Of a stretch of DNA of 64,000 nucleotides, positions 1 to 64,000 are shown in pieces. Both the position numbers and the translations under genes were made by a program. The number at the start of each line of letters is the position of its first letter. Position 1 is the stretch's first letter. Location of the stretch: contig NZ_JAGSHX010000001.1 of the NCBI RefSeq assembly GCF_018138715.1, forward strand, positions 682,001 to 746,000. Reading direction: 5' to 3'. The notes under the pieces were generated by a model. The model did no database searches, was not told the origin of the DNA, and saw only the letters and a list, made by a program, of their open reading frames with translations. This DNA comes from Streptomyces asiaticus (lineage in GTDB: Bacteria; Actinomycetota; Actinomycetes; Streptomycetales; Streptomycetaceae).

Positions 1-1
1 C

Positions 2-574
2 CGGCGGCTGCGCGGCACCTTCCGTACCGTCTTCTTCGCACCGGTCGTCACGAACGTCGTGGCCGTCGCCATGATCTGGCAGTACGCCTTCAACGCCAAC
101 GGCACCGTCAACAAGGTGCTCGGTGCCGTCGGTTTCGCCGGGCCGAACTGGCTGGACGACACCCACCTGGCCATGCCCGTGGTCATCGCCCTCGGTGTCT
201 GGCGCAACTTCGGCATCGCGATGGTGCTGTTCCTCGCCGGTCTGCAGGCGGTGCCGCACGACGTGTACGAGGCCGCCTCCCTCGACGGGGCCGGCCGGTG
301 GCGGCAGCTCAGGCACATCACCCTGCCGTTGCTGATGCCGACCACGCTGATGGTGTCGGTGCTGCTGACCGTCTTCTACCTCCAGGTGTTCGACGAGCCG
401 TATCTGCTCACCGACGGTGGCCCGCTGGGTTCCACCGAGTCGGTGGCGCTGTACACCTACCACCAGTTCGGCGTCGGCGAGTTCGGCGTGTCCTCGGCGG
501 CGTCCTTCGTGATGCTCCTGCTCGTGACGTTGGTGAGCATCGTCCAGTTCCGAATGCTGAGGCCTCGCACATGA
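2..574 (+). CDS. Sugar ABC transporter permease, MalF type (5' end outside window)
   Basis: Inner-membrane permease subunit of a carbohydrate ABC importer. The frame is open from the first bases of the window, so the N-terminus and first membrane spans are missing. The visible part has several hydrophobic spans and the cytoplasmic EAA loop that docks on the ATPase (EAASLDGAG, then about ten residues, then ITLPLLMP), which is diagnostic of binding-protein-dependent permeases. Its TGA overlaps the ATG of the next permease, the usual layout of a MalF/MalG pair. A solute-binding protein would be expected just upstream of the window. Family is certain; the substrate is inferred only from the downstream sugar enzymes. 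Confidence 0.93.
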   Translation, partial: RRLRGTFRTVFFAPVVTNVVAVAMIWQYAFNANGTVNKVLGAVGFAGPNWLDDTHLAMPVVIALGVWRNFGIAMVLFLAGLQAVPHDVYEAASLDGAGRWRQLRHITLPLLMPTTLMVSVLLTVFYLQVFDEPYLLTDGGPLGSTESVALYTYHQFGVGEFGVSSAASFVMLLLVTLVSIVQFRMLRPRT

Positions 575-1452
575 CCACCATCGCCGCTCCGCGGAATGCC
601 GAGATGACAGGCGAACGGACGCACATGCGCCGCCGGTCCGTCGCCCGTCCCCTGCTGTACGGCGCGCTCGTGCTGTGCGCGCTGCTCACGATGCTGCCGT
701 TCGTCTGGGTGACCAGCGGGTCGCTGCGCAGCCTTGACGAGATCCGCTCCGACCCCGGCGCCTGGCTTCCGCAGCACGTCACCCTCGACAACTTCGTACG
801 GCTGTTCCAGACCGAGGGCTTCGGCCGGTTCCTGGTCAACAGCATCGTGGTCGCGGTCATCGTCGTCGCAGGCAACATCGTGGCGGCGTCGGCCGCGGGT
901 TACGCGCTCGCCAAGCTGGACTTCGCGGGCAAGCGGATCGCGTTCGGCGCGGTCATGGCGGCGATGATGGTGCCGTTCACCACGGTGTTCGTGACTCAGT
1001 TCGTGATCACCGTCGACCTGGGGTTCGCGGACACCCTCACGGGTATCGCGCTGCCCTCCATGGCCCTGCCGCTGTCCGTGTTCATCATGCGGCAGTACGC
1101 CCTGTCGGTCCCCGACGAACTGCTGGAGGCGGCCCGGATCGACGGGGCGGGCGAGTTCCGGATCTTCTTCCGGATCTTCCTGCCGCTGGCGGGCCCCGCC
1201 GTCGCGACGATCACGATCATGTCGTTCCTCTACTCGTGGAACAACTTCATCTGGCCGCTCATCGTCGCCCAGAGCACCTCCAGCTACACGCTGCCGGTGG
1301 GCCTCGCCGCCACCAGCCAGGCCGCCGCGCACGTCACCGACTACGGCCTGATGCTCGCCGGCGCGATCGTCGTGATGCTGCCGGTCCTCGTCCTCTTCCT
1401 GTTCCTGCAGCGCTACTTCGTGCAGGGCGTCTCCGGAACGGGAATGCGGTGA
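571..1452 (+). CDS. Sugar ABC transporter permease, MalG type
   Basis: Second membrane subunit of the carbohydrate importer, 293 residues with about six membrane spans. The EAA loop is visible (EAARIDGAGEFRIFFRIFLP). The ATG at 571 overlaps the stop of the preceding permease by four bases (ATGA); the open frame extends further upstream, but only as a shadow of that gene. The C-terminus ends in a hydrophobic span followed by QGVSGTGMR, close to the usual ending of MalG-type permeases in actinobacteria (GLTAGAVKG). Its TGA overlaps the GTG of the esterase. No ATPase gene lies in the operon; many Streptomyces importers share one multitasking ATPase, so this is not unusual. Confidence 0.95.
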   Translation: MTTIAAPRNAEMTGERTHMRRRSVARPLLYGALVLCALLTMLPFVWVTSGSLRSLDEIRSDPGAWLPQHVTLDNFVRLFQTEGFGRFLVNSIVVAVIVVAGNIVAASAAGYALAKLDFAGKRIAFGAVMAAMMVPFTTVFVTQFVITVDLGFADTLTGIALPSMALPLSVFIMRQYALSVPDELLEAARIDGAGEFRIFFRIFLPLAGPAVATITIMSFLYSWNNFIWPLIVAQSTSSYTLPVGLAATSQAAAHVTDYGLMLAGAIVVMLPVLVLFLFLQRYFVQGVSGTGMR

Positions 1453-2816
1453 CCGCGGTGGATGTGGTGGACGTGGTGGCGGCTCCCGCGGGTACGATCA
1501 TCGGCCGCCGTACCGGCGGAGTACGGCGTTTCCTCGGCATCCCGTTCGCCGAAGCACCCGTGGGTGCGCGGCGGTTCGCGGCGCCGATGCCACGCGGCCG
1601 GTTCACGCAGCCGTACGACGCGTCCCGGCACGGTGCCACCTCGCAGTGCGTGCCGCTGTTCGCCACGACCACCATTCCGGAGCCGTCGGTGCCGGGCGAC
1701 GACGTACTGAACCTGGGTGTGGTCGCCCCCGCGAACGGTGTGTCATGCCCGGTGCTGGTGTGGATCCACGGCGGCGGCTTCCTCGCGGGCAGTCCGGCCA
1801 GTCCGTGGTACGACGGCCGCGCCTTCGCCCGCGACGGAGTCGTCACCGTGACGCCCGGCTACCGGCTCGGCGTCGACGGGTTCGCCCCGCTGGACGGCGT
1901 ACCCCCGAATCTCGGGCTGCGCGACCTGCTGCTCGCGCTCGACTGGGTGCGGGAGAACATCGCGGCTTTCGGCGGTGATCCGGGCCGGGTCACCGTCGCC
2001 GGCCAGTCGGCGGGAGGCGGGGCGGTGCTCGCGCTGCTCTCCTCGCCCCTCGGCAGTGGTCGCTTCCACCGAGCGGTCAGTGTGTCCGGCGGCTTCTTCG
2101 AGGTGGGCGCGGACGCCGCGCGCTCCTTCGCCGGGCGGCTCGGTGACCGGCTCGGCGTGCCGCCGACGCGCGACGGCTTCGGCGGCCTCACGGTGGAAAG
2201 CGTGTCGCAGGGCGTCCGTCTGCTGCGGAGCGAACGTGGCGATGACGGCCCGCCCGTGCTCGGTCCGGTCGTCGGCGACGACGTCCTTCCGGTGCCCGTC
2301 GCCGAGGGACTGGCCGTGCAGGGGCACGGCGTACCGCTGCTGCTCGGCGCGACGGGCGACGAGTTCGACGGCGGCGCCCGGGGCAGCCACAACGCCGCCG
2401 CTCGCGCGGCGGGCACCCGTGTGACGGACATCCTGCTCCGCGCCGCCTGTCCGCGCGCGGCGGCCTCGCGTCGCGACGCCGGCGCCGGCACCTGGCTGTA
2501 CTCCTTCGAATGGCCCTCACCCGTACTCGGTGGAGCCGTGCACTGCGCCGACATCCCGTTCTTCTTCGATGTACTCGACGCGCCCGGTACCGCCGAGGCC
2601 CTCGGAACGCGGCCGCCCGCGGAGCTCGCCACGTCCATGCACGCCGACCTGGCCGCGTTCGTCCACGGCCGGTCGCCGGCCTGGGAGCCGGCGACCGGGA
2701 GGCTCGGCGACCCCACTCGCGAGTACGGCAGGCCCGGGGCTACGTCTGCGGCCGACACCACAGGTGTGTTCGACCCGGTGGTGGCGACGGGGTCCGTCTC
2801 GGCGGAGGCGTGCTGA
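1449..2816 (+). CDS. Type B carboxylesterase / lipase family
   Basis: Alpha/beta hydrolase of the carboxylesterase type B family, about 455 residues, predicted to cleave carboxylic esters. The oxyanion motif HGGGF lies near residue 106 and the nucleophile elbow GQSAGG near residue 186. GQSAGG has Gln where most relatives have Glu. The C-terminal catalytic His sits in AVHCADIPFFF. The start is GTG at 1449, overlapping the stop of the permease (GTGA). No signal peptide is seen, so it is probably cytoplasmic and may remove acyl groups from an imported glycoside; that role is inference from the operon. It is shorter than typical 500-residue members, with a short stretch after position 2400. Confidence 0.88.
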   Translation: MTAVDVVDVVAAPAGTIIGRRTGGVRRFLGIPFAEAPVGARRFAAPMPRGRFTQPYDASRHGATSQCVPLFATTTIPEPSVPGDDVLNLGVVAPANGVSCPVLVWIHGGGFLAGSPASPWYDGRAFARDGVVTVTPGYRLGVDGFAPLDGVPPNLGLRDLLLALDWVRENIAAFGGDPGRVTVAGQSAGGGAVLALLSSPLGSGRFHRAVSVSGGFFEVGADAARSFAGRLGDRLGVPPTRDGFGGLTVESVSQGVRLLRSERGDDGPPVLGPVVGDDVLPVPVAEGLAVQGHGVPLLLGATGDEFDGGARGSHNAAARAAGTRVTDILLRAACPRAAASRRDAGAGTWLYSFEWPSPVLGGAVHCADIPFFFDVLDAPGTAEALGTRPPAELATSMHADLAAFVHGRSPAWEPATGRLGDPTREYGRPGATSAADTTGVFDPVVATGSVSAEAC

Positions 2817-3955
2817 TGCCCGGGATGAACCAGAGCGCCGTCCGGCGGGTCAACACCTCGGTGATCCTTCGCGCGCTGGCGGTGTCGGCCGGGTCGATGA
2901 CGCTGGCCGAGTTGTCCGAGCGGGTCGGCTTGTCCCGCCGCACCATCGAACTCATCCTGGACTCACTCGTCGACGCGGGCTGGGTGAGCGAACTCGAGCG
3001 AGTTCCGGTGAGCGGCTGCGCCGGGCGCCCCGCTCGCCGGTACGAACTGCGGGCCGATCACGCGCTGTTGGCGGCTGTGCGCATCACCACCCTGGACGTG
3101 TCCGCGGTCGTCGCCGACGTGCGCGGCCGCATCGTCGGCCGGGCGCACCGGCCGCTGCGCGCCTACCAGGATCCGAAGGCCACGCTCGACGACGCGGCGG
3201 CGCTGGTGCTGGAGGCGCTCGACAACGCGGGCGGGTCGGCCGACCGGCTGCGGGCCGGCGCGATCGCGAGCGGCGGCGCCATCGACGACGACGGCGTCGT
3301 ACGACGTCTGGTGCACACTACGCGTTGGGAAGGCGTGCACCTGCCCAAGGAACTCGGGCGGCGCATCGGCGTGCCGTGGTTCGCGGACAATGACACCAAT
3401 CTCGGTGCGCTCGCCGAGCGTTGGCGAGGTGCGGCCGGTGACCACGACAACGTCGTATGGGCGATGCTCGGGAACCGGACCGGTCTCGGCATCCTCATAC
3501 GCGGGGACGTACACCGTGGTTTCGAAGGCGCCGCGGGCGAGATCGCCGAGGCGGTGTCGCTGCCGGCGGGCTCGGTCGAGGACCGTCCCGTGGCGTGGCT
3601 GACCTCACCGGATCCGGCACGGCGGCGTGTCGCGCTCGACCGCTTCGCCGCGGCTCGGGCCGGCGATACGGCGGCGCTCGCGGAGGTCGACGAGTTCGTG
3701 GAGAACATCGCGTCGATCCTCACCACCCTGTCGTGGACGGTCGCGCCGTCACTCATCGTGCTCGGCGGCGGGCTGGAGGACGCGGCCGATGTGCTGCTGC
3801 CTCCGGTGCGCGAGGCGATGCGCGGCGCCCGTACCCCCGCCGTCGAACTGCGCGCCACCGTACTGGGCTCCGACGGCCCGCTCATCGGCGCCGTCAAGTT
3901 CGTGCTCGACCACATGGACACCGAGTTGTTCGGCCCGCCCGTCCCGAGCGCGTGA
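2816..3955 (+). CDS. ROK-family transcriptional regulator
   Basis: Sugar-responsive regulator of about 379 residues. The N-terminus carries a winged helix-turn-helix (LAELSERVGLSRRTIELIL) and the rest is a ROK/ASKHA sugar-binding fold, with WFADNDTNLGALAERW and a glycine-rich LIVLGGGLEDAADVLLPPV near the end. This combination marks NagC/XylR-type repressors rather than sugar kinases. The cysteine-rich zinc motif of classical ROK proteins is not evident. The ATG at 2816 overlaps the esterase stop (TGATG). Being inside the operon it probably acts as the local repressor, released by a sugar or keto-sugar intermediate; the ligand is unknown. Confidence 0.9.
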   Translation: MPGMNQSAVRRVNTSVILRALAVSAGSMTLAELSERVGLSRRTIELILDSLVDAGWVSELERVPVSGCAGRPARRYELRADHALLAAVRITTLDVSAVVADVRGRIVGRAHRPLRAYQDPKATLDDAAALVLEALDNAGGSADRLRAGAIASGGAIDDDGVVRRLVHTTRWEGVHLPKELGRRIGVPWFADNDTNLGALAERWRGAAGDHDNVVWAMLGNRTGLGILIRGDVHRGFEGAAGEIAEAVSLPAGSVEDRPVAWLTSPDPARRRVALDRFAAARAGDTAALAEVDEFVENIASILTTLSWTVAPSLIVLGGGLEDAADVLLPPVREAMRGARTPAVELRATVLGSDGPLIGAVKFVLDHMDTELFGPPVPSA

Positions 3956-4014
3956 TCGCGCATCCCACCAGTACTTTCCCCTCACACCACGTTTCGCAGG
4001 ACAGGAGCCCGACC

Positions 4015-5541
4015 ATGACCGGCACCAGCAGGACCGGCGTTCTCATCGTGGGCAGCGGCATCATGGGATCCGTCGTGGCCCGGCTGCTGCGGGACACCGA
4101 TCCGACGCTGGACATCACCATGGTCGACGGCGGTCGGCCGATCGGAGCGGCCCCCGGCCTGCACCTGCACGACCTCGACGACCCGGCCTTGTGGCAGCGC
4201 TACAACGAACGGGTCGCCACCGGCATCCAGGGCCTGTACACGGGCGCCGAAGTGGTACGCGACGTCGCGGACAGCATCACCGCCCTGGCACCCGGCATGT
4301 TCCACGCGCTCACCTTCGGCGAGGGCGCCGAGGCGATGCCGGCTGCCGCGCTCGCGTGGAACGCGGGCGGCATGGGAGTGCACTGGACCGCCGCGACGCC
4401 CTGGCCCGCCGGGGACGAGGTGTTCGACTTCGGCGACCCGGACCGCTGGGCGACGGATCTGGACACCGCGTGCCGCCTGCTCGCGGTCACGCCCGCCGCC
4501 ATCGGCCCAACACCGGTCGGGGAGCGGGTACTTGACGTGCTGCGCCGACGCTACGACGGCGTCGTACCGGAGGACCGGCGGCCGCAGCCGATGCCGATGG
4601 CGGTCACCACGGCACCGGCGGGACCCATGCCGCGCACGGCTCCGGGCACGATCTTCCCCGCGATCGCGGCGGGCGGGGACCCGGCCTTCACGCTCCTGAC
4701 CGGCACCCTCGCCACGGCCCTCGTCACCGAGGGCGGCCGGGTCGCCGGCGCCCGGCTGCGTCGCGTGGCCGACGGCGCCGAGTCCGAACTCCTCGCGGAC
4801 ACCGTGGTGGTGTGCGCCGACACCCTGCGCACCCCGCAACTGCTGTTCGCGTCCGGCATACGGCCCGCGGCACTGGGGCGTCACCTCAACGAGCACGCGT
4901 TCATCAGCGCCCGGGTGCTGCTCGACCTCGACCGGTTCGGCATCGGCCTCGACGCCCTGCCCCTGCCGCTCCCCGGCGAGTTCGCCACGGACTCGCTCTG
5001 GCTGCCGCAGAACGGAGCGGCGCAGCCGTTCCACGGCCAGATCATGAACCGCACGTACGTGGACGAGGCCGGCCGCCCCCTGGCGCACTCGGTGGGCCTG
5101 TCGCTGTACGCCCCCGTCGAGTCCCGCCCCGAGAACCGGCTCGTCTTCTCGGAGTCGGACACCGACCTCGCCGGGATGCCACGGTTCACCGTCGAGTTCG
5201 GCTACTCCGACGCCGACCGCGAGCTGATCAGCCGGGGGCGGGACCAAGTCCGGTCGCTCGCCGAGGAGTTCGGGACGTTCGATCCCGAGACCGAACTGGC
5301 CCTGCTCCCGCCCGGCTCGTCGCTGCACCAGACCGGCACCGTCCGGGCGGGCGGTGCCGACGACGGCACCAGTGTGTGCGACCCCGACGGCCGGGTGTGG
5401 GGCTTCGACAACCTGTATCTCGCGGGCAACGGCGTGATCCCCACCGCGATGGCCGCCAACGTCACGCTGGCCGGTGCGGTGACCGCCGTACGGGCCGCGC
5501 GTGCCGTCGCCGAACGCATCACCGCGCCCGCCGCCCACTGA
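4015..5541 (+). CDS. GMC-family FAD oxidoreductase, pyranose/C-glycoside oxidase-like
   Basis: Flavoprotein of 508 residues. An N-terminal dinucleotide fold (LIVGSGIMGS, residues 7-16) binds FAD. The C-terminal catalytic pair expected for the pyranose-oxidase branch of GMC enzymes is present: His about 438 in LHQTGTVRAG and Asn about 482 in AANVTLAG. Relatives oxidise C2 or C3 of free or glycosidic sugars. The ATG at 4015 has AGGAG upstream (4003-4007) after a 59-base gap from the ROK gene; the open frame runs further up but only over that gene. With two TIM-barrel lyase/isomerase-like proteins and a Gfo/Idh/MocA protein downstream, a 3-keto-glycoside route is the best inference. Substrate is unproven. 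Confidence 0.87.
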   Translation: MTGTSRTGVLIVGSGIMGSVVARLLRDTDPTLDITMVDGGRPIGAAPGLHLHDLDDPALWQRYNERVATGIQGLYTGAEVVRDVADSITALAPGMFHALTFGEGAEAMPAAALAWNAGGMGVHWTAATPWPAGDEVFDFGDPDRWATDLDTACRLLAVTPAAIGPTPVGERVLDVLRRRYDGVVPEDRRPQPMPMAVTTAPAGPMPRTAPGTIFPAIAAGGDPAFTLLTGTLATALVTEGGRVAGARLRRVADGAESELLADTVVVCADTLRTPQLLFASGIRPAALGRHLNEHAFISARVLLDLDRFGIGLDALPLPLPGEFATDSLWLPQNGAAQPFHGQIMNRTYVDEAGRPLAHSVGLSLYAPVESRPENRLVFSESDTDLAGMPRFTVEFGYSDADRELISRGRDQVRSLAEEFGTFDPETELALLPPGSSLHQTGTVRAGGADDGTSVCDPDGRVWGFDNLYLAGNGVIPTAMAANVTLAGAVTAVRAARAVAERITAPAAH

Positions 5542-5556
5542 GAGGGAACCAGAACC

Positions 5557-6165
5557 GTGATCGACATCCAGAAGGAATACCGCGTGGCGCTGCCCGCGTG
5601 GATCGACGACGAACTCGCCGACGTGCCGGCCGTCATCCCCGACCGCGAGGGCCGGATGCGCCTCGTGCACCGCCTCGCCGACCGCAACTGGCGTGAGGGC
5701 AACGGCGGTCCGTTCGCGGCACTCGTCGCCGAGCAGGACACCGGCCGGATCATCTCGGTCGGCGTGAACGTCGTACTCGCCTCCGGTGTCTCCAGCGCGC
5801 ACGCCGAGGTCGTCGCGCTGGGCCTCGCCCAGACGGCGACCGGCGGCTGGGACCTCGGCGGCGAGGGCGTGCCGGCGCACGAGCTGGTCGTCAACTGGCG
5901 TCCGTGCGTGCAGTGTTACGGCGCGACGATGTGGTCCGGGGTGCGTGGTCTCGTGGTCGCGGGTGAGGGGCCGGACCTGGAGGAGATCACGACCTTCGAC
6001 GAGGGCCCGCTCGGCGCGGACTGGGCAGAGCAGTTCGAGGCACGCGGCATCAAGGTCGTACGGGATGTGCTGCGGGACGAGGCGCTCGCCGTGTTCCGCG
6101 GCTACCGGGACGCCGTCGACGCCGAAGGCGTCACCGTCTACAACGCCCGTGGAGGCGCCGCATGA
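5557..6165 (+). CDS. Cytidine/guanine-deaminase-fold zinc hydrolase
   Basis: A 202-residue protein with both zinc motifs of the CDA/GuaD deaminase superfamily: SAHAEVVAL (His ligand and catalytic Glu) and WRPCVQCYGA (the PCxxC cysteine pair). The tail (VTVYNARGG) resembles the C-terminal strand exchange seen in guanine-deaminase-like enzymes, but that is only a similarity by eye. The start is GTG at 5557, 15 bases after the oxidoreductase stop, with GAGGGAA upstream. It overlaps the next gene by ATGA. A deaminase in a sugar-oxidising operon is unexpected: it could act on a nucleoside-like or amino-sugar substrate, or on the aglycone. Family is confident, substrate unknown. Confidence 0.85.
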   Translation: MIDIQKEYRVALPAWIDDELADVPAVIPDREGRMRLVHRLADRNWREGNGGPFAALVAEQDTGRIISVGVNVVLASGVSSAHAEVVALGLAQTATGGWDLGGEGVPAHELVVNWRPCVQCYGATMWSGVRGLVVAGEGPDLEEITTFDEGPLGADWAEQFEARGIKVVRDVLRDEALAVFRGYRDAVDAEGVTVYNARGGAA

Positions 6166-7163
6166 CACCGCTGGATCCGCTGACACCGCCGGCACCGCGT
6201 TTCGCGACCGACGTCATCACCTTCTACCACCCGGACTTCTGGGGACTGGACTCCGCCGACGCCCTGCGCGACTGGGCCCGCGACCATCCCGGCCCCTTCT
6301 GGGAACGAGTGATGGACGCGCTGGCGGAGGCCGGCGTCACCGGCCTGGAGCTGACCTTCGCACCAGGCGACATCGACTCGGCTCTGCGCGCCTTCGGCAG
6401 CGCGGCCTCCTTCCGCAGCGAGCTGGCGGCCCGCGGCCTATCCGTGGTGAGCGCGTTCGTCGCCGGCAGCGACGCCCCCGACTGGCGGCAGGGCGGCAAC
6501 CTGCCCGCGATCGTCGCCGACGCCGAGCGACGCGCCGCCTTCCTCGCCGAGGTGGGGGCGGAACTGCTCGTCGCCGGACTGCCGATGCGGACGACGTTCG
6601 GGACGCCTCCGCCCTTCTTCGTGGACGCCGCGTACATGACCCGGATGGCCGACATCGCCCACGTGGTCGGCGAGGCCGTTTCCCAGTACGGCGTGAAGCT
6701 CGCCTTCCACACGGAGTCCAACAGCACCCTCTGGTACGAGAGGGACATCGACCTGTTCATGGCCCTGACCGATCCGCGCTACGTGTGGCTGTGCCCCGAC
6801 GCCTGCCACATCGCGCTCGGCGGAGGCGACCCCGTCGCCGTCGCGCGCCGTCACTCCCAGCGCATCGCGCTCGCGCACTGGAAGGACGCCGTCAAGCCGA
6901 TCGACGTCGAACTCACCATCGACGAGACGGTCTTCGCCCAGCAACAGCCCTACATGGCCGAACTGGGCACCGGCATCGTGGACTGGAGGGCGTGGGCCGA
7001 GGCGATGTCCCGTACGCCTGGCGCCGACACCGTCCTCGTCGAGTTGGACCAGGCGGCTGATCCCGTTGCCGCTCTGCGGGCGGGAAGGGCCGTTGTGGAG
7101 GGGGCCCGGACACGGCCGGCGGTCGGCGCAGGCCGCGCGCATCGAAAGCAGGGCCAGGTATGA
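6162..7163 (+). CDS. Sugar phosphate isomerase/epimerase-like TIM barrel (first copy)
   Basis: Xylose-isomerase-like TIM barrel of 333 residues. Candidate metal ligands occur in family order: Glu in FHTESNS, Asp in LCPDACHI, His in ALAHWKD and Glu in LVELDQ. Family members include inosose dehydratase, hydroxypyruvate isomerase, 3-keto-sugar epimerases and the beta-eliminating 3-keto-glycoside lyases. The ATG at 6162 overlaps the deaminase stop (ATGA), and its own TGA overlaps the next ATG. A low-complexity basic tail follows the barrel (about residues 310-333). Activity cannot be read from sequence; the context suggests it works on the oxidised sugar. Confidence 0.87.
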   Translation: MTPLDPLTPPAPRFATDVITFYHPDFWGLDSADALRDWARDHPGPFWERVMDALAEAGVTGLELTFAPGDIDSALRAFGSAASFRSELAARGLSVVSAFVAGSDAPDWRQGGNLPAIVADAERRAAFLAEVGAELLVAGLPMRTTFGTPPPFFVDAAYMTRMADIAHVVGEAVSQYGVKLAFHTESNSTLWYERDIDLFMALTDPRYVWLCPDACHIALGGGDPVAVARRHSQRIALAHWKDAVKPIDVELTIDETVFAQQQPYMAELGTGIVDWRAWAEAMSRTPGADTVLVELDQAADPVAALRAGRAVVEGARTRPAVGAGRAHRKQGQV

Positions 7164-8455
7164 CGGTTCCCACTGGGCACTCCCCGCACGCATCCTCCAC
7201 CGACGGTGCCCCTGCCCGGTCCGCACCCGTACCCGTGACGGTGATCGCGGCCGGCCGGGCACGGCGCACCGCGCGCCTGCGGGTCGCCGTCCTCGGCGCG
7301 GGCATGATCGGCGACGTCCATCTGCGCAGCGCACGCGCGAGCGGGGCCGAGGTCGTCGGCGTCCTGTCCTCCACGGCCCAGCGCAGCCTCGCGGCGGCCG
7401 AGCGCTGGCAGGTCGATGTCGGCTACCCGGACCTCGATGCCGTCCTGAGCGACGACACGATCGACGTCGTCCACGTCTGCACCCCGAACCACCTGCACGT
7501 CGGTCAGGCGGTCGCCGCCCTGCGGGCCGGCAAGCACGTCGTGTGTGAGAAACCCGTCGCGACGACCGCGGCCGATGCCCGACTCCTCGTGGATACGGCC
7601 GAGTCGGCGGGCCGGATCGTCACCGTGCCGTTCGTCTACCGCTACCACCCCATGGTCCGCGAGTTGCGGGCCCGTGTCGCGGCCGGCGGATTCGGCGCCT
7701 GGCAGCTCCTGCACGGGTCATACCTCCAGGACTGGCTGCTGTCCCCCGAGAGCACCAGCTGGCGGGTGGATCCGGCGGCCGGCGGCGCCTCGCGGGCGTT
7801 CGCCGACATCGGGTCGCACTGGTTCGACCTGGTCGAATGGGTGGCCGGGGTCCGGGTCGCCGAACTGCTCGCCGAGACGACCACGACGGTGGCCGACCGG
7901 CCCCGCGTGGGCGGCCCGACGTTCGGCAACGGGGCCCCCTGCGACGCGGCCCGCGTCACGGTCACGACGGAGGACGCCCTCGCGGTCGTCGGCCGTACGA
8001 CCGAGGGGGTCCTGGTGTCGGTGACGGTCTCCCAGGTGTCGGCGGGCCGGAAGAACCGGCTGTGGTTCGAGCTCGACGGGGCGCACGCCAGTGCCGTCTT
8101 CGACCAGGAGCTCCCCGAGTCCCTGTGGCTGGGCCGTCCGGACCGGACCGAGACGCTGGTGCGCGACCCGTCCGTCAACTCGCCCGACGCCGCCCGCCTC
8201 TCGGTCGTACCGGCGGGGCACCCGCAGGGTTACCCGGAGTGTTTCGAGAACTTCGTCAAAGACACCTACGCGGCCGTCCGCGGCAGTCACCTTGAGGGTC
8301 TGCCGACAGTACGGGACGGGCTGCGCTCGGCCCGCCTGGTCGACGCGGTCATGGCCTCGGCGGCGCGGCGCACATGGACACCCGTCGACGATGCAACACC
8401 CACCGACGCACCCACCGATGACCCGACCGGCGAACACGGAGAACACCTGCGATGA
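7160..8455 (+). CDS. Gfo/Idh/MocA-family NAD(P)-dependent oxidoreductase
   Basis: A 431-residue sugar or inositol dehydrogenase-like protein. After a disordered, Ala/Pro-rich extension of about 35 residues the Rossmann fold starts (RVAVLGAGMIGDVHL). The family motif CEKPVATT supplies the conserved Lys near residue 131, and a C-terminal alpha/beta domain follows. The ATG at 7160 is coupled (ATGA) to the upstream gene. An internal start would remove the odd N-terminal extension, but no better ribosome site is evident. The C-terminus is again a Thr/Asp/Pro-rich tail. Relatives of the DgpA type interconvert glycosides and their 3-keto forms with NAD, which fits this operon; this is inference. Confidence 0.9.
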   Translation: MTVPTGHSPHASSTDGAPARSAPVPVTVIAAGRARRTARLRVAVLGAGMIGDVHLRSARASGAEVVGVLSSTAQRSLAAAERWQVDVGYPDLDAVLSDDTIDVVHVCTPNHLHVGQAVAALRAGKHVVCEKPVATTAADARLLVDTAESAGRIVTVPFVYRYHPMVRELRARVAAGGFGAWQLLHGSYLQDWLLSPESTSWRVDPAAGGASRAFADIGSHWFDLVEWVAGVRVAELLAETTTTVADRPRVGGPTFGNGAPCDAARVTVTTEDALAVVGRTTEGVLVSVTVSQVSAGRKNRLWFELDGAHASAVFDQELPESLWLGRPDRTETLVRDPSVNSPDAARLSVVPAGHPQGYPECFENFVKDTYAAVRGSHLEGLPTVRDGLRSARLVDAVMASAARRTWTPVDDATPTDAPTDDPTGEHGEHLR

Positions 8456-9372
8456 AGCTGGGATTCCTGACGGCCTGCCTGCCCGGCCTGCCCCTGGACG
8501 AGATCGCCGACTGGGCCGTGGCAGAGGGCTACCAGGCCCTTGAGGTGGCGGTGTGGCCGAGTACGGGTGGCCGCGACTTCGAGGCCTCGCACCTGCCGGT
8601 CGCCGGCTTCACGGACGCCGACGAGCAGCACACCCGTGAACTCCTCGACCGCACCGGACTGACGATCAGCTCACTCGCGTACTACGAGAACAACCTGCAC
8701 CCGGACCCGGCGACCCGCGAGTCGATCCGCACCCACCTCAAGCACGCCATCGACACAGCGGCTCGCCTCGGCGTGGACTCGGTCGGTACGTTCGTCGGCC
8801 GCGACCCGCGCCTGAGCGTGCTGGAGAACCTGCGCGAGGGCGAGAAGGTGCTGCCCGAGCTGGTGGAGTACGCGGGCGAGCGTGGCGTGAAGATCGTCAT
8901 CGAGAACTGTGTGATGGAGGGCTGGCACCCCGACGGATACCCCGGGAACCTCGCCTACTCGCCCGAGCTGTGGGAGTGGATGTTCGGCCTGGGCTTCTAC
9001 CTCAACTGGGATCCCTCGCACCTGACATGGATCGGCATCGACCCCCTTGAGACCATCGAGCCGTACCTCGACCGGATCGTCCACACCCAGGCCAAGGATG
9101 TGGAGCTGTTCCCGGGAAAGCGCAACCGCTACGGCTTTTTCGGCATCGTCGACAAGGGTGGCGACCCCTGGGCGACGGGCTGGTGGCGCTACCGCGTACC
9201 CGGTCTGGGGGAGGTCGACTGGCGCCACGTCATCGACCGCTTCCACGATCTGGGCTATACCGGCACGGTCTCCGTCGAACACGAGGACCCGGTGTGGGGC
9301 GGCACCCCTGAGAAGGTGAAGCAGGGGCTCAGGATCGCGCACCGGACGCTGAGCCCGCTCGTCGAGCCCTAG
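8452..9372 (+). CDS. Sugar phosphate isomerase/epimerase-like TIM barrel (second copy)
   Basis: A 306-residue TIM barrel, clearly different from the copy at 6162. Candidate metal ligands are Glu in IVIENCVMEG, Asp and His in LNWDPSHLTW, His in VHTQAKD and Glu in VSVEHEDPVW. The insert with KRNRYGFFGIVDKGG is typical of a widespread actinobacterial subgroup that occurs beside Gfo/Idh/MocA proteins. It starts at an ATG overlapping the previous stop (ATGA) and is the last gene of the operon. Two non-identical barrels with one flavin oxidase and one NAD enzyme match the gene content of C-glycoside and 3-keto-glycoside cleaving systems. Reaction not provable from sequence. Confidence 0.88.
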   Translation: MKLGFLTACLPGLPLDEIADWAVAEGYQALEVAVWPSTGGRDFEASHLPVAGFTDADEQHTRELLDRTGLTISSLAYYENNLHPDPATRESIRTHLKHAIDTAARLGVDSVGTFVGRDPRLSVLENLREGEKVLPELVEYAGERGVKIVIENCVMEGWHPDGYPGNLAYSPELWEWMFGLGFYLNWDPSHLTWIGIDPLETIEPYLDRIVHTQAKDVELFPGKRNRYGFFGIVDKGGDPWATGWWRYRVPGLGEVDWRHVIDRFHDLGYTGTVSVEHEDPVWGGTPEKVKQGLRIAHRTLSPLVEP

Positions 9373-9391
9373 CTGTTCTGGTCGGGTAGCC

Positions 9392-9411
9392 GGAGCCCAT
9401 TGCTGGGCCCC
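9392..9411 (+). terminator. Possible operon-end hairpin
   Basis: Eight-base arms GGAGCCCA and TGGGCCCC with one mismatch around a four-base loop, 20 bases after the last operon gene. There is no T-run. It could end the sugar operon. The group II intron terminates 12 bases further on, so the hairpin also lies in the intron's 3' exon. Confidence 0.4.
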
Positions 9412-9423
9412 GGCCCCCTCAGA

Positions 9424-9517
9424 GTGAAGTAGGCCGCCGACGAGGTGCCCGTGGCTCGGGTCCTTTTCCGACGGCCCCTTCCCGAACGGAACGGGCGAGT
9501 TTCCCCGCATTCCGCTC
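9424..9517 (-). ncRNA. Group II intron domains V and VI
   Basis: On the minus strand domain V occupies 9517-9484. Arms GAGCGGAA and TTCCGTTC pair over eight positions. After the two-sided bulge a GCGGG / CTCGC inner stem is capped by a GAAA tetraloop, which is the canonical catalytic hairpin. Domain VI follows: GAAG then GGGCCG on the 5' side pair with CGGCCU and CUUC on the 3' side. A single unpaired A seven bases from the 3' end is the expected branch-point adenosine. The intron ends CUUCAC. This places the 3' splice site at 9424/9423. Confidence 0.82.
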
Positions 9518-9525
9518 TCCAGTGA

Positions 9526-11316
9526 TCACGTCCGTTTGAGCGCAGTGGGCCGCCCGGAATGGATGTCTTCATGACAGCGGCGGCAGATCACCAAGGTTTT
9601 CCGCCGTCGCATCGCCATGAGGCGGACCCATGCCGGTTTCTCGCGCCGTCCTGGGCGGTTGAGGTCGGCGAGTTTGCGGACATGGTGCACTTCCAGGTGT
9701 GTCCGTGACTCGCAGAGCTCACAGCATTCGGCGAGGAGTCGATGAATCAGCTCGTTGCGCTTGCTGCTGGCCATGACGGGCTTGAGGTCGGTGAGGGTCG
9801 CTGTGCGCTGTCGTTTGAGCGGGATCCCCCCGAATCGGGCGACCAGTGGTTTCCTCCCTCGATCGCGTTCGACAGTGACCTGGAAACAGGTGCGCGGTCC
9901 TTCCGGCGTCTCGATCATGCTCTTGTACTTTCGAGCCGTCTTCGTGACCGTGCTGCGATGTTTCCCGGCCAAGGTCTTGAGCATCGAAGTCTCCATGACC
10001 CATCGGAGCTTGCCCAGGCGAAAGACGTCCTGGGCCAGAAGGTAGTACTGGACGACACCTTGAAACTCGGACTGGTACTTCGCAACGATGGTGAAGTCAT
10101 CGTCACGCATGACCGAACCTCTCAGCGCCGGTTTTCCCTTGCTCATGTAGAGCGCGCATCGCTGCCTGATCGCCTGCCTGGGCACAAACAGCCCAATGGA
10201 TCCATTGACTGCCCGTCGATTACGGGTGATCTTGTCGTTGGAGTATTGGGATTTGATGTCGTAGCCGAGGAAGTGCGCCGCCTGGCTGGTGGCGTGCGTG
10301 ATCAACGTCTTGGCCTCAGAAAGTTCCAGCTCGAGTTCCTCTCGCAGGAACGCCCGAATCTTTGACTTGATCTCCTCTGCTTCGTGCCTGGGCCCGGCGA
10401 ATCCCAGCAGCCAGTCGTCGGCATAGCGCACATACCGAAGCCGTCGATAGTCTGGATCATTGGGGTCTTGGCTCGGCAACGCTCGGCGCCGGGGTTCGAG
10501 CTCCCGCACCGATTTTCGGCAACCGCGCCGTCTCGCCCCTTGGATCCAGTGCTCCAACCGCCGGTATTCCCGGTTCGGTTGTCGACGCTGGCCGTGGTTG
10601 TATTCGGGCAGCAGCGACTGTTCAACGAACTGATCGAGCCGATCAAGGTAGATGTTCGACAGGATCGGGCTGGCCACTCCACCTTGCGGAGCACCGCTGA
10701 GTGTCGCATTCCAGCGCCAATCCTCCAGATATCCAGCCTTGAGCATGTGCCCGATCAGCCGGAGGAAACGGCCATCGTGGACTTTCTCCGACAGGATCGA
10801 CAGCATGACACTATGGTCAAGGCTGCCGAAGCAGTCGGAGATATCGCCCTCGACGAACCAATGGGTTCCCGTCCAATACCGTTCCACCTCACTCAGTGCG
10901 GTGTGACAGCCCCGGCCGGGACGGAAGCCGTGGGAGCGGTCGGAGAACTGGACGTCGTAGTACGCCTCTAGAAGCATGCGCACTACCTCGGCCACGAGCT
11001 TGTCCGACCAAGTCGGCAGTCCTAGCGGACGCTTCTTGGCTGATCCCTTCTTCTCGATGTATACGCGTCTCGCCGGGGACCATCGATAGCGCTCGCAGCG
11101 GAGCGATTCGATGATCCTCTGGATCTTCTCCAGGGACATGCCATCCACGGTTTCCCTGGTGGCCCCGGGAGTCATCGCTCCCTTGTTGGCATAGATGCGC
11201 CCGTAGGCCAGCAGAAACAACTCCGTGTTGAATAACTGCCGGTAGAGCCTTTCGACCGGCAAACCTCTCTCACCGCGCTTGCGGAGGACGCTCAGCACCG
11301 TTTCAGCACTCTGCAT
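9526..11316 (-). CDS. ltrA: Group II intron reverse transcriptase/maturase with HNH domain
   Basis: Intron-encoded protein of 596 residues that reverse-transcribes the intron, helps it splice and nicks the DNA target. The reverse transcriptase shows the finger/palm motifs GFRPGRGCHTAL, SGAPQGGVASPILSNIYL and the active-site box YVRYADDWLLGF. A maturase (X) region follows, and the C-terminus is an HNH endonuclease with zinc cysteines (CELCESRTHLEVHH and CRRCHEDIH). Length and all domains look complete with no stop or frameshift, so it may still be active. The stop lies a few bases before domain V, as is normal for an ORF in domain IV. Confidence 0.95.
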   Translation of the reverse strand: MQSAETVLSVLRKRGERGLPVERLYRQLFNTELFLLAYGRIYANKGAMTPGATRETVDGMSLEKIQRIIESLRCERYRWSPARRVYIEKKGSAKKRPLGLPTWSDKLVAEVVRMLLEAYYDVQFSDRSHGFRPGRGCHTALSEVERYWTGTHWFVEGDISDCFGSLDHSVMLSILSEKVHDGRFLRLIGHMLKAGYLEDWRWNATLSGAPQGGVASPILSNIYLDRLDQFVEQSLLPEYNHGQRRQPNREYRRLEHWIQGARRRGCRKSVRELEPRRRALPSQDPNDPDYRRLRYVRYADDWLLGFAGPRHEAEEIKSKIRAFLREELELELSEAKTLITHATSQAAHFLGYDIKSQYSNDKITRNRRAVNGSIGLFVPRQAIRQRCALYMSKGKPALRGSVMRDDDFTIVAKYQSEFQGVVQYYLLAQDVFRLGKLRWVMETSMLKTLAGKHRSTVTKTARKYKSMIETPEGPRTCFQVTVERDRGRKPLVARFGGIPLKRQRTATLTDLKPVMASSKRNELIHRLLAECCELCESRTHLEVHHVRKLADLNRPGRREKPAWVRLMAMRRRKTLVICRRCHEDIHSGRPTALKRT

Positions 11317-11633
11317 TGCGCATGCTTCCCTTCGCCGAACATCTCGATCACCTGGTGCCCTTCGCCCTGTGGTCCCGGTTTTCCCGGCCTCCTTGGCAGG
11401 TCGTTACTCCTGCGACTACTACGGCACCTCCGTCGCCATAGGGCTCGCGCCCCGTAGGCGATCCCGTGGTACGTCTTCGCTGTACGTATCGAGCACGACG
11501 TAGGCCGTTCACTCATCTCCTTGACCACCCTCGTTGGGCGGCGTTTCGCGCCATGGAGGTTGCCTCGGCTTCACGGTTCATGGCCGGGCATGACGCGACG
11601 TCGGTTTCAGACGTTATTCCGACGGGTGCGCAC

Positions 11634-11772
11634 TTTCACCACCGGAGATTGAACTTCAAGCAATCCAGCCTTGGCCTTATCGTGCGGGCCTTGCGGCACC
11701 CCGCCCTGAACGTCTCCAGACGGCCGCCGCTTTCCTGACATGCTCTTGTCCCCTCGCGCTTTCGCGTCCAGG
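11634..11772 (-). other. Unassigned segment between group II intron and IS element
   Basis: About 140 bases with no supported gene. On the minus strand a short frame can be read into the intron start, but it has no recognised homology. It is either the 5' exon of the intron, whose original host gene was destroyed by the IS insertions, or the missing 5' part of intron domain I. Confidence 0.4.
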
Positions 11773-11775
11773 TAA

Positions 11776-12649
11776 GAGCTTGTCTCACGTGGTGTCAGGT
11801 TGATGCGGCATGATGTTGCGCTATGGGTGTTGGTCTGTCGCAGCGGCTGGTTCCTGACGAACTCTGGTCGCTCGTTGTGCCGTTGCTTCCATCCTTCGCG
11901 TCCCGTCCGCAGGGTGGCGGAACGGCTCCGGTGGACGAGCGGGCCGTGTTCACGGCCGTGGTGTACGTGCTGACCAGTGGCTGTGCCTGGCGGCATTTGC
12001 CGGAGACGTTCGGCGTCTCGTCGGCCACCGCGCACCGCCGGTTCTCCGCGTGGACCGAGGCCGGTCTGTGGCGGCGGCTGCACCAGGCCGTCCTGGACGA
12101 GCTCGGGGCGCGAGGTGAGCTGGACTGGACCTCGGCCATCGTGGATGCGGCCTCGGTCCGTGCGAAAAAGGGGGATCGCTGACCGGGCGCAATCCGGTCG
12201 ACCGGGGCAAGAAGGGCAGCAAACTGCACGTCCTGTCCGACGCCCAGGGCTTACCCCTCGCCCTCGGCGTCTCCGGCGCGAACGTTCACGACAGCCAGGC
12301 ACTTCTGCCGCTGATCCTGGGCATTCCCGCGATCCGGTCCCGACGCGGACCGCGACGACGCCGGCCCGGCAGGCCCCGCGCGGACAAGGCGTACCACTCC
12401 ACCGAGCGCCTGACGTGGCTGCGCAACCGTGGCATCGTCCCACGTATAGCCCGTCCCGGAATCGAGTCCAGCGAACGCCTCGGCCGACACCGCTGGAAGA
12501 TCGAACGGTCGATCTCGTGGCTCTTCGGCTACCGGCGCCTGACCGTCCGATACGAACGAAAGGGCACACACTTCCTGGCCTTCCTCGGCCTCGCAGCCGC
12601 CCTGACCTGCTACAAAAAGCTCGCGAAACTCACCACGTAAGACAAGCTC
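11776..12649 (+). mobile_element. IS5-family insertion sequence (about 0.87 kb)
   Basis: Terminal inverted repeats of 19 bases are at 11776-11794 (GAGCTTGTCTCACGTGGTG) and 12631-12649, with one mismatch. They are flanked by the direct repeat TAA (11773-11775 and 12650-12652), the three-base TNA duplication typical of the IS1031/IS903-like part of the IS5 family. The right-hand TAA touches the first base of the neighbouring IS701-type element, so insertion occurred right against it. Confidence 0.88.
11823..12640 (+). CDS. IS5-family transposase made by -1 frameshifting
   Basis: Two overlapping frames encode one DDE transposase. Frame A (11823-12182, 119 residues) has the helical N-terminal domain (CAWRHLPETFGVSSATAHRR) and the first Asp (AIVDAASVRAKKG). 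Frame B continues at -1 to 12640 with NPVDRGKKGSKLHVLSD, the second Asp near ADKAYHS and the Glu region RHRWKIERSISWLFGYRRL. The A5G5 run at 12165-12174, just before the frame A stop, provides an AAAAAG slip site as in relatives. Both halves look intact, so programmed frameshifting is the likely mode rather than decay. Confidence 0.88.
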
Positions 12650-12652
12650 TAA

Positions 12653-14050
12653 TACTGCAACGGTGCTTGCCGTGACTGATGGCCAGGTCGGTCGTTGGTG
12701 TGGGTGTGGGTGGGGACCTTGCTGATGTCAGGTTGTGGGCGGCTGAACTGGACGCTGTGCATGAGCGGTTCGTGCACCGTTTCAGCAGATCGGAGCCCCG
12801 GGAGTCGGCACTTGCTTATATGCGGGGGCTGATCGCTCCGCTGCAGCGGAAGAACGGCTGGACGCTGGCGGAGGAAGCCGGCCATACGGGCCCGGACCGT
12901 ATCCACCGGATGCTGAACCGGATCGAGTGGGACGCCGACGAGGTGCTCGACGACGTGCGTCAGTACGTGGTCGACAACCTCGGCGACCCCGATGCCGTCC
13001 TGGTCGTGGACGACACGGGCTTCTTGAAGAAGGGGACGCGGTCGGCCGGGGTGCAGCGGCAGTACTCCGGCACCGCCGGGCGCACGGAAAATTGCCAGGT
13101 CGGCGTCTTCCTCGCCTATGCCACCGACCGTGGGCGGACGCTGATCGACCGGCGTCTGTATCTGCCCGCCTCCTGGACCGACGACCGCGAAAGGTGCCGC
13201 CGGGCCGGCATCGAGGACGAGGTCGCCTTCGAGACCAAGGTGGCCATGGCCAAGGCGATGGTCCGCCGCGCGCTCGCGGACAAGATCCCGTTTCGGTGGG
13301 TGACCGCGGATGCCGCTTACGGGTTCAGCAAAGGCTGGCGGTCGGAGCTGGAGCGGGCGGACGTCTTCCACGTCATGGCCACCACCCGGCACGACACCGT
13401 GGTCACCCGCTGGGCGATCGACCATCCCGTCCACGACCTGTTTCCCGGTCTTGCCCGGCAGAAATGGAAGCGCCGTTCCTGCGGCACCGGGGCCCACGGC
13501 CTGCGGATCTACGACTGGGCCCGTGTCGAGGTGCGGCCCTGGCACCGGCCCGACCGCCGCCACTGGGTGGTCGCCCGCCGCAGCGTTGCCCGCCCGCAAG
13601 AGATCTCCTACTACATCGCCTACTGCCCCACCGAGACCACGCTCGATGATCTGATCCGCATTGCGGGCAGCCGGTGGGCCATCGAGGAATGCTTCCAGAG
13701 CGCGAAGCAGGAGTGCGGCCTGGACGACTACCAGGTGCGTCGCTATCCCGGGTGGCACCGCCACATGACCCTCGCCATGGCCGCCCATGCCTGCCTGAGC
13801 GTCCTGCGAGCCCGTGAGCTGGATGCCGGGAAAGCAGAAACGGATCCTCCCAGCTCATCCACCTCAGCCTCGCCGAGATACGACGGCTGATCACCCGACT
13901 CACCGACCGCCGACCCACACCCGTCGAGCACATCCTGCACTGGTCGACCTGGCGCCGACGACGACAACACCAGGCCCGCACCAGCCACTACAAACGACGC
14001 GGACACAGCCCCTGACCTGCCCACCAGTCACGACAAGCACCGTTGCAGTA
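12653..14050 (+). mobile_element. IS701-family insertion sequence (about 1.4 kb)
   Basis: Inverted repeats at 12653-12677 and 14026-14050 match at 24 of 25 positions (ends TACTGCAACGGTGCTTG). They bracket one transposase gene. The left repeat runs to within a base of the transposase start codon. I could not find a convincing target duplication: the left flank is now the IS5-type element, and the right flank is CTTAAG. Confidence 0.88.
12679..14015 (+). pseudogene. IS701-family transposase with C-terminal frameshift
   Basis: The intact frame (12679-13890, 403 residues) shows the family catalytic sites: Asp in AVLVVDDTGFLKKG, Asp in WVTADAAYGFSKGW and Glu in SRWAIEECFQSAKQECGL. Near 13845 the natural continuation jumps to another frame, where LIHLSLAEIRRLITRL and LHWSTWRRRRQHQARTSHYK can be read to a TGA at 14013-14015. 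The current ORF ends instead in an unrelated Ser-rich tail. All catalytic residues lie before the shift, so activity is not excluded, but the tail typical of the family is lost. Confidence 0.8.
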
Positions 14051-14056
14051 CTTAAG

Positions 14057-14862
14057 TCAGGTGACCCAGAAACATTCCTCCAAGTTCCTCCCGATTGGGT
14101 CGGGGATACAACGAAGCGCCTCACGGCGCACACCGGCCGTGCGGGCTTTCCCCGCAGCTCGGCTCAAGCAAGCCCCATGGGCTTCGCAGGTCAGCAGGGT
14201 GTGTTCCGTTTGCCGTCGTTCGCGTGGTGTTGACGATGGCATTCGGAGTGCACGAGGCAGAGGTTCGTTGATCTTGTCCATCGGCGGCGGCGCCTTCGTT
14301 CGGCGGCGGGTGTGCCAGTAGTCCATCAGGGACGGATCATCCGGAGATGCCGTCCCTTTGACCATCCGGTGTCGGACGATGCCCGTCCAGGCCAGCTTGG
14401 GGAGAAAGTCTCCGTCCGTAACCGCTCCCGGAACCTCAGGACGGCTGCCTTGCTGGGTTTGATGAGCAGCTTCTCCCCGAAGCGGCGCACTGTGAAGCCC
14501 AGGATCCGAACCCCTCATGGAGGTGCACGACTCGGGTCTTCGCCTCATTGAAGTGAAGTCCCCGGGGCCTGAGCCATTCGTCCAGCCGCGTCCTGACCAG
14601 GTGCGCTTGGTCTTCACCGTGGCAGAGCACGACGAAGTCGTCGGCGTAACGGATCGGGACCGGAGAGTCCGGCATCGACCAGGACTCGCGTCCTTTCTCG
14701 GTCGAGTACCGGCAGCCTGTTCCACTCCATGCAAGGCAATGTTCAGCAGCAGAGGGCTGATCACGCCGCCTTGAGGAGTTCCCTCCTCAGTTGGCGCGAA
14801 TCGACCGCGATCCATCACCCCGGCCTTCAGCCACCCGTGGACCTGTTCCCTGGGGGGAACTG
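14057..14862 (-). pseudogene. Decayed second group II intron maturase with domain V remnant
   Basis: A different maturase lineage from the one at 9526. Readable pieces on the minus strand are [38 protein letters not shown], then in another frame [14 protein letters not shown] and [19 protein letters not shown], and later [19 protein letters not shown]. The pieces are joined by frameshifts and internal deletions, and the N-terminal half is absent. A degenerate domain V (GAGCCG, then GCGGG-GAAA-GCCCGC) is visible at 14131-14165, so the 3' end of this intron is retained. The left neighbour is the IS701 element; the right side abuts a P-type ATPase fragment. Confidence 0.8.
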
Positions 14863-15222
14863 CCGCGCCTCCAGGGCGAAGGCCGTACGGTCGCGATGGT
14901 GGGCGACGGTGTCAACGACGCTGCCGCCCTCGCCACCGCGGACCTGGGCCTGGCCATGGGAACGGGCACGGACGCGGCGATCGAAGCGGGCGACCTCACC
15001 CTCGTACGTGGTGACCTCCGGGTGGCCGCGGACGCGATCCGGCTCTCCCGGAAGACCCTGGGCACCATCAAGGGCAATCTCTTCTGGGCCTTCGGCTACA
15101 ACGTCGCCGCCCTGCCCCTGGCCGCCGCCGGCATGCTCAACCCGATGATCGCGGGCGCCGCGATGGCGTCCTCCTCGGTCTTCGTGGTGACCAACAGCCT
15201 GCGGTTGCGGTCCTTCACATGA
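14860..15222 (+). pseudogene. C-terminal fragment of a heavy-metal P-type ATPase
   Basis: About 120 residues remain of a CopA-like pump. The hinge motif [21 protein letters not shown], with its adjacent [14 protein letters not shown], is followed by the last two membrane spans ([20 protein letters not shown] and the stretch ending [12 protein letters not shown]). It has its own stop. The phosphorylation domain, metal-binding N-terminus and first six spans are missing; the frame begins at the junction with the group II maturase remnant. It cannot pump. A separate N-domain fragment of such a pump lies at 24975. Confidence 0.85.
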
Positions 15223-15271
15223 ATTGCTGACAGGACAAAGAAGTGCCGCGTACACAGCGCCGCTCATAAGG

Positions 15272-15297
15272 GGTGCCCGGTCGGTGGACCGGGCACC
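15272..15297 (+). terminator. Strong hairpin terminator
   Basis: Perfect 11-base arms (15272-15282 and 15287-15297) around a four-base loop, 50 bases after the ATPase fragment stop. It probably served the original ATPase operon. The following bases to 15453 contain no supported gene. Confidence 0.7.
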
Positions 15298-15453
15298 TCG
15301 CCGTCGAGGCGGCAGTGCTCTTCAGGATCCGCCGTCGAGACCCGCGAACATGCAGCAGCGCAGCGCGAGTGCGACGAACGGGCACTGGGGAGTGTCTGTG
15401 GCACTGGGCACCGGGCTGTGTTCCCCGAGCCACCCATGCGATGCAGTCGCGAC

Positions 15454-15693
15454 CTATTTGGCGTCGAAGATACCGGCCCGCCATGCCCCGACAACGATGA
15501 CGCACATGCTTCCCGCCAGATAAAAGGGTGAATGGCCGCCCGGGAGGATCGTCACGGCATCGGTGAACTCCTCGATCCAGTTGACCACCAACGTGATCAG
15601 GCTGAGCCCGAGAAGGGACCACCCGACGATCCGAGAGGCCCGGGAGCGGGTGTGCAGTCGGCTCACCCTGATCTTTTGTGCTTCCTTGGTCAT
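15454..15693 (-). CDS. Small two-span membrane protein coupled to lgt
   Basis: A 79-residue protein with a basic N-terminus and two hydrophobic helices (IVGWSLLGLSLITLVVNWI and FYLAGSMCVIVVGAWRAGIF). Its ATG overlaps the TGA of lgt (15690-15693), so translation is coupled. I do not recognise a characterised family; similar small proteins often sit in streptomycete metal-resistance clusters. It may assist membrane insertion or lipoprotein handling, but that is only a guess from the neighbour. Confidence 0.7.
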   Translation of the reverse strand: MTKEAQKIRVSRLHTRSRASRIVGWSLLGLSLITLVVNWIEEFTDAVTILPGGHSPFYLAGSMCVIVVGAWRAGIFDAK

Positions 15694-16553
15694 ACCACGG
15701 TTCTCTCTTCCGGATATGCGGGTGCGGGTGCGGTGTCCGAGTCCGTCGGGGCCTCGCGCTCACCGCGCCTCGCCGAACGGATGAGGAGGACCACAGCCGC
15801 GGAGAAGACGGTGATCGAGGTCCAGTCGTTGAGGCGAAGCCCCGCGAAGGTGTGGGCCTCGTCGATGCGCAGATACTCGATCCAGAAGCGGCCGACCGTG
15901 TACGAGGCGGCATAGAGGGCGAAGGTCTGGCCCCGCTTCAGGGCGAACCGCCGACCGGCCCAGATCAGCAGGAAGGCGACGCCGATGTTCCACAGGAACT
16001 CGTAAAGAAATGTCGGGTGGTACGTCGCGATATCGGGGCTGGCTCCTGGGCGATGCGCGGGGTCGATCCTCAGCCCCCACGGAAGCGTCGTTGGTCGCCC
16101 GTACAGCTCTTGGTTGAACCAGTTGCCCCAGCGGCCGACGGACTGGGCCAGGGCGAGGCCGGGTGCCACGGCGTCCGCGAAGTCGAGCAGGGAGACGCCT
16201 CGGCGTCGGCAGCCGATCCAGGCACCGAGCGCACCGAGCGCGACTGCGCCCCAGATGCCCAGTCCGCCCTCCCAGATCCGCAGGGCCTTCCATGGATTGC
16301 CGCCTTCGCCGAAGTAGGCGTCGGGACTGGTGATCACGTGGTACAGACGGCCGCCGACGATGCCGAACGGAACGGCCCAGATCGCGATGTCGTCGACTTC
16401 ATGGCGGTCGTGCCCGCGGGCGGCCCAACGTCGTCGGGTGAGCCAAACGGCCACGAAGATGCCCAGGATGATGCAGAAGGCGTACGCCCTCAGAGGCAGT
16501 GGCCCCAGGTGTACGACTCCTTGCGCCGGACTGGGCAGGTAGGCGAGTTGCAT
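15690..16553 (-). CDS. lgt: Prolipoprotein diacylglyceryl transferase
   Basis: Membrane enzyme that transfers diacylglyceryl from phosphatidylglycerol to the lipobox cysteine of prolipoproteins. Its 287 residues have seven or so spans and the Lgt signature GRWGNWFNQELYGRPT near residues 140-155, plus the conserved HPTFLYE and RFWIEYLR. Streptomycetes carry a housekeeping lgt elsewhere, so this is probably an accessory copy. It travels with two lipoproteins in the same island (19384 and 20228). A 15-base perfect dyad stands 22 bases upstream of the ATG, suggesting repressor control. Confidence 0.95.
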   Translation of the reverse strand: MQLAYLPSPAQGVVHLGPLPLRAYAFCIILGIFVAVWLTRRRWAARGHDRHEVDDIAIWAVPFGIVGGRLYHVITSPDAYFGEGGNPWKALRIWEGGLGIWGAVALGALGAWIGCRRRGVSLLDFADAVAPGLALAQSVGRWGNWFNQELYGRPTTLPWGLRIDPAHRPGASPDIATYHPTFLYEFLWNIGVAFLLIWAGRRFALKRGQTFALYAASYTVGRFWIEYLRIDEAHTFAGLRLNDWTSITVFSAAVVLLIRSARRGEREAPTDSDTAPAPAYPEERTVV

Positions 16554-16574
16554 CCAGTCAGCATACGCTTATCC

Positions 16575-16589
16575 GCTAAGTTACTTAGC
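16575..16589. promoter_or_regulatory. Palindromic operator candidate upstream of lgt
   Basis: GCTAAGT, one central T, ACTTAGC: a perfect dyad in an AT-rich patch directly ahead of lgt. A second imperfect dyad of similar flavour lies at 16749-16772 (TACTCGCTA and TAGCAGTA around seven bases). The 344 bases between lgt and the M56 gene hold no ORF I can support, only these sites. The nearby BlaI-type repressor is the obvious candidate binder. Confidence 0.5.
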
Positions 16590-16897
16590 AACAGTTTGGA
16601 TCGATCACCTCGAGGCAAGGCTCCCTCGGCCACGCCAGGAATGCCTTTCCTTCGTGCCTGGCAGCAGCGATCGGTACGGTGCCCCGGGCTCCGTACTGCA
16701 TCTCCGGCACTCCGGTACCCCCCGCTACGTTCTCGCCCCCCCTGCCGCTACTCGCTAAGCGGCATAGCAGTATGCTGTCGGCAGCACCTCGCTCACCGGG
16801 AGCCTCTGCTCGAGCGGCGCCCCTGGCGCAGGCAGGAAGGCGGGCCGGGGCTCCCGGGAGGTGTGTGGGCCAGGAGTCGGGGCGGGGGCCGGTGTGG

Positions 16898-17806
16898 TCA
16901 GGGGCCGCAGGCCACGAGCAGGGGCAGCAGCGGAGCCGCCGCACTGGCCGCCACGACACCCAGCCACGTCACACGGTGCGGCCGGGGTTGCGGTGTGAGG
17001 ACGCGGCGCAGCCGGATGAGGGCACCCGGCCCGCCGACGCCCAGGGCTCCCCGCGGCGCCTGTCCCGCGGCCACCTCACACATGGCGGTCGCCAGTGCGT
17101 CCCTGGAGTGGCTGCGCAGGGCTCTGTCATCCGCGATCATCTCTACCAGCAGCGCGATCTGCTCCTTGGCGTGCCGGGCGAGCGGCAGGCCGGGGAAGGC
17201 ACGGGAGAACGCGTCCACGAGCAGGTGGAGAAGGTGGTGCCTGCCGTCGATGTGAGCGCGCTCATGTTCCAGTACGGCACGCATCTGCGGATCGGACAGG
17301 ACGTCGAGGGCCCCCCGGGTGATGACGACACGACGCCGACGCCCGGGAAGGCAGTACACGGCGGGTGCGCCATGGTCCACGACCGTGGCGTCGTATCCGG
17401 GGGCCGGCTCGCCGACCAGGACGAGCATGTCGAGGTGACGCTGCCGCGCCCGGCGGGCCCGCCAGGTGCAGAGCGCGAACCAGCCCAGAGGCAGCAGCAC
17501 GATCACGGCGGGGCCGCTGAGCGCCAGGGCGTCCGCGAGGGTGGGCGCGGATTCGCTTACCGGGGCGTCGCCGGCCAAGCCGCAGACGCTGAGCAGGCCG
17601 AGGAGGCCCTCATGTACATGGCGCTCGGTCAGGACCAGGTGGTACACCGCGAGAGCGGCGGCGACGACGAACGTCACCATGAGTCCCTGCCACGCCAGGA
17701 CCGCTATGGCTGGAGCACGGTGGGGCCACCGTGCCCGTGACAGCAGAGGCGGCATCGCGGCGCCCACCAGGGCCGCGTATCCGGCCAGTGCCACAGCTGT
17801 GATCAC
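16898..17806 (-). CDS. M56-family membrane metallopeptidase (BlaR1-like)
   Basis: A 302-residue membrane protease with four predicted spans. The zinc motif HERAH is at residues 181-185, followed by DGRHHLLHLLVDAFSRAF, and the downstream Glu-containing EMIADDRAL matches the third ligand region. It starts at GTG 17806, overlapping the stop of the BlaI-type gene (GTGA). In BlaR1/MecR1 systems such proteases respond to a signal and lead to cleavage of the cognate repressor. Here no penicillin-binding sensor domain is attached, so the inducer is unlikely to be a beta-lactam; copper or envelope stress is suggested by the neighbours only. Confidence 0.9.
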   Translation of the reverse strand: MITAVALAGYAALVGAAMPPLLSRARWPHRAPAIAVLAWQGLMVTFVVAAALAVYHLVLTERHVHEGLLGLLSVCGLAGDAPVSESAPTLADALALSGPAVIVLLPLGWFALCTWRARRARQRHLDMLVLVGEPAPGYDATVVDHGAPAVYCLPGRRRRVVITRGALDVLSDPQMRAVLEHERAHIDGRHHLLHLLVDAFSRAFPGLPLARHAKEQIALLVEMIADDRALRSHSRDALATAMCEVAAGQAPRGALGVGGPGALIRLRRVLTPQPRPHRVTWLGVVAASAAAPLLPLLVACGP

Positions 17807-18171
17807 GCGTCGCTCCGTTTTTTGGCCGCTCGGAGCGCCGAGCGTAGGGCGTCTGCCTCTTCCGGCGTGATCTGTTCGATGAAACTGACCAGAGTTCCGA
17901 CCGGATCCGGGTTGCCGCCCAGCGCCTCCTGCATCTGCGACGCCGTGTACTGCTGCCGGGTGCACGTGGGCTCGTACACCCAGGCCCGCCCCTCCTTGTG
18001 CCGCTTCAGCATGCCCTTGCCGTGCAGAATGTCGGCCACGGTCTTCACCGTGCTGTAGGCGATAGGCCGCTTCTTGCTGAGGTCCACCAGTACGTCACGT
18101 GCGGTCGCCGGCCGCCCCCAGGCCCACAGGCGGTGCATGATCTCCGCCTCGAGTTCACCCAGCTGACGCAC
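17803..18171 (-). CDS. BlaI/MecI/CopY-family repressor
   Basis: Winged-helix repressor of 122 residues from GTG 18171, chosen because GAGGGGAG stands about eight bases upstream; a longer ATG-started version would lack a ribosome site. The DNA-binding region reads ARDVLVDLSKKRPIAYSTVKTVADILHGKGML, a family hallmark, followed by a dimerisation tail. It is coupled to the M56 protease behind it and overlaps the membrane gene ahead of it by 17 bases, forming a three-gene unit. Target sites are probably the AT-rich dyads at 16575, 18738 and 22513. Confidence 0.92.
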   Translation of the reverse strand: MRQLGELEAEIMHRLWAWGRPATARDVLVDLSKKRPIAYSTVKTVADILHGKGMLKRHKEGRAWVYEPTCTRQQYTASQMQEALGGNPDPVGTLVSFIEQITPEEADALRSALRAAKKRSDA

Positions 18172-18712
18172 GTTCGCTCCCCTCGCCCCCGGAATGCGAA
18201 GCCTCCGGCACCAGTGACCGCTCATCGTAGTGGGCAGAGTCCTGGAGCCCTGCGGGGCCTTGACGAGAAGGCGCGGCCGGTGCGGGGCAAGCGGCGGCCG
18301 TACGCAGACGCCGTACCAGGGCGTGTGCGAGCAGTGCCAGCGAGGCCATGGCCAGGACTGGCTGTGCGGGGGCCCAGTACGAGAGGGCTCCGCTCACTCC
18401 GAGGGCCAGCACCACCAGCTTGTTGCAGATCGGGCAGCCGACGGCGAACGCGGACAGCACGCCCGCGAGCAGCGCCCGGCGCCCTCGCGGTCCCTCGGCC
18501 CGCGCGGCCTGAGGCCCATGCATGTACGTCGCCACCAGCAGTCCCATGAGCAGCGATGACGCCACCCAGACCGGATAGTTCCACCACAGCACCGGGGTCA
18601 TCCGGGTGTAGAAGGGCGTGGGTACGACTCCGGTCGGCACACCGATCGCGGTTCCGGCGACAAGGGCCACGGCCGCCGCCGTCACCCACTGATGTGGCGT
18701 CCACGTACGCAT
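18155..18712 (-). CDS. Membrane protein with CPICNK motif
   Basis: A 185-residue protein with four or five spans. A conserved-looking GCPICNKLVVLALG lies within a helix, that is, a membrane CxxC pair that could bind metal or undergo thiol chemistry. The C-terminal 40 residues are polar and disordered. It heads the operon with the BlaI/M56 pair and its promoter holds the TACTA-N10-TAGTA dyad. No characterised family is recognised with certainty; similar proteins appear in actinobacterial copper loci. The ATG at 18712 is the first start after the dyad. Confidence 0.75.
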   Translation of the reverse strand: MRTWTPHQWVTAAAVALVAGTAIGVPTGVVPTPFYTRMTPVLWWNYPVWVASSLLMGLLVATYMHGPQAARAEGPRGRRALLAGVLSAFAVGCPICNKLVVLALGVSGALSYWAPAQPVLAMASLALLAHALVRRLRTAAACPAPAAPSRQGPAGLQDSAHYDERSLVPEASHSGGEGSERASAG

Positions 18713-18737
18713 GCGCCCGCCTTTCTGCCGTTACCAT

Positions 18738-18757
18738 TACTACCAAACAGCTTAGTA
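18738..18757. promoter_or_regulatory. TACTA-N10-TAGTA operator candidate
   Basis: An interrupted dyad 26-45 bases ahead of the CPICNK membrane gene and about 90 bases ahead of the divergent DUF6153 gene. The composition falls sharply from the high-GC surroundings. It matches the site at 22513-22530 (opposite strand) in the pattern CTAC-N2-AACA-N3-TAGT. BlaI-type operators are commonly TACA/TACTA-type dyads, so this is the best candidate for autoregulation. Confidence 0.55.
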
Positions 18758-18844
18758 GGTCACCCCTACGCCCGAACCACACGGCATGATCCGGTCCGCT
18801 TCGGTAGTGTCGGACGGCGAAGCGACCACGGATGGAGCCACGAC

Positions 18845-19297
18845 GTGCATGTGAGCCGATGCGCACGAACGGGAGGCGCCCTCGGGCACCTCCTGCTCGT
18901 CGTCGTGCTCGCGATGGGCATTTTCGTGATGCACTCGATGGGCCATCCCGACAGCGCCGCCGACACGAGCATGGGAGCGGCTCACGCATCGGCCACCACC
19001 GCCCACCCAGGCGGCGGCATGGCCTCGCCGCAGGGCGTTGTCGTCTCTTCGCACACGTCGGACTCGCATCAGGACGGCAAGACGTCCTCCCACTCCCCGG
19101 CCATGGGGATGGACATGGCCTCGCTGTGCGTGGCCGTGCTCGGCACATGGATTCTCGCCAGTCTTCTCCGGGCGGTTCTGAGCCGCGGGACGGACTGGCT
19201 GGCACGGCTTCGCGATGCCGCCGTGGCGGTCCTGCGCCCCAATCCCCCTCCGCCCAGACCACCTGACCTCGCTCAACTGTCAGTCCTGCGGATCTAG
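18845..19297 (+). CDS. DUF6153-like small Met/His-rich membrane protein
   Basis: About 150 residues from GTG 18845, with GGAG about ten bases upstream; GTG 18851 is possible. A first hydrophobic segment (GALGHLLLVVVLAMGIFVM) runs into HSMGHPDSAAD, then a Met/His/Ser-rich loop (HAMG-, HTSDSHQDGK-, MGMDMAS-) and a second span. Met and His clusters outside the membrane suggest copper or silver binding. It is divergent from the CPICNK/BlaI/M56 operon and 86 bases ahead of the DUF305 lipoprotein. Confidence 0.75.
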   Translation: MHVSRCARTGGALGHLLLVVVLAMGIFVMHSMGHPDSAADTSMGAAHASATTAHPGGGMASPQGVVVSSHTSDSHQDGKTSSHSPAMGMDMASLCVAVLGTWILASLLRAVLSRGTDWLARLRDAAVAVLRPNPPPPRPPDLAQLSVLRI

Positions 19298-19383
19298 GCC
19301 GAACGCCACCGCGGGCGGCTCGCGCTGCCCGCGTACCCCGTTCGACAGGCTTTCCGCAGAACAGACAACACGAGGTTTTCGAC

Positions 19384-20094
19384 ATGACCGCCATCAAGCG
19401 CAGCACGCTGCGTCCGCGCGTCCGCCGCATCGCTCTCGTCAGCACCGTCGCCGCCGCAGGCCTGGTCCTCGCCGCCTGTGGCAACGACGACGACATGAGC
19501 GGCATGGACCACGGGAGCAAGAGCAAGAACTCCGCCTCGGCGAGCGCGACCACCGGGGAGAACCCCGCACCGGGCACGTTCAACGACGCGGACGTGAAAT
19601 TCGCGCAGATGATGATCCCCCACCACGAGCAGGCCGTCGAGATGTCCAAGCTCGCCGACGAGCAGGCGCAGGACGCCAAGATCAAGACCCTCGCCGGGGA
19701 CATCGAGAAGGCTCAGGATCCCGAGATCAAGAAGATGAAGTCCTGGCTCAAGGCATGGGGCAAGCCGGAGTCGGGCAGCAGCATGCCCGGCATGGACCAC
19801 GGCTCCGACAGCAGCATGCCCGGTATGGATCACGGTTCCGGCAGCTCTGACAACTCGGGCATGCCCGGGATGATGTCCGACAAGGACATGAAGGAGCTGA
19901 AGGCCGCCAAGGGCGCGGACTTCGACAAGATGTTCGCGCAGATGATGATCGGCCACCACAACGGGGCGATCGACATGGCCAAGGACGAGCAGAAGAACGG
20001 TAAGAACGCCACGGCGAAGAAGCTCGCCGACGATGTGGTGAAGACCCAGACCGCCGAGGTCAAGCAACTCCAGGGCATGCTCGACAAGCTCTGA
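19384..20094 (+). CDS. DUF305 family lipoprotein, probable copper binder
   Basis: A 236-residue secreted lipoprotein: Arg-rich n-region, hydrophobic core and lipobox LAAC, followed by an Asp/Met-rich linker. It has the twin DUF305 (ferritin-like) helices with MMIPHHEQAVEMSKLA near residue 75 and MMIGHHNGAIDMAKDE near 190. Between them is a repeated GSSMPGMDHGSDSSMPGMDH segment, rich in Met, His and Asp. These residues point to extracytoplasmic copper capture. An accessory Lgt in the same island could lipidate it. Confidence 0.93.
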   Translation: MTAIKRSTLRPRVRRIALVSTVAAAGLVLAACGNDDDMSGMDHGSKSKNSASASATTGENPAPGTFNDADVKFAQMMIPHHEQAVEMSKLADEQAQDAKIKTLAGDIEKAQDPEIKKMKSWLKAWGKPESGSSMPGMDHGSDSSMPGMDHGSGSSDNSGMPGMMSDKDMKELKAAKGADFDKMFAQMMIGHHNGAIDMAKDEQKNGKNATAKKLADDVVKTQTAEVKQLQGMLDKL

Positions 20095-20108
20095 TCCGAT
20101 CACACGCT

Positions 20109-20154
20109 GACCGTTCCGGGCTCAGCCGGTCACTCCGGTGAGCCCGGGGCGGTC
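20109..20154. terminator. Long hairpin after the DUF305 gene
   Basis: Outer arms GACCG / CGGTC and inner arms CCGGGCTCA / TGAGCCCGG enclose a 14-base loop. It begins 15 bases after the stop, is strong even without a T-run, and separates the DUF305 gene from the next lipoprotein gene. Confidence 0.65.
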
Positions 20155-20227
20155 ACCGCCCCCACACTCCTTACTCGGGCCGCGCCCGGTCATGTCCCGG
20201 CCCGCCTCCACGATTCGACGAGGACCC

Positions 20228-21094
20228 ATGAAGACGCACCGCGCCGTCCAGGCAGCCACCGCCGTCGCCCTCGGCCTCACACTGGCCGCCTGCTCCAGCG
20301 GAGACGGCGACACGGACTCGTCCGATGCCGTCACGACTGTCAGCCACATCCACGGACTCGGGCTGGACCCGTCCGACCAGCGCCTGTACGTCGCGACCCA
20401 CGAAGGCATCTACACCCCCGGCCCCAAGGGCAATCCCAAACTGGTGGGCGACAGCAAGGACGACTTCATGGGCTTCACGGTGGCCCAGGGCAAGACCTTT
20501 TACGCCAGCGGCCACCCTGCCTCCGGAGCGGACGGTCCCGGCGACAAGGGACTGATCAAGAGCACCGACGCGGGCAGGAGCTGGAGGTCGCTCTCCCTCT
20601 CAGGGAAGTCCGACTTCCACGCCCTGGACTACGCACACGGCACCGTCTACGGCTACGACTCCACAGGCGGCCTGCTCCGCACCAGCAAGGACGGCACCAC
20701 CTGGAGGGACGGAGCCACGTTCCAGGCGCTCGACATCGCGGTCAACCCGGATGACGCCGATCTCGTGCTCGCCACCACCGCGGAAGGAGTCGCCCGCAGT
20801 ACGGACGGCGGCAAGACCTTCGCCGAGGGCAAGCAGCCAGTGATGGCCTTCCTCTCCTGGAAGGCCAAGAACGCCCTCTACGGCATCGACACCTCCGGCA
20901 GGCTGAGCCGCAGCACCGACGGCGGCACCACATGGAAGAAGCTCGCCACCGTCCCCGGCGGACAGCCTCAGGCGCTCACCGCCGTCGACGCCCAGCACGT
21001 CCTGGCCGCGACGCAGAGCGGCGTCTACGAGTCGAAGGACGGCGGCAAGACGTTTACCAAGCGCCTCGCCGTCGGATCGAGCGGCGGCCACTGA
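20228..21094 (+). CDS. F510_1955-like BNR/beta-propeller lipoprotein
   Basis: A 288-residue exported lipoprotein with lipobox TLAACSS. The mature part is a propeller of sialidase/BNR-like repeats: STDAGRSWRSL, TSKDGTTWRDG, STDGGKTFAEG, STDGGTTWKKL and SKDGGKTFTKR. It begins with HIHGLGLDPSDQRLYVATHEG, a signature of the F510_1955 group often found beside DUF305 and DUF6153 genes. No glycosidase residues can be assigned; the fold could equally bind metal or sense the cell surface. ATG at 20228. A weak GC hairpin lies after it at 21113-21129. Confidence 0.85.
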   Translation: MKTHRAVQAATAVALGLTLAACSSGDGDTDSSDAVTTVSHIHGLGLDPSDQRLYVATHEGIYTPGPKGNPKLVGDSKDDFMGFTVAQGKTFYASGHPASGADGPGDKGLIKSTDAGRSWRSLSLSGKSDFHALDYAHGTVYGYDSTGGLLRTSKDGTTWRDGATFQALDIAVNPDDADLVLATTAEGVARSTDGGKTFAEGKQPVMAFLSWKAKNALYGIDTSGRLSRSTDGGTTWKKLATVPGGQPQALTAVDAQHVLAATQSGVYESKDGGKTFTKRLAVGSSGGH

Positions 21095-21295
21095 CCCCTC
21101 AGCGAAACGCCATGTCGGCCGCGCCGACAATCCTGCCGTGGAGGCGGGGCGCGGGCTTGCTGTCGACGGGGGCACTGCCCATGGATTTCTCCCTGCCCGA
21201 ACAGACGGCCCGCGCCCGCCTACTGCATGGTGGTTGCACATAAGCTGCCATCGCAGGAAGTCACATCACGAGATCATTCCCGAGGGAAGCCGTCC

Positions 21296-22402
21296 ATGAC
21301 TGCACGAGTCCGCCGCTTCGACCGAGGCGAGATACATCGGCTCGCAGCTATGTACGGGGTGGTGGCGGCGCTGCACATCGCGGGGTTCGGACTGTTCGCC
21401 TACTACAACGCGCGCTACCACGGCCTCGCCGACAGCCGGGGGCGGTTGCTGTACGCGGGGGCCGCAGGGTTGGCCTACACGCTCGGCATGCGCCATGCCT
21501 TCGACGCCGACCACATCTCGGCCATCGACGACACCACCCGCTACCTGCTGCAGAAGGGCAAACGCCCGCTCGGGCTGGGCCTGGCCTTCTCCCTCGGCCA
21601 CTCGTCCGTCGTGTTCGGCCTCTCCGTCGGCATCGCCTTCGCCGCTCAGGCCGCGAACCGCTTCCAGGCCGGCTTCGCGGAGATCGGCGGCGTCATCGGG
21701 ACTCTGGTCTCCGGCGTCTTCCTCTACTCGATCGCCGCATTGAACCTGTCGGTGCTGCGCGGCATCGTCCGCACCTGGCGCGAGGCGAAGGCAGGCCGCC
21801 ACGAACCGGAAGAACTGGAGCAGTTGCTCGCCGACCGCGGCTTGATGAACCGGGTCTTCAAGGGCCGTTACAACCGGTTCATCGAGCACAGCTGGCAGCT
21901 CTACTTCGTGGGTCTGCTCTTCGGCCTCGGATTCGACACCGCCACCCAGGTCGGCGCGCTGGGCCTGGCGGCGGGCTCGGCTGCGGACGGCACGCTGCCA
22001 CCACTCGCCATCATCGCCCTGCCACTGATCTTCGCCGCCGGCATGAGTTTGATGGACACCACCGACGGGGTGTTCATGGCGAAAGCGTACGAGTGGTCGT
22101 TCTCCAACCCGCTCCGCAAGATCTACTACAACCTCACGATGACGGGTCTTTCGATCTTCGTCGCCTTCGTCGTCGGCACCGTGGAGCTGGTCTCACTGAT
22201 GGCGGAGCAGCTGGGCGCGGCAGACCACCGGCCCTGGTCGTGGCTCACCCGCATCGACCTCAACACCATCGGCATCGTCATCGTGGTCACATTCCTGGTG
22301 ACGTGGATCGGTGCCGTGACGCTCTGGAAGGTGCGGCGTTTCGACGAGCGATATCCGTCACACCGCACCTCTGCCGAGACGAAACCCGATCCATCGCCCT
22401 GA
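21296..22402 (+). CDS. NiCoT-family nickel/cobalt permease
   Basis: An eight-span importer of 368 residues from ATG 21296 (GAGGGAAGCC upstream). The NiCoT signature RHAFDADHISAIDDTTR near residue 70 contains the metal-selecting His/Asp pair. The second and third family motifs LGHSSVVF and LFGLGFDTATQVG are also intact. Members supply Ni(II) or Co(II) to urease, hydrogenase, superoxide dismutase or cobalamin. The 200 bases upstream have no gene; a TTGCA near the start codon is not enough to claim a nickel-repressor box. Confidence 0.93.
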   Translation: MTARVRRFDRGEIHRLAAMYGVVAALHIAGFGLFAYYNARYHGLADSRGRLLYAGAAGLAYTLGMRHAFDADHISAIDDTTRYLLQKGKRPLGLGLAFSLGHSSVVFGLSVGIAFAAQAANRFQAGFAEIGGVIGTLVSGVFLYSIAALNLSVLRGIVRTWREAKAGRHEPEELEQLLADRGLMNRVFKGRYNRFIEHSWQLYFVGLLFGLGFDTATQVGALGLAAGSAADGTLPPLAIIALPLIFAAGMSLMDTTDGVFMAKAYEWSFSNPLRKIYYNLTMTGLSIFVAFVVGTVELVSLMAEQLGAADHRPWSWLTRIDLNTIGIVIVVTFLVTWIGAVTLWKVRRFDERYPSHRTSAETKPDPSP

Positions 22403-22512
22403 TCGGGTAGAGGGTCGACGTCCCGCCGACCGAGCCGGGAATCGCGGCCAGGCCAAGCAGGAGCAGCATCGGTGTGGGTCGCGCCGCCCAACCACCCCCG
22501 GTCAACCATCCA

Positions 22513-22530
22513 CTATATTGTTAAGTAGAT
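22513..22530 (-). promoter_or_regulatory. AT-rich site matching the 18738 dyad
   Basis: On the minus strand this reads CTACTTAACAATATAGTG and matches the 18738 site at 12 of 18 positions, following CTAC-N2-AACA-N3-TAGT. It stands in the 232-base gap between the NiCoT gene and the M23 peptidase gene, about 105 bases ahead of the latter, in otherwise GC-rich DNA. This links the peptidase to the putative BlaI regulon. Confidence 0.45.
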
Positions 22531-22634
22531 TAGCCGTATGGCGGATCCACGACCTCGCTCTGAGGTCTGCGCTCCCACCTCAGGCGCCTGCTCACGAGGG
22601 GATGGCTTCGCTGGAGTACTGAGATCCGTTGACG

Positions 22635-24056
22635 ATGACCGATGCCGCGTACCGCTCGAACTCAGCCGTGGCCGTCGGTGCTCCTGCCGCCGAGACAGAA
22701 GAGAAGCCAGTGGTTAACGAGCGACAGCCGTCGGGGGACTGGGTCCCGGGCGGGACTCAGTCCCCCGACGCCGCGTACGGGATCTACCATGCCTACTACC
22801 ACGATGGTGCCCAGCACGGCGGTGTGAGATCTAGCGGTTACGACGACGAGGACCCGCTGTTCGGCGCGATGCCCAGCGTGTACGACACCACGGCCGCCCT
22901 TTACGACGAGCCCGACCATCGGCTGTCGTGCAACACCTACGGCTATGACCCCACTACGATGTGGGACACCCCCGGCCATGCGGAGATGAGCTCGTCCGCG
23001 GCCGACCTCGGCCCGGCAGACCCGAGCGGGTACATAACCCAGTGGGGGGACTCCACCGGCCAAGGGCGCAATGGGGTCGACTCCACAGCATGCTTCGAAG
23101 ACTCCGAGTCACAGACACGGACGTGGAGTACGGGTGCCTCTGCGGATTCCGGCACTTCCTGCGGGTCTCCTGCCTCACCGAACCTCGTTTCCTCTCCGGC
23201 CGATGAGCCGCCCTGCCTGGTATCGCACGTCCAGGACGCCACCGAGGATGCGGGGATCGCCTCACCCGGACCGAGCCGTGCCCACGTCCGTAACCGTCGT
23301 GCGTCCGCCCGGCGATCCGCGCTCCTGACCGTCGCCGTCCCGTCCGCTGTCGTTATGGCCATCACAGGAGCGGCGGCCGTCTCCGTCAGCGTCGACGACC
23401 AGGATGAGAAGGCCACACAGGCCAAACAGGCCACACAGGCCGCGCCGGACGCGACACAGGTCATCGAGCCATCGGCTGCCAACGGCAAGCTCGACGCGCA
23501 GCTCGCCGGTGTGACACGCGGCGCAGATGACTTCGCCGATCGCGCCAGCCGTACGCAGCAACGCATCGATCTCAAGCAACGTCAGCTGCAGGAGCAGAGG
23601 CGCAAGGCGGCCGAAGCCGCACACAGAAAGGCGGAAGCCGCACGCAAGGAGGCGCTCCGCCCGAAGTTCGCTCTTCCCGTTGCACAGCGAGGAGTCGGCG
23701 AACTGTTCGGAGCGGCCGGCTCCATGTGGTCGAGCCGGCATACCGGACTCGACTTCCCCGTGCCCATGAACACCCCGGTGATGGCCGTCACCGACGGCAC
23801 GGTCGAAGCCAAATGGAATCCGTTCTACGGAAACATGGTCATCGTCACCGCTCCCGATGGCACCGAGACCTGGTATTGCCATCTCGCCAGTGCCAAAGTC
23901 CGCGCCGGCCACGTCAAGGCGGGAGAGGCCATCGCCTACGCGGGAAGCTCAGGCAACTCGTCGGGGCCACACTTGCACCTTGAAGTGCATCCCGGCGGTG
24001 GCGACGCGATAGACCCTTTGGCCTGGCTTCGCGGTCACGGCCTCGACCCCACATAA
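22635..24056 (+). CDS. M23-family peptidoglycan endopeptidase with long disordered N-terminus
   Basis: About 473 residues. The first 220 are Tyr/Asp/Gly/Ser-rich and probably disordered. A single hydrophobic span follows (SALLTVAVPSAVVMAITGAA), then a coiled coil rich in Gln/Arg/Lys/Ala, and a C-terminal LytM domain with zinc and catalytic residues in SRHTGLDFPVP (near residue 370) and SSGPHLHLEVHPGG (near 445). It is probably membrane-anchored and cuts cell-wall cross-bridges. The start is uncertain: ATG 22635 is preferred over TTG 22629, and neither has a close ribosome site. Its upstream AT-rich site suggests shared control with the BlaI group. Confidence 0.87.
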   Translation: MTDAAYRSNSAVAVGAPAAETEEKPVVNERQPSGDWVPGGTQSPDAAYGIYHAYYHDGAQHGGVRSSGYDDEDPLFGAMPSVYDTTAALYDEPDHRLSCNTYGYDPTTMWDTPGHAEMSSSAADLGPADPSGYITQWGDSTGQGRNGVDSTACFEDSESQTRTWSTGASADSGTSCGSPASPNLVSSPADEPPCLVSHVQDATEDAGIASPGPSRAHVRNRRASARRSALLTVAVPSAVVMAITGAAAVSVSVDDQDEKATQAKQATQAAPDATQVIEPSAANGKLDAQLAGVTRGADDFADRASRTQQRIDLKQRQLQEQRRKAAEAAHRKAEAARKEALRPKFALPVAQRGVGELFGAAGSMWSSRHTGLDFPVPMNTPVMAVTDGTVEAKWNPFYGNMVIVTAPDGTETWYCHLASAKVRAGHVKAGEAIAYAGSSGNSSGPHLHLEVHPGGGDAIDPLAWLRGHGLDPT

Positions 24057-24125
24057 CAGCAATGGACGCGGCACTGGCGGAGGGTGCCCCGTCGCAGCCG
24101 GCCCCGGGTCGGGTGTAAAACGTGG

Positions 24126-24377
24126 ATGAATACTCTGAGTGATATTTCATCCGGTCACAGCAAGACTGAGGACCGCAAGGACGAGATGTTGCGCGACCTC
24201 TAACGCGATGCGGGGGTCGACTTCGACCGGGGCACCATCGCGTACTGCCGGATCGGTGAGCGCAGTGCCCACACCTGGTTCGTCTTCCACGAACTGCTCG
24301 ACCACGTGAACGTCAAGAACTACGACGGATCGTGGACCGACTACGGCTCGATGGTCGGCGTCCCCATCGAGAGGTGA
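24126..24377 (+). pseudogene. Rhodanese (thiosulfate sulfurtransferase) C-terminal remnant
   Basis: The last 55 or so residues of a two-domain sulfurtransferase remain, including the active-site loop [14 protein letters not shown] and the closing [18 protein letters not shown]. An in-frame TAA at 24201 splits it from a short upstream piece (SKTEDRKDEMLRDL), and everything N-terminal is gone. Not functional. Confidence 0.8.
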
Positions 24378-24438
24378 CCGAGCCAGGGCCTCACGGAGCG
24401 TGAGCATGGCAGCGGAAGTGGCCAGGAGCCCAGCGGTA

Positions 24439-24885
24439 TCAGCCGGTGACCGACGTCACGCGGCTGCGGTGCCCGAGCTCGACACGTCTACCCGGACCGC
24501 GGTGGCCAGCCGCGTCGTGGCCAAAAACAAGTACCGGGAGGGCGAGCGCCACGGCGGCGGCGAGGGACCCTGCCGCGATCCGAGCCCGACCCAATGGCCG
24601 GTGCGGGGCGATCAGGCGCCGCACTCGCTGGGCGGCGGTGCCGCCCCCGGCGGCGAGCGCCGCCGCGGGCACCGGCGTGCGGCGTTCGACCGGAGGCGAC
24701 CGTCAGCAGCCCCTCGGCCACAGTGAGCCGGTCGGTACGGGCCGCCGCCGCATCGTCCGCGCACAGCTCCACCGGTCGGGCCACCTCGCGCCGCCCGCCC
24801 CGGAGGAGCGGGATGCGGGGGAAGGCGCGCGCCAGGGCGGAAGTCCAGGCGAGGACCAGGTCATGGCGCTCGGCAAGGCGGGCAC
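24439..24885 (-). pseudogene. Degenerate M56 peptidase
   Basis: Fragment of a BlaR1-like protease: ERHDLVLAWTSALARAFP, then PVELCADDAAAARTDRL, and in a second frame LIAPHRPLGRARIAAGSLAA and the last span. The HExxH motif and N-terminal half are absent, and there is a frameshift near 24670. It resembles the intact M56 gene at 16898 in architecture but is a separate sequence. Confidence 0.7.
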
Positions 24886-24974
24886 TTAGAGGGAGCGCCC
24901 ACCCCGGCCGCGTCTTACGGGTGCGGAACGTGGAAACCCCGACCTGGGTCCAAGCCTCGGTTTGGTAGGCCACA

Positions 24975-25144
24975 GTGAACGGCCACACGGTCCTGGTCGG
25001 CACAGCCCGGCTGCTCGGCGATACCGACATGGACACCGACTCCCTCGCCCCGGCCGCGGCCGGCATCTCGGGCGAAGGCAAAACCCCGGTCTTGGCCGCG
25101 GTCGACGGCCGGGCCGCAGGTGTCCTCGCCGTCGCCGACACCGC
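24975..25144 (+). pseudogene. P-type ATPase nucleotide-binding-domain fragment
   Basis: Reads NGHTVLVGTARLLGDTDMD and GKTPVLAAVDGRAAGVLAV, the end of the nucleotide-binding domain of a copper-type pump, then runs straight into a CsoR fragment. There is no phosphorylation or membrane segment. Confidence 0.7.
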
Positions 25145-25227
25145 GACCACAAATCCGACCACCTCGCCCGGCTCCACAAGGCCGAAAGCCAAGTACGCGG
25201 GATCCCCCACATGGTCGCCGACGATCC
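25145..25227 (+). pseudogene. CsoR-type metal sensor fragment
   Basis: Twenty-seven residues (DHLARLHKAESQVRGIPHMV within them) match the first helix of CsoR/RcnR repressors. The Cys-His-Cys copper ligands that should follow are missing. Junction with the ATPase piece is seamless, so a deletion fused two formerly neighbouring copper genes. Confidence 0.65.
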
Positions 25228-25270
25228 CGCACCGCGACGCCACAGAAGCCGTCGACGCAGAGGAGCCGGC

Positions 25271-25607
25271 ATGGCCAGGACGGTGTCCCATCCGCTGTGC
25301 GCGCGCATCTACCCGCGGATCAACGCCTTCGCCGAAGCGCATGGCTCCCTCGAACACCGCGCGGAACTTCTCGCCGACGCGCGAGGCGAAGTGGTGGAGA
25401 TCGGTGCGGGGACGAGCGCGAATTCCGGCGTATCCGACGGCGGTCGAGCAGGTCACCGCGGTGGAATCGGAGCCCAGGCTGCGCGCCTTGGCGGAGAAGG
25501 CCGCCGCAGACGCCACCGCGCCGGTGAAGGTCCTCCCCGGCCGCGCCGAGAACTCCCCGTGGAGGACGCCAGCGCGGACGTGGCGGGTGATGTCGCTCGT
25601 CCGGTAA
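25271..25607 (+). pseudogene. Class I methyltransferase remnant
   Basis: Starts plausibly with MARTVSHPLCARIYPRINAF and reaches the SAM-binding VEIGAGTSA, then shifts frame and continues as AVEQVTAVESEPRLRALAEK and APVKVLPGRAEN before stopping. Frameshifts and lost 3' half make it non-functional. Confidence 0.7.
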
Positions 25608-25664
25608 CCGTTCGGAAAGTCAGTCCTGGGTATGAGACCGAGCTCGGCGCAGAGCGTGCGGCCT

Positions 25665-25698
25665 CGGGCCGCTCACCGCCGAAGCGGTGAGCGGCCCG
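25665..25698 (-). terminator. serA terminator
   Basis: Perfect 15-base arms at 25665-25679 and 25684-25698 around the loop CGAA, 24 bases past the serA stop. A textbook intrinsic hairpin for a high-GC genome, though it lacks a T-run. Confidence 0.8.
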
Positions 25699-25721
25699 GG
25701 TCCTGCGATCTTGATATGGGG

Positions 25722-27323
25722 TCAGCCGAGGGTGACCGAGCGGGCGAAGGTGGCGTCGGTCTCCTGGGCGATTTCGTTGAGTACGTCGGCGGGGACGTTG
25801 CTGTCGACGTTCAGGACGGCGAGCGTCTCACCGCCCGGCACGGACCGGGAGACCTGCATGCCGGCGATGTTCAGGCCCGACTCGCCGAGTACGTGGCCGA
25901 CGGTGCCGACGATGCCGGGCCGGTCCTTGTACCGCAGGAAGATCATGTGGTCGCTGACCGCGAGGTCGATGGTGTGCTGACCCACGGACACGATCTTCTG
26001 GATGTTCCTGGGGCCGGCCAGCGTGCCGGAGATCGCGACCTGCTCACCGCTGTTCAGGGTGCCGCGGACGGTCACCACATGGTGGTGGTCGGGGGATGTC
26101 GAGCTGGTGGTGTGGCGCACATCGACCCTGCGTTCCTGTGCGAGCAGTGGTGCGTTGACGTAGGAAACCGCCTGGTCGACGACGTTCTCGAAGACGCCCT
26201 TGAGTGCGGAGAGTTCCAGCACCTTGACGTTGTGCCGGGTGATGTCGCCGTGGACCTCGACATCGAGCCGGACCGCGACCTCGCCGGCCAGGGCGGTGAA
26301 GATCCGGCCGAGGTTCGCGGCGAGCGGCACGCAGGGGCGGACGTCCTCGGCGATGACGCCGCCCTCGACGTTGACCGCGTCCGGGACCAGCTCTCCCGCG
26401 AGCGCCAGCCGCACCGACTCGGCGACGGCGATGCCCGCCTTCTCCTGGGCCTCATCGGTCGAGGCGCCCAGATGTGGGGTGGCCACGACGTTGCCGAACT
26501 CGAAGAGCGGGGAGTCGGTACACGGCTCCTGGGCGAAGACGTCCAGTCCCGCGGCGGCGACGCGGCCTTCCTTGAGCGCGCTGGCCAGTGCCTGCTCGTC
26601 GACGATCCCGCCGCGCGCCGCATTGACGATCCGGACCTCGGGCTTGACCTTGTGCAGTGCCTCGTCGCCGATCAGGCCGACGGTCTCGGGCGTCTTCGGA
26701 AGATGGACCGTGATGAAGTCGGAGACCTCCAGCAGCTCGTCGAGCGTGAGGAGCTTGACGCCCAGCTGCGCGGCGCGCGCGGGCTGAACGTACGGGTCGT
26801 AGGCGACGACCTTCATGTCGAAGGCGGACATCCGCTGGGCGACCAGCACGCCGATGCGGCCGAGGCCGACCACACCGAGGGTCTTCTGGCTCAGCTCGAC
26901 GCCGGTGTACTTGCTGCGCTTCCACTCGCCGTTCTTCAGTGCCGTATTGGCCTGCGGAATGTTCCGCGCGGTGGCGAGGAGCAGGCCGCAGGCGAGCTCG
27001 GCGGCGGTGACGATATTGGACGTGGGAGCGTTGACGACCATGACGCCGGCCTTGGTGGCGGCGGAGACGTCGACGTTGTCGAGGCCGACCCCGGCGCGGG
27101 CGACGACCTTCAGCTTCTTGGCGGCGGCGATGGCCTCCGCGTCGACCTTGGTCGCGCTTCGCACCAGGATCGCGTCGACACCCGCGATCGCGGGGAGGAG
27201 TTCGGCTCGATCGGCGCCATCGCAGAGCCGGATCTCGAAGTCCGGGCCCAGGGCGCCGATAGTGGCGGGCGACAGCTTTTCAGCCAGGAGTACGACAGGT
27301 TTCGAGCTCACGGTGGATTTCAA
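25722..27323 (-). CDS. serA: D-3-phosphoglycerate dehydrogenase
   Basis: First enzyme of serine synthesis: oxidises 3-phosphoglycerate to 3-phosphohydroxypyruvate with NAD. The 533 residues are the long actinobacterial form. The NAD fold has GVVGLGRIGVLVAQR, catalytic Arg/Glu/His segments are in VNAARGGIVDEQALA and VVATPHLGASTDEAQ, and an intervening ASB domain precedes the C-terminal ACT domain (RYKDRPGIVGTVGHVLGE). Nothing looks damaged. It is 117 bases behind an MFS gene and a cysteine-synthase-like gene on the same strand, so it may be a pathway-specific copy rather than the housekeeping one. Confidence 0.95.
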   Translation of the reverse strand: MKSTVSSKPVVLLAEKLSPATIGALGPDFEIRLCDGADRAELLPAIAGVDAILVRSATKVDAEAIAAAKKLKVVARAGVGLDNVDVSAATKAGVMVVNAPTSNIVTAAELACGLLLATARNIPQANTALKNGEWKRSKYTGVELSQKTLGVVGLGRIGVLVAQRMSAFDMKVVAYDPYVQPARAAQLGVKLLTLDELLEVSDFITVHLPKTPETVGLIGDEALHKVKPEVRIVNAARGGIVDEQALASALKEGRVAAAGLDVFAQEPCTDSPLFEFGNVVATPHLGASTDEAQEKAGIAVAESVRLALAGELVPDAVNVEGGVIAEDVRPCVPLAANLGRIFTALAGEVAVRLDVEVHGDITRHNVKVLELSALKGVFENVVDQAVSYVNAPLLAQERRVDVRHTTSSTSPDHHHVVTVRGTLNSGEQVAISGTLAGPRNIQKIVSVGQHTIDLAVSDHMIFLRYKDRPGIVGTVGHVLGESGLNIAGMQVSRSVPGGETLAVLNVDSNVPADVLNEIAQETDATFARSVTLG

Positions 27324-27440
27324 TCCCTACTGGTTCGTTGAGGAACGGCCGCCCCGGCGGCCGCATACGGTGGCAGTTCCGGCGCATGGCCGACAGGGAG
27401 GACGAAGGAAAGCTCGTCCCCCCTGCCGCAGGACCATGGG

Positions 27441-28769
27441 TCAGGCAGACACCGACTCGGGCTGTGTCTCGCGTACCGGCGGCGCGAGGCGGCCGGTGCG
27501 GTGCAGTCCGTACAGGGCTGCGGCACAGGCCAGGCCGAGTGCGCAGAACGCGATCCACGGGAGCGCGGAGACGCCGGCCGCGCGGGCGGCGTCCAGAGAG
27601 GCCCCGGTCAGCAGGTTCCCGAGCGTGATGCCGACGCCGCAGATGGTGTTGTAGAGCCCGTAGTGGGTGGCGACCAGGCGGTCACCGGAGAGCCGGACGA
27701 TGGTGTCCATCTCGAACGGGTAGGCGATCATCGTCCCCACCGCCAGGAGCAGAGCGGAGAGCGCGGGCGGCACGGCCGCGAGCAGCCACAGCCTCACTCC
27801 GCCCTCCGGCACGGGCACGGCCGTCGGTACCAGCAGGGGCACGAACGCCACGCCCATGGTGAGCAGGCCCCAGGCAAGGGCCCGGCCCGGCTCCATGCGG
27901 GCCTTGCACCACGCGGTCATCTTGGTCTGGAAGAGGATCGTGCTCAAGCCCGAGACAGCGAAGAGCATCGCCACCGCCGCTGTCCCGGACGTTCCATCGC
28001 CACCCAGACGCCGCACTTCCAGTGGCAGGGCGAGATAGACCTGGAACTGCATGACGTAGAAGCCGATCATGGCGATCGAGAACAGCAGGAACGGCCGGTT
28101 GGCCAGGATGGTGCGCCACTGGGACAGCACGCCGTCCTGTTGGCCGCTTCCCTTGGTGGCCGGCGCGTCATTTGCCCGGCGGGCGGGCAGACTGCGGAGC
28201 TGCACGATGCTCAGCAGCGCGAAGATCCCGGCCGACACCAGGCAGGCGACGCGGAAGTCGACACCGGTGAGCACCATGCCGACGAGTGGGCCGAGCAGGA
28301 TGCCGGCCTGGTAGAAGATGTTGAACAGCCCGAACGCTTCGACCCTGCGCTCCCCGGCGTCCGCCGCCAGATAGGCCCTCACCGCCGGGTTGAACAGGGC
28401 GCCCGCCAGTCCGGTCGCCGCGGATGCGGCGAGCAGCGCGGGCAGCGCGTCCACCAGTCCGAGGGTCGCGAAGCCGACGATGCGGAGCATCAGCCCGGCG
28501 ATGATCAGCGGCTTGTAGCCGAGCCGGTCGGCCAGGGTTCCGCCGACCAGGAACATCCCCTGCTGGCTGAAGTTGCGTATGCCGAGCACGAGTCCGACGG
28601 CCCAGCCGGCCAGCCCGACCGTGCCGGACAGGTGCGCGGCCAAGTACGGCATCAGCATGTAGAAGCCGAGGTTGATGGAGAACTGGTTCACCATCAGCAA
28701 CTGGACGCTGCGCGGGTAGGAGCGCATCTGCGCCCAGGTTCCCCCGGAACGTGACTGCCGGTCCATCAC
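27441..28769 (-). CDS. MFS transporter (12 spans)
   Basis: A 442-residue major facilitator. The loop 2-3 motif appears as [14 protein letters not shown] and there is a long central loop (near residues 200-220). It is most like drug or metabolite exporters of the DHA1 group. The ATG overlaps the stop of the PLP enzyme gene (ATGA, 28766-28769), so both are made together. It probably exports the product of the PLP enzyme or an analogue; the substrate is not deducible. Confidence 0.88.
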
Positions 28770-29911
28770 CGGTCTCCCTCCTCCCGGGCGCCGAACTCAG
28801 CCAGCTCTGCGGCGTCGTGCTCCTGCGCCGGGTCGGACAGGGTGAGCGGGTCGACCACGGTGGTGCACCGGGTCCAGCGGCTGACTTCCTTCTCGTCCAG
28901 ACGGCCGATGGTTTCCGGTTCGACGGGCGGCGGGGAGTCGAGCAGACCGTGGGCGGCGCAGTAGTCGTCGTCGTAGACCGTGCCGAGATAGCGTTGCGGG
29001 CCGTCGGGGAAGATGGCCGCGATCTTCGTGTCCGCGGGCAGGGTACGGGCCAGCCAGCCCGCCACCAGGGCGACCGCGCCGACGCTCCAGCCGCCGGTGG
29101 CGTAGTGGGAGGCGGCGAGCCGGCGGCAGGTCCACACCGCATCGGCCGGTGTCACCCAGTGCACCTCGCTGAAATTGTCGTAGGCGACGTTGCGGGGGTA
29201 GATGCTTGAACCCAGGCCGCGCATCAGCCGGGTGCGGGCCGGCTGCCCGAAGATGGTCGACCCGATGGTGTCGACGCCGACGAGCTTCAGCTCCGGGTAC
29301 AGGGTCTGCAACACCCGGGAGACGCCGGCGGAGTGGCCGCCGGTACCCACGCTGCACACCAGCACGTCGATGTGGCCCAGTTCGGAGGCCAGCTCCAGCG
29401 CGAGTGGGGTGTAGGCGGTGGTGTTGTCGGGATTGTTGTACTGGTCGGGGCACCACGAGCCGGGGTGCTGCGCCATGAGCTGAGCCACTCGCTCGCGCCG
29501 TGCCTGTTGCCAGCCGCCGGTGGGGTGGGGCTCGGGGACGACGTCGACCTGGGCTCCGTAGGTGGTCAGCAGCTGGGTCATGGACCGCTCCAACCCTGGG
29601 TCGGTGACCAGGGTGACGGGGTGGCGGTAGACCATGCCGGCCAGAGCCAGTCCCAGGCCGAGGGTGCCACTGGTGGATTCGATGATCCTGGCGCCGGGGC
29701 GCAGATCACCACGGGCGCGGGCCCGCTCGACCATGTACAGGCCGGGCCGGTCCTTGATCCCGCCGGGGTTGAAACCCTCCAGCTTCGCCCAGAACCCCCG
29801 GTCAGCGGGGGTGAGGGGATCGGAGATCCGGAGAACCGGGGTGTCGCCCACGAGCCCGGACAGGGCCGAGCGGGCGGGAAGTGTGATCTCGGTTGTGGTC
29901 TGCGGGTTCAT
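28766..29911 (-). CDS. PLP-dependent cysteine-synthase-family enzyme
   Basis: A fold-type II PLP enzyme of 381 residues. The Schiff-base Lys is K53 in [10 protein letters not shown], the substrate-binding loop is [13 protein letters not shown] (TSGNTG in CysK), and the phosphate cup is [12 protein letters not shown]. The changed loop (Thr-Leu for Asn-Thr) and a C-terminal extension of about 50 residues set it apart from CysK/CysM. Relatives make cysteine from O-acetyl- or O-phosphoserine, or 2,3-diaminopropionate precursors (SbnA type). With serA in the same cluster, O-phosphoserine is an attractive substrate; this is inference. Confidence 0.88.
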
Positions 29912-30036
29912 CTTCCGCTCTCATCGGTGGTGTGACGGGGTTTCGTCGGGCGCGCCGTCCGGTCCAGGAAGAGGCATCCGCCTCGATGACCTGGTGGCAG
30001 CACGCGCGGCCCGTGTCGATGGCCGCGAAGGCCCGT

Positions 30037-30489
30037 CTAGATCCGCCACCGGCAGACGACGGCGAGAGTTGCGCGTCCTGAACGCCGTATCCGGGGTCTG
30101 CTTTCTCCGTGTCGAGCGACCCACTGCCGACCGGTCACGGCGGCAGTCACTCCCGCCGCCGCTCCGGCGAAGACGGCCGGGGCCGCGGTGTCCGTGAACA
30201 ACTGCCGGGCCTGCGGAGGGGCTTGGCTGACCACGTACGGCGCGCAATGCGCACCGGAGTGTGGATGCGGTCCGTGGGGGATCGCACGCTCGGTGTCTGC
30301 CGACGCGAGCGGGGGGAGATCGGCTGAGGCCGAGGGCCGGCCCTGCGTGTGGCTGTCGTCAGCGTGCGAGGCAGAACAGCCGAGCGCCCACAGCAGCAAG
30401 ACTCCGAGGACGAAGACCAGCAGCCGCAGCAGCCGAGCCCTGGTAGCCGGGAGGCTGATGTGAGCGTGACAAAGGGGGCGTAACGGCAC
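30037..30489 (-). CDS. Hypothetical small membrane protein
   Basis: A 150-residue protein from GTG 30489, supported by GGAGG four bases upstream. A single N-terminal helix (LLRLLVFVLGVLLLWALG) ends in CSASHADDSH, so it may be a signal sequence or lipoprotein-like anchor. A His/Pro-rich loop (PHGPHPHSGAHCAPY) and a weaker second hydrophobic stretch (AVFAGAAAGVTAAVTG) follow. The His/Cys loop hints at metal binding. No family recognised. The 125 bases between it and the PLP gene contain nothing identifiable. Confidence 0.55.
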   Translation of the reverse strand: MPLRPLCHAHISLPATRARLLRLLVFVLGVLLLWALGCSASHADDSHTQGRPSASADLPPLASADTERAIPHGPHPHSGAHCAPYVVSQAPPQARQLFTDTAAPAVFAGAAAGVTAAVTGRQWVARHGESRPRIRRSGRATLAVVCRWRI

Positions 30490-30713
30490 GGTTCCTCCGG
30501 GGAGCGGCCGCCGCTCCCACGGCGTGGGGTGAGCGGCGGATCGGGATCAGCAGGCATCCGAGCAGGCAGGCGCCGAGGAGCGGTCCGACCCACACGAGGA
30601 AGTGTGGCCACGGACGTCCAGGGAGCCGGGAACTGACCCCACGTGGCCGACCCGTCCCGCAGGGCGGGCTGTCATCTCTCAGGAGAGCGGCGGCCAGTCG
30701 GGGACGCCGGAAT

Positions 30714-31184
30714 CTAGACCTGCTGCACCACGGAGACTCTCGAACCCGTCAACGAAGGAACGGCCGACTTCGACCGGAAGGGGTCGGGCTTCCCCCATGC
30801 AAACGGGTGTGTCATTGGCACCCGGCCCCGTGTGGACAGACTTGGAGCGGCCAGATACAGGTCCTGCTGGGGCTGGCCGGAGACGCAGCCTTCAGCCGGG
30901 TGGGGCGAACCGTCGCCCTCGTGCTGGCCGTCGGCTGCCGCAGCGTCAGGCGACGCGCTCGCGACAGCGCCGCCTCCTCCGGCCCCGCTCGTGTGACCTT
31001 CCTGCATCACGGCGGACGCGTGTGCGGGCGCGGTTGCACCGACCATTGCGTGCCCCTGGGCGCTCTCCGCGCTCGCGCCGTGCGTGACCAGGACGCCGAG
31101 CACCAGCACGGCCAGCCACAGCAGACGCAATGGCCCCGCGGAGCGGGGCCGCAGCATGCCGGAGCGCAACCAAGCCGTAACCAT
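30714..31184 (-). CDS. DUF6153-like small membrane protein
   Basis: A 156-residue protein from ATG 31184. A hydrophobic helix (LRLLWLAVLVLGVLVTHG) precedes an Ala/His/Gly-rich periplasmic part with HAMVG, HASAVMQEGH and QHEGDGSPHPAEGC. The C-terminal Ser/Pro region carries no second clear span. It resembles the DUF6153 protein at 18845 in layout. Role unknown, perhaps extracytoplasmic metal binding. The 220 bases downstream to 30490 hold no supported gene. Confidence 0.6.
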   Translation of the reverse strand: MVTAWLRSGMLRPRSAGPLRLLWLAVLVLGVLVTHGASAESAQGHAMVGATAPAHASAVMQEGHTSGAGGGGAVASASPDAAAADGQHEGDGSPHPAEGCVSGQPQQDLYLAAPSLSTRGRVPMTHPFAWGKPDPFRSKSAVPSLTGSRVSVVQQV

Positions 31185-31553
31185 GCCGTGATCGTAACCA
31201 TTGCCCGGCGGCACGGCGCAAACTTCCCGCCGAAACACCGCGTTAACAGCTGTACACACATTTCACGCAATGGATCAGGCTGATGCTTCGGGTCTCGTGA
31301 AACGACAGGTCGCCCCGCCCTCGGCACCCATGCGCACGAGCCGCGACCATCTGGCCTCCGCCAGACGTGATCCGCCTCACGCCTCCGTCGACGGCCCTCG
31401 TGACCTCACTCGGCTCGTGGAGCGTCGCCGATGCCTCTGCGGCGATGCGGCCCGGCGGGCGTCTGCACTTCGGTGGCCACATCCATTCGGCAGGTGCCCG
31501 GTTCACCCGGAAGCAGCGCAGGTCAACGTCGTGTGGCCGCTGCTGACCGGCTG
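31185..31553. other. Stretch without a supported gene
   Basis: Open frames exist on both strands, but none shows a convincing start, ribosome site or family motif. A plus-strand frame near 31525-31650 reads like a piece of a real protein (NVVWPLLTGCYNLGWD) yet could not be identified. I regard it as relic DNA next to the ISL3 fragment. Confidence 0.4.
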
Positions 31554-31859
31554 CTACAACCTCGGCTGGGACACCGAACGAGCCCTCGAGGGGGCCGGTA
31601 AGGCGCGGCACTTCGACTTCATCGCCATGGGGCGCGCACGATGCTGGCACACGATCGCCTCCAGGGCCCACCGCAACCCGCGGCGCGACAGCTTCGCCCG
31701 CGGTTCCGCGGCCCGGCTGGTGTCTTGGCGCCACACATGTCCGCAGCCGGCGCACCGGTAGCGGCGGATCGACACGACCAGGACGGTCGGCTGCCAACCC
31801 AGGGGCTCATGCCTTCGGAAGCTCGTCCCGGTGACCAGCCGCTGACTAAGCATCGTCAT
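31554..31859 (-). pseudogene. ISL3-family transposase N-terminal fragment
   Basis: Reads TVLVVSIRRYRCAGCGHVWR followed by AKLSRRGLRWALEAIVCQH, the zinc-finger and helix region of ISL3 transposases. The catalytic DDE part is missing; the frame enters unrelated sequence after CQHRARPM. No inverted repeats were found. Confidence 0.7.
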
Positions 31860-31862
31860 CCA

Positions 31863-32213
31863 TCAGGATCTGACGGGTTGGCTCGCCAACGCCCCGGTCC
31901 GATCCATGTGGGCGTATCCCCATTCGCACAGCGGGCGCAGCGCTTCAGCCAGACTCGAGCCGAACGGTGTCAGGGAGTATTCGACGTGAGGGGGAAGCTC
32001 CTGGAAGTCCTTGCGGACGACAATGCAGTCTGCCTCAAGGTCTTTGAGCGCACCGATCAGCACTTTCTCGGTAATGCCGTCGACAAGGCGGCGCAGCTGG
32101 CCGAACCGCTGGGGACCGTGCACGGCGAGCTGCCACAGCACCAGAAACTTCCACCTGCCCCCGACGACGGACAGTGCGGCGTCCAATCCGCAGTAGAACC
32201 CACGCTCAGTCAT
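31863..32213 (-). CDS. HxlR-family transcriptional regulator
   Basis: A 116-residue winged-helix protein from ATG 32213. The family core is intact: LSVVGGRWKFLVLWQL, FGQLRRLVDGITEKVLIGAL-KDLEAD, and VEYSLTPFGSSLAEAL. HxlR proteins respond to aldehydes, quinones or other electrophiles. The proteins act as dimers on GTAC/TTAC-type dyads. Such a dyad lies 34-60 bases upstream of this gene and again upstream of the ene-reductase at 32685, so it very likely controls both. Confidence 0.9.
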   Translation of the reverse strand: MTERGFYCGLDAALSVVGGRWKFLVLWQLAVHGPQRFGQLRRLVDGITEKVLIGALKDLEADCIVVRKDFQELPPHVEYSLTPFGSSLAEALRPLCEWGYAHMDRTGALASQPVRS

Positions 32214-32246
32214 CTGGACATACCCTTCCGTCCGCCACCGCCTGGA

Positions 32247-32273
32247 GGCACTTACCCCAGAGTAGGTACTTGC
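32247..32273 (+). promoter_or_regulatory. HxlR operator, site A
   Basis: GGCACTTAC, six bases, GTAGGTACTTGC. The inner halves ACTTAC and GTAGGT form a dyad with one mismatch. All 21 non-spacer bases recur, in the opposite orientation, at 34046-34072. It sits in the expected promoter zone of the HxlR gene. Confidence 0.75.
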
Positions 32274-32472
32274 TGGCGGGAGGGGACTTGTTGCCGATCC
32301 ACTCATCGCATTCGACTCCGTACTTGGTGATGGCCACAAACCATCCCCACGCCGAGGAACTAGACAACCGCACGCTCGCGCGGCCGCCGCCGTAGCGCTC
32401 GCTCACCGCCCGCCGCGCGAAACGGCCCGTGCCTCGGTGACGGTGACGCACCGTCCGTTCATCTCCTGGCAA

Positions 32473-32541
32473 TCCAGCCTTCTCCAGGTCTTCCTTCGTG
32501 GTCTGGTAGCTCGGATTGCCCACGTGCAGCCGCTTCGACAT
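32473..32541 (-). pseudogene. RRM RNA-binding protein N-terminal scrap
   Basis: MSKRLHVGNPSYQTTKEDLE matches the first strand and helix of small RRM proteins (RNP2-type YVGNLSY). The following residues are unrelated, so the fold is cut after about 23 residues. Confidence 0.5.
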
Positions 32542-32684
32542 GTCCCGCTCTCCCTGCCTCATCCGACCTGCCTCATCCGAGGCGGCGCCAACGCGGCGCC
32601 AATCGGGGCAACCGTCTCAGTGCGGCGGAAAGTGGGCCATCGTGCCTGAGCTGAATCGGTGAGGGCGGACGCCGGGACCCGACG

Positions 32685-33812
32685 TCAGTGCAGGGTGGCG
32701 ACCTGGTCGGCGGCGAACGGGATCAGCGCCTCCGTGTCCCCGGTGAGGACCTTGCGAGCCCACTCCGGGTCGGCGATCAGGGCCCGGCCGATCGCGATCA
32801 GGTCGAACTCGTCCCGCTCCAGCCGGTCCAGCAGGTTTTCGATGCCCGCCACCCCGGTCCGGCTCCCGCTCTCGAACCCCGGCTTGAACGCCTTGTCCAG
32901 GCCGACGGAGCCGACGCTGATGGTGGGCTTGCCGGTGAGCTTCTTGGTCCAGCCCGCGAGATTCAGGTCCGAGTCCTCGAACTCCGGCACCCAGTACCGG
33001 CGGGTGGAGGAGTGGAAGGCGTCCACCCCGGCCTCCGCGAGCGGGGTGAGGACCGCCTCCAGCTCCTGCGGGGTGGTGGCCAGCCGCGCGTCGTAGTTGT
33101 TCAGCTTCCACTGCGAGGTGCGGAAGACGATCGGGAAGTCGGCGGAGACGGCCTTCCGGCAGGCGGCCACGATCTCGGCGGCGAACCGGGTACGGGCGAC
33201 CGGGTCACCGCCGTAGCCGTCGGTGCGGCGGTTGGTGCGCTCCCACAGGAACTGGTCGATCAGAAGGCCATGGGCGCCGTGCACTTCGACGCCGTCGAAG
33301 CCGGTGCGCTCGGCCGCGGCGGCGGCCTCGGCGAAGGCGGCGATCACCGCGTCCAGGTCGGCCTGGGTCATGGCCTTACCGGCCGGGGCGCCGTCCAGCC
33401 CGATACCCGACGGGCTGACCGTCGGGGCGTCGGGGACCGGGCCCGCGCCCTCGGGGCGCTGCACCCCGACGTGGCAGATCTGCGCCATGATCCGGCCGCC
33501 CGCGCGGTGCACCTCCGCCACCACGTTCTTCCAGCCCGCCAGGGCGTCCTCGCCGTGGAACAGCGGCGCCCGGATGCTGTCCCCCGCCGCGTCGTGACGG
33601 ATGTACGTTCCCTCGGTGACGATCAGCCCGACCCCGCCGGCCGCCCGGCGCGCGTAGTACCGCGCCACGTCGGCACCGGGGACGCCGCCCGGCGAGAAGT
33701 CGCGCGTCATCGGCGCCATGACGATCCGGTTCGGGACGGTGAGCCCGCGCAGGGTGAACGGGCGGGACAGGGTCTGAGCCGCGCGGTCGGCGGCAGCGCT
33801 GCTGGCAGGCAC
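32685..33812 (-). CDS. Old Yellow Enzyme-family ene-reductase
   Basis: FMN-dependent NAD(P)H:flavin oxidoreductase that reduces activated C=C bonds, about 375 residues. Motifs: PNRIVMAPMTRDFSPGG, the active-site region VHGAHGLLIDQFLWERTNRR with TDGYGGD, and the FMN phosphate site IAIGRALIADPEW. I prefer GTG 33812 because GAGGAG lies seven bases upstream. A longer form from ATG 33902 is open but lacks a ribosome site and adds only a disordered Ser/Thr-rich leader. Promoter region 33813-34072 carries operator site B, so electrophile-induced expression through HxlR is likely. Confidence 0.93.
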   Translation of the reverse strand: MPASSAAADRAAQTLSRPFTLRGLTVPNRIVMAPMTRDFSPGGVPGADVARYYARRAAGGVGLIVTEGTYIRHDAAGDSIRAPLFHGEDALAGWKNVVAEVHRAGGRIMAQICHVGVQRPEGAGPVPDAPTVSPSGIGLDGAPAGKAMTQADLDAVIAAFAEAAAAAERTGFDGVEVHGAHGLLIDQFLWERTNRRTDGYGGDPVARTRFAAEIVAACRKAVSADFPIVFRTSQWKLNNYDARLATTPQELEAVLTPLAEAGVDAFHSSTRRYWVPEFEDSDLNLAGWTKKLTGKPTISVGSVGLDKAFKPGFESGSRTGVAGIENLLDRLERDEFDLIAIGRALIADPEWARKVLTGDTEALIPFAADQVATLH

Positions 33813-34045
33813 GTGAATGCTCCTCGAAGTAGGACGACGTTCCGCGGAGGGCCGGCTCTCGGAGGCGGCGGCGATGTCGGTGGTGCTGGACGTGTCGGGC
33901 ATGATCGATGTGTCTTTCGTGCATTCGGTTGGTTTGGTCTGACTCCCCGACGCCGAGGCTCGTGCGCCCGAACCCGGGACGGGGCTTGACGGCTAGGCCG
34001 GTTGCCTACGCCAGAACCGAGGGAACATGCCGTTCCTTCCCACGG

Positions 34046-34072
34046 GCAAGTACCTACTTTTTTGTAAGTGCC
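34046..34072 (-). promoter_or_regulatory. HxlR operator, site B
   Basis: On the minus strand it reads GGCACTTAC, AAAAAA, GTAGGTACTTGC, identical to site A outside the spacer. It lies about 235 bases upstream of the preferred ene-reductase start, and 145 upstream of the alternative ATG. The rest of 33903-34045 has no ORF I can support. Confidence 0.75.
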
Positions 34073-34165
34073 CCAAGCTCGTACGGCGGGTTCGGAGGGG
34101 GCCGCGCGGGACCCGGCGCGATAGCCGGGCCTCCAACCTGCCCGCGGGCAGGCCGGGCAGCCGAA

Positions 34166-34194
34166 ACGGCCCGCCGGACAATCCGACGGGCCGT
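34166..34194 (-). terminator. Terminator of the radical SAM operon
   Basis: Thirteen-base arms (34166-34178 and 34182-34194) with one mismatch and a three-base loop, 127 bases past the stop of the VOC gene. It separates that operon from the HxlR/ene-reductase pair. No gene is seen in 34073-34320. Confidence 0.65.
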
Positions 34195-34320
34195 CACGAA
34201 AGGTCGAGGTCAACGGGCAGGCCAATGGAGCGAAATCAACGGTGTTGACGTGGATCCGCTCCGAGCAGCCGCGATGGGTTTCCGAACGACACACACGGAA
34301 ACCGTCTTGCGGCAGGTGAG

Positions 34321-34740
34321 TCAGGCCGTTGCGGCGTCGCGCTCGACGAGCTGAAACTGAATCCCCTCCGAGGTGTCGGGCCGGGAAAAGGCATTGAGGT
34401 TGCCGTCGATCGCCACGGGCTGAGGAGCGACGAATTCGACGCCGAGGCCACGAAGCGTCTGCATGATCTCGGTGATGCTGTCGTCGACCTCGACTGCGAT
34501 GTGCTCGATGCGAGCCTTGTCGCCGACGCGGTCGCCGAGACGGCGTCGACGGGCCTCGCTGGTGGTGGGTTCGATGAGCTCGATACGAGCCCCGTCACCC
34601 ACCCGGTAGAACGCGGCTTTTACCTTGCGGTCGGGCAGCTCGCGTTCGAACTCGAGGGTGAGACCGAGGCTTTCAAGGAATTTCTTCGCGCGAGGCAGGT
34701 CGTGGACCACGACACCGATATGGTCAATGCGCTTGAGCAT
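34321..34740 (-). CDS. VOC-superfamily (glyoxalase/epimerase-like) protein
   Basis: A 139-residue paired beta-alpha-beta-beta-beta protein. Candidate metal ligands are His in RIDHIGVVVHDL, Glu in RIELIEP, His in RIEHIAVEVDD and Glu in FQLVERD, the order seen in methylmalonyl-CoA epimerase and glyoxalase I. It starts 16 bases after the MFS stop, with GAAGGGA upstream, and is the last gene of the operon. It may isomerise or open a product of the radical SAM pathway, or detoxify an aldehyde; the reaction is unknown. Confidence 0.85.
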   Translation of the reverse strand: MLKRIDHIGVVVHDLPRAKKFLESLGLTLEFERELPDRKVKAAFYRVGDGARIELIEPTTSEARRRRLGDRVGDKARIEHIAVEVDDSITEIMQTLRGLGVEFVAPQPVAIDGNLNAFSRPDTSEGIQFQLVERDAATA

Positions 34741-34756
34741 GAGCGTATGGGTCCCT

Positions 34757-36025
34757 TCAGGAGGTCTGCGATGCGGTGGGGTTCGGGGCGGCCTGAGTGC
34801 GGTGCAGTTGGGTAGCCGTCAGGATCAGAATGACCACCAGGAAGAGCCAGCCGACCGTGTAGCCGGTGGCGCCGACGAGCGCGCCGAACAACGGTGGCAT
34901 GGTGGCGGCGATGATCTGATTCAGGGTGATCGCGAAGCTGATTGTGGAGGCGACCGCATGCTGGGGGGCGATGTCGGTGATCTGTACGAGGTAGAGCGGG
35001 TACCAGCCGACGCTGAGCAGGCCCAGCAGCGTGCAGAGCGTGTAAGCGAGCACGCGAGGCGAGCCGGGGGTCAACGCGCTGAGCGCGGTGATCGGGATCG
35101 TGGAGAAGGCGAGAAGCCACTTCAGTGAGCGCATCCGCATGCCGGGCCAGAAACGGTCACTGATCCAGGCGAGACCGATCCGGCCGGCGATCCCGGCAGC
35201 CTGGGCCACCGAGTACATGAAGCCGGCCGTGACAATCGGGATGCGTAGGTGATCGTTGAGGAAGATCAAGATCTGCACGGAGAACACGTACTGGAACGCG
35301 GCCAAGGCGAGTCCGGCGATGAGAAGCGAGCGGACAGCCCTGTCGCGCACGAGGCCGAGGATCAAACGGCGCAGGTGCACCGGCGTCTTTTGCGCACTCG
35401 TCGTGGCGTCACCCGTCTGGCGGTAGAAGGTGGCGAAGACCACGCCCCCGAGGATGCCGGCCGCTCCCTGGACGATCATGGCCGCGGTCCAGCCGTGGTG
35501 CAGGGCGACGGCGGGCAGGATCGCCCCGGCGATGGAGGCACCGATCGGCAGACCCGCTTGGCGTATACCGGTGGCCATGCCTCGTAGGCCGGGTTCGAAC
35601 CATCGGGTGATGGCTCGCTGCCCGCCAGGCAGAATAGATCCGTAGAAGGCGCCCATCACCAGGATGAACAGCAGCAGCACAGGGTAATTGCGCCCCGCGG
35701 CCGCGGCGATGAACGCCGTGACGCCCATGGCGATCATCGTAAGAGAGACGACCCAGCGCTCTCCGTAGCGGTCGATGGCCCGCCCGATGATCAGCATCGA
35801 GGCGATCGGCCCGGCCTGAATCGCCGTGGCTGCGAGAGCGGCGGTGGCCGCTGACAGGTGGTAGGTGTTCTTCCAGAACGGCAGCAGGACACTGACGCCG
35901 GAGTAGACGATCGAGCCGGAAGTCAGCGCGGTAACGGCGACGGCGAGCACGACCCACTTGTACGAGCCCGCTGAGTGGGCAGCTCGCTCGGCGGGCGCCG
36001 CCTCGCCGACCTCTTGCGCGGTCAC
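34757..36025 (-). CDS. MFS transporter
   Basis: A 422-residue, 12-span transporter. Loop 2-3 reads IIGRAIDRYGERWVV and the middle loop is short and Thr/Gln-rich. The sequence YGSILPGGQRAITRWFEPGLRG resembles the oxalate/formate and monocarboxylate branch of MFS rather than drug pumps. The ATG overlaps the cupin stop (ATGA). It could import a carboxylate substrate or export the pathway product. Confidence 0.87.
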   Translation of the reverse strand: MTAQEVGEAAPAERAAHSAGSYKWVVLAVAVTALTSGSIVYSGVSVLLPFWKNTYHLSAATAALAATAIQAGPIASMLIIGRAIDRYGERWVVSLTMIAMGVTAFIAAAAGRNYPVLLLFILVMGAFYGSILPGGQRAITRWFEPGLRGMATGIRQAGLPIGASIAGAILPAVALHHGWTAAMIVQGAAGILGGVVFATFYRQTGDATTSAQKTPVHLRRLILGLVRDRAVRSLLIAGLALAAFQYVFSVQILIFLNDHLRIPIVTAGFMYSVAQAAGIAGRIGLAWISDRFWPGMRMRSLKWLLAFSTIPITALSALTPGSPRVLAYTLCTLLGLLSVGWYPLYLVQITDIAPQHAVASTISFAITLNQIIAATMPPLFGALVGATGYTVGWLFLVVILILTATQLHRTQAAPNPTASQTS

Positions 36026-36495
36026 GCGCCGGGCTCCGATTGCCTGGAGGCCAGGTTCCCCAGCTCGGCCAACAGCGGGATGTTCATCAGGTTCAGCAGG
36101 ACGAGGCTCTGGCTCGTGGGGTTGTTGAAGTGGTGCAGCGACCAGGCCGGGACGAGCAGAAGGTCCCCGAGGCTCAGATCGGTTGTCTCGCTGGTGTCGT
36201 GGAAGGTGACAGTGCCGGTGCCGGCTTGCACGACGAACAGGTGATACCAGGTATGCGCGTGCGGGGTGGTGTTCTTCCCAGCGGGGATGACCTGGTAGGC
36301 GACGGCGACATCACGGATGATTTCGGCGCTGCCGTTCGGCAGAGACAGGGCGAGCGTGCCGCGTTCGGGGTGCTCTGTGTCGCTGAGCCGGCCGGAAGTG
36401 TCCGCCCACCGCCACACCACCGGCTCGGGCAGCAGGGTGTCGTAGCGCTTTTTGAAGTCAGGGTATGGAAACTGACCGCCGCTGCCGATCGGCAC
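36022..36495 (-). CDS. Cupin with an all-histidine metal site
   Basis: Single-domain cupin of about 157 residues. The GAGGAGG ribosome site directly abuts an ATG at 36504, so GTG 36495 (nine bases on) is the likelier start. Motif 1 is PHAHTWYHLFVVQAGTG: the usual Glu after HxH is replaced by His. Motif 2 is GDLLLVPAWSLHHFNN with its His. Four His and no Glu suggests an Fe(II) or other dioxygenase/isomerase-type site. It overlaps the FAD protein gene by 38 bases. Confidence 0.83.
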   Translation of the reverse strand: MPIGSGGQFPYPDFKKRYDTLLPEPVVWRWADTSGRLSDTEHPERGTLALSLPNGSAEIIRDVAVAYQVIPAGKNTTPHAHTWYHLFVVQAGTGTVTFHDTSETTDLSLGDLLLVPAWSLHHFNNPTSQSLVLLNLMNIPLLAELGNLASRQSEPGA

Positions 36496-38320
36496 GGGAA
36501 TCATCCTCCTCGAGGATCGCGAGTTGCTGCCACATGTCGCACACGGCGGCGTTCGCCTCGTCCGTGAATCGCGACTTCTGGCCGTCCCTGGGCAGGTAGT
36601 ACGTGTAGTACCGCGGCCCTTCGACGGGGTATCCGACAGCCCATACACCTGTGAGCGGCGTCCCGGCCTTGGCGATGACGCGGCCGCTGGGCGTAATGTC
36701 CACACCGCCCGGCTCATAGGAGCCGTTGCTATAGGGACGGATCAAACCGCGTGCCAGCAGGCGGGCGGTCAGCGGGGAACTGTCCGTCTCGGGGTGGAAC
36801 AAGTCCAGGCGCGCCGCCACTAAGGCGTCGGCGTATCGGACGGTAGGGCCGTTGGTGAAATGGGTTTCAACGGTGAACCGGGCCGTCTCAGGGTCAGGGA
36901 TGATACGGCAGCCCGGTCCTCCGGCCAGATCGACCACACCAGCGTTCATCAGGGCGAGAAGTTCGTAGTTACGGCGGCGGGGTGGCCCGAACGAGATCTT
37001 GTTCATGAGCGGCACCCATCGGGTGTTGAACACCCGATGCGACTCCGGTGTCAGGCCGGAGAATTCGACGACCTCGCGCAGGCTGGCGCGGATGTCCCGG
37101 ATGGCGTCGGTGGCAGCTTTGACAGGGCTCGTCCGGTTGCCTTCCTCGGCGTGCTTCAGGTCCTCGGTGACGAACGCCGTGAAGAAGGCGCGGAAGGCGT
37201 CCAGATCCCTGAAGCTCTTGCCGACCAGCGGGTCGACGATGGCGTCGACGGCGGCCTGATCGGCCGCTGCGAATTCGTACCGGTCGGGCCGGATATGACG
37301 TTGCTCCAGCGTGGAGCGGTAAACGTAGCCCATTTCCCGACGTAGGAGCGGCACGGCTTCCGCCTCGAAGTCGATCTGCGCGCTGCCGCGCTTCCGCCTC
37401 GCGTGCTCACGCAATCTGCGGATGGCCTCGAGGGTGAAGAAGTGCGGCTGGTAGGCGCCGGCGAGGCCCTTCTGGTTGATGCCGCGTGCGGCGGCGGGCA
37501 GGCACTGACGGGAGAACAACAGGATGCTCGGCTCGCGCCCGCACGGTATGTAGCGCATGTCGTGGCCGTCGCCCTCGAAACGTCCGCCCCTGCCGATGGT
37601 GAGGTGAGCGATGACGTCGTGGGCGGTCAGCCCGAAACCCTGCACGGCCACCGTGGCCCCGGGAGCGATGCGCCCGAGCTTGTCGACCGGGTAGCAGTCC
37701 GCCAGGTAGGCGAGGCGGTCATTGCGGCCCTGGTGTTCGCTGACGAAATTCTCGAACCGGATGTCCTCGTCGGTGGGAGTGCGCCGGGAGTGCCCGGTGG
37801 CGAGGAACAGGAAATCGGAGGGAATCTCGTAGCCGTTCTCGGTCCGCACCACGTACCTGCCGGACGGGGAGAGCTCCTCCATGTCGATGGCGCGAGCCCG
37901 GTGGTGCACCACTCGCACGCCCGTGGGCAGCGAACTGAGGGTGCGGTCGGACGCGAAGGAGAGATACTCGCCGAGCAAGTTGCGCGGCAGGTAGTCGTGT
38001 GGCCCGATCGGCTCCCCGCCTGCCTCGCCCGTGCGGTAGTAGCCACCTGCGAAGCGGCGGTAGCCAACCTGCTGGGCCCAATCGGTGAACGACGGGCCGC
38101 CACCGCCGGGGAACATGGTGAGCTGGCTGGCGAGCGTGTTGGTGAGCAGATGGTCGGGCTGCCGGTTGGAGTGTGCCCCTTGCCCGGTGTCGCCGGGGTC
38201 GACAAGGTGGACGTCCAGCTCAACGCCCTCGGGGAGCTGGTGGGCTCGCTGGGCGATGTGCTGGAGGATGCCGAGGCCGCGCGGCCCCAGCCCGATGATC
38301 GTGACCTGAACAGCCCTCAC
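36458..38320 (-). CDS. Large FAD/NAD(P)-binding oxidoreductase (PF13454 type)
   Basis: A 620-residue flavoprotein. The FAD fold is at the N-terminus (VTIIGLGPRGLGILQHI). A second nucleotide region is near GATVAVQGFGLTAHDVIAHL, and C-terminal GVWAVGYPVEGPRYYTYYLP closes over the flavin. The GxGPRGL pattern marks the NAD_binding_9 group, distantly like lysine/ornithine N-hydroxylases. The substrate is unknown. The ATG overlaps the stop of the MBL gene (ATGA). Placed after a radical SAM aminomutase-like enzyme, N-oxygenation or oxidation of an amino acid is a reasonable but unproven idea. Confidence 0.83.
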   Translation of the reverse strand: MRAVQVTIIGLGPRGLGILQHIAQRAHQLPEGVELDVHLVDPGDTGQGAHSNRQPDHLLTNTLASQLTMFPGGGGPSFTDWAQQVGYRRFAGGYYRTGEAGGEPIGPHDYLPRNLLGEYLSFASDRTLSSLPTGVRVVHHRARAIDMEELSPSGRYVVRTENGYEIPSDFLFLATGHSRRTPTDEDIRFENFVSEHQGRNDRLAYLADCYPVDKLGRIAPGATVAVQGFGLTAHDVIAHLTIGRGGRFEGDGHDMRYIPCGREPSILLFSRQCLPAAARGINQKGLAGAYQPHFFTLEAIRRLREHARRKRGSAQIDFEAEAVPLLRREMGYVYRSTLEQRHIRPDRYEFAAADQAAVDAIVDPLVGKSFRDLDAFRAFFTAFVTEDLKHAEEGNRTSPVKAATDAIRDIRASLREVVEFSGLTPESHRVFNTRWVPLMNKISFGPPRRRNYELLALMNAGVVDLAGGPGCRIIPDPETARFTVETHFTNGPTVRYADALVAARLDLFHPETDSSPLTARLLARGLIRPYSNGSYEPGGVDITPSGRVIAKAGTPLTGVWAVGYPVEGPRYYTYYLPRDGQKSRFTDEANAAVCDMWQQLAILEEDDSRADRQRRSVSIP

Positions 38321-39171
38321 GAGATCACCCGCTCGCGCAGTTCCAGCGCCGCCGGGTCGGTGTACGGGGCTATGGGTTCCTCGTGCAACCGCACCCAGCG
38401 GGGGTCGTCCTCTACCTGGGGGAAGCGGGTGGCGACCTGAGGATCATGACCGGGGATGATGTGGTCGACGCCGTCCGCCAGATCTTCGACGGTCTCGTAC
38501 GCCTCGACCATGGAGGCGAGGTGGTCGAGGATCGGGAACGGGGCCCGGCGACGGATGTTTGCCCACAGGTGCGACGAATCGCTCGCCAACACGACCCAGC
38601 CGCGCTTTGTGTGAACGCGTACTACTTGAAGGCCGGGGGTATGTCCAGGGGCCGGGTGCACCTCGACGCCGGGCACAATCGTAGCCGGGCCCTGGTGCAG
38701 GGTGAGGCGCTCGTCGAACAGCAGCCGAATCGCCGCGTTCACATCCTCCGCCTCGAAGGGGCGGCGGGGTGCGGATTGGCGCATGGCGCGGCTGGTGCAG
38801 AACGCGAGTTCCGGCTCTTGGAGATGAACGCGAGCCGTGGGGAAGGCGGCGAGGTGACCGGCATGGTCCCAGTGCATGTGCGTGATCAGCAGATGCGACA
38901 CGTCGGTGGGATCCATGCCGAGACCGGCCAGGGCCTCGACGGGGTGGTGAAGTTGCTCGCGGCCACGCCGCGCACCCGTGTGCGCGGTAAACCCGGTATC
39001 GACGACGATCACCTGATCCTGACCTCGGATGACCCAGATGTAGAAGTCGAAGCCGACCGGAGTGTCGGTGGCGCAGGGGTCGTCGGCGAACAGGAAGTTC
39101 TCCCGCGCGAGTCGCCCCGTCTGAGTCCCGAACCTGAGCGCGAGAAGTTCGTGGGTTGGCGGCCGGTTCAT
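38317..39171 (-). CDS. MBL-fold hydrolase, N-acyl-homoserine-lactonase-like
   Basis: A 284-residue metallo-beta-lactamase-fold protein. The dinuclear zinc motif HMHWDHAGH is at residues 98-106, with further ligands in PAPGHTPG, ASDSSH and IIPGHDP. The YIWVIRG...VVDTGF start is typical of lactonase-like members. ATG 39171 overlaps the radical SAM stop (ATGA). It may hydrolyse a lactone or lactam in the pathway. Quorum-signal quenching is possible by family, but the operon context argues for a metabolic role. Confidence 0.87.
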   Translation of the reverse strand: MNRPPTHELLALRFGTQTGRLARENFLFADDPCATDTPVGFDFYIWVIRGQDQVIVVDTGFTAHTGARRGREQLHHPVEALAGLGMDPTDVSHLLITHMHWDHAGHLAAFPTARVHLQEPELAFCTSRAMRQSAPRRPFEAEDVNAAIRLLFDERLTLHQGPATIVPGVEVHPAPGHTPGLQVVRVHTKRGWVVLASDSSHLWANIRRRAPFPILDHLASMVEAYETVEDLADGVDHIIPGHDPQVATRFPQVEDDPRWVRLHEEPIAPYTDPAALELRERVIS

Positions 39172-40505
39172 GCGCCCACCACCGTCAGTTCGCGAGCCTC
39201 GGGCGCCGGGAGCGGCAGTTCGTCCTCGAAGAAGAACTTCTCCGCCCCGAACGCCGGGGTGAGCTGGTCGAACCAGGTCGCGTCCGGATCGTATCTGGCG
39301 TAGAACGGCCGACGCGCCCAGTCCGCATGACGCCCCTGAAGGAACTGCAGGGCGAACACCTTCTCGCCGCGGATGGTGGGGGTGCCGTCGATGAGAACCT
39401 TGCCCGGAAACGCGCTCATCGACGGGCCGCGCACGGTGCGGGCGAGGCCGGAGACCCGCTGGTATGCGTCGCGGAAGATCTCGTACGCCCTCACCAGGGG
39501 AATCTCGAAGTAGGAGCGGGCGCCGGTATCGCGTTCGACGAACATGTAGTACGGGATGGCGCCCAGCCGCACCCCCGTCGTCCACAACTCCCGCCACGCC
39601 TCGGCGTTGTCGTTGATGTGCCTCAGTATCGGCGACTGGAGGCGCGTGTTCGCACCTGTGGCGATGATCCGCTTCAGGGCGGTCTGTGCGATGTCAGGGC
39701 GCAGCTCGGCGGGGTGGTTGTAGTGGCCCATGATCGCCAGGTGCTTACCAGCGGTGACGACCCGCTCGAACAGCCGGATGAGCTCGTCGGCATCCCGGTC
39801 GGTGACGAACCTTTGGGGCCAGTAGGCGACCGATTTGGTGCCGATCCGGATGTTCTGGATGTGTTCGAACTCCGGTGCCAGGAGTGGTTCGATATAGCGG
39901 GCGAGAGTGTTTGTCCGCATGATCAGCGGGTCGCCGCCGGTGATCAGGACGTCGGTGACCTCCCGGTGGCGAGCGAGGTAGGCGGTCAGGCCCTGGGCAT
40001 CCTCGGCGGCGAAGGCGAGTTCGCCGTCGCCGACGAACTGCGGCCAGCGGAAGCAGAACGTGCAGTAGGCGTGGCAGGTCTGCCCGTGCTTAGGGAATAA
40101 CAGTATTGTCTGGGAGTATTTGTGCTGCATCCCTGACATTTCCTTGCCGTCCAACTCAGGTACGTTGTGGGTTTGCTGGCCGGCCGGGTGGGGGTTCATC
40201 CGCTCGCGGAGCTTCCCCGCGTGAAGCGCGATCTGTCTCTTGTCGCCAGCGGCGATGACATCCCGTAGGGTGGCGTAGTCGGTGTCGTCCAGCATGGCCC
40301 GGTGGGGGAAGTTCAGCCGGAAGATGGGGTCGTCCGGGATGTTGTCCCAGTTGATGAGTTCGTCGAGCACGTACTGATTGGTGCGGAACGGGAGAACCTG
40401 GGAGACCACAGTGACGGCCTCGCGGAGTTCCTCAGGCACCCGCCCCCATTGCGGGGCGCGTTGAATTGTTTTTCCATTGTAGGGCGTGAACTTGCCGACA
40501 CTCAA
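39168..40505 (-). CDS. KamA-like radical SAM protein (lysine 2,3-aminomutase family)
   Basis: About 445 residues from TTG 40505. The [4Fe-4S] cluster motif is CHAYCTFC (C144, C148, C151 from this start), followed by LITGGDPLIM, the GGE-like SAM motif. KamA enzymes move an amino group from C2 to C3 using PLP. Here the usual PGGGGK lysine loop appears as only AFPGKVLIDG, so the PLP site is atypical and the substrate may differ from lysine, glutamate or arginine. TTG is preferred because AAAGGGA precedes it and it overlaps the upstream small ORF stop (TTGA). A longer GTG-started version reaches 40568. Confidence 0.9.
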   Translation of the reverse strand: MSVGKFTPYNGKTIQRAPQWGRVPEELREAVTVVSQVLPFRTNQYVLDELINWDNIPDDPIFRLNFPHRAMLDDTDYATLRDVIAAGDKRQIALHAGKLRERMNPHPAGQQTHNVPELDGKEMSGMQHKYSQTILLFPKHGQTCHAYCTFCFRWPQFVGDGELAFAAEDAQGLTAYLARHREVTDVLITGGDPLIMRTNTLARYIEPLLAPEFEHIQNIRIGTKSVAYWPQRFVTDRDADELIRLFERVVTAGKHLAIMGHYNHPAELRPDIAQTALKRIIATGANTRLQSPILRHINDNAEAWRELWTTGVRLGAIPYYMFVERDTGARSYFEIPLVRAYEIFRDAYQRVSGLARTVRGPSMSAFPGKVLIDGTPTIRGEKVFALQFLQGRHADWARRPFYARYDPDATWFDQLTPAFGAEKFFFEDELPLPAPEARELTVVGA

Positions 40506-40708
40506 TTCGAGTCCCTTTCCCTGTTCGAAACCGAGCGGTGTGGGCGAGCACCAATCCGAACCCTCCACCCCCGGCCGGGATCATCCTCCGCAGTTCCGGA
40601 AGCGTGCGCTGCTTGAGGGTTCACCGAGTCGGGAGCAGTGGCGGCAACGCAGGTCACAGCTACTGCCGCACATGCCATGCCGGCGATTGGTATTGCGGTT
40701 TTATGCAC
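40502..40708 (-). CDS. Candidate small secreted peptide coupled to the radical SAM gene
   Basis: A 68-residue ORF from GTG 40708 (GGGAGG two bases ahead; GTG 40747 would add 13 residues). It has a Lys-containing start, a hydrophobic core (AIPIAGMACAAVAVTCVAAT) and a polar tail ending in basic residues: the layout of an exported peptide. Its TGA overlaps the TTG of the KamA-like gene, and it is first behind the promoter at 40862-40889, which is why I list it. It could be a leader for coupling, a precursor peptide, or a secreted protein. No homologue recognised. Confidence 0.4.
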   Translation of the reverse strand: MHKTAIPIAGMACAAVAVTCVAATAPDSVNPQAAHASGTAEDDPGRGWRVRIGARPHRSVSNRERDSN

Positions 40709-40861
40709 GACCTCCCTCAGGTCCCACTTATGAGCGAAGTTGGTCACCAGGCATACCGTCCGGCGCACCACGATCCTGCTTGAACAATGAGACACCTGTC
40801 GCGGTCGCAAGTGATCGTGCGTGCGACTGACGTAAGCCCGCCACAGGGCAAAAGGCATAAT

Positions 40862-40889
40862 TTAGTACCAATCGGTCCACTGCCGTCAA
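40862..40889 (-). promoter_or_regulatory. Vegetative-type promoter of the radical SAM operon
   Basis: TTGACG (40889-40884), a 16-base spacer, then TACTAA (40867-40862), in an AT-rich patch of the minus strand. It starts just past the strong hairpin at 40898, so the operon has its own promoter. The predicted 5' leader to the small ORF is about 145 bases, long enough for regulation. Confidence 0.6.
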
Positions 40890-40897
40890 CGTCAATA

Positions 40898-40928
40898 CAA
40901 CAAGGCCGGGCGTGGCCCGGCCTTGTTG
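40898..40928. terminator. Strong hairpin between LuxR gene and radical SAM operon
   Basis: Perfect 14-base arms at 40898-40911 and 40915-40928 around a GTG loop, with AT-rich outer ends. It lies 195 bases past the LuxR-type gene stop, insulating that gene from the downstream operon. The bases 40929-41122 hold no supported gene. Confidence 0.8.
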
Positions 40929-41122
40929 CGCTCGTTGTCGAATGTGATCGCTGGTTCAGCGGTAAGTGAGGCCGATGCGGATCACGGTGTTGTTCGGATC
41001 GCTGCCATAGGGGGAGTGGCCCTGGCCGGCGCCTCGGTGGCCAGGCGCCACGGTCTCGAACTCCGACCTCAGGATCTCGCGGTGCCGCCGCATGTGGGCG
41101 CGCAACCCCTCGACGTCCGAAT

Positions 41123-42160
41123 TTACTGTTGGGCGCGCTTCTCGTGGAGGATGCCGAGATCGCGTAGCAGGTAGCCGGCGTGGAGCCGGTTGTGGGCCCC
41201 GATACGGAGCAGAACTGCGGCCAGGTGGCGCTGGAAGGTGCGTAGGGAGATACCGAGACGCTTGGCGACAACCTTGTCGTCGTAGCCCTCGACGAGTAGT
41301 TCCACAATCGCCGTCTTCATCTCCTCCGAGCTGAACAGCATCTGTTCCCGCTCATAGGTGAGCGGGAATGGCAGGGCTTTGTCCCAAGCCCGCTCGAAGG
41401 CGCCGATCAGGAAGTGGATGACGCTCAGGTCACGTATGAGCAAGGCGCCTTTGGGGTTTCCAACCAGCTCGACGAGGGCGACTTCGCGGTCGAAGACGAT
41501 GAGCTGCATGAACACTTGTGTAACAACGCGGACTTCGGCGCCGTGCTCGACAAGCAGCGAGACGTGGTCGACAGTGGGCTGATGAAACTGCGCTGTGTAC
41601 TGATAGAGCGTACGCGTGCGTACACCACGCTCAAGCACGCCTACGGCACGGTCCGTTGCCTCCTTGAGGACGGGTTCGGGGCGAGGACCGCCAGGTTGAG
41701 AGACGAGGATCTCCCTGGTAGCGCGGGCCGAGAGTTCGGACACGGTCAGGCGGACGGCATCCACATTGTCCAGACGGTGCAATGAGTGTTCCCTTACGTC
41801 TTTCATGACGCTTTTCTCGTAGACGGGAAGGAGATCCACCAGTTGCGCGCTCACTTCGTTGATCGTCGTCTGCCGTTCGCGCAGTTCCCGGATCGCCGGC
41901 AAAAGAAGTTGGGTGAAGGCGGTGGCCGGCGCCACGGGTACGAGGCGAACGGGGTCTCCGGGCTTGCCGGTGAGCACCTTGAGCTGCAGCAGCCTGTCGA
42001 TCGCCTGTCCGGCCTCATCGGGCGAGGCGTCCGCAAGTTGCAAGAGTTCGTTGCGGGAGACGCTTTCCCGGGCTGCCGCTAAGGCATACAGGGCGACCAT
42101 CAGACGACTGTCAGCATCGGTGGTTTTGTCGGCTTCCAGGTTTGTGGGGCACGTGGGCAT
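41123..42160 (-). CDS. LuxR-type regulator with TrmB-like N-terminal region
   Basis: A 345-residue regulator. An N-terminal helical/winged segment (SRNELLQLADASPDEAGQAI) and a long middle domain with LEHGAEVRVVTQ precede the C-terminal LuxR helix-turn-helix (LLVEGYDDKVVAKRLGISLRTFQRHL). The HTH uses RTFQRHL in place of the common RTVRRHI. The ATG at 42160 has AGGGGAA upstream. Proteins of this architecture are frequent cluster-situated activators in Streptomyces, so control of the KamA operon is likely. It lacks an ATPase (LAL) or receiver domain. Confidence 0.87.
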   Translation of the reverse strand: MPTCPTNLEADKTTDADSRLMVALYALAAARESVSRNELLQLADASPDEAGQAIDRLLQLKVLTGKPGDPVRLVPVAPATAFTQLLLPAIRELRERQTTINEVSAQLVDLLPVYEKSVMKDVREHSLHRLDNVDAVRLTVSELSARATREILVSQPGGPRPEPVLKEATDRAVGVLERGVRTRTLYQYTAQFHQPTVDHVSLLVEHGAEVRVVTQVFMQLIVFDREVALVELVGNPKGALLIRDLSVIHFLIGAFERAWDKALPFPLTYEREQMLFSSEEMKTAIVELLVEGYDDKVVAKRLGISLRTFQRHLAAVLLRIGAHNRLHAGYLLRDLGILHEKRAQQ

Positions 42161-42369
42161 GGCTATGTTCCCCTTTCGGGAATTGAAGACCGTCCTAATG
42201 AACCAACAAGATCACCAACAGCCACTAACGGCGCAAGAGCGCGAAACCGTCACTTACAAAACGGCCGAAGTACCAGAGTCACCTACTCCACACACTTCGT
42301 GAGTACGAGGTCTTCTACAACGAACTCCGCCCGCACCGGGGCCTGTAACAGGTTGCTCCATGCCGCCCG

Positions 42370-43064
42370 CTACCTGCACTCATCACCCGACAAGACGAGC
42401 TCGCCCGCCTGGAAATCGGCCGACGAGACCGACTCGGCGAATCCCTCCAGGATCGAGCGGTATTGCGGATCGGCCGAGATCAACCCGCTCGGCGAACGCT
42501 GGCCCCAGGTGGAAAGCGTCCGTGTTCCTTGTGGGTGTCGGAGGTGCTTCTGTCCGGTGATCACGATGCGGCCGGTGGCCTCGCGGCGACAGGTTCGGAT
42601 CCAGCGTTCCGCGATGGCGTTCATCCGGGGCACCTGGGGCAGTGTGGGGATGCCCCCTACGCCGATGGCTTGGAAGACGGTGTCGAAGCTTTCGGAGAGG
42701 TACGAGCCGCGGTCCCGGATGAGGAACCTCATCGACTCCGCGTATCGTCCAGGCTCATGGGGTAATTCCGTGCCTGCTGGGTGATCCAGGGACCGGTCGG
42801 GTTTCGCGTGATGTCGGCGATGCGCAACCAGCTCTGCCGGAGCCCAACGACCGTATCCCCTGCTCGGAATTCAGCTGAGGTGTATTCGCTTCCGCGGTCG
42901 CTGTGCAGGATGCAGCCTGCTTCCAGGCCGCTGCGGCCGTGGGCCATCCTCAGCGCGTCGACCACCAGCACGGCTAGGCCGATGCATGTTGCCGTTGACG
43001 CGGCCGGAGTCGCGTGGAACGGGTGCCAGGTCGGCGCCACAGGTGCTGGTCGCGTTGCACGCAC
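42370..43064 (-). pseudogene. Mosaic of two integrase-core transposase fragments
   Basis: Downstream part: RFLIRDRGSYLSESFDTVF, VPRMNAIAERWIRTCRREA, a DDE integrase core C-terminus of the IS481-like kind. It is preceded in another frame by ITRNPTGPWITQQARNYPMS. Upstream part: CIGLAVLVVDALRMAHGRSG and CILHSDRGSEYTSAEF, an IS3-type core. The two are fused near 42850 and neither has an N-terminal domain. On the plus strand at 42290-42348 a third scrap reads EVFYNELRPHRGL. All are relics. Confidence 0.75.
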
Positions 43065-43099
43065 CCAGAATCCGGTGGTGCGTCACGCCCGTCTGTCCG

Positions 43100-43700
43100 C
43101 CCGGATGACGTGTGCGAGGAACGTCGCGAGTGCGAGCGAGATGGTCCAGGACCTCCCCGAGCTTCCCTTCCCGGCTTCCCCCGGGGAGAAGGTCGGCCCG
43201 CCATGCCTCCGGCAGCCGCGTGTTCTCCTGGATCCGAAGTCGTGCAGCGCGGAACTGTTGCTGTGCTGCCGGCAGCACCCGCTTCAGCTCGGTCTGCGTG
43301 AAGGACTTCTTGCTCGGGCTGGGCATGGGGATGCGCTTGGCGAGCTCTTCAACGACCGCCCCTGTGGCCAGCCGTGGGTCTCGCAGCAGAAATGCTCGCA
43401 CCGTGACAAGCGTCTTCTTGCCGTCGTTGGTGTCGATCTGCGCAGCCCTCCAGCGCTTGAGCATCGCCGCCGTCAGCCCATCCAGGTCGTCCGGCGGGCA
43501 CTCCAGCCCTGACACGAACTTGGCGAACACCCGGACCTGGCGCCAACAGGCGATCGAAGACCCATGGCTTGTCCAGCCGCGGGCCTGCGCGGCGAAGGCC
43601 ACCGCCAACGAGCCCTGCATGGCGGCCGGGACCGGCAGCTCAGCGAAGTCGTGCTCCTGCTTGAAGCCGGCCCGACGTCCCGACCCTCGTCGGTGGACTC
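43100..43700 (-). pseudogene. Tyrosine-recombinase-like N-terminal fragment
   Basis: Readable from FAELPVPAAMQGSLAVAF through WRQVRVFAKFVSGLECPPDD, ATGAVVEELAKRIPMPSPS and FRAARLRIQENTRLPEAWR. This is the core-binding part of a large actinobacterial integrase/recombinase. The catalytic half (Arg-His-Arg-Tyr) is replaced by the IS3-type scrap. Short unassigned sequence follows up to 43907. Confidence 0.55.
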
Positions 43701-43907
43701 CGCAACGGCGAGGATCGACTCCAGCTGAAGGTAAGCGACGGGCGCTAATGGTGGAGTCGTGTATTGGAACTGTCCGAATGCCTGCTGCATCAGGGCTCCC
43801 GGAACGGCCGGTCCACGGCATAGACGGCCCAGCCGTTGGCTGATGCTTTCTGAGCGACGGGGAAACCCATGCGACCGCTGTCGGCGGGCGGTGCGAGACT
43901 CAGACCC

Positions 43908-44501
43908 ATGAAGCCCAATGACCCTAAAGACGATCTGCACCGCTACCTCAAGGCAGCCCGCGAAGCCGTCGTCTGGAAGCTGGACGGACTGTCCGAGTAC
44001 GACGTCCGCCGCCCCCTGACACCGACTGGCACCAACCTTCTCGGCCTCGTCAAGCACCTCGCCAGTGTCGAACTCGGGTACTTCGGCCCAACCTTCGGCC
44101 GCCCGCACAACGAATCCCTCCCCTGGCACGAGGAGGACGCCGAGCCCAACTCGGACATGTGGGTACCCGCCGACGAGTCGCGCGAGGATATTCTCAGCCT
44201 CTATCACCGCGCCTGGGCGCACTCGGACGCGACGATCGAGGCGCTGCCGCTCGACGCGATGGGCCACGTCGCGTGGTGGGGCGACAACGGCGACGTAACG
44301 CTTCAGCGGGTCATGCTGCATATGACGGCCGAGACGAATCGTCACGCCGGCCACGCCGACATCGTCCGCGAACTGATCGACGGCAAGGTCGGCATGCGGG
44401 AGACCAACAGCAACATGGATGGTGGCGACGAGGCCTGGTACAAGGAGTACTGGAACAGGCTGGAGGCGTCTGCCAAGGAGGCACAGGCCAAGCCGAGCTG
44501 A
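43908..44501 (+). CDS. DinB-family (DUF664-type) protein
   Basis: A 197-residue four-helix-bundle protein of the DinB/YfiT superfamily. Family landmarks are LLGLVKHLASVELGYFG near residue 45 and LQRVMLHMTAETNRHAGHADIVRELIDG near 140, which supply the three His of the divalent-metal site. Members include thiol transferases using mycothiol or bacillithiol. This one shows no extra domain. ATG 43908. It is an isolated intact gene amid transposase relics, so it may be a moron-like cargo or a survivor of rearrangement. Confidence 0.9.
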   Translation: MKPNDPKDDLHRYLKAAREAVVWKLDGLSEYDVRRPLTPTGTNLLGLVKHLASVELGYFGPTFGRPHNESLPWHEEDAEPNSDMWVPADESREDILSLYHRAWAHSDATIEALPLDAMGHVAWWGDNGDVTLQRVMLHMTAETNRHAGHADIVRELIDGKVGMRETNSNMDGGDEAWYKEYWNRLEASAKEAQAKPS

Positions 44502-44552
44502 ACGGAGTTCGTTCGGGGAGGTGGGGGCTTGCTTTGGAAGCTCGCGTTGTTG

Positions 44553-45060
44553 CTACCCCCCCACCCCCATCTCATCAGGGTGTCGTCCGTTGGGTGATGG
44601 GTGCGGGTAGTGGGAGGCATGGGGCGGCTTGTGCCAGGGCCTGTGCGGACGGTGTCCGTTGGAGAAGTCCTCGTACTCGCACAGGGCGTGGAGGAGGTGG
44701 ATCTGGTTCCAGATCAAGGTCCGATCCAGCAGTTCCGCGCGGCAGGTCTGTATGCAGCGCTCCATGAGCGCGTTCATCCGCGAAACCTTCACACCGGCAT
44801 CGGTCATCAGGGCGTCGAAGGCGGCCGTGAATTTGGCGTCGCGGTCGCGGATGGGGAACTACGCCGTGCGGTCTGCGCCTTCGAGGCCCATGAGGAGTTT
44901 CGTCCGAGCTGCACGATCCAGTCCGCGGTGGGGTGTGCGCAGACGCAGAGGATCCGGATGCGGCTGGGGTGTGATCGATGACGGCGAAGACGTACAGACG
45001 CGCCCCGGTCAGCGTGCGGACCTGCCGGTCGGGGTCGGCGATGCTACGGGCGAGTGGACA
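44553..45060 (-). pseudogene. Integrase-core transposase relic
   Basis: Pieces in different frames: TGARLYVFAVIDHTPA, WIVQLGRNS, FPIRDRDAKFTAAFD-like and SRMNALMERCIQTCRAELLDR with WNQIHLLHALCEYEDFSNGHRPHRP. This is the DDE core of an IS481/IS3-like transposase with several frameshifts. No ends were found. Confidence 0.7.
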
Positions 45061-45104
45061 CCAACGATGTCACCTCCACCAAGCGTACGCAGGGCCCGGC
45101 TGTG

Positions 45105-45300
45105 GTGTGGTGGCGGGCGGCGTGGACGTCGATGAAATAACGCACGGCTCCGCGGTCGGCCAGAGCCCGGAGCTTGGTGCCGATGACATTGTCGAGAGTG
45201 AGGACGGGGCCGTAGGCGGTAGCTGTGGGCTGGCCTCAGAAGGTTTCTTTGAGGATGTCGACCTCGCACTTCTGGCCGCTGGTAAAGTCCGTGACGACGA
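45105..45300 (-). pseudogene. AbiEii/AbiGii-type nucleotidyltransferase toxin fragment
   Basis: Reads DFTSGQKCEVDILKETF then, after a stop, TAYGPVLTLDNVIGTKLRAL and ADRGAVRYFIDVHAA. These are the middle of the nucleotidyltransferase toxin of abortive-infection AbiE-type systems. The catalytic GSxxD segment and the AbiEi antitoxin partner are not present. Relic only. Confidence 0.6.
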
Positions 45301-45445
45301 GGCGGCCGGAGAGCGGATCGCGCCGATCTCCCGCACTTGCCAGCCGCGCTCGGTCAGCCTGGCGGTGAGGGTGCGTGGGCCGGACGCCCGGGTACCTGGA
45401 CTCTGACCCGAGGGCCGCTTCCGGCCCGGGGCGTTCCGCCCGGAC

Positions 45446-45610
45446 TTAGACGCCGTCAGAAGTGTTCCGCCTGCGCCGCCGCAGCGGTGCTGTCACCCAC
45501 ATCGCCAGTCCGACAAGGGAAAAGATCACCGCCCCTCCGATGACGATCGGAATGACCCCCGCAACGGCGAAGACAAGCAGCAGCTCTGCCCACGTCGGCT
45601 CCTCGCCCAT
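45446..45610 (-). CDS. Small membrane protein
   Basis: A 54-residue protein from ATG 45610 with GGGTGGGAA upstream; a longer ATG form is open to 45658. It has one long hydrophobic stretch that may fold as two helices (LLLVFAVAGVIPIVIGG and AVIFSLVGLAMWVTA) and a basic tail (PLRRRRRN). No known family. The size, basic C-terminus and single membrane unit fit a hypothetical membrane peptide or an orphan toxin-like peptide. Confidence 0.5.
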   Translation of the reverse strand: MGEEPTWAELLLVFAVAGVIPIVIGGAVIFSLVGLAMWVTAPLRRRRRNTSDGV

Positions 45611-46130
45611 CGTGTTCCCACCCTGCGTCATACACCCCACGACGCTGACCGTCAGCATTTACCCGGATCCTCGGCCGCCTCATCAACGAGTACAGATATG
45701 CGGCATGACATGCAACGATGACTTTTCGAGCGGTACAGGTTCAGGCCGTGCCGGGCCAGGACCCGGTGAACGGTCGAGCCGGGCAGGCCAGGATCGGTTT
45801 GATGCGCACTGGGCCAATTCGCAGTCTTGTCGTAGGCGGCAGTCCCAGTCCTCCACCGCTGCCGGAGTCCTGTGGGGTCGGTTGGAACGGTCGTGCAGGG
45901 GCCTCGCCCTTTTCCGGGTCAAGGAAACGATCAAGGTAGAGGCTCCTTCGACAAGAGAGCGGCCCCGTCTGACGGCGGGACCGCTCGATGGTGTTGGAGC
46001 CGAAAACCGTCACACGCGCTCGGCAGGCCGACGCCAGACTGGCGACGGCCCGCGCTGGGGGGTTATCCCCCGTTCCGATCTTGGGGTGCGCCGGATCGCG
46101 CCGCGTTGGGGGCGAAACTAGCGTCCAGCC
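45611..46130. other. Gap with a transposase helix-turn-helix scrap
   Basis: On the minus strand near 45710-45830 short pieces in neighbouring frames (LGPVRIKPILACPARPF, GSWPGTA) resemble the N-terminal HTH of IS481 transposases. The rest shows no gene. The serine hydrolase begins at 46131 without a clear ribosome site. Confidence 0.4.
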
Positions 46131-47312
46131 ATGACTTCGACTCTGCGAAAGCACCTGGCCATGGCACTCGGTGTCGCTACGCTGCTCACCGCCGAGGTGA
46201 TCCCCGCCGTCGCCCAGCCCGCCGGTCCCTCCCCCGTGGAGCAGTTACGCCGGGACACCGAGGCGATCCACGCCCTCGGTATCAGCGGTGTGCAGGCCCG
46301 CGTGATCGCGCCTGACGGTCGGCAGTCGGTCGCCACCAGCGGTACCGCCGACCTGAACACCGGCCGCCCGGTCTCTTCCGGCGGCTACTTCCGCATGGCC
46401 AGCACGTCCAAGACGCTGGTCGCCACGGTGGTCCTCCAACTGGAGGCCGAGGGCAGGCTGTCCCTGTACGACACGGTCGATCGCTGGCTGCCCGGGGTGG
46501 TGCGGGGTAACGGGAACAATGGCAGCCAGATCACCATCCGCCAATTGCTCCAGCACACCAGCGGTATCTACGACGCCCTGCCCGGGTACACCACACCGGA
46601 GGAGTACTACCAGCAGCGCCACAACATCTACGAACCCAAGCAGCTGGTCGACCTCGCCATGGCCCACGAGCCGGACTTCCTGCCCGGCAAGGGCTGGGCG
46701 TACTCCAACACCGGCTACGTCCTGCTCGACATGATCATCCAGAAGGCCACCGGTCACCCCGCCCACCAAGAGATCGAAAACCGCATCCTGCGCCCGCTGG
46801 GCCTCGACCAGACCCGGTGGATGGGCACCTCGACCACCCTGCCCCGACCCCACGCCCAGGCTTACCAGCTCTTCGGCCCCGGTTCCCAGGTGGATGTCAC
46901 CGACCAGATACCGGTGGACTACGAGAACCTTGCGTGGGTCACGACCACTCGGGATGAGAACCGCTTCTTCCGCGCGCTGCTCGACGGCCGCCTACTACCG
47001 GCACGGGAACTGGCCAAGATGAAGCAGACCGTCCCCGTGAGCGCGGAGGTCCAACAGCTGTGGCCCGAGGGCCGATACGGGCTCGGCCTGGTCGAACGCC
47101 CCCTGAGCTGCGGAGGAACCTACTGGAGCCACGAGGGCGGGGACGGCGGCTACATCACCCTCAACGGCGTCACCGACAACGGCAGGCGAAGCGCCGTTGT
47201 CTCCATGTCCGAGGCACGCGGCGACACCCCGAAGCACATACTGGAGCAGGAGAACGCGGCCAGCGCCCTGATCGACCACGCACTGTGCGCCGAGGGCCCC
47301 AGCACCCCGTGA
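46131..47312 (+). CDS. Secreted serine hydrolase, beta-lactamase class C / DD-peptidase-like
   Basis: A 393-residue exported enzyme. The signal peptide (LAMALGVATLLTAEVIPAVA) probably ends near AVA-QPAG. The penicillin-recognising SxxK is STSK at residues 91-94, the YxN motif is YSN at 191-193, and the third box is SHEGGDGGY in place of KTG. This is the usual form in Streptomyces D-alanyl-D-alanine carboxypeptidase/esterase homologues. It may trim peptidoglycan or hydrolyse esters or D-peptides. The His-for-Lys change in box three argues against efficient beta-lactam hydrolysis. Confidence 0.92.
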   Translation: MTSTLRKHLAMALGVATLLTAEVIPAVAQPAGPSPVEQLRRDTEAIHALGISGVQARVIAPDGRQSVATSGTADLNTGRPVSSGGYFRMASTSKTLVATVVLQLEAEGRLSLYDTVDRWLPGVVRGNGNNGSQITIRQLLQHTSGIYDALPGYTTPEEYYQQRHNIYEPKQLVDLAMAHEPDFLPGKGWAYSNTGYVLLDMIIQKATGHPAHQEIENRILRPLGLDQTRWMGTSTTLPRPHAQAYQLFGPGSQVDVTDQIPVDYENLAWVTTTRDENRFFRALLDGRLLPARELAKMKQTVPVSAEVQQLWPEGRYGLGLVERPLSCGGTYWSHEGGDGGYITLNGVTDNGRRSAVVSMSEARGDTPKHILEQENAASALIDHALCAEGPSTP

Positions 47313-47479
47313 GCGGAGGTGTCGTCGCTGTGGGCGGGGAGCTCAGCGCGGCGCTTCGCTGGTGCCGCAGACCAGCGCTGCGCACCCCCCTTGCCCTCAT
47401 GGCCCCTTTTCGGCTCACCCCAATGGCCCGTCTTCGCCGCCCTCCACCCCGCCCCTGTCAGCCCTGACGACGCGCCCGC

Positions 47480-47850
47480 CTCGGTGAGGCGGTGGTGTGT
47501 CGTCGGTGAAGACCGGCGTGCCGAGGTCGACCAACTGGGGCCGGCCATCGGTCGGGGCCCGCTTGAAGCTGTTGAGCTTGGCCATCGCGGCGTCGAAGCC
47601 GACCTGGAGTCCTTCGACCTCGCCGAGCCAGCCGTTTCCGCGGGCCTCGGTGTGCGCTCCCGGAGATTTTGGATGATCTCCAGGAGGCGGGGCCGCTGAC
47701 GAGGATCCATCTGGAGGACAGGACAACGGATGCAGGCTTCTCTGAACTTTGGGGCCGGTCCGTGCCAAAGCCTCTGACCTGCAGCTCTCTGAAACGTGTC
47801 CCAAGCCAGGACGGGCAGGAGCCGGACGCTCAGCTTGCGCCGGTCCACCA
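47480..47850 (-). pseudogene. Integrase C-terminal relic
   Basis: EACIRCPVLQMDPRQRPRLL-EIIQNLRER, then after a frameshift near 47660 NGWLGEVEGLQVGFDAAMAK-LNSF and RPQLVDLGTPVF. These are the tail of a tyrosine recombinase of the kind found on actinobacterial mobile elements. The rest of 47313-48030 shows no gene; a CPHCHGEGGWW stretch near 47870 lacks a start codon. Confidence 0.65.
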
Positions 47851-48030
47851 GCCGCCTTCGCCGTGGCAGTGCGGGCAGTTGGGCCGGGGCCGGGCGGTGC
47901 TCTCGACGCGGTGCCTGTCGGCGTAGAGCTTGAGGTGGCTGGCCTTGAGCGCGGCGGCGGCCGTAGCCGCGGCAAGCGGGACAGCGATGGCGACGCGCAG
48001 CAGGGCGGCGCGCAGGCGGCGGGCTTCACG

Positions 48031-48444
48031 TCAGCGGGTCGCGGCGTCGGCGAGGATTTCGGCGTGGTCGAACGCGAGGTGGGGGAGCGCGTCCATGGGC
48101 CACCAGCGGGCGGCGGTGGCGTCGTCTCCTGCCATCGGCGGGATGGGTGAGGGCAGGGTGGCCGTGTAGGCGACGCTGACGTACCGGCCGCGGGGGTCGC
48201 GGCCAGGGGCGTCGTAGGAGGCCACCTTCCGGAGACCGGCGGTGGAGACGGTGATGCCGGTCTCCTCCTCCAGTTCGCGCGCCGCAGCGGTCAGACTGGT
48301 CTCCCCGGCGTCCGCGAGACCGCCGGGCAGGGCCCAGCAGCCCTCATACGGGGCCCAACCCCGCTTGATCAGCAGGACGCGCCCAGCAGCAAGCAGGACG
48401 ACGTCAGCGGTGCGGATCGTTTCGTCGGTGGTGTCGGTGGTCAT
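48031..48444 (-). CDS. Nudix hydrolase
   Basis: A 137-residue pyrophosphohydrolase. The Nudix box is complete: GGLADAGETSLTAAARELEE-ETGI gives G-x5-E-x7-REL-x-EE-x-G near residues 41-64. The preceding WALPGGL is typical of ADP-ribose or 8-oxo-nucleotide clearing enzymes. No additional domain is seen. ATG 48444. It faces a GNAT fragment; no operon partner. Confidence 0.92.
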   Translation of the reverse strand: MTTDTTDETIRTADVVLLAAGRVLLIKRGWAPYEGCWALPGGLADAGETSLTAAARELEEETGITVSTAGLRKVASYDAPGRDPRGRYVSVAYTATLPSPIPPMAGDDATAARWWPMDALPHLAFDHAEILADAATR

Positions 48445-48458
48445 GGGCTGGTGCAGCG

Positions 48459-48704
48459 GTCATCGAGCTGAACGCCTCGCCAGAGGTGGGAACCTACCTC
48501 GGTGGTCCTCGACCGCGTGCCGAGCTCGAACGCACAGGGCCCTGGGTGCCCGGACGACGCCCTGGTTTCTTCGTGGTTGAGCTCGGTGGAGCGACGGTCG
48601 GCACAATCCAGCTCGACCCGCAAGACCCCGAGCGTCCGGGTAACCGCCTGGAGGCAGGGGAGACCGAGCTCGGCTACCTGTTCCTGCCGCAGGCGTGGGG
48701 CTGA
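48459..48704 (+). pseudogene. GNAT acetyltransferase fragment
   Basis: AAVIELNASPEVGTYLGGPR and FFVVELGGATVGTIQLDPQD, then ETELGYLFLPQAWG and a stop: the first two-thirds of a GNAT domain, cut just before the acetyl-CoA P-loop. The 5' end runs into the Nudix promoter without a start. Confidence 0.65.
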
Positions 48705-49041
48705 TCGGTCACGAGTTTTGCTCGTCCATTGGCTGGTTCGCGCGTTTTTGCGGGTGAGGCGTCGGGGGCGGGACGCGGATGGTGCGTGGTGGCCGGTCGG
48801 CCTGTCCGGTCCTCGCCGACCCGGTGACGGGTGGGCGAGGTGTCCGGGGTGGTCTACTGGTGAAGAGGTGATGTTCCGACCCTGCGCTGTGCACCTCTGT
48901 CTGTTGACCGCTGCGCCCCGGGACGCATGCGTGAAGAGCCGACCGGATGTCAGTACGAGACTCGCGGGAGCTCGCCGCGCTGTTCTGCCAGCGGCAGAAC
49001 ACCGGTCCGACCGTGCTCGACGATCACTACAGTCCAGTCCC
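48705..49041. other. Intergenic stretch, no gene seen
   Basis: About 340 bases. One short inverted repeat (TTCTGCC around AGC, then GGCAGAA, 48985-49001) lies some 40 bases ahead of the next gene and could be an operator. Nothing else is recognisable. Confidence 0.4.
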
Positions 49042-49767
49042 ATGACGACGGTTACAACGCGCACGGTGGAGTACCCGGCCGACGGCTTGACGATGATTGG
49101 GCACCTCGCGCTCCCGGCCGGCGTCGACCGCGGGCCCGCGGTGCTGCTCGGACCGGAGGGCCCGGGGCTCAGCGACGTCGAGCGCCGCCGGGCCGATGCG
49201 CTCGCCGAGCTGGGATACGTGGCGCTGGCCTTCGACCTCCACGGCGGGCGCTATTTGAGCGACCCCGAGGAGATGCTGGCCCGTTGCATGCCGCTACTCG
49301 CCGACCACGACCGGATGCGGGGCATCGGCCACGCGGCGCTTGACGTGTTGCGCGCCGAACCGCGGACCGACCCCGACCGGATCGCCGCCGTCGGCTACGG
49401 CACCGGGGGCGCCATCGGGCTGGAACTCGGGCGCGACGGCGTCAACCTGCGCACGATCGGGACGGTTAACGCACTCACCACGGGCCGGCCGGGCGAGACG
49501 GCGCGCATCCGCTGTCCAGTGTGGGCCGGGGTCGGGTCGGAAGACCCGATCATGCCTCCCGCGCAACGGGACGCGTTCGCCGCCGAGATGCAGGCCGCGG
49601 GCGTCGACTGGCGCCTCGTGGTCTACGGTGGCGCCTTGCACGCCTTCCACCACCCGCCGGTCGACCAGCCCGTGCTCTCCGGCGTCGGCTACCACCCACG
49701 GCACGCGCAGCGAGCCTGGCGCGATGTCGTCGACCTGCTCGCCGAGTGCCTGCCCCTAACGGAGTGA
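49042..49767 (+). CDS. Dienelactone-hydrolase-family protein lacking the usual nucleophile
   Basis: A 241-residue alpha/beta hydrolase. The fold is clear: GPEGPGLSDVERRRADALAE, AFDLHGGRY, the Asp region AGVGSEDPIMPPAQRD and the His in GALHAFHHP. At the nucleophile elbow, where the family has GxCxGG or GxSxGG, it reads VGYGTGGAIG (residues 117-126), so Gly120 takes the place of Cys/Ser. Asp and His of the triad remain. It may be catalytically altered or a binding protein. ATG 49042. Family assignment is good, activity doubtful. Confidence 0.85.
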   Translation: MTTVTTRTVEYPADGLTMIGHLALPAGVDRGPAVLLGPEGPGLSDVERRRADALAELGYVALAFDLHGGRYLSDPEEMLARCMPLLADHDRMRGIGHAALDVLRAEPRTDPDRIAAVGYGTGGAIGLELGRDGVNLRTIGTVNALTTGRPGETARIRCPVWAGVGSEDPIMPPAQRDAFAAEMQAAGVDWRLVVYGGALHAFHHPPVDQPVLSGVGYHPRHAQRAWRDVVDLLAECLPLTE

Positions 49768-49789
49768 TCTGGTCGGCAACCGCGATTCC

Positions 49790-49940
49790 GAGCCGTGAAC
49801 CAGGCCGGTCGATCGCCACCGACGCCAGCTTGTGGGACACCGCCGCAGCTCAGAGAAGCTGTGACGAGACGCCCCACGCAGTGGTGGTGTTCCTTGCCGA
49901 TGTCCAACCCGGCCCAGGTCTCGGGCACGGTCACCTCCGC
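49790..49940 (-). pseudogene. IS110-family transposase N-terminal scrap
   Basis: EVTVPETWAGLDIGKEHHHC matches the first strand of the DEDD (RuvC-like) domain of IS110 transposases, which begins with an invariant Asp in GLDIGK. The frame then goes off into unrelated residues. The rest of 49768-50191 holds no gene. Confidence 0.65.
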
Positions 49941-50191
49941 CAGCTCGTCGTCACGTTCACCCTGCAGACGACCTCGTCGGCACTGTCCTACGAAGCGATG
50001 GAGTCGCGTATCCCCATGAGCGGTCGAGTCGTCGCGGGCTCCGGGCGGCCAAGTTTCTGGAGCCATCCGACGGCGACAGGCACTGAGCCATACCCGGAGC
50101 CCCGGGCCCACCGATCCTACGAATGACCGGCCCGAGCCCGCCCCTGAAACGTAGGACAGGCCCTGACCAGCGGAAATGGCCGCTGGCTGTC

Positions 50192-50872
50192 TCATCGGCT
50201 CCTGCGGACTGCTCCATGCTCCCAGGCCCAGGCCGCTATCTCGACCCGGTTGCGGGCGTTGAGCTTGGCCTGGATGCGTGCCAGGTACGTTTTCACCGTC
50301 GACAGCGACAGGAACAACTCATCGCCGATCTCCTGGTTCGTGCGGCCTACGGCCACCAGCCGGACGATGTCCCGCTCCCGTTCGCTGAGGCCGGCGTCAT
50401 CGGACGCCGCGGCCGCCTGTGCCGTCCCGCGTTCCGTCGCTTCCAGCTTCCGCAGGAGCCGCACGGTGACCGCGGGGGAGACGAGGGCGTCTCCCCGCGC
50501 CGCCGCCTGGACCGCCTCCACCAGAAGGGCGGGAGAGGCGTCCTTCAGCAGGAAACCGCATGCGCCGTTGCGCAGTGCGGTTCGCACATAGTCGTCCTGG
50601 TCGAATGTGGTGATCACGACGACGTTCATCGGATCGGCCACGCCGGGACCGGCCAGCTGTCGCACAACCTCCAGCCCGTCCAGCCGCGGCATACGAATGT
50701 CGACCAGCACGACCCGGGGACGCAGACGACGCGCGAGTTCGATGCACTCCACACCGTCTGCCGCCTCACCGACCACCGTGATTCCTGGCTGCACACCAAG
50801 GATCAGGCTGAATCCCATCCGCACCAGTTCCTGGTCGTCGGCGATGACGACGTCAATCTGGGGTTCGTGCAC
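50192..50872 (-). CDS. NarL/LuxR-type response regulator
   Basis: A 226-residue regulator with an N-terminal receiver (phospho-acceptor D58 in VVLVDIRMP; acidic pocket IADDQ; Lys in FLLKDASP) and a C-terminal LuxR helix-turn-helix (LSERERDIVRLVAVGRTNQE and LSTVKTYLARIQAKL). The partner histidine kinase lies 90 bases upstream on the same strand. The MMPL exporter divergent from the kinase is the likely target. Confidence 0.95.
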   Translation of the reverse strand: MHEPQIDVVIADDQELVRMGFSLILGVQPGITVVGEAADGVECIELARRLRPRVVLVDIRMPRLDGLEVVRQLAGPGVADPMNVVVITTFDQDDYVRTALRNGACGFLLKDASPALLVEAVQAAARGDALVSPAVTVRLLRKLEATERGTAQAAAASDDAGLSERERDIVRLVAVGRTNQEIGDELFLSLSTVKTYLARIQAKLNARNRVEIAAWAWEHGAVRRSR

Positions 50873-50962
50873 TGACCGTTCCTATCATCACGGGGCTGGG
50901 CTGCGTCGAGATGGCCCAGGTCGCTTCGTCAGAGCCCGGCTCCGGCAGGGCTCGGCCCGGGG

Positions 50963-52159
50963 TCATGACGGTGCGAGCGGGAGGGCGGCGGAGACTTCCC
51001 AGCCGCCGTCGGGCAGCGGCCCGGCGCGCAGGGTGCCGTCGAGGGCCTCGATGCGTTCTCGGAGCCCGAGTAGGCCGAAGCCGCCCCGGCCCCCGGCCGG
51101 CGTGAGCGCCCTGCGGTGCGGTGGAGTGTTGGTGACGGTCACGCGCAGCCGCTCGGTGTCGGCATCCAGCCGGACGACGGTGTGCGCGTCCGATGCGTGG
51201 CGGCGTACGTTGGTCAGGGCTTCCTGGACCACGCGGTGGGCGGAGGTCTCCACTTCGGGGCGCAGTCGGACCGCCCGCGCCGCCGCTGTGGCTTCGAGGC
51301 GTGCCGTCTCGGCTTCGGTGGGCCCGGAGCCGGGCGACGCGGCGGCGCAGTGGGCGGACACGAGTTGACCGAGATCGGTGAGCAAGTCGCCGGGCCGCAA
51401 TGGCGTGTTGCTCTCCTCGCGCAGGACGCGGACCAGACGGCGCGTGGATTCCAGGGTCTCGGCACCGGTCTGGGCGATGTTGCGCAGGATAGGCTCGATC
51501 TTGTCTGGTGCGGCGGCCTGGATGGACAAGGCGGCGTTGGCCTGCACGATGATGCCGGTCATGTGATGGGCGATGAGATCGTGCAGATCGCGGGCCAGGG
51601 CGAGGCGCTCCCCGTAGCGGACCTCGCGGGCTGTGCGCTCTCTCCGCGCTTCCAGGGCTCGGATGGTATAGCCGAGCGTGATGAAGATGGCGAGGGCGAC
51701 GGTCAGCACATAGCCGCCGCCGGTGAACGCCTGCCACGACCCGGTCCGCAGGGGAAGCAGAAGTACGGTCACGCTGATCAGGACGGTTTCCGCCACCGCG
51801 GCGGCCGGCCGGCCGGGTTGGGCTGAGGTGCGCAGGGCCATGCACAGCAGGCCCAATGTCTCCAGTGCTCCCCACCACGCCATGGTGCTCTGTGCGATCA
51901 GGCTCCAAGCGGTCAGCGCCAAGGACGGTGACACTGCGGCGGCGACGCACTTGCCCAGCGACGGCGACCAGGGGGTCTCGGCAACAGCCAGGGCGATCAG
52001 GGGGCCGGTAGTCACGACGGGCAGCCAGGCGGTTCCGGACGTCATGGAAGCGCTCGTGACCACGGCGATGTCCGCCAGCCAGGTAAGAGCGAACGCGAAC
52101 AGGCCGCTGACGGTGATCAGCCGTCTGACGTGCGGAGTACGCGGAAGATGTCGATCCAC
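50963..52159 (-). CDS. Sensor histidine kinase (HisKA_3 type)
   Basis: A 398-residue kinase from GTG 52159; longer frames lack support. Four or five membrane spans fill residues 12-165. The dimerisation/phospho-acceptor helix has ARDLHDLIAHHMTG with H193. The ATPase domain shows VVQEALTNVRRHA (N box) and GGFGLLGLRERIEALDG (G box). The membrane part has hardly any extracytoplasmic loop, so it belongs to the intramembrane-sensing group that detects envelope stress or membrane-active compounds. Works with the regulator at 50192. Confidence 0.93.
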   Translation of the reverse strand: MDRHLPRTPHVRRLITVSGLFAFALTWLADIAVVTSASMTSGTAWLPVVTTGPLIALAVAETPWSPSLGKCVAAAVSPSLALTAWSLIAQSTMAWWGALETLGLLCMALRTSAQPGRPAAAVAETVLISVTVLLLPLRTGSWQAFTGGGYVLTVALAIFITLGYTIRALEARRERTAREVRYGERLALARDLHDLIAHHMTGIIVQANAALSIQAAAPDKIEPILRNIAQTGAETLESTRRLVRVLREESNTPLRPGDLLTDLGQLVSAHCAAASPGSGPTEAETARLEATAAARAVRLRPEVETSAHRVVQEALTNVRRHASDAHTVVRLDADTERLRVTVTNTPPHRRALTPAGGRGGFGLLGLRERIEALDGTLRAGPLPDGGWEVSAALPLAPS

Positions 52160-52178
52160 GATGCTCAGCGTAGGAGGA

Positions 52179-52230
52179 CGGGTGGGCGCGCGGCTGTCGG
52201 CCGAACGACCGACAGCCGCGCGCCCACCCG
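52179..52230. repeat. 22-bp perfect inverted repeat in a divergent promoter region
   Basis: Arms at 52179-52200 and 52209-52230 are perfectly complementary, with an eight-base spacer (CCGAACGA). It begins 20 bases upstream of the kinase start and lies about 185 bases ahead of the MMPL gene. Too long and GC-rich for a simple operator; as RNA it would form a very stable stem in the kinase leader. It may attenuate expression, or be a cruciform or mobile-element end. Confidence 0.7.
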
Positions 52231-52413
52231 GTACGTAGGGCTGACGTGCCGCCCCGGGCGCCGGGCCGACGATGGTGATCGCGGGCGGTCGGCGACATCC
52301 ATCAAGGGTCGGCCTGTGACCAGCGCGCCGTCCAAGGAAGCGGCGTGTGCAGCACTTCCCTGTCCCAACTTCCCGTCCCAACCTCGCATAAGTAGAAAGT
52401 TCTCCGCACCCTC

Positions 52414-54624
52414 ATGGCCACCTTCTTGCACTGGATCGGTCGGACCGCTTTCAAGCGGCGCTGGCTGGTGCTTCTCTTCTGGGGCATCGTCGTTGCCGCG
52501 GTGGGCGGCGCCGCCGCGCAGACCACCAGCGGTTCGTCGTCCGCCATCACCCTGCCCGGCACCGAGTCACAACGCGCGAACGACCTGCTGGGCGACAAAT
52601 TCCCCGAGGTCAACGCGAGCGGCGCCACCGCCCGCGTGGTGCTGCGGGCCCCGCACGGGGAAAAGATCACGAGCAAGGGCAACCTTGCCTCGGTGGCCGC
52701 GGTCCTGAAGAACCTGGCGGCCTCCTCTTCCCGGGTCAGTACCGTCAGTGACCCCTTCAAGAGCGGAACCATCAGTAAGGACGGTGCGACCGCCTACACC
52801 ACGGTCACGTACCGGATCACTCCCGGGGAGCTCACCGATCGTGACCACGAGCGACTCGACGACGCTCTGGGCGAGGGCAGGAAGACCGGCCTGACGGTCG
52901 AAGCCTCCGGCAACGCGGTCGCCACGGAAGAGGAAAGCAGCTCGGCCGAAGCCATCGGCTTCGCCTTGGCGGCGGTCATCCTCCTCATCACCCTCGGCTC
53001 ATTGATCGCCGCGGGTCTTCCGCTGCTGACGGCCGTGGTCGGAGTGGGCATCAGCCTCTCCGCGATCACAGTGCTGAGCCCGGTCTTCGATCTGAACAGC
53101 AGCACGTCGGCACTCGCCTCGATGCTGGGCATCGCGGTCGGGATCGACTACGCGCTGTTCATCGTCTCCCGCTACCGCTCCGAACGTGCCGCAGGCCACG
53201 ACGCCTGCGAGGCAGCGGGCCGGGCGAACGGCACCGCGGGGTCGGCCGTCGTCTTCGCCGGCCTCACCGTCATGATCGCCCTCGTCGGTCTGGCCGTGGT
53301 CAACCTCCCGGTGCTGACCGCCATGGGCATCACCGCCGCCGGAGCCGTCGCCGTCGCCGTCCTCGTCGCCATCACGCTGATCCCGGCCATGCTCGGCTTC
53401 GCCCCCGAACGCGTCCGCGGGCGCTCCCGCGACCACGCGGACAGCCGCGACAACCGTGAGAGCAAGGCACCGTTCGGCCGACGGTGGGTCACGGCCGTGA
53501 CGCGCCGACCGGTGCGGGTTCTCCTCTCGTGCGTGGCAGCACTGATCGTGCTCGCGCTCCCGGTCACCGGGCTGGAACTCGGACTGCCCGACGACGGCTC
53601 CAAGCCGCCGTCCACCACTCAGCGCAAGGCATACGACATGCTCGCGCAGTCCTTCGGAAAGGGCTTCAACGGCCCCCTGACCGTGGTCGTCACCGACCAA
53701 GCCGCGGCCACCGCCAAAAAAGCCGCCGCCACCATGGGCTCGAAGATCCGCGAACTGGACGACGTGGCCGTGGCGACCCCCGCCGTGTTCAACACCTCCG
53801 GTGACACGGCCATCATCACCGTCATCCCCGACAGCGCGCCGTCCGACGACGCGACCAAGGACCTCGTCGCCAACGTCCGTTCCCTGGCGGCGACGACGGA
53901 GCGCTCCATCGGCGCCCGGAGCATGGTCACCGGCACCGCCGCGCTGAACATCGACGTCTCCGACAAGTTCAGCGCCGCCCTGATGCCCTACCTCCTGGTC
54001 GTCGTCGGACTGGCCTTCCTGGTCCTGATCCTCGTCTTCCGCTCCCTGCTCGTGCCGTTGAAGGCGGCACTGGGCTTCCTGCTGTCCGTCCTGGCCTCGC
54101 TCGGCGCCGTGGTTGCCGTCTTCCAGTGGGGGTGGCTGAAGGACCTGTTCGGCGTCGAACAGCCCGGGCCGATCATGAGCCTGATGCCCATCCTCACCGT
54201 CGGCATCGTCTTCGGCCTGGCCATGGACTACCAGGTCTTCCTGGTCACCCGCATCCGTGAGGCATACGTCCACGGCGCCGATCCGCGTCAGGCCGTCGTC
54301 ACGGGCTTCGAGCACAGCGCCAAGGTCATCACAGCCGCGGCCCTCATCATGATCTGCGTGTTCGCGGGCTTCATGAGCTCCACCGACTCCGTCATCGCGG
54401 CCCTCGGACTCGGTCTCGCGGTCGCTGTCGCCCTCGACGCCTTCATCGTCCGCATGACCATCGTGCCGGCGGCCCTGGCTCTCCTCGGCCGCCGGGCGTG
54501 GTCCCTGCCTGCCTGGATCGACCGTGTCCTGCCCATCGTCGACATCGAAGGCGAACAGTTGGCCAAGTCCCCAGCGGTCGGCGTGCGGCCAGAATCCGCG
54601 ACCGAACTCAGCCCCCGGCACTGA
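52414..54624 (+). CDS. MMPL-family (RND) exporter
   Basis: A 736-residue, 12-span RND pump. Two repeats are visible, each a leading helix, a large extracytoplasmic domain and five more spans. The conserved GIAVGIDYALFIVSRYRSE (first repeat) and VFGLAMDYQVFLVTRIREA (second) carry the Asp-Tyr proton-relay pairs. Members export lipids, siderophores, pigments or drugs. It is divergent from the two-component pair, a common streptomycete arrangement for a stress-induced exporter. ATG 52414, with GAAAG about 12 bases upstream. Confidence 0.95.
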   Translation: MATFLHWIGRTAFKRRWLVLLFWGIVVAAVGGAAAQTTSGSSSAITLPGTESQRANDLLGDKFPEVNASGATARVVLRAPHGEKITSKGNLASVAAVLKNLAASSSRVSTVSDPFKSGTISKDGATAYTTVTYRITPGELTDRDHERLDDALGEGRKTGLTVEASGNAVATEEESSSAEAIGFALAAVILLITLGSLIAAGLPLLTAVVGVGISLSAITVLSPVFDLNSSTSALASMLGIAVGIDYALFIVSRYRSERAAGHDACEAAGRANGTAGSAVVFAGLTVMIALVGLAVVNLPVLTAMGITAAGAVAVAVLVAITLIPAMLGFAPERVRGRSRDHADSRDNRESKAPFGRRWVTAVTRRPVRVLLSCVAALIVLALPVTGLELGLPDDGSKPPSTTQRKAYDMLAQSFGKGFNGPLTVVVTDQAAATAKKAAATMGSKIRELDDVAVATPAVFNTSGDTAIITVIPDSAPSDDATKDLVANVRSLAATTERSIGARSMVTGTAALNIDVSDKFSAALMPYLLVVVGLAFLVLILVFRSLLVPLKAALGFLLSVLASLGAVVAVFQWGWLKDLFGVEQPGPIMSLMPILTVGIVFGLAMDYQVFLVTRIREAYVHGADPRQAVVTGFEHSAKVITAAALIMICVFAGFMSSTDSVIAALGLGLAVAVALDAFIVRMTIVPAALALLGRRAWSLPAWIDRVLPIVDIEGEQLAKSPAVGVRPESATELSPRH

Positions 54625-54893
54625 CCCGATCCGGGCTGGACGGTGATGCGTGAGCTGTTCCGCGCGGTGACACCGGCTGCGCGACCGGGGAGCTCACCTG
54701 CTGTGGCGGCCGGCATCGTCCAGCTCCAGCCCGAGAGCCTCGAACAGCACGTCCAACCGGTCCCGGACCAGCATCGCCGGTGTGTCCTTCGGACACGCGG
54801 CCTGCGCCGTCCGCGCTGTCCTCGCCGGATCCGCTGATAGCGCCGACGCGGCCGGGATCTGGCGGCCGGCACACGGCGGCCGCCACGCCCGGT

Positions 54894-55385
54894 TCACACC
54901 AGGCAGATACCGCCGCCCGGCACCGGCCGGATCGGAAACGGAACACGTGGGCTCACACGGCGGGACGGCGGGGCACGCTCACCACGGCGCGGTGGCGTCC
55001 GGAAAGCGACGGCGGTGCGCCCGGGATCACCCGCCGGAATCAGCGGCAGACGCCGAACAGCGGCCATCGGTCCGGGCAGCCGGAGGGCGAGCCGCTGCCG
55101 CCCGGCGGTGGCAAGCGTCCGCAAGGGCCTCAGCACCGCGTCCATCACCCCGAGCAGCCGGGCGGCGGTCACAACCGTTGCCGCGTGTCCGACCGGCATC
55201 TCCCAGGAGGGATGACCGGACGCGGCGGTGTATTCCAGCCAGCCCACCCCCGCACGGGAGCCCGCTGCCGCGCACACGCCGGGCAGCGTATAGCCGAGGT
55301 GAAGGGCGAGCTGGGCGCCGCCCAGCGCGGCGAGCACTTGCTGGGGAGCGAGCGGGCGGCGGGCACACAGCAGGGAGCTCGCATT
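54894..55385 (-). pseudogene. Remnant of a small membrane protein
   Basis: Reads VLAALGGAQLALHLGYTLPG and HAATVVTAARLLGVMDAVLR, then a basic Pro/Arg tail, resembling streptomycete copper-cluster membrane proteins. No start codon precedes it: the frame is closed at about 55385 where the SulP relic begins. 54625-54893, between it and the MMPL gene, has only short frames I could not assign. Confidence 0.4.
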
Positions 55386-55499
55386 GCGTCACCGCCTCCG
55401 AGGTCCACCTGGTTCCCGTCTCGCTCTCGCGGGCAGACGCGGGCCCCCGCGGGTACGCAGCGTATTTCGCGGGGGCGGCGCCTCATCGGGCGGGAATGA

Positions 55500-55880
55500 G
55501 CCGAACCGGATCGACGCCATCGGCGTCAGGATCGGCTCGTGTCGGGTGTCAGTCGTCTCCATGTGGATGTGCGAGGTCTCCCACGCGGTTTTGGCGATGG
55601 CGAGGACCAGGCCGATCAGTACGCCCTCGAACATACTCACCGCCACGATCGCCACGGCGGTGACCGCCAGGATTACGGTCTCGCCTCGGTGCTCCTGCCA
55701 TAGCGGGCGCAGTTGCTTGAGCGGCAGCAGCTTGAAGCCGGTGCGCGGGCCACCGGCGAGGTCCGGGCACGAGGAGCGGCGGCTGCCTGAGACTGCGGAG
55801 GAGAGCCTGAGCGCTCGGGAGGCCAGCATGCCGACAAACACCAGCGAGACGGCCACGGGTGAGGCCGGTACGTCTCGCAT
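55500..55880 (-). pseudogene. SulP-family anion transporter relic
   Basis: Minus-strand pieces SPVAVSLVFVGMLASRAL, FKLLPLKQLRPLWQEHRGET and AIVAVSMFEGVLIGLVLAIA are the late spans of a SulP permease, near the STAS junction. Neither end is present; the upstream end stops in the TetR operator region. Confidence 0.65.
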
Positions 55881-55903
55881 GAGACATGATTGTCTCATGC
55901 GAG
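55874..55903. promoter_or_regulatory. TetR operator, 13-bp perfect inverted repeat
   Basis: Arms CTCGCATGAGACA and TGTCTCATGCGAG around TGAT, ending 13 bases before the regulator's ATG. Position and size are right for an autoregulatory TetR site that would also control the coupled exporter. Confidence 0.85.
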
Positions 55904-55916
55904 CTATGGTTGTCGC

Positions 55917-56471
55917 ATGAGTCTTGACCGCGACGACGTGTTGCGCGAAGCCGCCGCCCTGCTCACCCGCAGGGCCACCGCCTCGATGGACGACATCGCC
56001 AAGGCGGCGGGGATCAGCCGCGCCACGCTCCACCGACACTTCGCCGGGCGCGACGCGCTCATCAGGGCGCTGGAGGAGCTGTGCATCGAGCGTTCCGAGG
56101 CGGCGCTGGACACGGCCCGCATCGAGGAGGGCGACGCGGTCGAGGCGCTGCGCCGGCTCGTGGCGGCCCTTCAGCCGGTCTCCGGCTTCCTCGCCTTTCT
56201 CTATGGCGAGAACCAGCTCTTCGAGGGCGAGGAGGTCAACGCGGGCTGGGCGCGGCTCGACGCCCGCCTGACCGCGCTCTTCCGGCGCGGTCAGGAGCAG
56301 GGGAACTTCCGTATCGACCTGACACCGGTGTGGCTGGCGGAGGCCCTGTGCGGGCTGATGGCGTCGGCCGCGTGGGGCGTCTACGACGGGCGGCTCGCCA
56401 CCAAGGACGTGGAGTACATGGTGCTGGAGCTGCTGCTCGGCGGCGCGCGGCGGGGGAGCGGGGACGCATGA
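55917..56471 (+). CDS. TetR-family repressor
   Basis: A 184-residue regulator. The HTH is ASMDDIAKAAGISRATLHRHFAG-type, with ALIRALEEL following; the C-terminal ligand domain is divergent, as usual. ATG 55917 is chosen because the frame upstream covers the operator. Only 13 bases separate the operator from the start, so the mRNA may be nearly leaderless. It is coupled (ATGA) to the DHA2 exporter, whose substrate probably is its inducer. Confidence 0.93.
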   Translation: MSLDRDDVLREAAALLTRRATASMDDIAKAAGISRATLHRHFAGRDALIRALEELCIERSEAALDTARIEEGDAVEALRRLVAALQPVSGFLAFLYGENQLFEGEEVNAGWARLDARLTALFRRGQEQGNFRIDLTPVWLAEALCGLMASAAWGVYDGRLATKDVEYMVLELLLGGARRGSGDA

Positions 56472-58003
56472 GCGGGAGCCCTGTCGAGGTCAGGGAGGAG
56501 AGCGCGGAGGCGGAGGCGCGGCCCGGCCGTTGGCTGGCGCTCGCCGTGCTCGTCCTCGCCGTCCTCCTGGTCGCCGTCGACGCGACCGTCCTGGGGCTGG
56601 CGACTCCGTTCCTGAGTGAGGATCTCGGGCCCTCCGGCACCCAGCTGCTGTGGATCGGTGACATATATTCCTTCGTCATCGCGGGCCTGCTGGTCTCCAT
56701 GGGCGGCCTCGGCGACCGCATCGGCCGCAAGAAGCTGCTGCTCGGCGGCTCGGTGGCCTTCGGAGCCGTGTCCGCGCTGACGGCGTACGCGCAGAGCGCG
56801 GAGATGATGATCGGCGCGCGGGCGCTGCTCGGCGTCGCCGGCGCGACCCTCATGCCCTCCACCCTCGCCCTCATCCGCAACCTCTTCCAGGACCCCCGGG
56901 AGCGCAGCCTGGCCGTCGGCATCTGGGGGGCGACAGCCTCGGCGGGCACGGCCGTCGGCCCGGTCCTCGGCGGCTTTCTGCTCGAACACTTCTGGTGGGG
57001 CTCGGTCTTCCTGATCAACCTCCCCGTCATGGTGCTCCTCGTGATCGTCGGGACGAAGCTGCTCCCCGAGTCGCGTGACCCGGCGCCCGGCCCGTGGGAC
57101 CTGCCCAGCGTGCTGCTCTCCCTCGTCGGCATGATCGGCGTCGTCTACGCGGTCAAGGAGGCGGCGGTGTACGGAGTGCGCGGGGACATCGCGGCCACGG
57201 GCATGGTCGGGGTGCTGGCCCTGGGGTGGTTCGTACGGCGGCAGCTGACGCTCCCCGCCCCCCTGCTGGACATGCGACTCTTCCGGCACCGGGGGTTCTC
57301 GGGCGCGGTCCTCGCCGACCTGTTCACCGTCCTCGGCCTCTCCGGGCTGGTCTTCTTCCTGTCCCAGTACCTGCAACTGGTGCAGGGCCGGGACCCGCTG
57401 GAGGCCGGACTCGCCGAACTCCCCACGGCGGCCGGGGCCGTGCTGGCAGGGCTGCTGGCGGGACGCGCCGCCCGCCGCTTCTCCGTGCGGGCGGTGGTCT
57501 CAGGCGGCCTGGCGGCGATCGGGCTCGCTCTCGCCGCTCTCCTCTGGCTGCGCACCGATACCGGTTACCCCCTCCTCGGAGCGGTGCTGCTGGTGGTCGG
57601 TGTCGGCGCGGGCCTGGCGTTCACCGTCACCGCCGACGTGATCCTCTCCACCGTGCCGAAGAACCAGGCAGGAGCCGCGTCCGCGGTATCGGAGACCGCG
57701 TACGAACTGGGCGCGGCGCTCGGCATCGCCGTGCTCGGCTCCATCGTGACCGGTGCCTACCGCGGCTTCACCCCGCCGGTGGGGGTGCCGGGCCCGGCGG
57801 CCGAGAGGGCGGACGACTCGATCGGCGGCGCCGTCGAGGCGGCCGCCGCGCTGCCGTCCGAGACGGGCACGGCCTTGCTGGCCACGGCGAAGGACGCGTT
57901 CGTCGACGGCCTGCGGATCGCGGCCGGCGTCGGTGCGGGCGTACTCCTGGCGACCGCGGTGGCGGCGTGGTTCCTGCTGCGCCGTCAGCGACTGGACGGC
58001 TAG
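56468..58003 (+). CDS. DHA2-type (14-span) MFS drug exporter
   Basis: A 511-residue QacA/EmrB-like antiporter. Motif A is GGLGDRIGRKKLLLGG; motif C of antiporters appears as WGATASAGTAVGPVLGGFLL; motif D1 covers VDATVLGLATPFLSEDLG. Fourteen hydrophobic stretches can be counted. Coupled to the TetR gene by ATGA. It probably gives resistance to a cationic or aromatic drug. Confidence 0.94.
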   Translation: MSGSPVEVREESAEAEARPGRWLALAVLVLAVLLVAVDATVLGLATPFLSEDLGPSGTQLLWIGDIYSFVIAGLLVSMGGLGDRIGRKKLLLGGSVAFGAVSALTAYAQSAEMMIGARALLGVAGATLMPSTLALIRNLFQDPRERSLAVGIWGATASAGTAVGPVLGGFLLEHFWWGSVFLINLPVMVLLVIVGTKLLPESRDPAPGPWDLPSVLLSLVGMIGVVYAVKEAAVYGVRGDIAATGMVGVLALGWFVRRQLTLPAPLLDMRLFRHRGFSGAVLADLFTVLGLSGLVFFLSQYLQLVQGRDPLEAGLAELPTAAGAVLAGLLAGRAARRFSVRAVVSGGLAAIGLALAALLWLRTDTGYPLLGAVLLVVGVGAGLAFTVTADVILSTVPKNQAGAASAVSETAYELGAALGIAVLGSIVTGAYRGFTPPVGVPGPAAERADDSIGGAVEAAAALPSETGTALLATAKDAFVDGLRIAAGVGAGVLLATAVAAWFLLRRQRLDG

Positions 58004-58370
58004 CTGAACGGCGTAGTCGGTCGGCGGCATTCCGACGTCGTCAGGAACGCCCAGGCCCGCCGCCGCGTGGGTGAGCATGCTCGACAGCGCAGCCGGCCAG
58101 AACCGGTCAACGGACGCGTCCTTCGTGGCCTGGCTGCGCAGCACGCGGGGGATGCACGACCGGGCGGCCGTGCGGTTCGCCGTCGGTGCGGCGGGAGATC
58201 AGTTCACCCAACGACAGATCCGCGCCGTCATGGGCACCACCGGCGACCACGGTCAGCCACGGCTGATCGACCGGCATGTCCTCACCGGGAACAACGGCAC
58301 GTGGACCGCTTCGCGGCGCCAGATGAACAGCGCGGGCGGGGATCTCCGTCCGGTTCGTACCGCCGGCCGC
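58004..58370. other. Gap without supported gene
   Basis: A minus-strand stretch at about 58030-58140 (SQATKDASVDRFWPAALSSM) and a plus-strand stretch at 58071-58330 both look protein-like, but neither has a start, ribosome site or recognised family. The piece may be a relic. Confidence 0.35.
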
Positions 58371-59183
58371 TCAGGCGCGCCGCAGCGTCGCGGTGGCGAT
58401 CTCCAGGAAGTCGCGCAGCAGTTGGTTCTCGCGCCGGTCCGCGGCGACGGTCAGACAGGTCTCCGCCCCTGGGGCATCCGTGACGGGGAGGTGGACGAGG
58501 CCGGGGCGGGAGTAGGAGCGCGCGGCGCTGATGGAGATGAGCGCGATACCGTGCCCGGCGGCGATGAGCTCGAACTTCTCCTCGATGGAGGACATCGGCC
58601 GCGTCGTCGCCGTGATCATCTTCTCGCCGTCGAGGTCGGCGCAGATGAGCTTCTCGCGGCGCGCCAGCGGATGCGTCGCGGGCATGCAGGCGACCCTGGG
58701 CTCGTGGCCGATGGGGATGGTGCGCAACCCCGAGTCGTCGAAGGGCTGTCGCAGGTATGCGACCTGGGCCCGGCCGTCCCGGAGCGGCGCGTCCGCTTGC
58801 CACCAGTGGGCCGGGACGACGTCGGTCTCGACGTCCGGGTGGCGCGAGGTGAAGGCCCGGATCGCGGCCGACACATGCAGTCCGGGGGAGAAGGCGACAA
58901 CGAGGCGCTGGGCGCCCCGCTCGGCGTCGTGTACGCGCCGCACCGCCGCGTCGACCGCCCCGAGGATCCGCTGTGCCTCCTCGTGGAGCTGCTTCCCGGC
59001 GGGGGTCAGCTCCACGCTGCGGGTGGTCCGTACGAGCAGGGCGCACTCCAACTCCTGCTCGAACGCCTTGATTTGGCGGCTGAGGACCGGCTGGGCGATG
59101 AAGAGCTGCTCTGCGGCCCGGCCGAAGTGGCGGTGCTCGGCCACCGCGGCGAAATAGCGGAGCTTGCGCAGATCGAGATCCAT
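58371..59183 (-). CDS. LysR-family regulator
   Basis: A 270-residue LysR protein. The N-terminal HTH reads LRYFAAVAEHRHFGRAAEQL with FIAQPVLSRQIKAFEQEL, and the periplasmic-binding-like effector domain follows. It is slightly shorter than the usual 290-300. Divergent from the NmrA-like gene, with a 68-base shared promoter in which AAGGTAT is repeated directly at 59190-59196 and 59209-59215. It should regulate the NmrA/SDR pair. Confidence 0.94.
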   Translation of the reverse strand: MDLDLRKLRYFAAVAEHRHFGRAAEQLFIAQPVLSRQIKAFEQELECALLVRTTRSVELTPAGKQLHEEAQRILGAVDAAVRRVHDAERGAQRLVVAFSPGLHVSAAIRAFTSRHPDVETDVVPAHWWQADAPLRDGRAQVAYLRQPFDDSGLRTIPIGHEPRVACMPATHPLARREKLICADLDGEKMITATTRPMSSIEEKFELIAAGHGIALISISAARSYSRPGLVHLPVTDAPGAETCLTVAADRRENQLLRDFLEIATATLRRA

Positions 59184-59251
59184 GCCCTTAAGGTATCAAT
59201 CGCCGGAGAAGGTATTGGACGCTACGGGTCGCCCGCCCCGAGACTCATCAC

Positions 59252-60148
59252 ATGATCGTGATTACCGCTCCCACCGGCCAGATCGGCGGCCGGGTCTTGG
59301 GAATTCTGCTCAATGAGGCCCCCGAGCGCGGCGAAGAGCTGCGTGTCATCGTGCGCGACCCGGGGAAGCTCCCCGACGCCGTCCGCGACCGCGTCGACGT
59401 CGTCACCGGCTCGCACGGCGACGCCGAGGTCGTCGACCGGGCCTTCGCCGGCGCGGACGCCGTCTTCTGGCTGGCCCCGCCGCACCCGCAGGCGCCGAGT
59501 CTGGACGACGCCTACTCCGGGTTCACCCGCGCCGCCGCGAAGGCGTTCACGGCCCACGGGGTCGGACACGTCGTCGGCGTCTCGGCGCTCGGCCGCGGCA
59601 CTCCCGCCGCCGGCCGCGCCGGGCATGTGACGGCGTCGCTGGCCATGGACGACCTCATCGCGGGCACGGGCGTGGCCTACCGGGCGCTCGCCTGCCCCAG
59701 CTTCATGGACAACCTGCTGCGGCAGGTGGCCTCGATCCGCGACGACGGCGTGTTCACCGACACCGCCGCCGCCGACCGCACGGCACCGATGGCCACCACC
59801 GGGGACATCGCCGCGGCCGCCGCCGGACTGCTGCTCGACCGCTCGTGGACAGGGGCGGGCGAGGCCCCGGTGCTGGGCCCCGAGGACCTTTCGGCGAACG
59901 ACATGGTGCGCATCATGTCCGAGGTGCTCGGCCGTCCGATCCGCTACCAGCGGCAGTCGCTGGAGGACCTCCGCGCCGCATTCACCGGGCGCGGCGTCGG
60001 CGACGCCATCGTGCAGGGCTACGTCGACATGATGCGCGCCAAGGACGACGGCATCGACCTGGGCGTGCGGCGCACGCCCGAGACCGCGAGTCCGACGACC
60101 TTCCGCCAGTGGTGCGAAGAGGTCCTCAAGCCGGCGGTCCAGGCGTGA
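59252..60148 (+). CDS. NmrA-like NAD(P)-binding protein
   Basis: A 298-residue atypical SDR. The dinucleotide motif is ITAPTGQIGGRVL at the N-terminus. No catalytic Tyr-x3-Lys is evident, which is typical of NmrA/QOR2-like redox sensors and isoflavone-reductase-like proteins. LAPPHPQAPSLDDAY and LACPSFMDNLLRQ are family-like segments. Its TGA overlaps the GTG of the SDR gene. Confidence 0.9.
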   Translation: MIVITAPTGQIGGRVLGILLNEAPERGEELRVIVRDPGKLPDAVRDRVDVVTGSHGDAEVVDRAFAGADAVFWLAPPHPQAPSLDDAYSGFTRAAAKAFTAHGVGHVVGVSALGRGTPAAGRAGHVTASLAMDDLIAGTGVAYRALACPSFMDNLLRQVASIRDDGVFTDTAAADRTAPMATTGDIAAAAAGLLLDRSWTGAGEAPVLGPEDLSANDMVRIMSEVLGRPIRYQRQSLEDLRAAFTGRGVGDAIVQGYVDMMRAKDDGIDLGVRRTPETASPTTFRQWCEEVLKPAVQA

Positions 60149-60837
60149 ACGCCCCCAGGACCGCGCTCATCGTCGGCGCGTCCCGCACCCTCGGACTCGG
60201 CCTCGCCACCGAGTACGCGCACCGCGGCTGGAACGTCATCGGCACCGTCCGGGGCGAGCGGCGCACCGGCCTCCACGACCTGGCCGAGACGTCCGGGGGC
60301 CGGGTCACGGTCGAGTCGATGGACATGACGAAGCCGGAGGAGATCGCCGCGCTGCGCGAGCGCCTGGCGCAGCGCACGCTCGACCTGCTGTTCGTCAACG
60401 CCGCCATCACCAGGGGCAACATTCCGATCGGCGACGTTCCGACGGAGATGTTCACCGAGGTCATGGTCACGAACGCGCTCAGCCCGATGCGCGTGGTCGA
60501 GTCCCTCCGCTCGCTGGTCGCCCCGACCGGGACCATCGGCGTCATGTCCTCACGCCAGGGCAGCCTCGGCATGAATACCAAGGGCGGCCAGGACGTCTAC
60601 CGCGCCAGCAAGTCCGCCCTGAACCAGCTGATGCGCAGCTACGCCGCCCGGTACGCCGAAGCCGCGCACACGCTGTTGCTCATGTGCCCCGGCCACGTCC
60701 GCACCGAGCTCGGCGGCCCGGACGCACCGCTGACCATCGACCAGTCCATCCCGGGCGTGGTGGACACGATCGAACGGCACAGCGGCGAACCGGGTCTGCA
60801 ATTCCTCAACCACCAGGACCAGCTGGTGCCCTGGTAA
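60145..60837 (+). CDS. Short-chain dehydrogenase/reductase
   Basis: A 230-residue classical SDR fold from GTG 60145 (GTGA overlap). The cofactor loop is GASRTLGLGLA, the NNAG equivalent is FVNAAI, catalytic Ser is in GVMSSRQGSLG, and Tyr/Lys are in DVYRASKSALNQLM. Compact size fits NADPH-dependent reductases of the CsgA/sniffer kind. Cotranscribed with the NmrA-like protein under LysR. Confidence 0.92.
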   Translation: MNAPRTALIVGASRTLGLGLATEYAHRGWNVIGTVRGERRTGLHDLAETSGGRVTVESMDMTKPEEIAALRERLAQRTLDLLFVNAAITRGNIPIGDVPTEMFTEVMVTNALSPMRVVESLRSLVAPTGTIGVMSSRQGSLGMNTKGGQDVYRASKSALNQLMRSYAARYAEAAHTLLLMCPGHVRTELGGPDAPLTIDQSIPGVVDTIERHSGEPGLQFLNHQDQLVPW

Positions 60838-60848
60838 CCCAGGTAGTA

Positions 60849-60872
60849 GCCGCCGCACCCGGGTGCGGCGGC
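60849..60872. terminator. Bidirectional terminator
   Basis: A 24-base perfect palindrome with arms GCCGCCGCACCC and GGGTGCGGCGGC, between the convergent SDR and MBL genes (12 bases after one, 15 before the end of the other). Confidence 0.7.
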
Positions 60873-60887
60873 ACCCGGGCCCTTCCC

Positions 60888-61694
60888 TCAACCGGCCCGC
60901 ATCCTTTCGTACAGGGCCGGGTCATGGGCGCAGATGATCGTCAGGTCGGGTTCCGCGCGCCGGTACAGCTCGCCGAGGCGGGCGTGGTTGGCGCGGACCT
61001 GTTTCAGGTCGTACGCGACGGCCGCCTCCATGGTGCGGAGGGCCGCGGGCACGGGGGCCCGGCCGTCGAGGGTGCCGGGGTGGTAGAAGGCGTCCCCGGC
61101 GTGCAGGATCCAGCCGGTGCCGGTGCCGGTGCCGGTGCCGGTGTCGACCGCGACGCAGGCGTGGCCGCGGGTGTGGCCGGGGAGGGCGACCAGGACGATG
61201 CCGGGCGCGACGGAGTCGAGCTCCTTGGCGGCGGCGAACCCGCGCCATGCCTCGCCGTCCGGGCTGTGTTCGACGACGCTGGGGCCGTGCGCCCACTGGG
61301 CCGGGCGGAAGCGGAGGCGTTCGCGCCAGGAGGGGGCGTGGATCGCGCCCTGTGCCTCGGCCGCGGTGACGTGGACGGTGGCGTGCGGAAAGTCGGCGAG
61401 GCCGCCGATGTGGTCGGCGTCGAAGTGGGTGAGGACGATGTGGCGGACGTCGTCGCGCTGGAAGCCGAGCCGTTCGACCTGGCGGGCGGCGGTTTCTTCG
61501 GGGTCCAGGGCCGGTTTGAGGTAGTGGCGGGCCGGGCCCACGCGGCGGCCTTGAGTGGCGATGTCCATGAGGCCGAAGCCGGAGTCGACGAGCACGAGCC
61601 CCTGTGCGTCCGTCTCGAGGAGGAGGACATGGCAGACCAGCTTCGGTCCGCCGCGCAGGCGCATGGTGCCGCAGTTGAGGTGGTGGACCTTCAC
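60888..61694 (-). CDS. MBL-fold metallo-hydrolase with a Thr-Gly repeat
   Basis: A 268-residue MBL protein from GTG 61694, which overlaps the NTF2-like stop (GTGA). Zinc motif HFDADHIGG, second-shell His in LPGHTRGH, Asp in HAGDAFYHP, His in CAHDP. Between strands there is a run of Thr-Gly dipeptides encoded by a hexanucleotide repeat, probably a flexible loop. Substrate unknown; coupled to the NTF2-like protein. Confidence 0.88.
61114..61143. repeat. Hexanucleotide tandem repeat (CCGGTG)x5
   Basis: Five in-frame copies inside the MBL gene, coding for repeated Thr-Gly. Length change would add or remove two residues per unit without a frameshift, so it could vary between strains. Confidence 0.85.
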
Positions 61695-62254
61695 GACAGG
61701 TCCGCCTGCGGCGTGTTGACGAGGGCGGGGTGCGGGGTGCCGCCGGCTTCCCTGAGGAGTCCGCGCAGGCAGCGGAAGGCCAGGGGCCAGTTGCGCGGGT
61801 TGCGCAGATTCAGGCCGCCGAGCAGCTGTTTCAGCAGCGTGAGGCTGTCGAAGTAGATCCGCTCGCAGACGAGGTCCTCGCCGCCGTTCCCGTCGTCGTC
61901 GAAGATGAAGTACGCGGTCATGCGGACACGGAAGCGGCTGCCGGTGGGCGGGATCGCGCCCAGCGGGCCGAGGTGCGTGCCCAGCAGCCAGAATTCGACG
62001 ATCACGGCGTCGCCGCTGTGGCGCAGGGCGATGATTTCGTGGTCCTGGTCGGGGAAGGCGCGGCGGCTGTCGTGGTAGTAGCCGCGCACGGCCGTGTCGC
62101 CGTCGTGGACCGTCATGGTGGGGATCAGCTCGTAGCGCGGATGCGGGAAGGTGGCCAGGACGTCGTCCCACTCCTGGCGGACCTCGTCGTGGAAGTGGTC
62201 CAGGACCAGCTTCTGGCGGGACGCGAGGATTTCGTCGCTGATCACGGTGGTCAT
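61691..62254 (-). CDS. NTF2-like (SnoaL-type) protein
   Basis: A 187-residue cone-shaped alpha+beta barrel protein. [23 protein letters not shown] and [13 protein letters not shown] are typical of SnoaL/ester-cyclase-like polyketide tailoring and related hydrolases. The tail ([12 protein letters not shown]) is disordered. It is coupled to the MBL gene. Just upstream (62274-62291) is a CCCCGCC-TTCA-GGCGGGG hairpin that may belong to the neighbouring TnpB element. Confidence 0.85.
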
Positions 62255-62273
62255 CGGGAACCTCCGAGGAAGG

Positions 62274-63347
62274 CCCCGCCTTCAGGCGGGGGAGGGATCG
62301 GACTCCTGCGGAGCAGGGCAGGGAGAGCCGGATCGCCGTCGGGGCGATGCGGTGCCAGCCACTGACAACCCGTCATACGATCACGAGCTGATGCGCTGGT
62401 TTGTGAACCATGGCCACTCACGTGAAGCGGGCGTATCGGTACCGCTTCTATCCGACCGGCGCGCAGGCGGTGGAGCTGTCGCGCACGTTCGGTTGCGTGC
62501 GGAAGGTCTACAACATGGCGCTCGCGGCCCGTACTGAGGCGTGGACGTTGCGTCAGGAGCGGGTCAGCTACAACGCGACGTCGGCGATGCTGACGGCGTG
62601 GAGGAAGACCGGGGAACTGGCCTTCCTCAACGATGTGTCGTCGGTCCCGCTCCAGCAGGCCCTGCGGCACCTCCGGGCGGCGTTCACCGCGTTCTTCGCC
62701 CAGCGGTCGAAGTACCCGCTGTTCACGTCGCGCAAGAGATCTCGCAAGTCCGCCGAGTACACCTCCAGCGCGTTCCGGTTCCGGGAGGGGAAGCTGACAC
62801 TGGCGAAGATGGATCAGCCGCTGGACGTCGCCAGGGTCTACGCCCGCATCGCCGACCGTCGCCGTGACCATCTGCACAAGCTGACCACTCGACTCGTGCG
62901 TGAGAACCAAACGCTCGTGATCGAGGACCTCGCCGTCCGGAACATGCTCAGCAACGGCAAGTTGTCCCGGGCGATCTCCGACGCGGCATGGTCGCAGTTC
63001 CGGAGCATGCCGGAGTACAAGGCCGCCTGGTACGGCCGCGAAGTGATCGCGGTCGACCGCTGGTTCCCCTCCTCCAAGCTGTGCTCCGTGTGCGGCACCC
63101 TGCAAGGGAAGATGCCGCTCGGCGTCCGCACCTGGACGTGCGACTGCGGCACGACCCATGACCGGGACGTGAACGCGGCGAGGAACCCTCTGGCCGCCGG
63201 ACTGGCGGTGTCGGCCTGTGGAGCCGGTGTAAGACCTCAACGGGAGTCCTCCCGGACGGGGCAGTCGGTGACGAAGCAGGAAGCCCTACGGCGCGAGCCG
63301 CAGGAATCCCCCTCGTTTCGTTTACGAGAGGGAGGAAGTCAACGGTG
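62274..63347 (+). mobile_element. IS605/IS607-type TnpB element (ends approximate)
   Basis: The tnpB gene is bordered by a hairpin at 62274-62291 and another at 63307-63335 (CCCTCGT / ACGAG-A-GGG), the kind of subterminal structures these elements carry. No tnpA transposase is present, so it is a stand-alone TnpB unit. The right end reads GGAAGTCAACGG and runs into the last codons of the MBL gene. Exact ends cannot be fixed without a sister copy. Confidence 0.55.
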
Positions 63348-63348
63348 A
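62410..63348 (+). CDS. tnpB: TnpB-like RNA-guided nuclease with RuvC-I deletion
   Basis: A 312-residue protein, 60-90 residues shorter than streptomycete TnpB. The wedge/REC start (RAYRYRFYPTGAQAVELSRT) is normal up to AKMDQPLDV (residue 140), which then joins ARVYARIADRRRDHLHKLTT without a frameshift. The missing part should contain the strand with the first catalytic Asp (RuvC-I). RuvC-II Glu172 (VIEDLAVRN) and RuvC-III HDRDVNAARN remain. The zinc finger is also irregular: CSVCG is followed by CDCG, with one residue between Cys instead of two. It is almost surely unable to cut DNA. Confidence 0.85.
   Translation: MATHVKRAYRYRFYPTGAQAVELSRTFGCVRKVYNMALAARTEAWTLRQERVSYNATSAMLTAWRKTGELAFLNDVSSVPLQQALRHLRAAFTAFFAQRSKYPLFTSRKRSRKSAEYTSSAFRFREGKLTLAKMDQPLDVARVYARIADRRRDHLHKLTTRLVRENQTLVIEDLAVRNMLSNGKLSRAISDAAWSQFRSMPEYKAAWYGREVIAVDRWFPSSKLCSVCGTLQGKMPLGVRTWTCDCGTTHDRDVNAARNPLAAGLAVSACGAGVRPQRESSRTGQSVTKQEALRREPQESPSFRLREGGSQR
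63307..63335 (+). ncRNA. Likely omega-RNA 3' hairpin of the TnpB element
   Basis: TCCCCCTCGT, a seven-base loop, then ACGAGAGGGAGGA form a bulged hairpin overlapping the end of tnpB. TnpB guide RNAs come from this 3' end, and the guide is the flanking sequence after the element end. That flank is the end of the MBL gene. Inference from family layout. Confidence 0.5.
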
Positions 63349-64000
63349 GTCACTGCCTTGTGGGTGAAGGTGGGGCCGGTGCCGGGGTTGGTCCAGGCGG
63401 CGGTCAGCTCGCTGGAGGGGAAGAACTGAAGGAAGCGGGGGTCGGCCTGGGCGCGGTCGACGAGCGTCTTCTCGATGACGAGCGAGTTGTACTGCTCGGC
63501 GGTCGTCTCGATGGTGTTGGCGTTGAGGACGACCTCCTGCTGCCAGGCGCGGGCCCAGCGGGCGATGCCGGGCATGCGGGAGTGCTCGGGGGTCAGACAC
63601 TCGGCGGCGATGGCGTTCTCACTCGACGCCCAGATGCCGCTGGAGGTGTTCAGCAGGAGCGTCTGGTTGCCCAGTACGTGGCCGGGGGTGGAGATGACCG
63701 CGACACCGGGGCCGAGGAGCAGCGAGCCGTCGACGGCGGCAAAGGCCTCGGGCCGCACATCCCGATAGGTCTCGGGCTGGTACCAGGGCCGCTGGAGCGG
63801 GTGGAGCTCGGACATGGCCAGCAGCTCATGCCGCTGCACGATCACTTTGGCGCGGGGGAACACGGGCTCGACCGGAGCGTCGCCGAGGTCCGGCTGGGGT
63901 GTGCTGGTGCCGATCCACCGGCGCAGATCCTGGGTGTGCAGATGGTCGAAGAGGAGATAGTCGACGTCCTCGGGCGCGATGCCGAGCCGGGCCAGATGCC
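63339..64000 (-). CDS. MBL-fold hydrolase (5' end outside window)
   Basis: The C-terminal 220 residues are seen; the gene runs past the window. The metal site region reads DYLLFDHLHTQDLRRW, with further family pieces VIVQRHELLAMSELHP, AVISTPGHVLGNQTLLL and ASSENAIAAE. This belongs to an actinobacterial MBL subgroup with HLHTQD instead of HxHxDH. The last three residues and TGA fall in the right end of the TnpB element, so the natural C-terminus may have been replaced. Confidence 0.85.
   Translation of the reverse strand, partial: HLARLGIAPEDVDYLLFDHLHTQDLRRWIGTSTPQPDLGDAPVEPVFPRAKVIVQRHELLAMSELHPLQRPWYQPETYRDVRPEAFAAVDGSLLLGPGVAVISTPGHVLGNQTLLLNTSSGIWASSENAIAAECLTPEHSRMPGIARWARAWQQEVVLNANTIETTAEQYNSLVIEKTLVDRAQADPRFLQFFPSSELTAAWTNPGTGPTFTHKAVTHR

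Follow-up and report, generated by a model that had tools for sequence, protein, structure and literature searches.

A six-gene Streptomyces operon around a KamA-like radical SAM enzyme may be one version of a conserved module for a small N-oxygenated beta-amino acid

The window analysed here is a 64,000-nucleotide stretch of the Streptomyces asiaticus genome (contig NZ_JAGSHX010000001.1, positions 682,001 to 746,000), and within it a six-gene operon occupies 34321-40505 of the minus strand, with genes that are real and tightly packed. All six genes proposed in the earlier note are present on that strand, and their Pfam families agree with the families it named. The features of the region, in window coordinates, are as follows.

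41123..42160, minus strand: LuxR-type HTH regulator upstream of the operon (PF00196), with a TTA codon
about 40899-40930, minus strand: second strong hairpin, between the LuxR-type gene and the operon, partly coinciding with one terminator-scan match
39168..40505, minus strand: KamA-like radical SAM/PLP aminomutase homologue, 445 aa from the inferred start TTG 40505 (the ORF opens at GTG 40568), with a TTA codon
38317..39171, minus strand: MBL-fold hydrolase, AHL-lactonase type (PF00753)
36458..38320, minus strand: FAD/NAD(P) flavoprotein, placed in a sister clade of L-aspartate N-hydroxylases by its 8cp2 match, residues and tree (PF13454), with a TTA codon
36022..36495, minus strand: monocupin resembling class III ring-cleaving dioxygenases (PF07883 and profile matches)
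34757..36025, minus strand: MFS transporter (PF07690)
34321..34740, minus strand: VOC protein, glyoxalase/methylmalonyl-CoA epimerase-like (PF13669; profile matches to 3oa4 and methylmalonyl-CoA epimerases)
about 34165-34195, minus strand: 14-bp GC-rich hairpin 3′ of the VOC gene, without a T-run

The junctions described earlier were largely recovered. A 16-base gap separates the MFS and VOC genes, and the flavoprotein and cupin genes overlap by 38 bases, provided that the cupin starts at GTG 36495; the KamA/MBL junction is a 4-base ATGA overlap as described, but the 4-base overlaps of MBL with the flavoprotein and of the cupin with the MFS gene read GTGA. The proposed single promoter is not demonstrated: one sigma-70-like match was obtained, at 40505-40476, directly on the start of KamA itself, compared with an expectation of 0.8 in shuffles. 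Of the proposed hairpin terminator, the hairpin stands, downstream of VOC, but it has no T-run and is absent from the terminator-scan list, which holds 2 matches in the region, below the 4.4 expected in shuffles; the DNA around it aligns at 89% in S. rugosispiralis. The start of the radical SAM gene was taken as TTG 40505 because the resulting 445 residues match the length of its 96% homologues (P0001 and P0002), and it was preferred over GTG 40568 because bases 40550-40717 are unmatched in the nearest relatives, the loci L133 (S. rugosispiralis) and L039. DNA similarity to L133 is unbroken over 34309-40549 (97%), and that to L039 runs over 34323-40549 (94%), which argues that the operon is more than a chance run of genes. 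Because the L133 contig stops about 0.7 kb beyond VOC, the downstream boundary is taken from L039, L040 and L134; no OYE match was found in the flanks of these three, and the OYE-family gene at 32685-33902 was rejected as an operon member. Together with the window, these four loci make up our lineage I, and a LuxR-type regulator lies upstream in all five.

The description of the first gene as a KamA-like radical SAM enzyme stands at the level of the family, but lysine 2,3-aminomutase is rejected as its identity on residues and curated cut-offs alike. The TIGR00238 profile gives 126 bits (cut-off 199.2), the lysine 2,3-aminomutase model TIGR03820 101.3 bits against 525.4, and the glutamate 2,3-aminomutase model TIGR04368 84.3 bits against 650; the protein also falls below the cut-off of the arginine 2,3-aminomutase model. 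Its sole PDB sequence match is 2a5h, a lysine 2,3-aminomutase, in which we take K337 to bind PLP, R134 to be the carboxylate arginine, and Asp293 and Asp330 to be the sites for the lysine epsilon-amine. All 89 locus rows with at least 60% identity (rows not de-duplicated) retain the CxxxCxxC motif and the equivalents of R134 and K337, and in every one of them D293 is replaced by Arg and D330 by Ser. R134 and D293 were placed by the 2a5h alignment, and D330 and K337 by ungapped count from G321. The same pattern is found in 120 of 120 proteins among the matches listed. In glutamate 2,3-aminomutase, these two specificity positions are occupied by Lys and Asn.

The generic label of FAD/NAD(P) flavoprotein was likewise correct and can be sharpened. 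The protein aligns with 8cp2 over residues 4-591 of 620 (E 2.7e-64), and equivalents of R13, R266, R409, R412 and R416 are found in 25 of 25 operon orthologues, while N62 and R577 are each missing from one of the 25, where the alignment has a gap; R276, which also touches aspartate, is variable. Asn413 is found in none of the 25, its place being taken by Glu (14), Ala (9), Gln (1) or Asp (1), with Glu in most of the proteobacterial enzymes. In the tree (43 rows), the 24 operon flavoprotein rows form one group with support 99/98. The residue table leaves out L039 and the tree leaves out FAD_L209, and 12 of 22 paralogue rows, in the wrong frame or misaligned, were left out of both. On this comparison of sequences, the operon flavoprotein is a sister clade of the L-aspartate N-hydroxylases, and the complete replacement of Asn413 leads us to reject aspartate N-hydroxylase proper as its identity. 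In published work, Asn413 belongs to the aspartate entry chamber and is needed for aspartate hydroxylation, and an N413E variant loses that activity while keeping NADPH oxidase activity (PMC10404684). The loss is not unique to the operon enzyme: Asn413 is kept in 7 of 10 usable paralogue rows, and 3 also lack it. It is kept in 7 of 7 homologues termed FD2, which are carried divergently in seven Streptomyces loci; FD2 is likely to be an aspartate N-hydroxylase proper, that of L042 scoring 620 bits to 8cp2. No second flavoprotein match was found in the flanks of L039, L040, L133 and L134, and in the window genome the FD2 homologues, the operon gene apart, are on a different contig, C6.

The lactonase_AidB model gives 90 bits on the MBL protein (cut-off 360), and none of the curated cut-offs for AidB, AiiA, AttM and AhlS is reached; its metal site (HxHxDH and further ligands: H98, H100, D102, H103, H177, D198 and H242) is invariant in 8 sequences. 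The cupin matches gentisate dioxygenases and 8ch4. Its H79, H81, H121 and Q68, together with an extra H85, are invariant in 14 sequences, the three-His Fe site and the substrate Gln having been placed by the 3bu7 alignment, and a counterpart of the substrate Arg56 of 5NSDO was looked for in the cupin's own alignment, which has no invariant Arg column. One GST is maleylacetoacetate isomerase-like (176 bits against a cut-off of 171).

The earlier note had left the conservation of gene order to be checked, and the KamA-MBL-FAD order recurs well beyond the window: in all 8 Streptomyces genomes with a flavoprotein orthologue at 59% or more (392 searched), in Kitasatospora, and, among the 80 KamA loci retained from genome_contigs, in 17, of which 12 are proteobacterial; KamA stretches number at least 589 in all. 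In two of the 22 loci tested, L170 and L198, a single open reading frame encodes both MBL and flavoprotein. Across 21 loci the distances of KamA, MBL and flavoprotein are correlated, with Spearman coefficients of 0.71-0.90 that none of 999 permutations reached. The operon is one version of a wider module with a core shared by distantly related bacteria. Around this core the module varies. Versions differ in the type of MFS protein and in whether the sixth gene is VOC, GST or GFA; of the 12 proteobacterial triads, 8 have GST or GFA. A cupin of the window type was not found in 7 of these 12, of which L139, L140, L170, L196 and L198 carry another cupin, while L205 and L209 are short contigs. DHA2-type MFS proteins, with efflux models as best match, are present in seven loci, and regulators vary between loci. 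In L040 and L134 the regulator and KamA are separated by an aspartate aminotransferase gene (PF12897, 586 bits), the two copies being 75% alike; L039 has a 90-residue remnant at the same place, and the window, L133 and the seven lineage II loci all lack the gene. Among the six window genes there is no NRPS, PKS or ligase, as had been noted, but that does not extend to the module, since an ATP-grasp, ligase-like gene adjoins it in the Pantoea and Rahnella relatives. KamA also works outside the module, for example beside MFS and FAA hydrolase genes: 61 of the 80 KamA loci are without MBL and flavoprotein in the flanks examined, some of them short, and KamA relatives at 50-60% adjoin NRPS, aminotransferase or ArgRS genes. 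A plasmid search with the DNA of the relative L154 gave no match; the window operon DNA matched 29 records with identities of 60-80%, but no match extended over 80% of the query. A flavoprotein search of plasmids at E 1e-90 gave one Burkholderia record, and the Mycetohabitans and B. arboris plasmid loci have KamA with MBL and flavoprotein matches absent.

In outline, the cluster probably shifts and then oxidises an amino-acid nitrogen, giving a small exported compound. We tentatively favour, at somewhat less than even confidence, a conserved biosynthetic module for a small N-oxygenated beta-amino acid, with substrates and product predicted. KamA, with its 4Fe-4S cluster, SAM and PLP, would act on an amino acid whose side chain is acidic and shift its amino group from C2 to C3, in the simplest case converting L-glutamate to beta-glutamate; an acidic substrate is not forced, because Glu at the Asn413 place could bind a second amine. 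The flavoprotein, whose family is established and whose substrate is predicted, would then N-hydroxylate the beta-amine with NADPH and O2, perhaps oxidising repeatedly to the nitroso or nitro level like its aspartate-specific relatives. The MBL protein would open or close a ring ester formed by the N-hydroxy compound or by a product further along, and the MBL-FAD gene fusions suggest that it would do so in direct partnership with the flavoprotein. The Fe(II) monocupin may carry out an oxidative step, the MFS protein may export the product, and VOC (elsewhere GST or GFA) may isomerise or neutralise a reactive intermediate. Gene order, co-occurrence, fusion, correlated distances, the Arg cluster with Asn413 loss, the KamA residues and the aminotransferase count in favour; KamA scores under the aminomutase cut-offs, the patchiness of aminotransferase and cupin, and the 61 of 80 KamA loci without MBL and flavoprotein count against. 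The MFS genes, TTA codons and varying regulators add a biosynthetic flavour.

Gene order does not fix the order of action, and one alternative is that the flavoprotein starts the pathway with an alpha-amino acid that is not aspartate, with KamA then shifting an N-oxygenated or unrelated substrate or doing other radical chemistry; the product would still be a small N-oxygenated metabolite. The many loci where the same KamA subfamily lacks both partners, and the NRPS, aminotransferase and ArgRS neighbours of its relatives, speak for this reading, but all 89 rows retain the PLP lysine, the cysteines of the cluster and the carboxylate arginine, as a true 2,3-aminomutase would, and we consider it unlikely while giving it some weight. 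A distinctly less probable reading makes the operon an accessory pathway for nitrous acid or N-N bonds, an offshoot of the aspartate-nitrosuccinate route supplying nitrite or an N-nitroso donor. Homology to 8cp2 and the Asn413-bearing FD2 divergent in seven Streptomyces loci would fit; however, no nitrosuccinate lyase (CreD-like) was found among the window operon genes and ten L041-L043 proteins scanned, the flanks of the four lineage I relatives have no second flavoprotein match, the FD2 homologues of the window genome are on C6, and the operon enzyme has lost N413.

The operon might instead serve to break down or detoxify an N-oxygenated or aromatic compound: MFS would import it, the cupin would cleave, GST or VOC would isomerise and MBL would open a lactone. 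The cupin resembles gentisate and 5-nitrosalicylate dioxygenases, the maleylacetoacetate isomerase-like GST and the FAA hydrolase beside other KamA genes echo the gentisate route, and, according to PMC10306065, the 5-nitrosalicylate route passes from ring fission to a lactone and then to a lactone hydrolase. On the other side, an aminomutase with an N-hydroxylase builds nitrogen chemistry instead of removing it, the operon is sporadic in Streptomyces (8 of 392) and carries TTA codons, and the DHA2-type transporters best match efflux models; we hold this reading improbable. As to a lysine-derived product, with KamA giving beta-lysine, public records do name the homologues "lysine 2,3-aminomutase" and 2a5h is the sole PDB match, but the score far under the model cut-off and the replacement of both lysine-binding aspartates leave it almost no weight.

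Returning to the favoured reading, with KamA acting before the flavoprotein, a bolder and rather doubtful extension is that an acidic-amino-acid radical SAM 2,3-aminomutase feeding a dedicated N-oxygenase would constitute a new pathway class in bacteria of two phyla. Its products might be N-hydroxy- or nitro-beta-amino diacids (e.g., 3-hydroxyamino- or 3-nitroglutarate, or an isoxazolidinone closed from it) exported as antimetabolites, and one Streptomyces lineage would combine the pathway with a homologue of aspartate N-hydroxylase, which might contribute a second nitro diacid. If the favoured reading is true, it outlines a way of making N-oxygenated beta-amino acids in a few steps that lend themselves to testing, and it gives a likely family role to a flavoprotein that databases name only "FAD/NAD(P)-binding protein" or similar. 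Moreover, Asn413 loss would become a handle separating aspartate-specific from new-substrate N-hydroxylases, and "lysine 2,3-aminomutase" annotations in this KamA subfamily become doubtful.

In line with the earlier note, the full text of open-licence papers yielded no described cluster with this gene set, and a KamA-like aminomutase and the aspartate N-hydroxylase family were not found described together there either; an N-N bond review and a diazo-capture paper, searched by term, contain none of the KamA, aminomutase and radical SAM terms. No paper on glutamate 2,3-aminomutase came up, which is a weak negative. The Pantoea antibiotic PNP-3 is not supported as the product of the L154 relative: its published cluster has eight genes and is Pantoea-only, and the L154/L157 type is also in Rahnella. 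Among characterised enzymes, KamA/AblA (2a5h) has the radical SAM motif, carboxylate Arg and PLP Lys in common with the operon KamA and differs in D293 and D330, here Arg and Ser, and in a curated cut-off far missed. Glutamate 2,3-aminomutase (TIGR04368) is alike in its basic and polar specificity residues, but the score lies far below its model. The AHL lactonases AidB and AiiA share fold and metal-site residues with the operon MBL, which misses their curated cut-offs and is fused to the flavoprotein in two loci. 5-Nitrosalicylate 1,2-dioxygenase (8ch4; PMC10306065) is, like the operon cupin, single-domain, with a match over 19 to 168 of 208 residues and three His and the Gln at the expected places, judged on the 3bu7 alignment; the match reaches only 60 bits, however, His85 is extra, and the aromatic pathway genes are missing from the operon. 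Finally, the operon differs from systems built on L-aspartate N-hydroxylases of the CreE/FzmM type (8cp2, 8cp5; PMC10404684) in its missing nitrosuccinate lyase, and its flavoprotein, with Asn413 replaced in all 25 orthologues, R276 variable and a tree group of its own, nonetheless shares with those enzymes the Arg cluster and the catalytic Asn62.

The six genes that the earlier note had read as a coupled operon around a KamA-like enzyme lie on a 1.32-Mb contig, one of 6 that make up an 11.9-Mb genome. Pfam and NCBIfam assign families to all six, with none of the proteins reaching an NCBIfam model cut-off. The features concerned are these:

39168-40505, minus strand: KamA, radical SAM aminomutase homologue, first in transcription order
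38317-39171, minus strand: MBL-fold hydrolase (MBL), second
36458-38320, minus strand: flavoprotein (FAD), third
36022-36495, minus strand: cupin, fourth
34757-36025, minus strand: MFS transporter, fifth
34321-34740, minus strand: VOC protein, sixth
41123-42160, minus strand: LuxR-type gene, upstream of the operon
9526-11316 and 12679-13890: group II intron reverse transcriptase and DDE transposase

From KamA to VOC, the junctions are successive overlaps of 4, 4, 38, and 4 bases followed by a 16-base gap. A strong hairpin lies between the LuxR-type gene and the operon, and TTA codons are present in the KamA, FAD, and LuxR-type genes. Neither of the two nearest relatives has a match to segment 40550-40717, 5′ of KamA, and a small ORF overlapping it (40502-40858) carries what by eye resembles a signal peptide. 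Elsewhere in the window, PALP-family enzyme and MFS genes on the minus strand (25722-29911), overlapping by 4 bases beside a D-3-phosphoglycerate dehydrogenase gene, are possibly a second small amino-acid-type operon.

The search for conserved gene order was positive: the full six-gene order recurs in four other loci, and the KamA-MBL-FAD triad recurs more widely. Of 296 relatives searched, 6 have a KamA of at least 71% identity (next best, 57%); one of the 6 is the window's genome, and in all 5 of the others MBL and FAD adjoin it. An FAD orthologue at 59% or more is held by 8 of 392 Streptomyces genomes, again counting the window's (next by score, 39%), and all 8 have the triad. Of the named relatives, the nearest is S. 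rugosispiralis (L133; KamA 96%), which together with the window, L039, L040, and Kitasatospora mediocidica (L134) makes up lineage I, with the six-gene order and the regulator upstream. In all 7 loci of lineage II (L041, L042, L043, L116, L117, L135, and L137), a cupin, VOC, a DHA2-type MFS, and a further cupin come after the triad in that order, and a divergent pair of an MFS and an aspartate N-hydroxylase homologue (FD2) sits on the other side of the operon; a LysR-type gene was matched in 5 of the 7 and placed in all 7 by clustering. VOC is present in all 12 distinct Streptomycetaceae loci. In L042, the DHA2 MFS, cupin, and LysR genes stand in tandem repeat with equal identities (9830-12825 and 12588-15583), either a true duplication or an assembly artefact, and the second cupin (11359-11733) scores 137 bits on an (R)-mandelonitrile lyase model with a cut-off of 140.

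Beyond Streptomyces, a scan of GTDB species genomes gave at least 589 KamA stretches, and since only the best 80 were analysed, the counts are biased towards near KamA relatives: 17 of these loci hold the triad, 2 pair KamA with FAD but show no MBL, and 61 lack both, as judged on the available flank, which is short in some. Twelve triads are proteobacterial (Ramlibacter, Pantoea, Rahnella, Burkholderia, Caballeronia, Comamonas, Billgrantia, Paraburkholderia, and one gammaproteobacterium), with VOC found in none of the 12 loci, a GST in 7, a GFA-family gene in 3, and one or the other in 8; neither was found in L139 and L140, nor in L205 and L209, which are short contigs. Pantoea agglomerans (L154:5238-16408) and Rahnella bruchi (L157) share an enlarged cluster, in the order 2-hydroxyacid dehydrogenase, second KamA-like protein, ATP-grasp-like protein, 404-aa protein without a Pfam match, and KamA-MBL-FAD-cupin-MFS-GST, which is a candidate source of a peptide-linked product. 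On a maleylacetoacetate isomerase model with a cut-off of 171, the L154 GST scores 176.

Of the 61 proteobacterial loci that lack MBL and FAD, 41 have a downstream MFS and 46 a downstream FAA hydrolase-type gene, with divergent chemoreceptor-type genes in 49 and Cache-domain-type genes in 48; one example of each non-MFS family was checked (FAA hydrolase-type included, with Pfam). In L142 and most of these loci, mainly Oxalobacteraceae, KamA stands at 63-69%. KamA, then, also functions apart from MBL and FAD. Among the more distant relatives (50-60%), examples in L055, L057, L046, and L045 have NRPS, aminotransferase, or PlsX-like and ArgRS-like genes nearby. Among 22 loci tested, MBL and FAD are a single ORF of 918-922 aa in two gammaproteobacteria (L170, 11387-14143; L198, 11390-14158), and across 21 loci the sequence distances of KamA, MBL, and FAD run parallel, a correlation that partly reflects species kinship because near relatives are among them. 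The fusion and co-inheritance of MBL and FAD, together with the presence of KamA beside them in every triad, suggest a core of three enzymes.

What this core might act on is indicated by residues. Lysine 2,3-aminomutase binds the lysine side chain through D293 and D330, and in glutamate 2,3-aminomutase these two specificity places are occupied by Lys and Asn. KamA can be aligned with the lysine enzyme (2a5h): in the printed alignment D293 is opposite Arg and, by ungapped count from G321, D330 is opposite Ser and K337 opposite Lys. All 89 locus rows with at least 60% identity (not de-duplicated) show the pattern C, C, C, R134, R, S, K337, as do the 120 proteins listed of 7998 KamA matches. In 32 rows at 50-60%, also not de-duplicated, the first specificity place is always Arg and the second is Val in 20, Ser in 11, and Ala in 1; Lys is missing from the K337 place in three rows below 50%. 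The replacements argue against lysine as substrate and would fit, without proving, an acidic side chain. L040 and L134 carry, between regulator and KamA, a gene for an aspartate aminotransferase (PF12897, 586 bits), and a 90-residue remnant occupies that position in L039 (9012-9203); the window, L133, and lineage II have none. A 55% homologue is located some 8 kb from KamA in L208 and L210.

FAD has a single sequence relative in the PDB, 8cp2, an L-aspartate N-hydroxylase from Streptomyces sp. V2 (E 2.7e-64, residues 4-591). Equivalents of R13, R266, R409, R412, and R416 are present in 25 of 25 operon orthologues, those of N62 and R577 in 24 each (the two misses are gaps, in L209 and L205), and the R276 place is variable. 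At the N413 place the orthologues have Ala (9), Glu (14), Gln (1), or Asp (1). N413 lies at the back of the chamber for aspartate, and according to PMC10404684 the N413E variant loses aspartate hydroxylation while NADPH oxidation continues. Asn413 is retained in the controls: all 7 FD2 proteins, 7 of 10 usable paralogues, and two further homologues of the window's genome. These two are among three further homologues of that genome, on contig C6 near 6.39, 7.11, and 7.20 Mb; the third is misaligned. Against 8cp2, FD2 of L042 scores 620 bits and the operon FAD 221, and in a tree of 43 rows, which carries a warning for some long branches, 24 operon FAD proteins form one group versus 19 others (support 99/98).

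Three independent hints, namely the FAD family, the KamA residues, and the linked or decayed aspartate aminotransferase in 3 of 5 lineage I loci, speak indirectly for an acidic substrate, but caution is called for by the Glu that most proteobacterial FAD enzymes have at the 413 place. The core would combine an amine shift, N-oxygenation, and hydrolysis or ring closure. The earlier note knew of no described cluster with this gene set, and none was found in the open-licence papers searched, nor, among the papers listed, any describing KamA with an aspartate N-hydroxylase-like flavoprotein, though a description elsewhere is possible; as far as could be searched, these are known enzyme families in a conserved, undescribed combination.

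The remaining genes allow a comparison with known chemistry. VOC is similar to methylmalonyl-CoA epimerases, and MBL is of the AHL-lactonase type. The profile of the cupin matches gentisate dioxygenases and also 8ch4, a monocupin 5-nitrosalicylate dioxygenase, in the latter across residues 19-168 of 208, with His79, His81, His121, and Gln68 at the Fe and substrate places in the printed 3bu7 alignment and His85 in addition. In the 5-nitrosalicylate route, as given in PMC10306065, the ring-fission product loses nitrite as it forms a lactone, on which a lactone hydrolase then acts; for an operon that combines a cupin with an MBL hydrolase and an N-oxygenase, this is a chemical parallel and no more.
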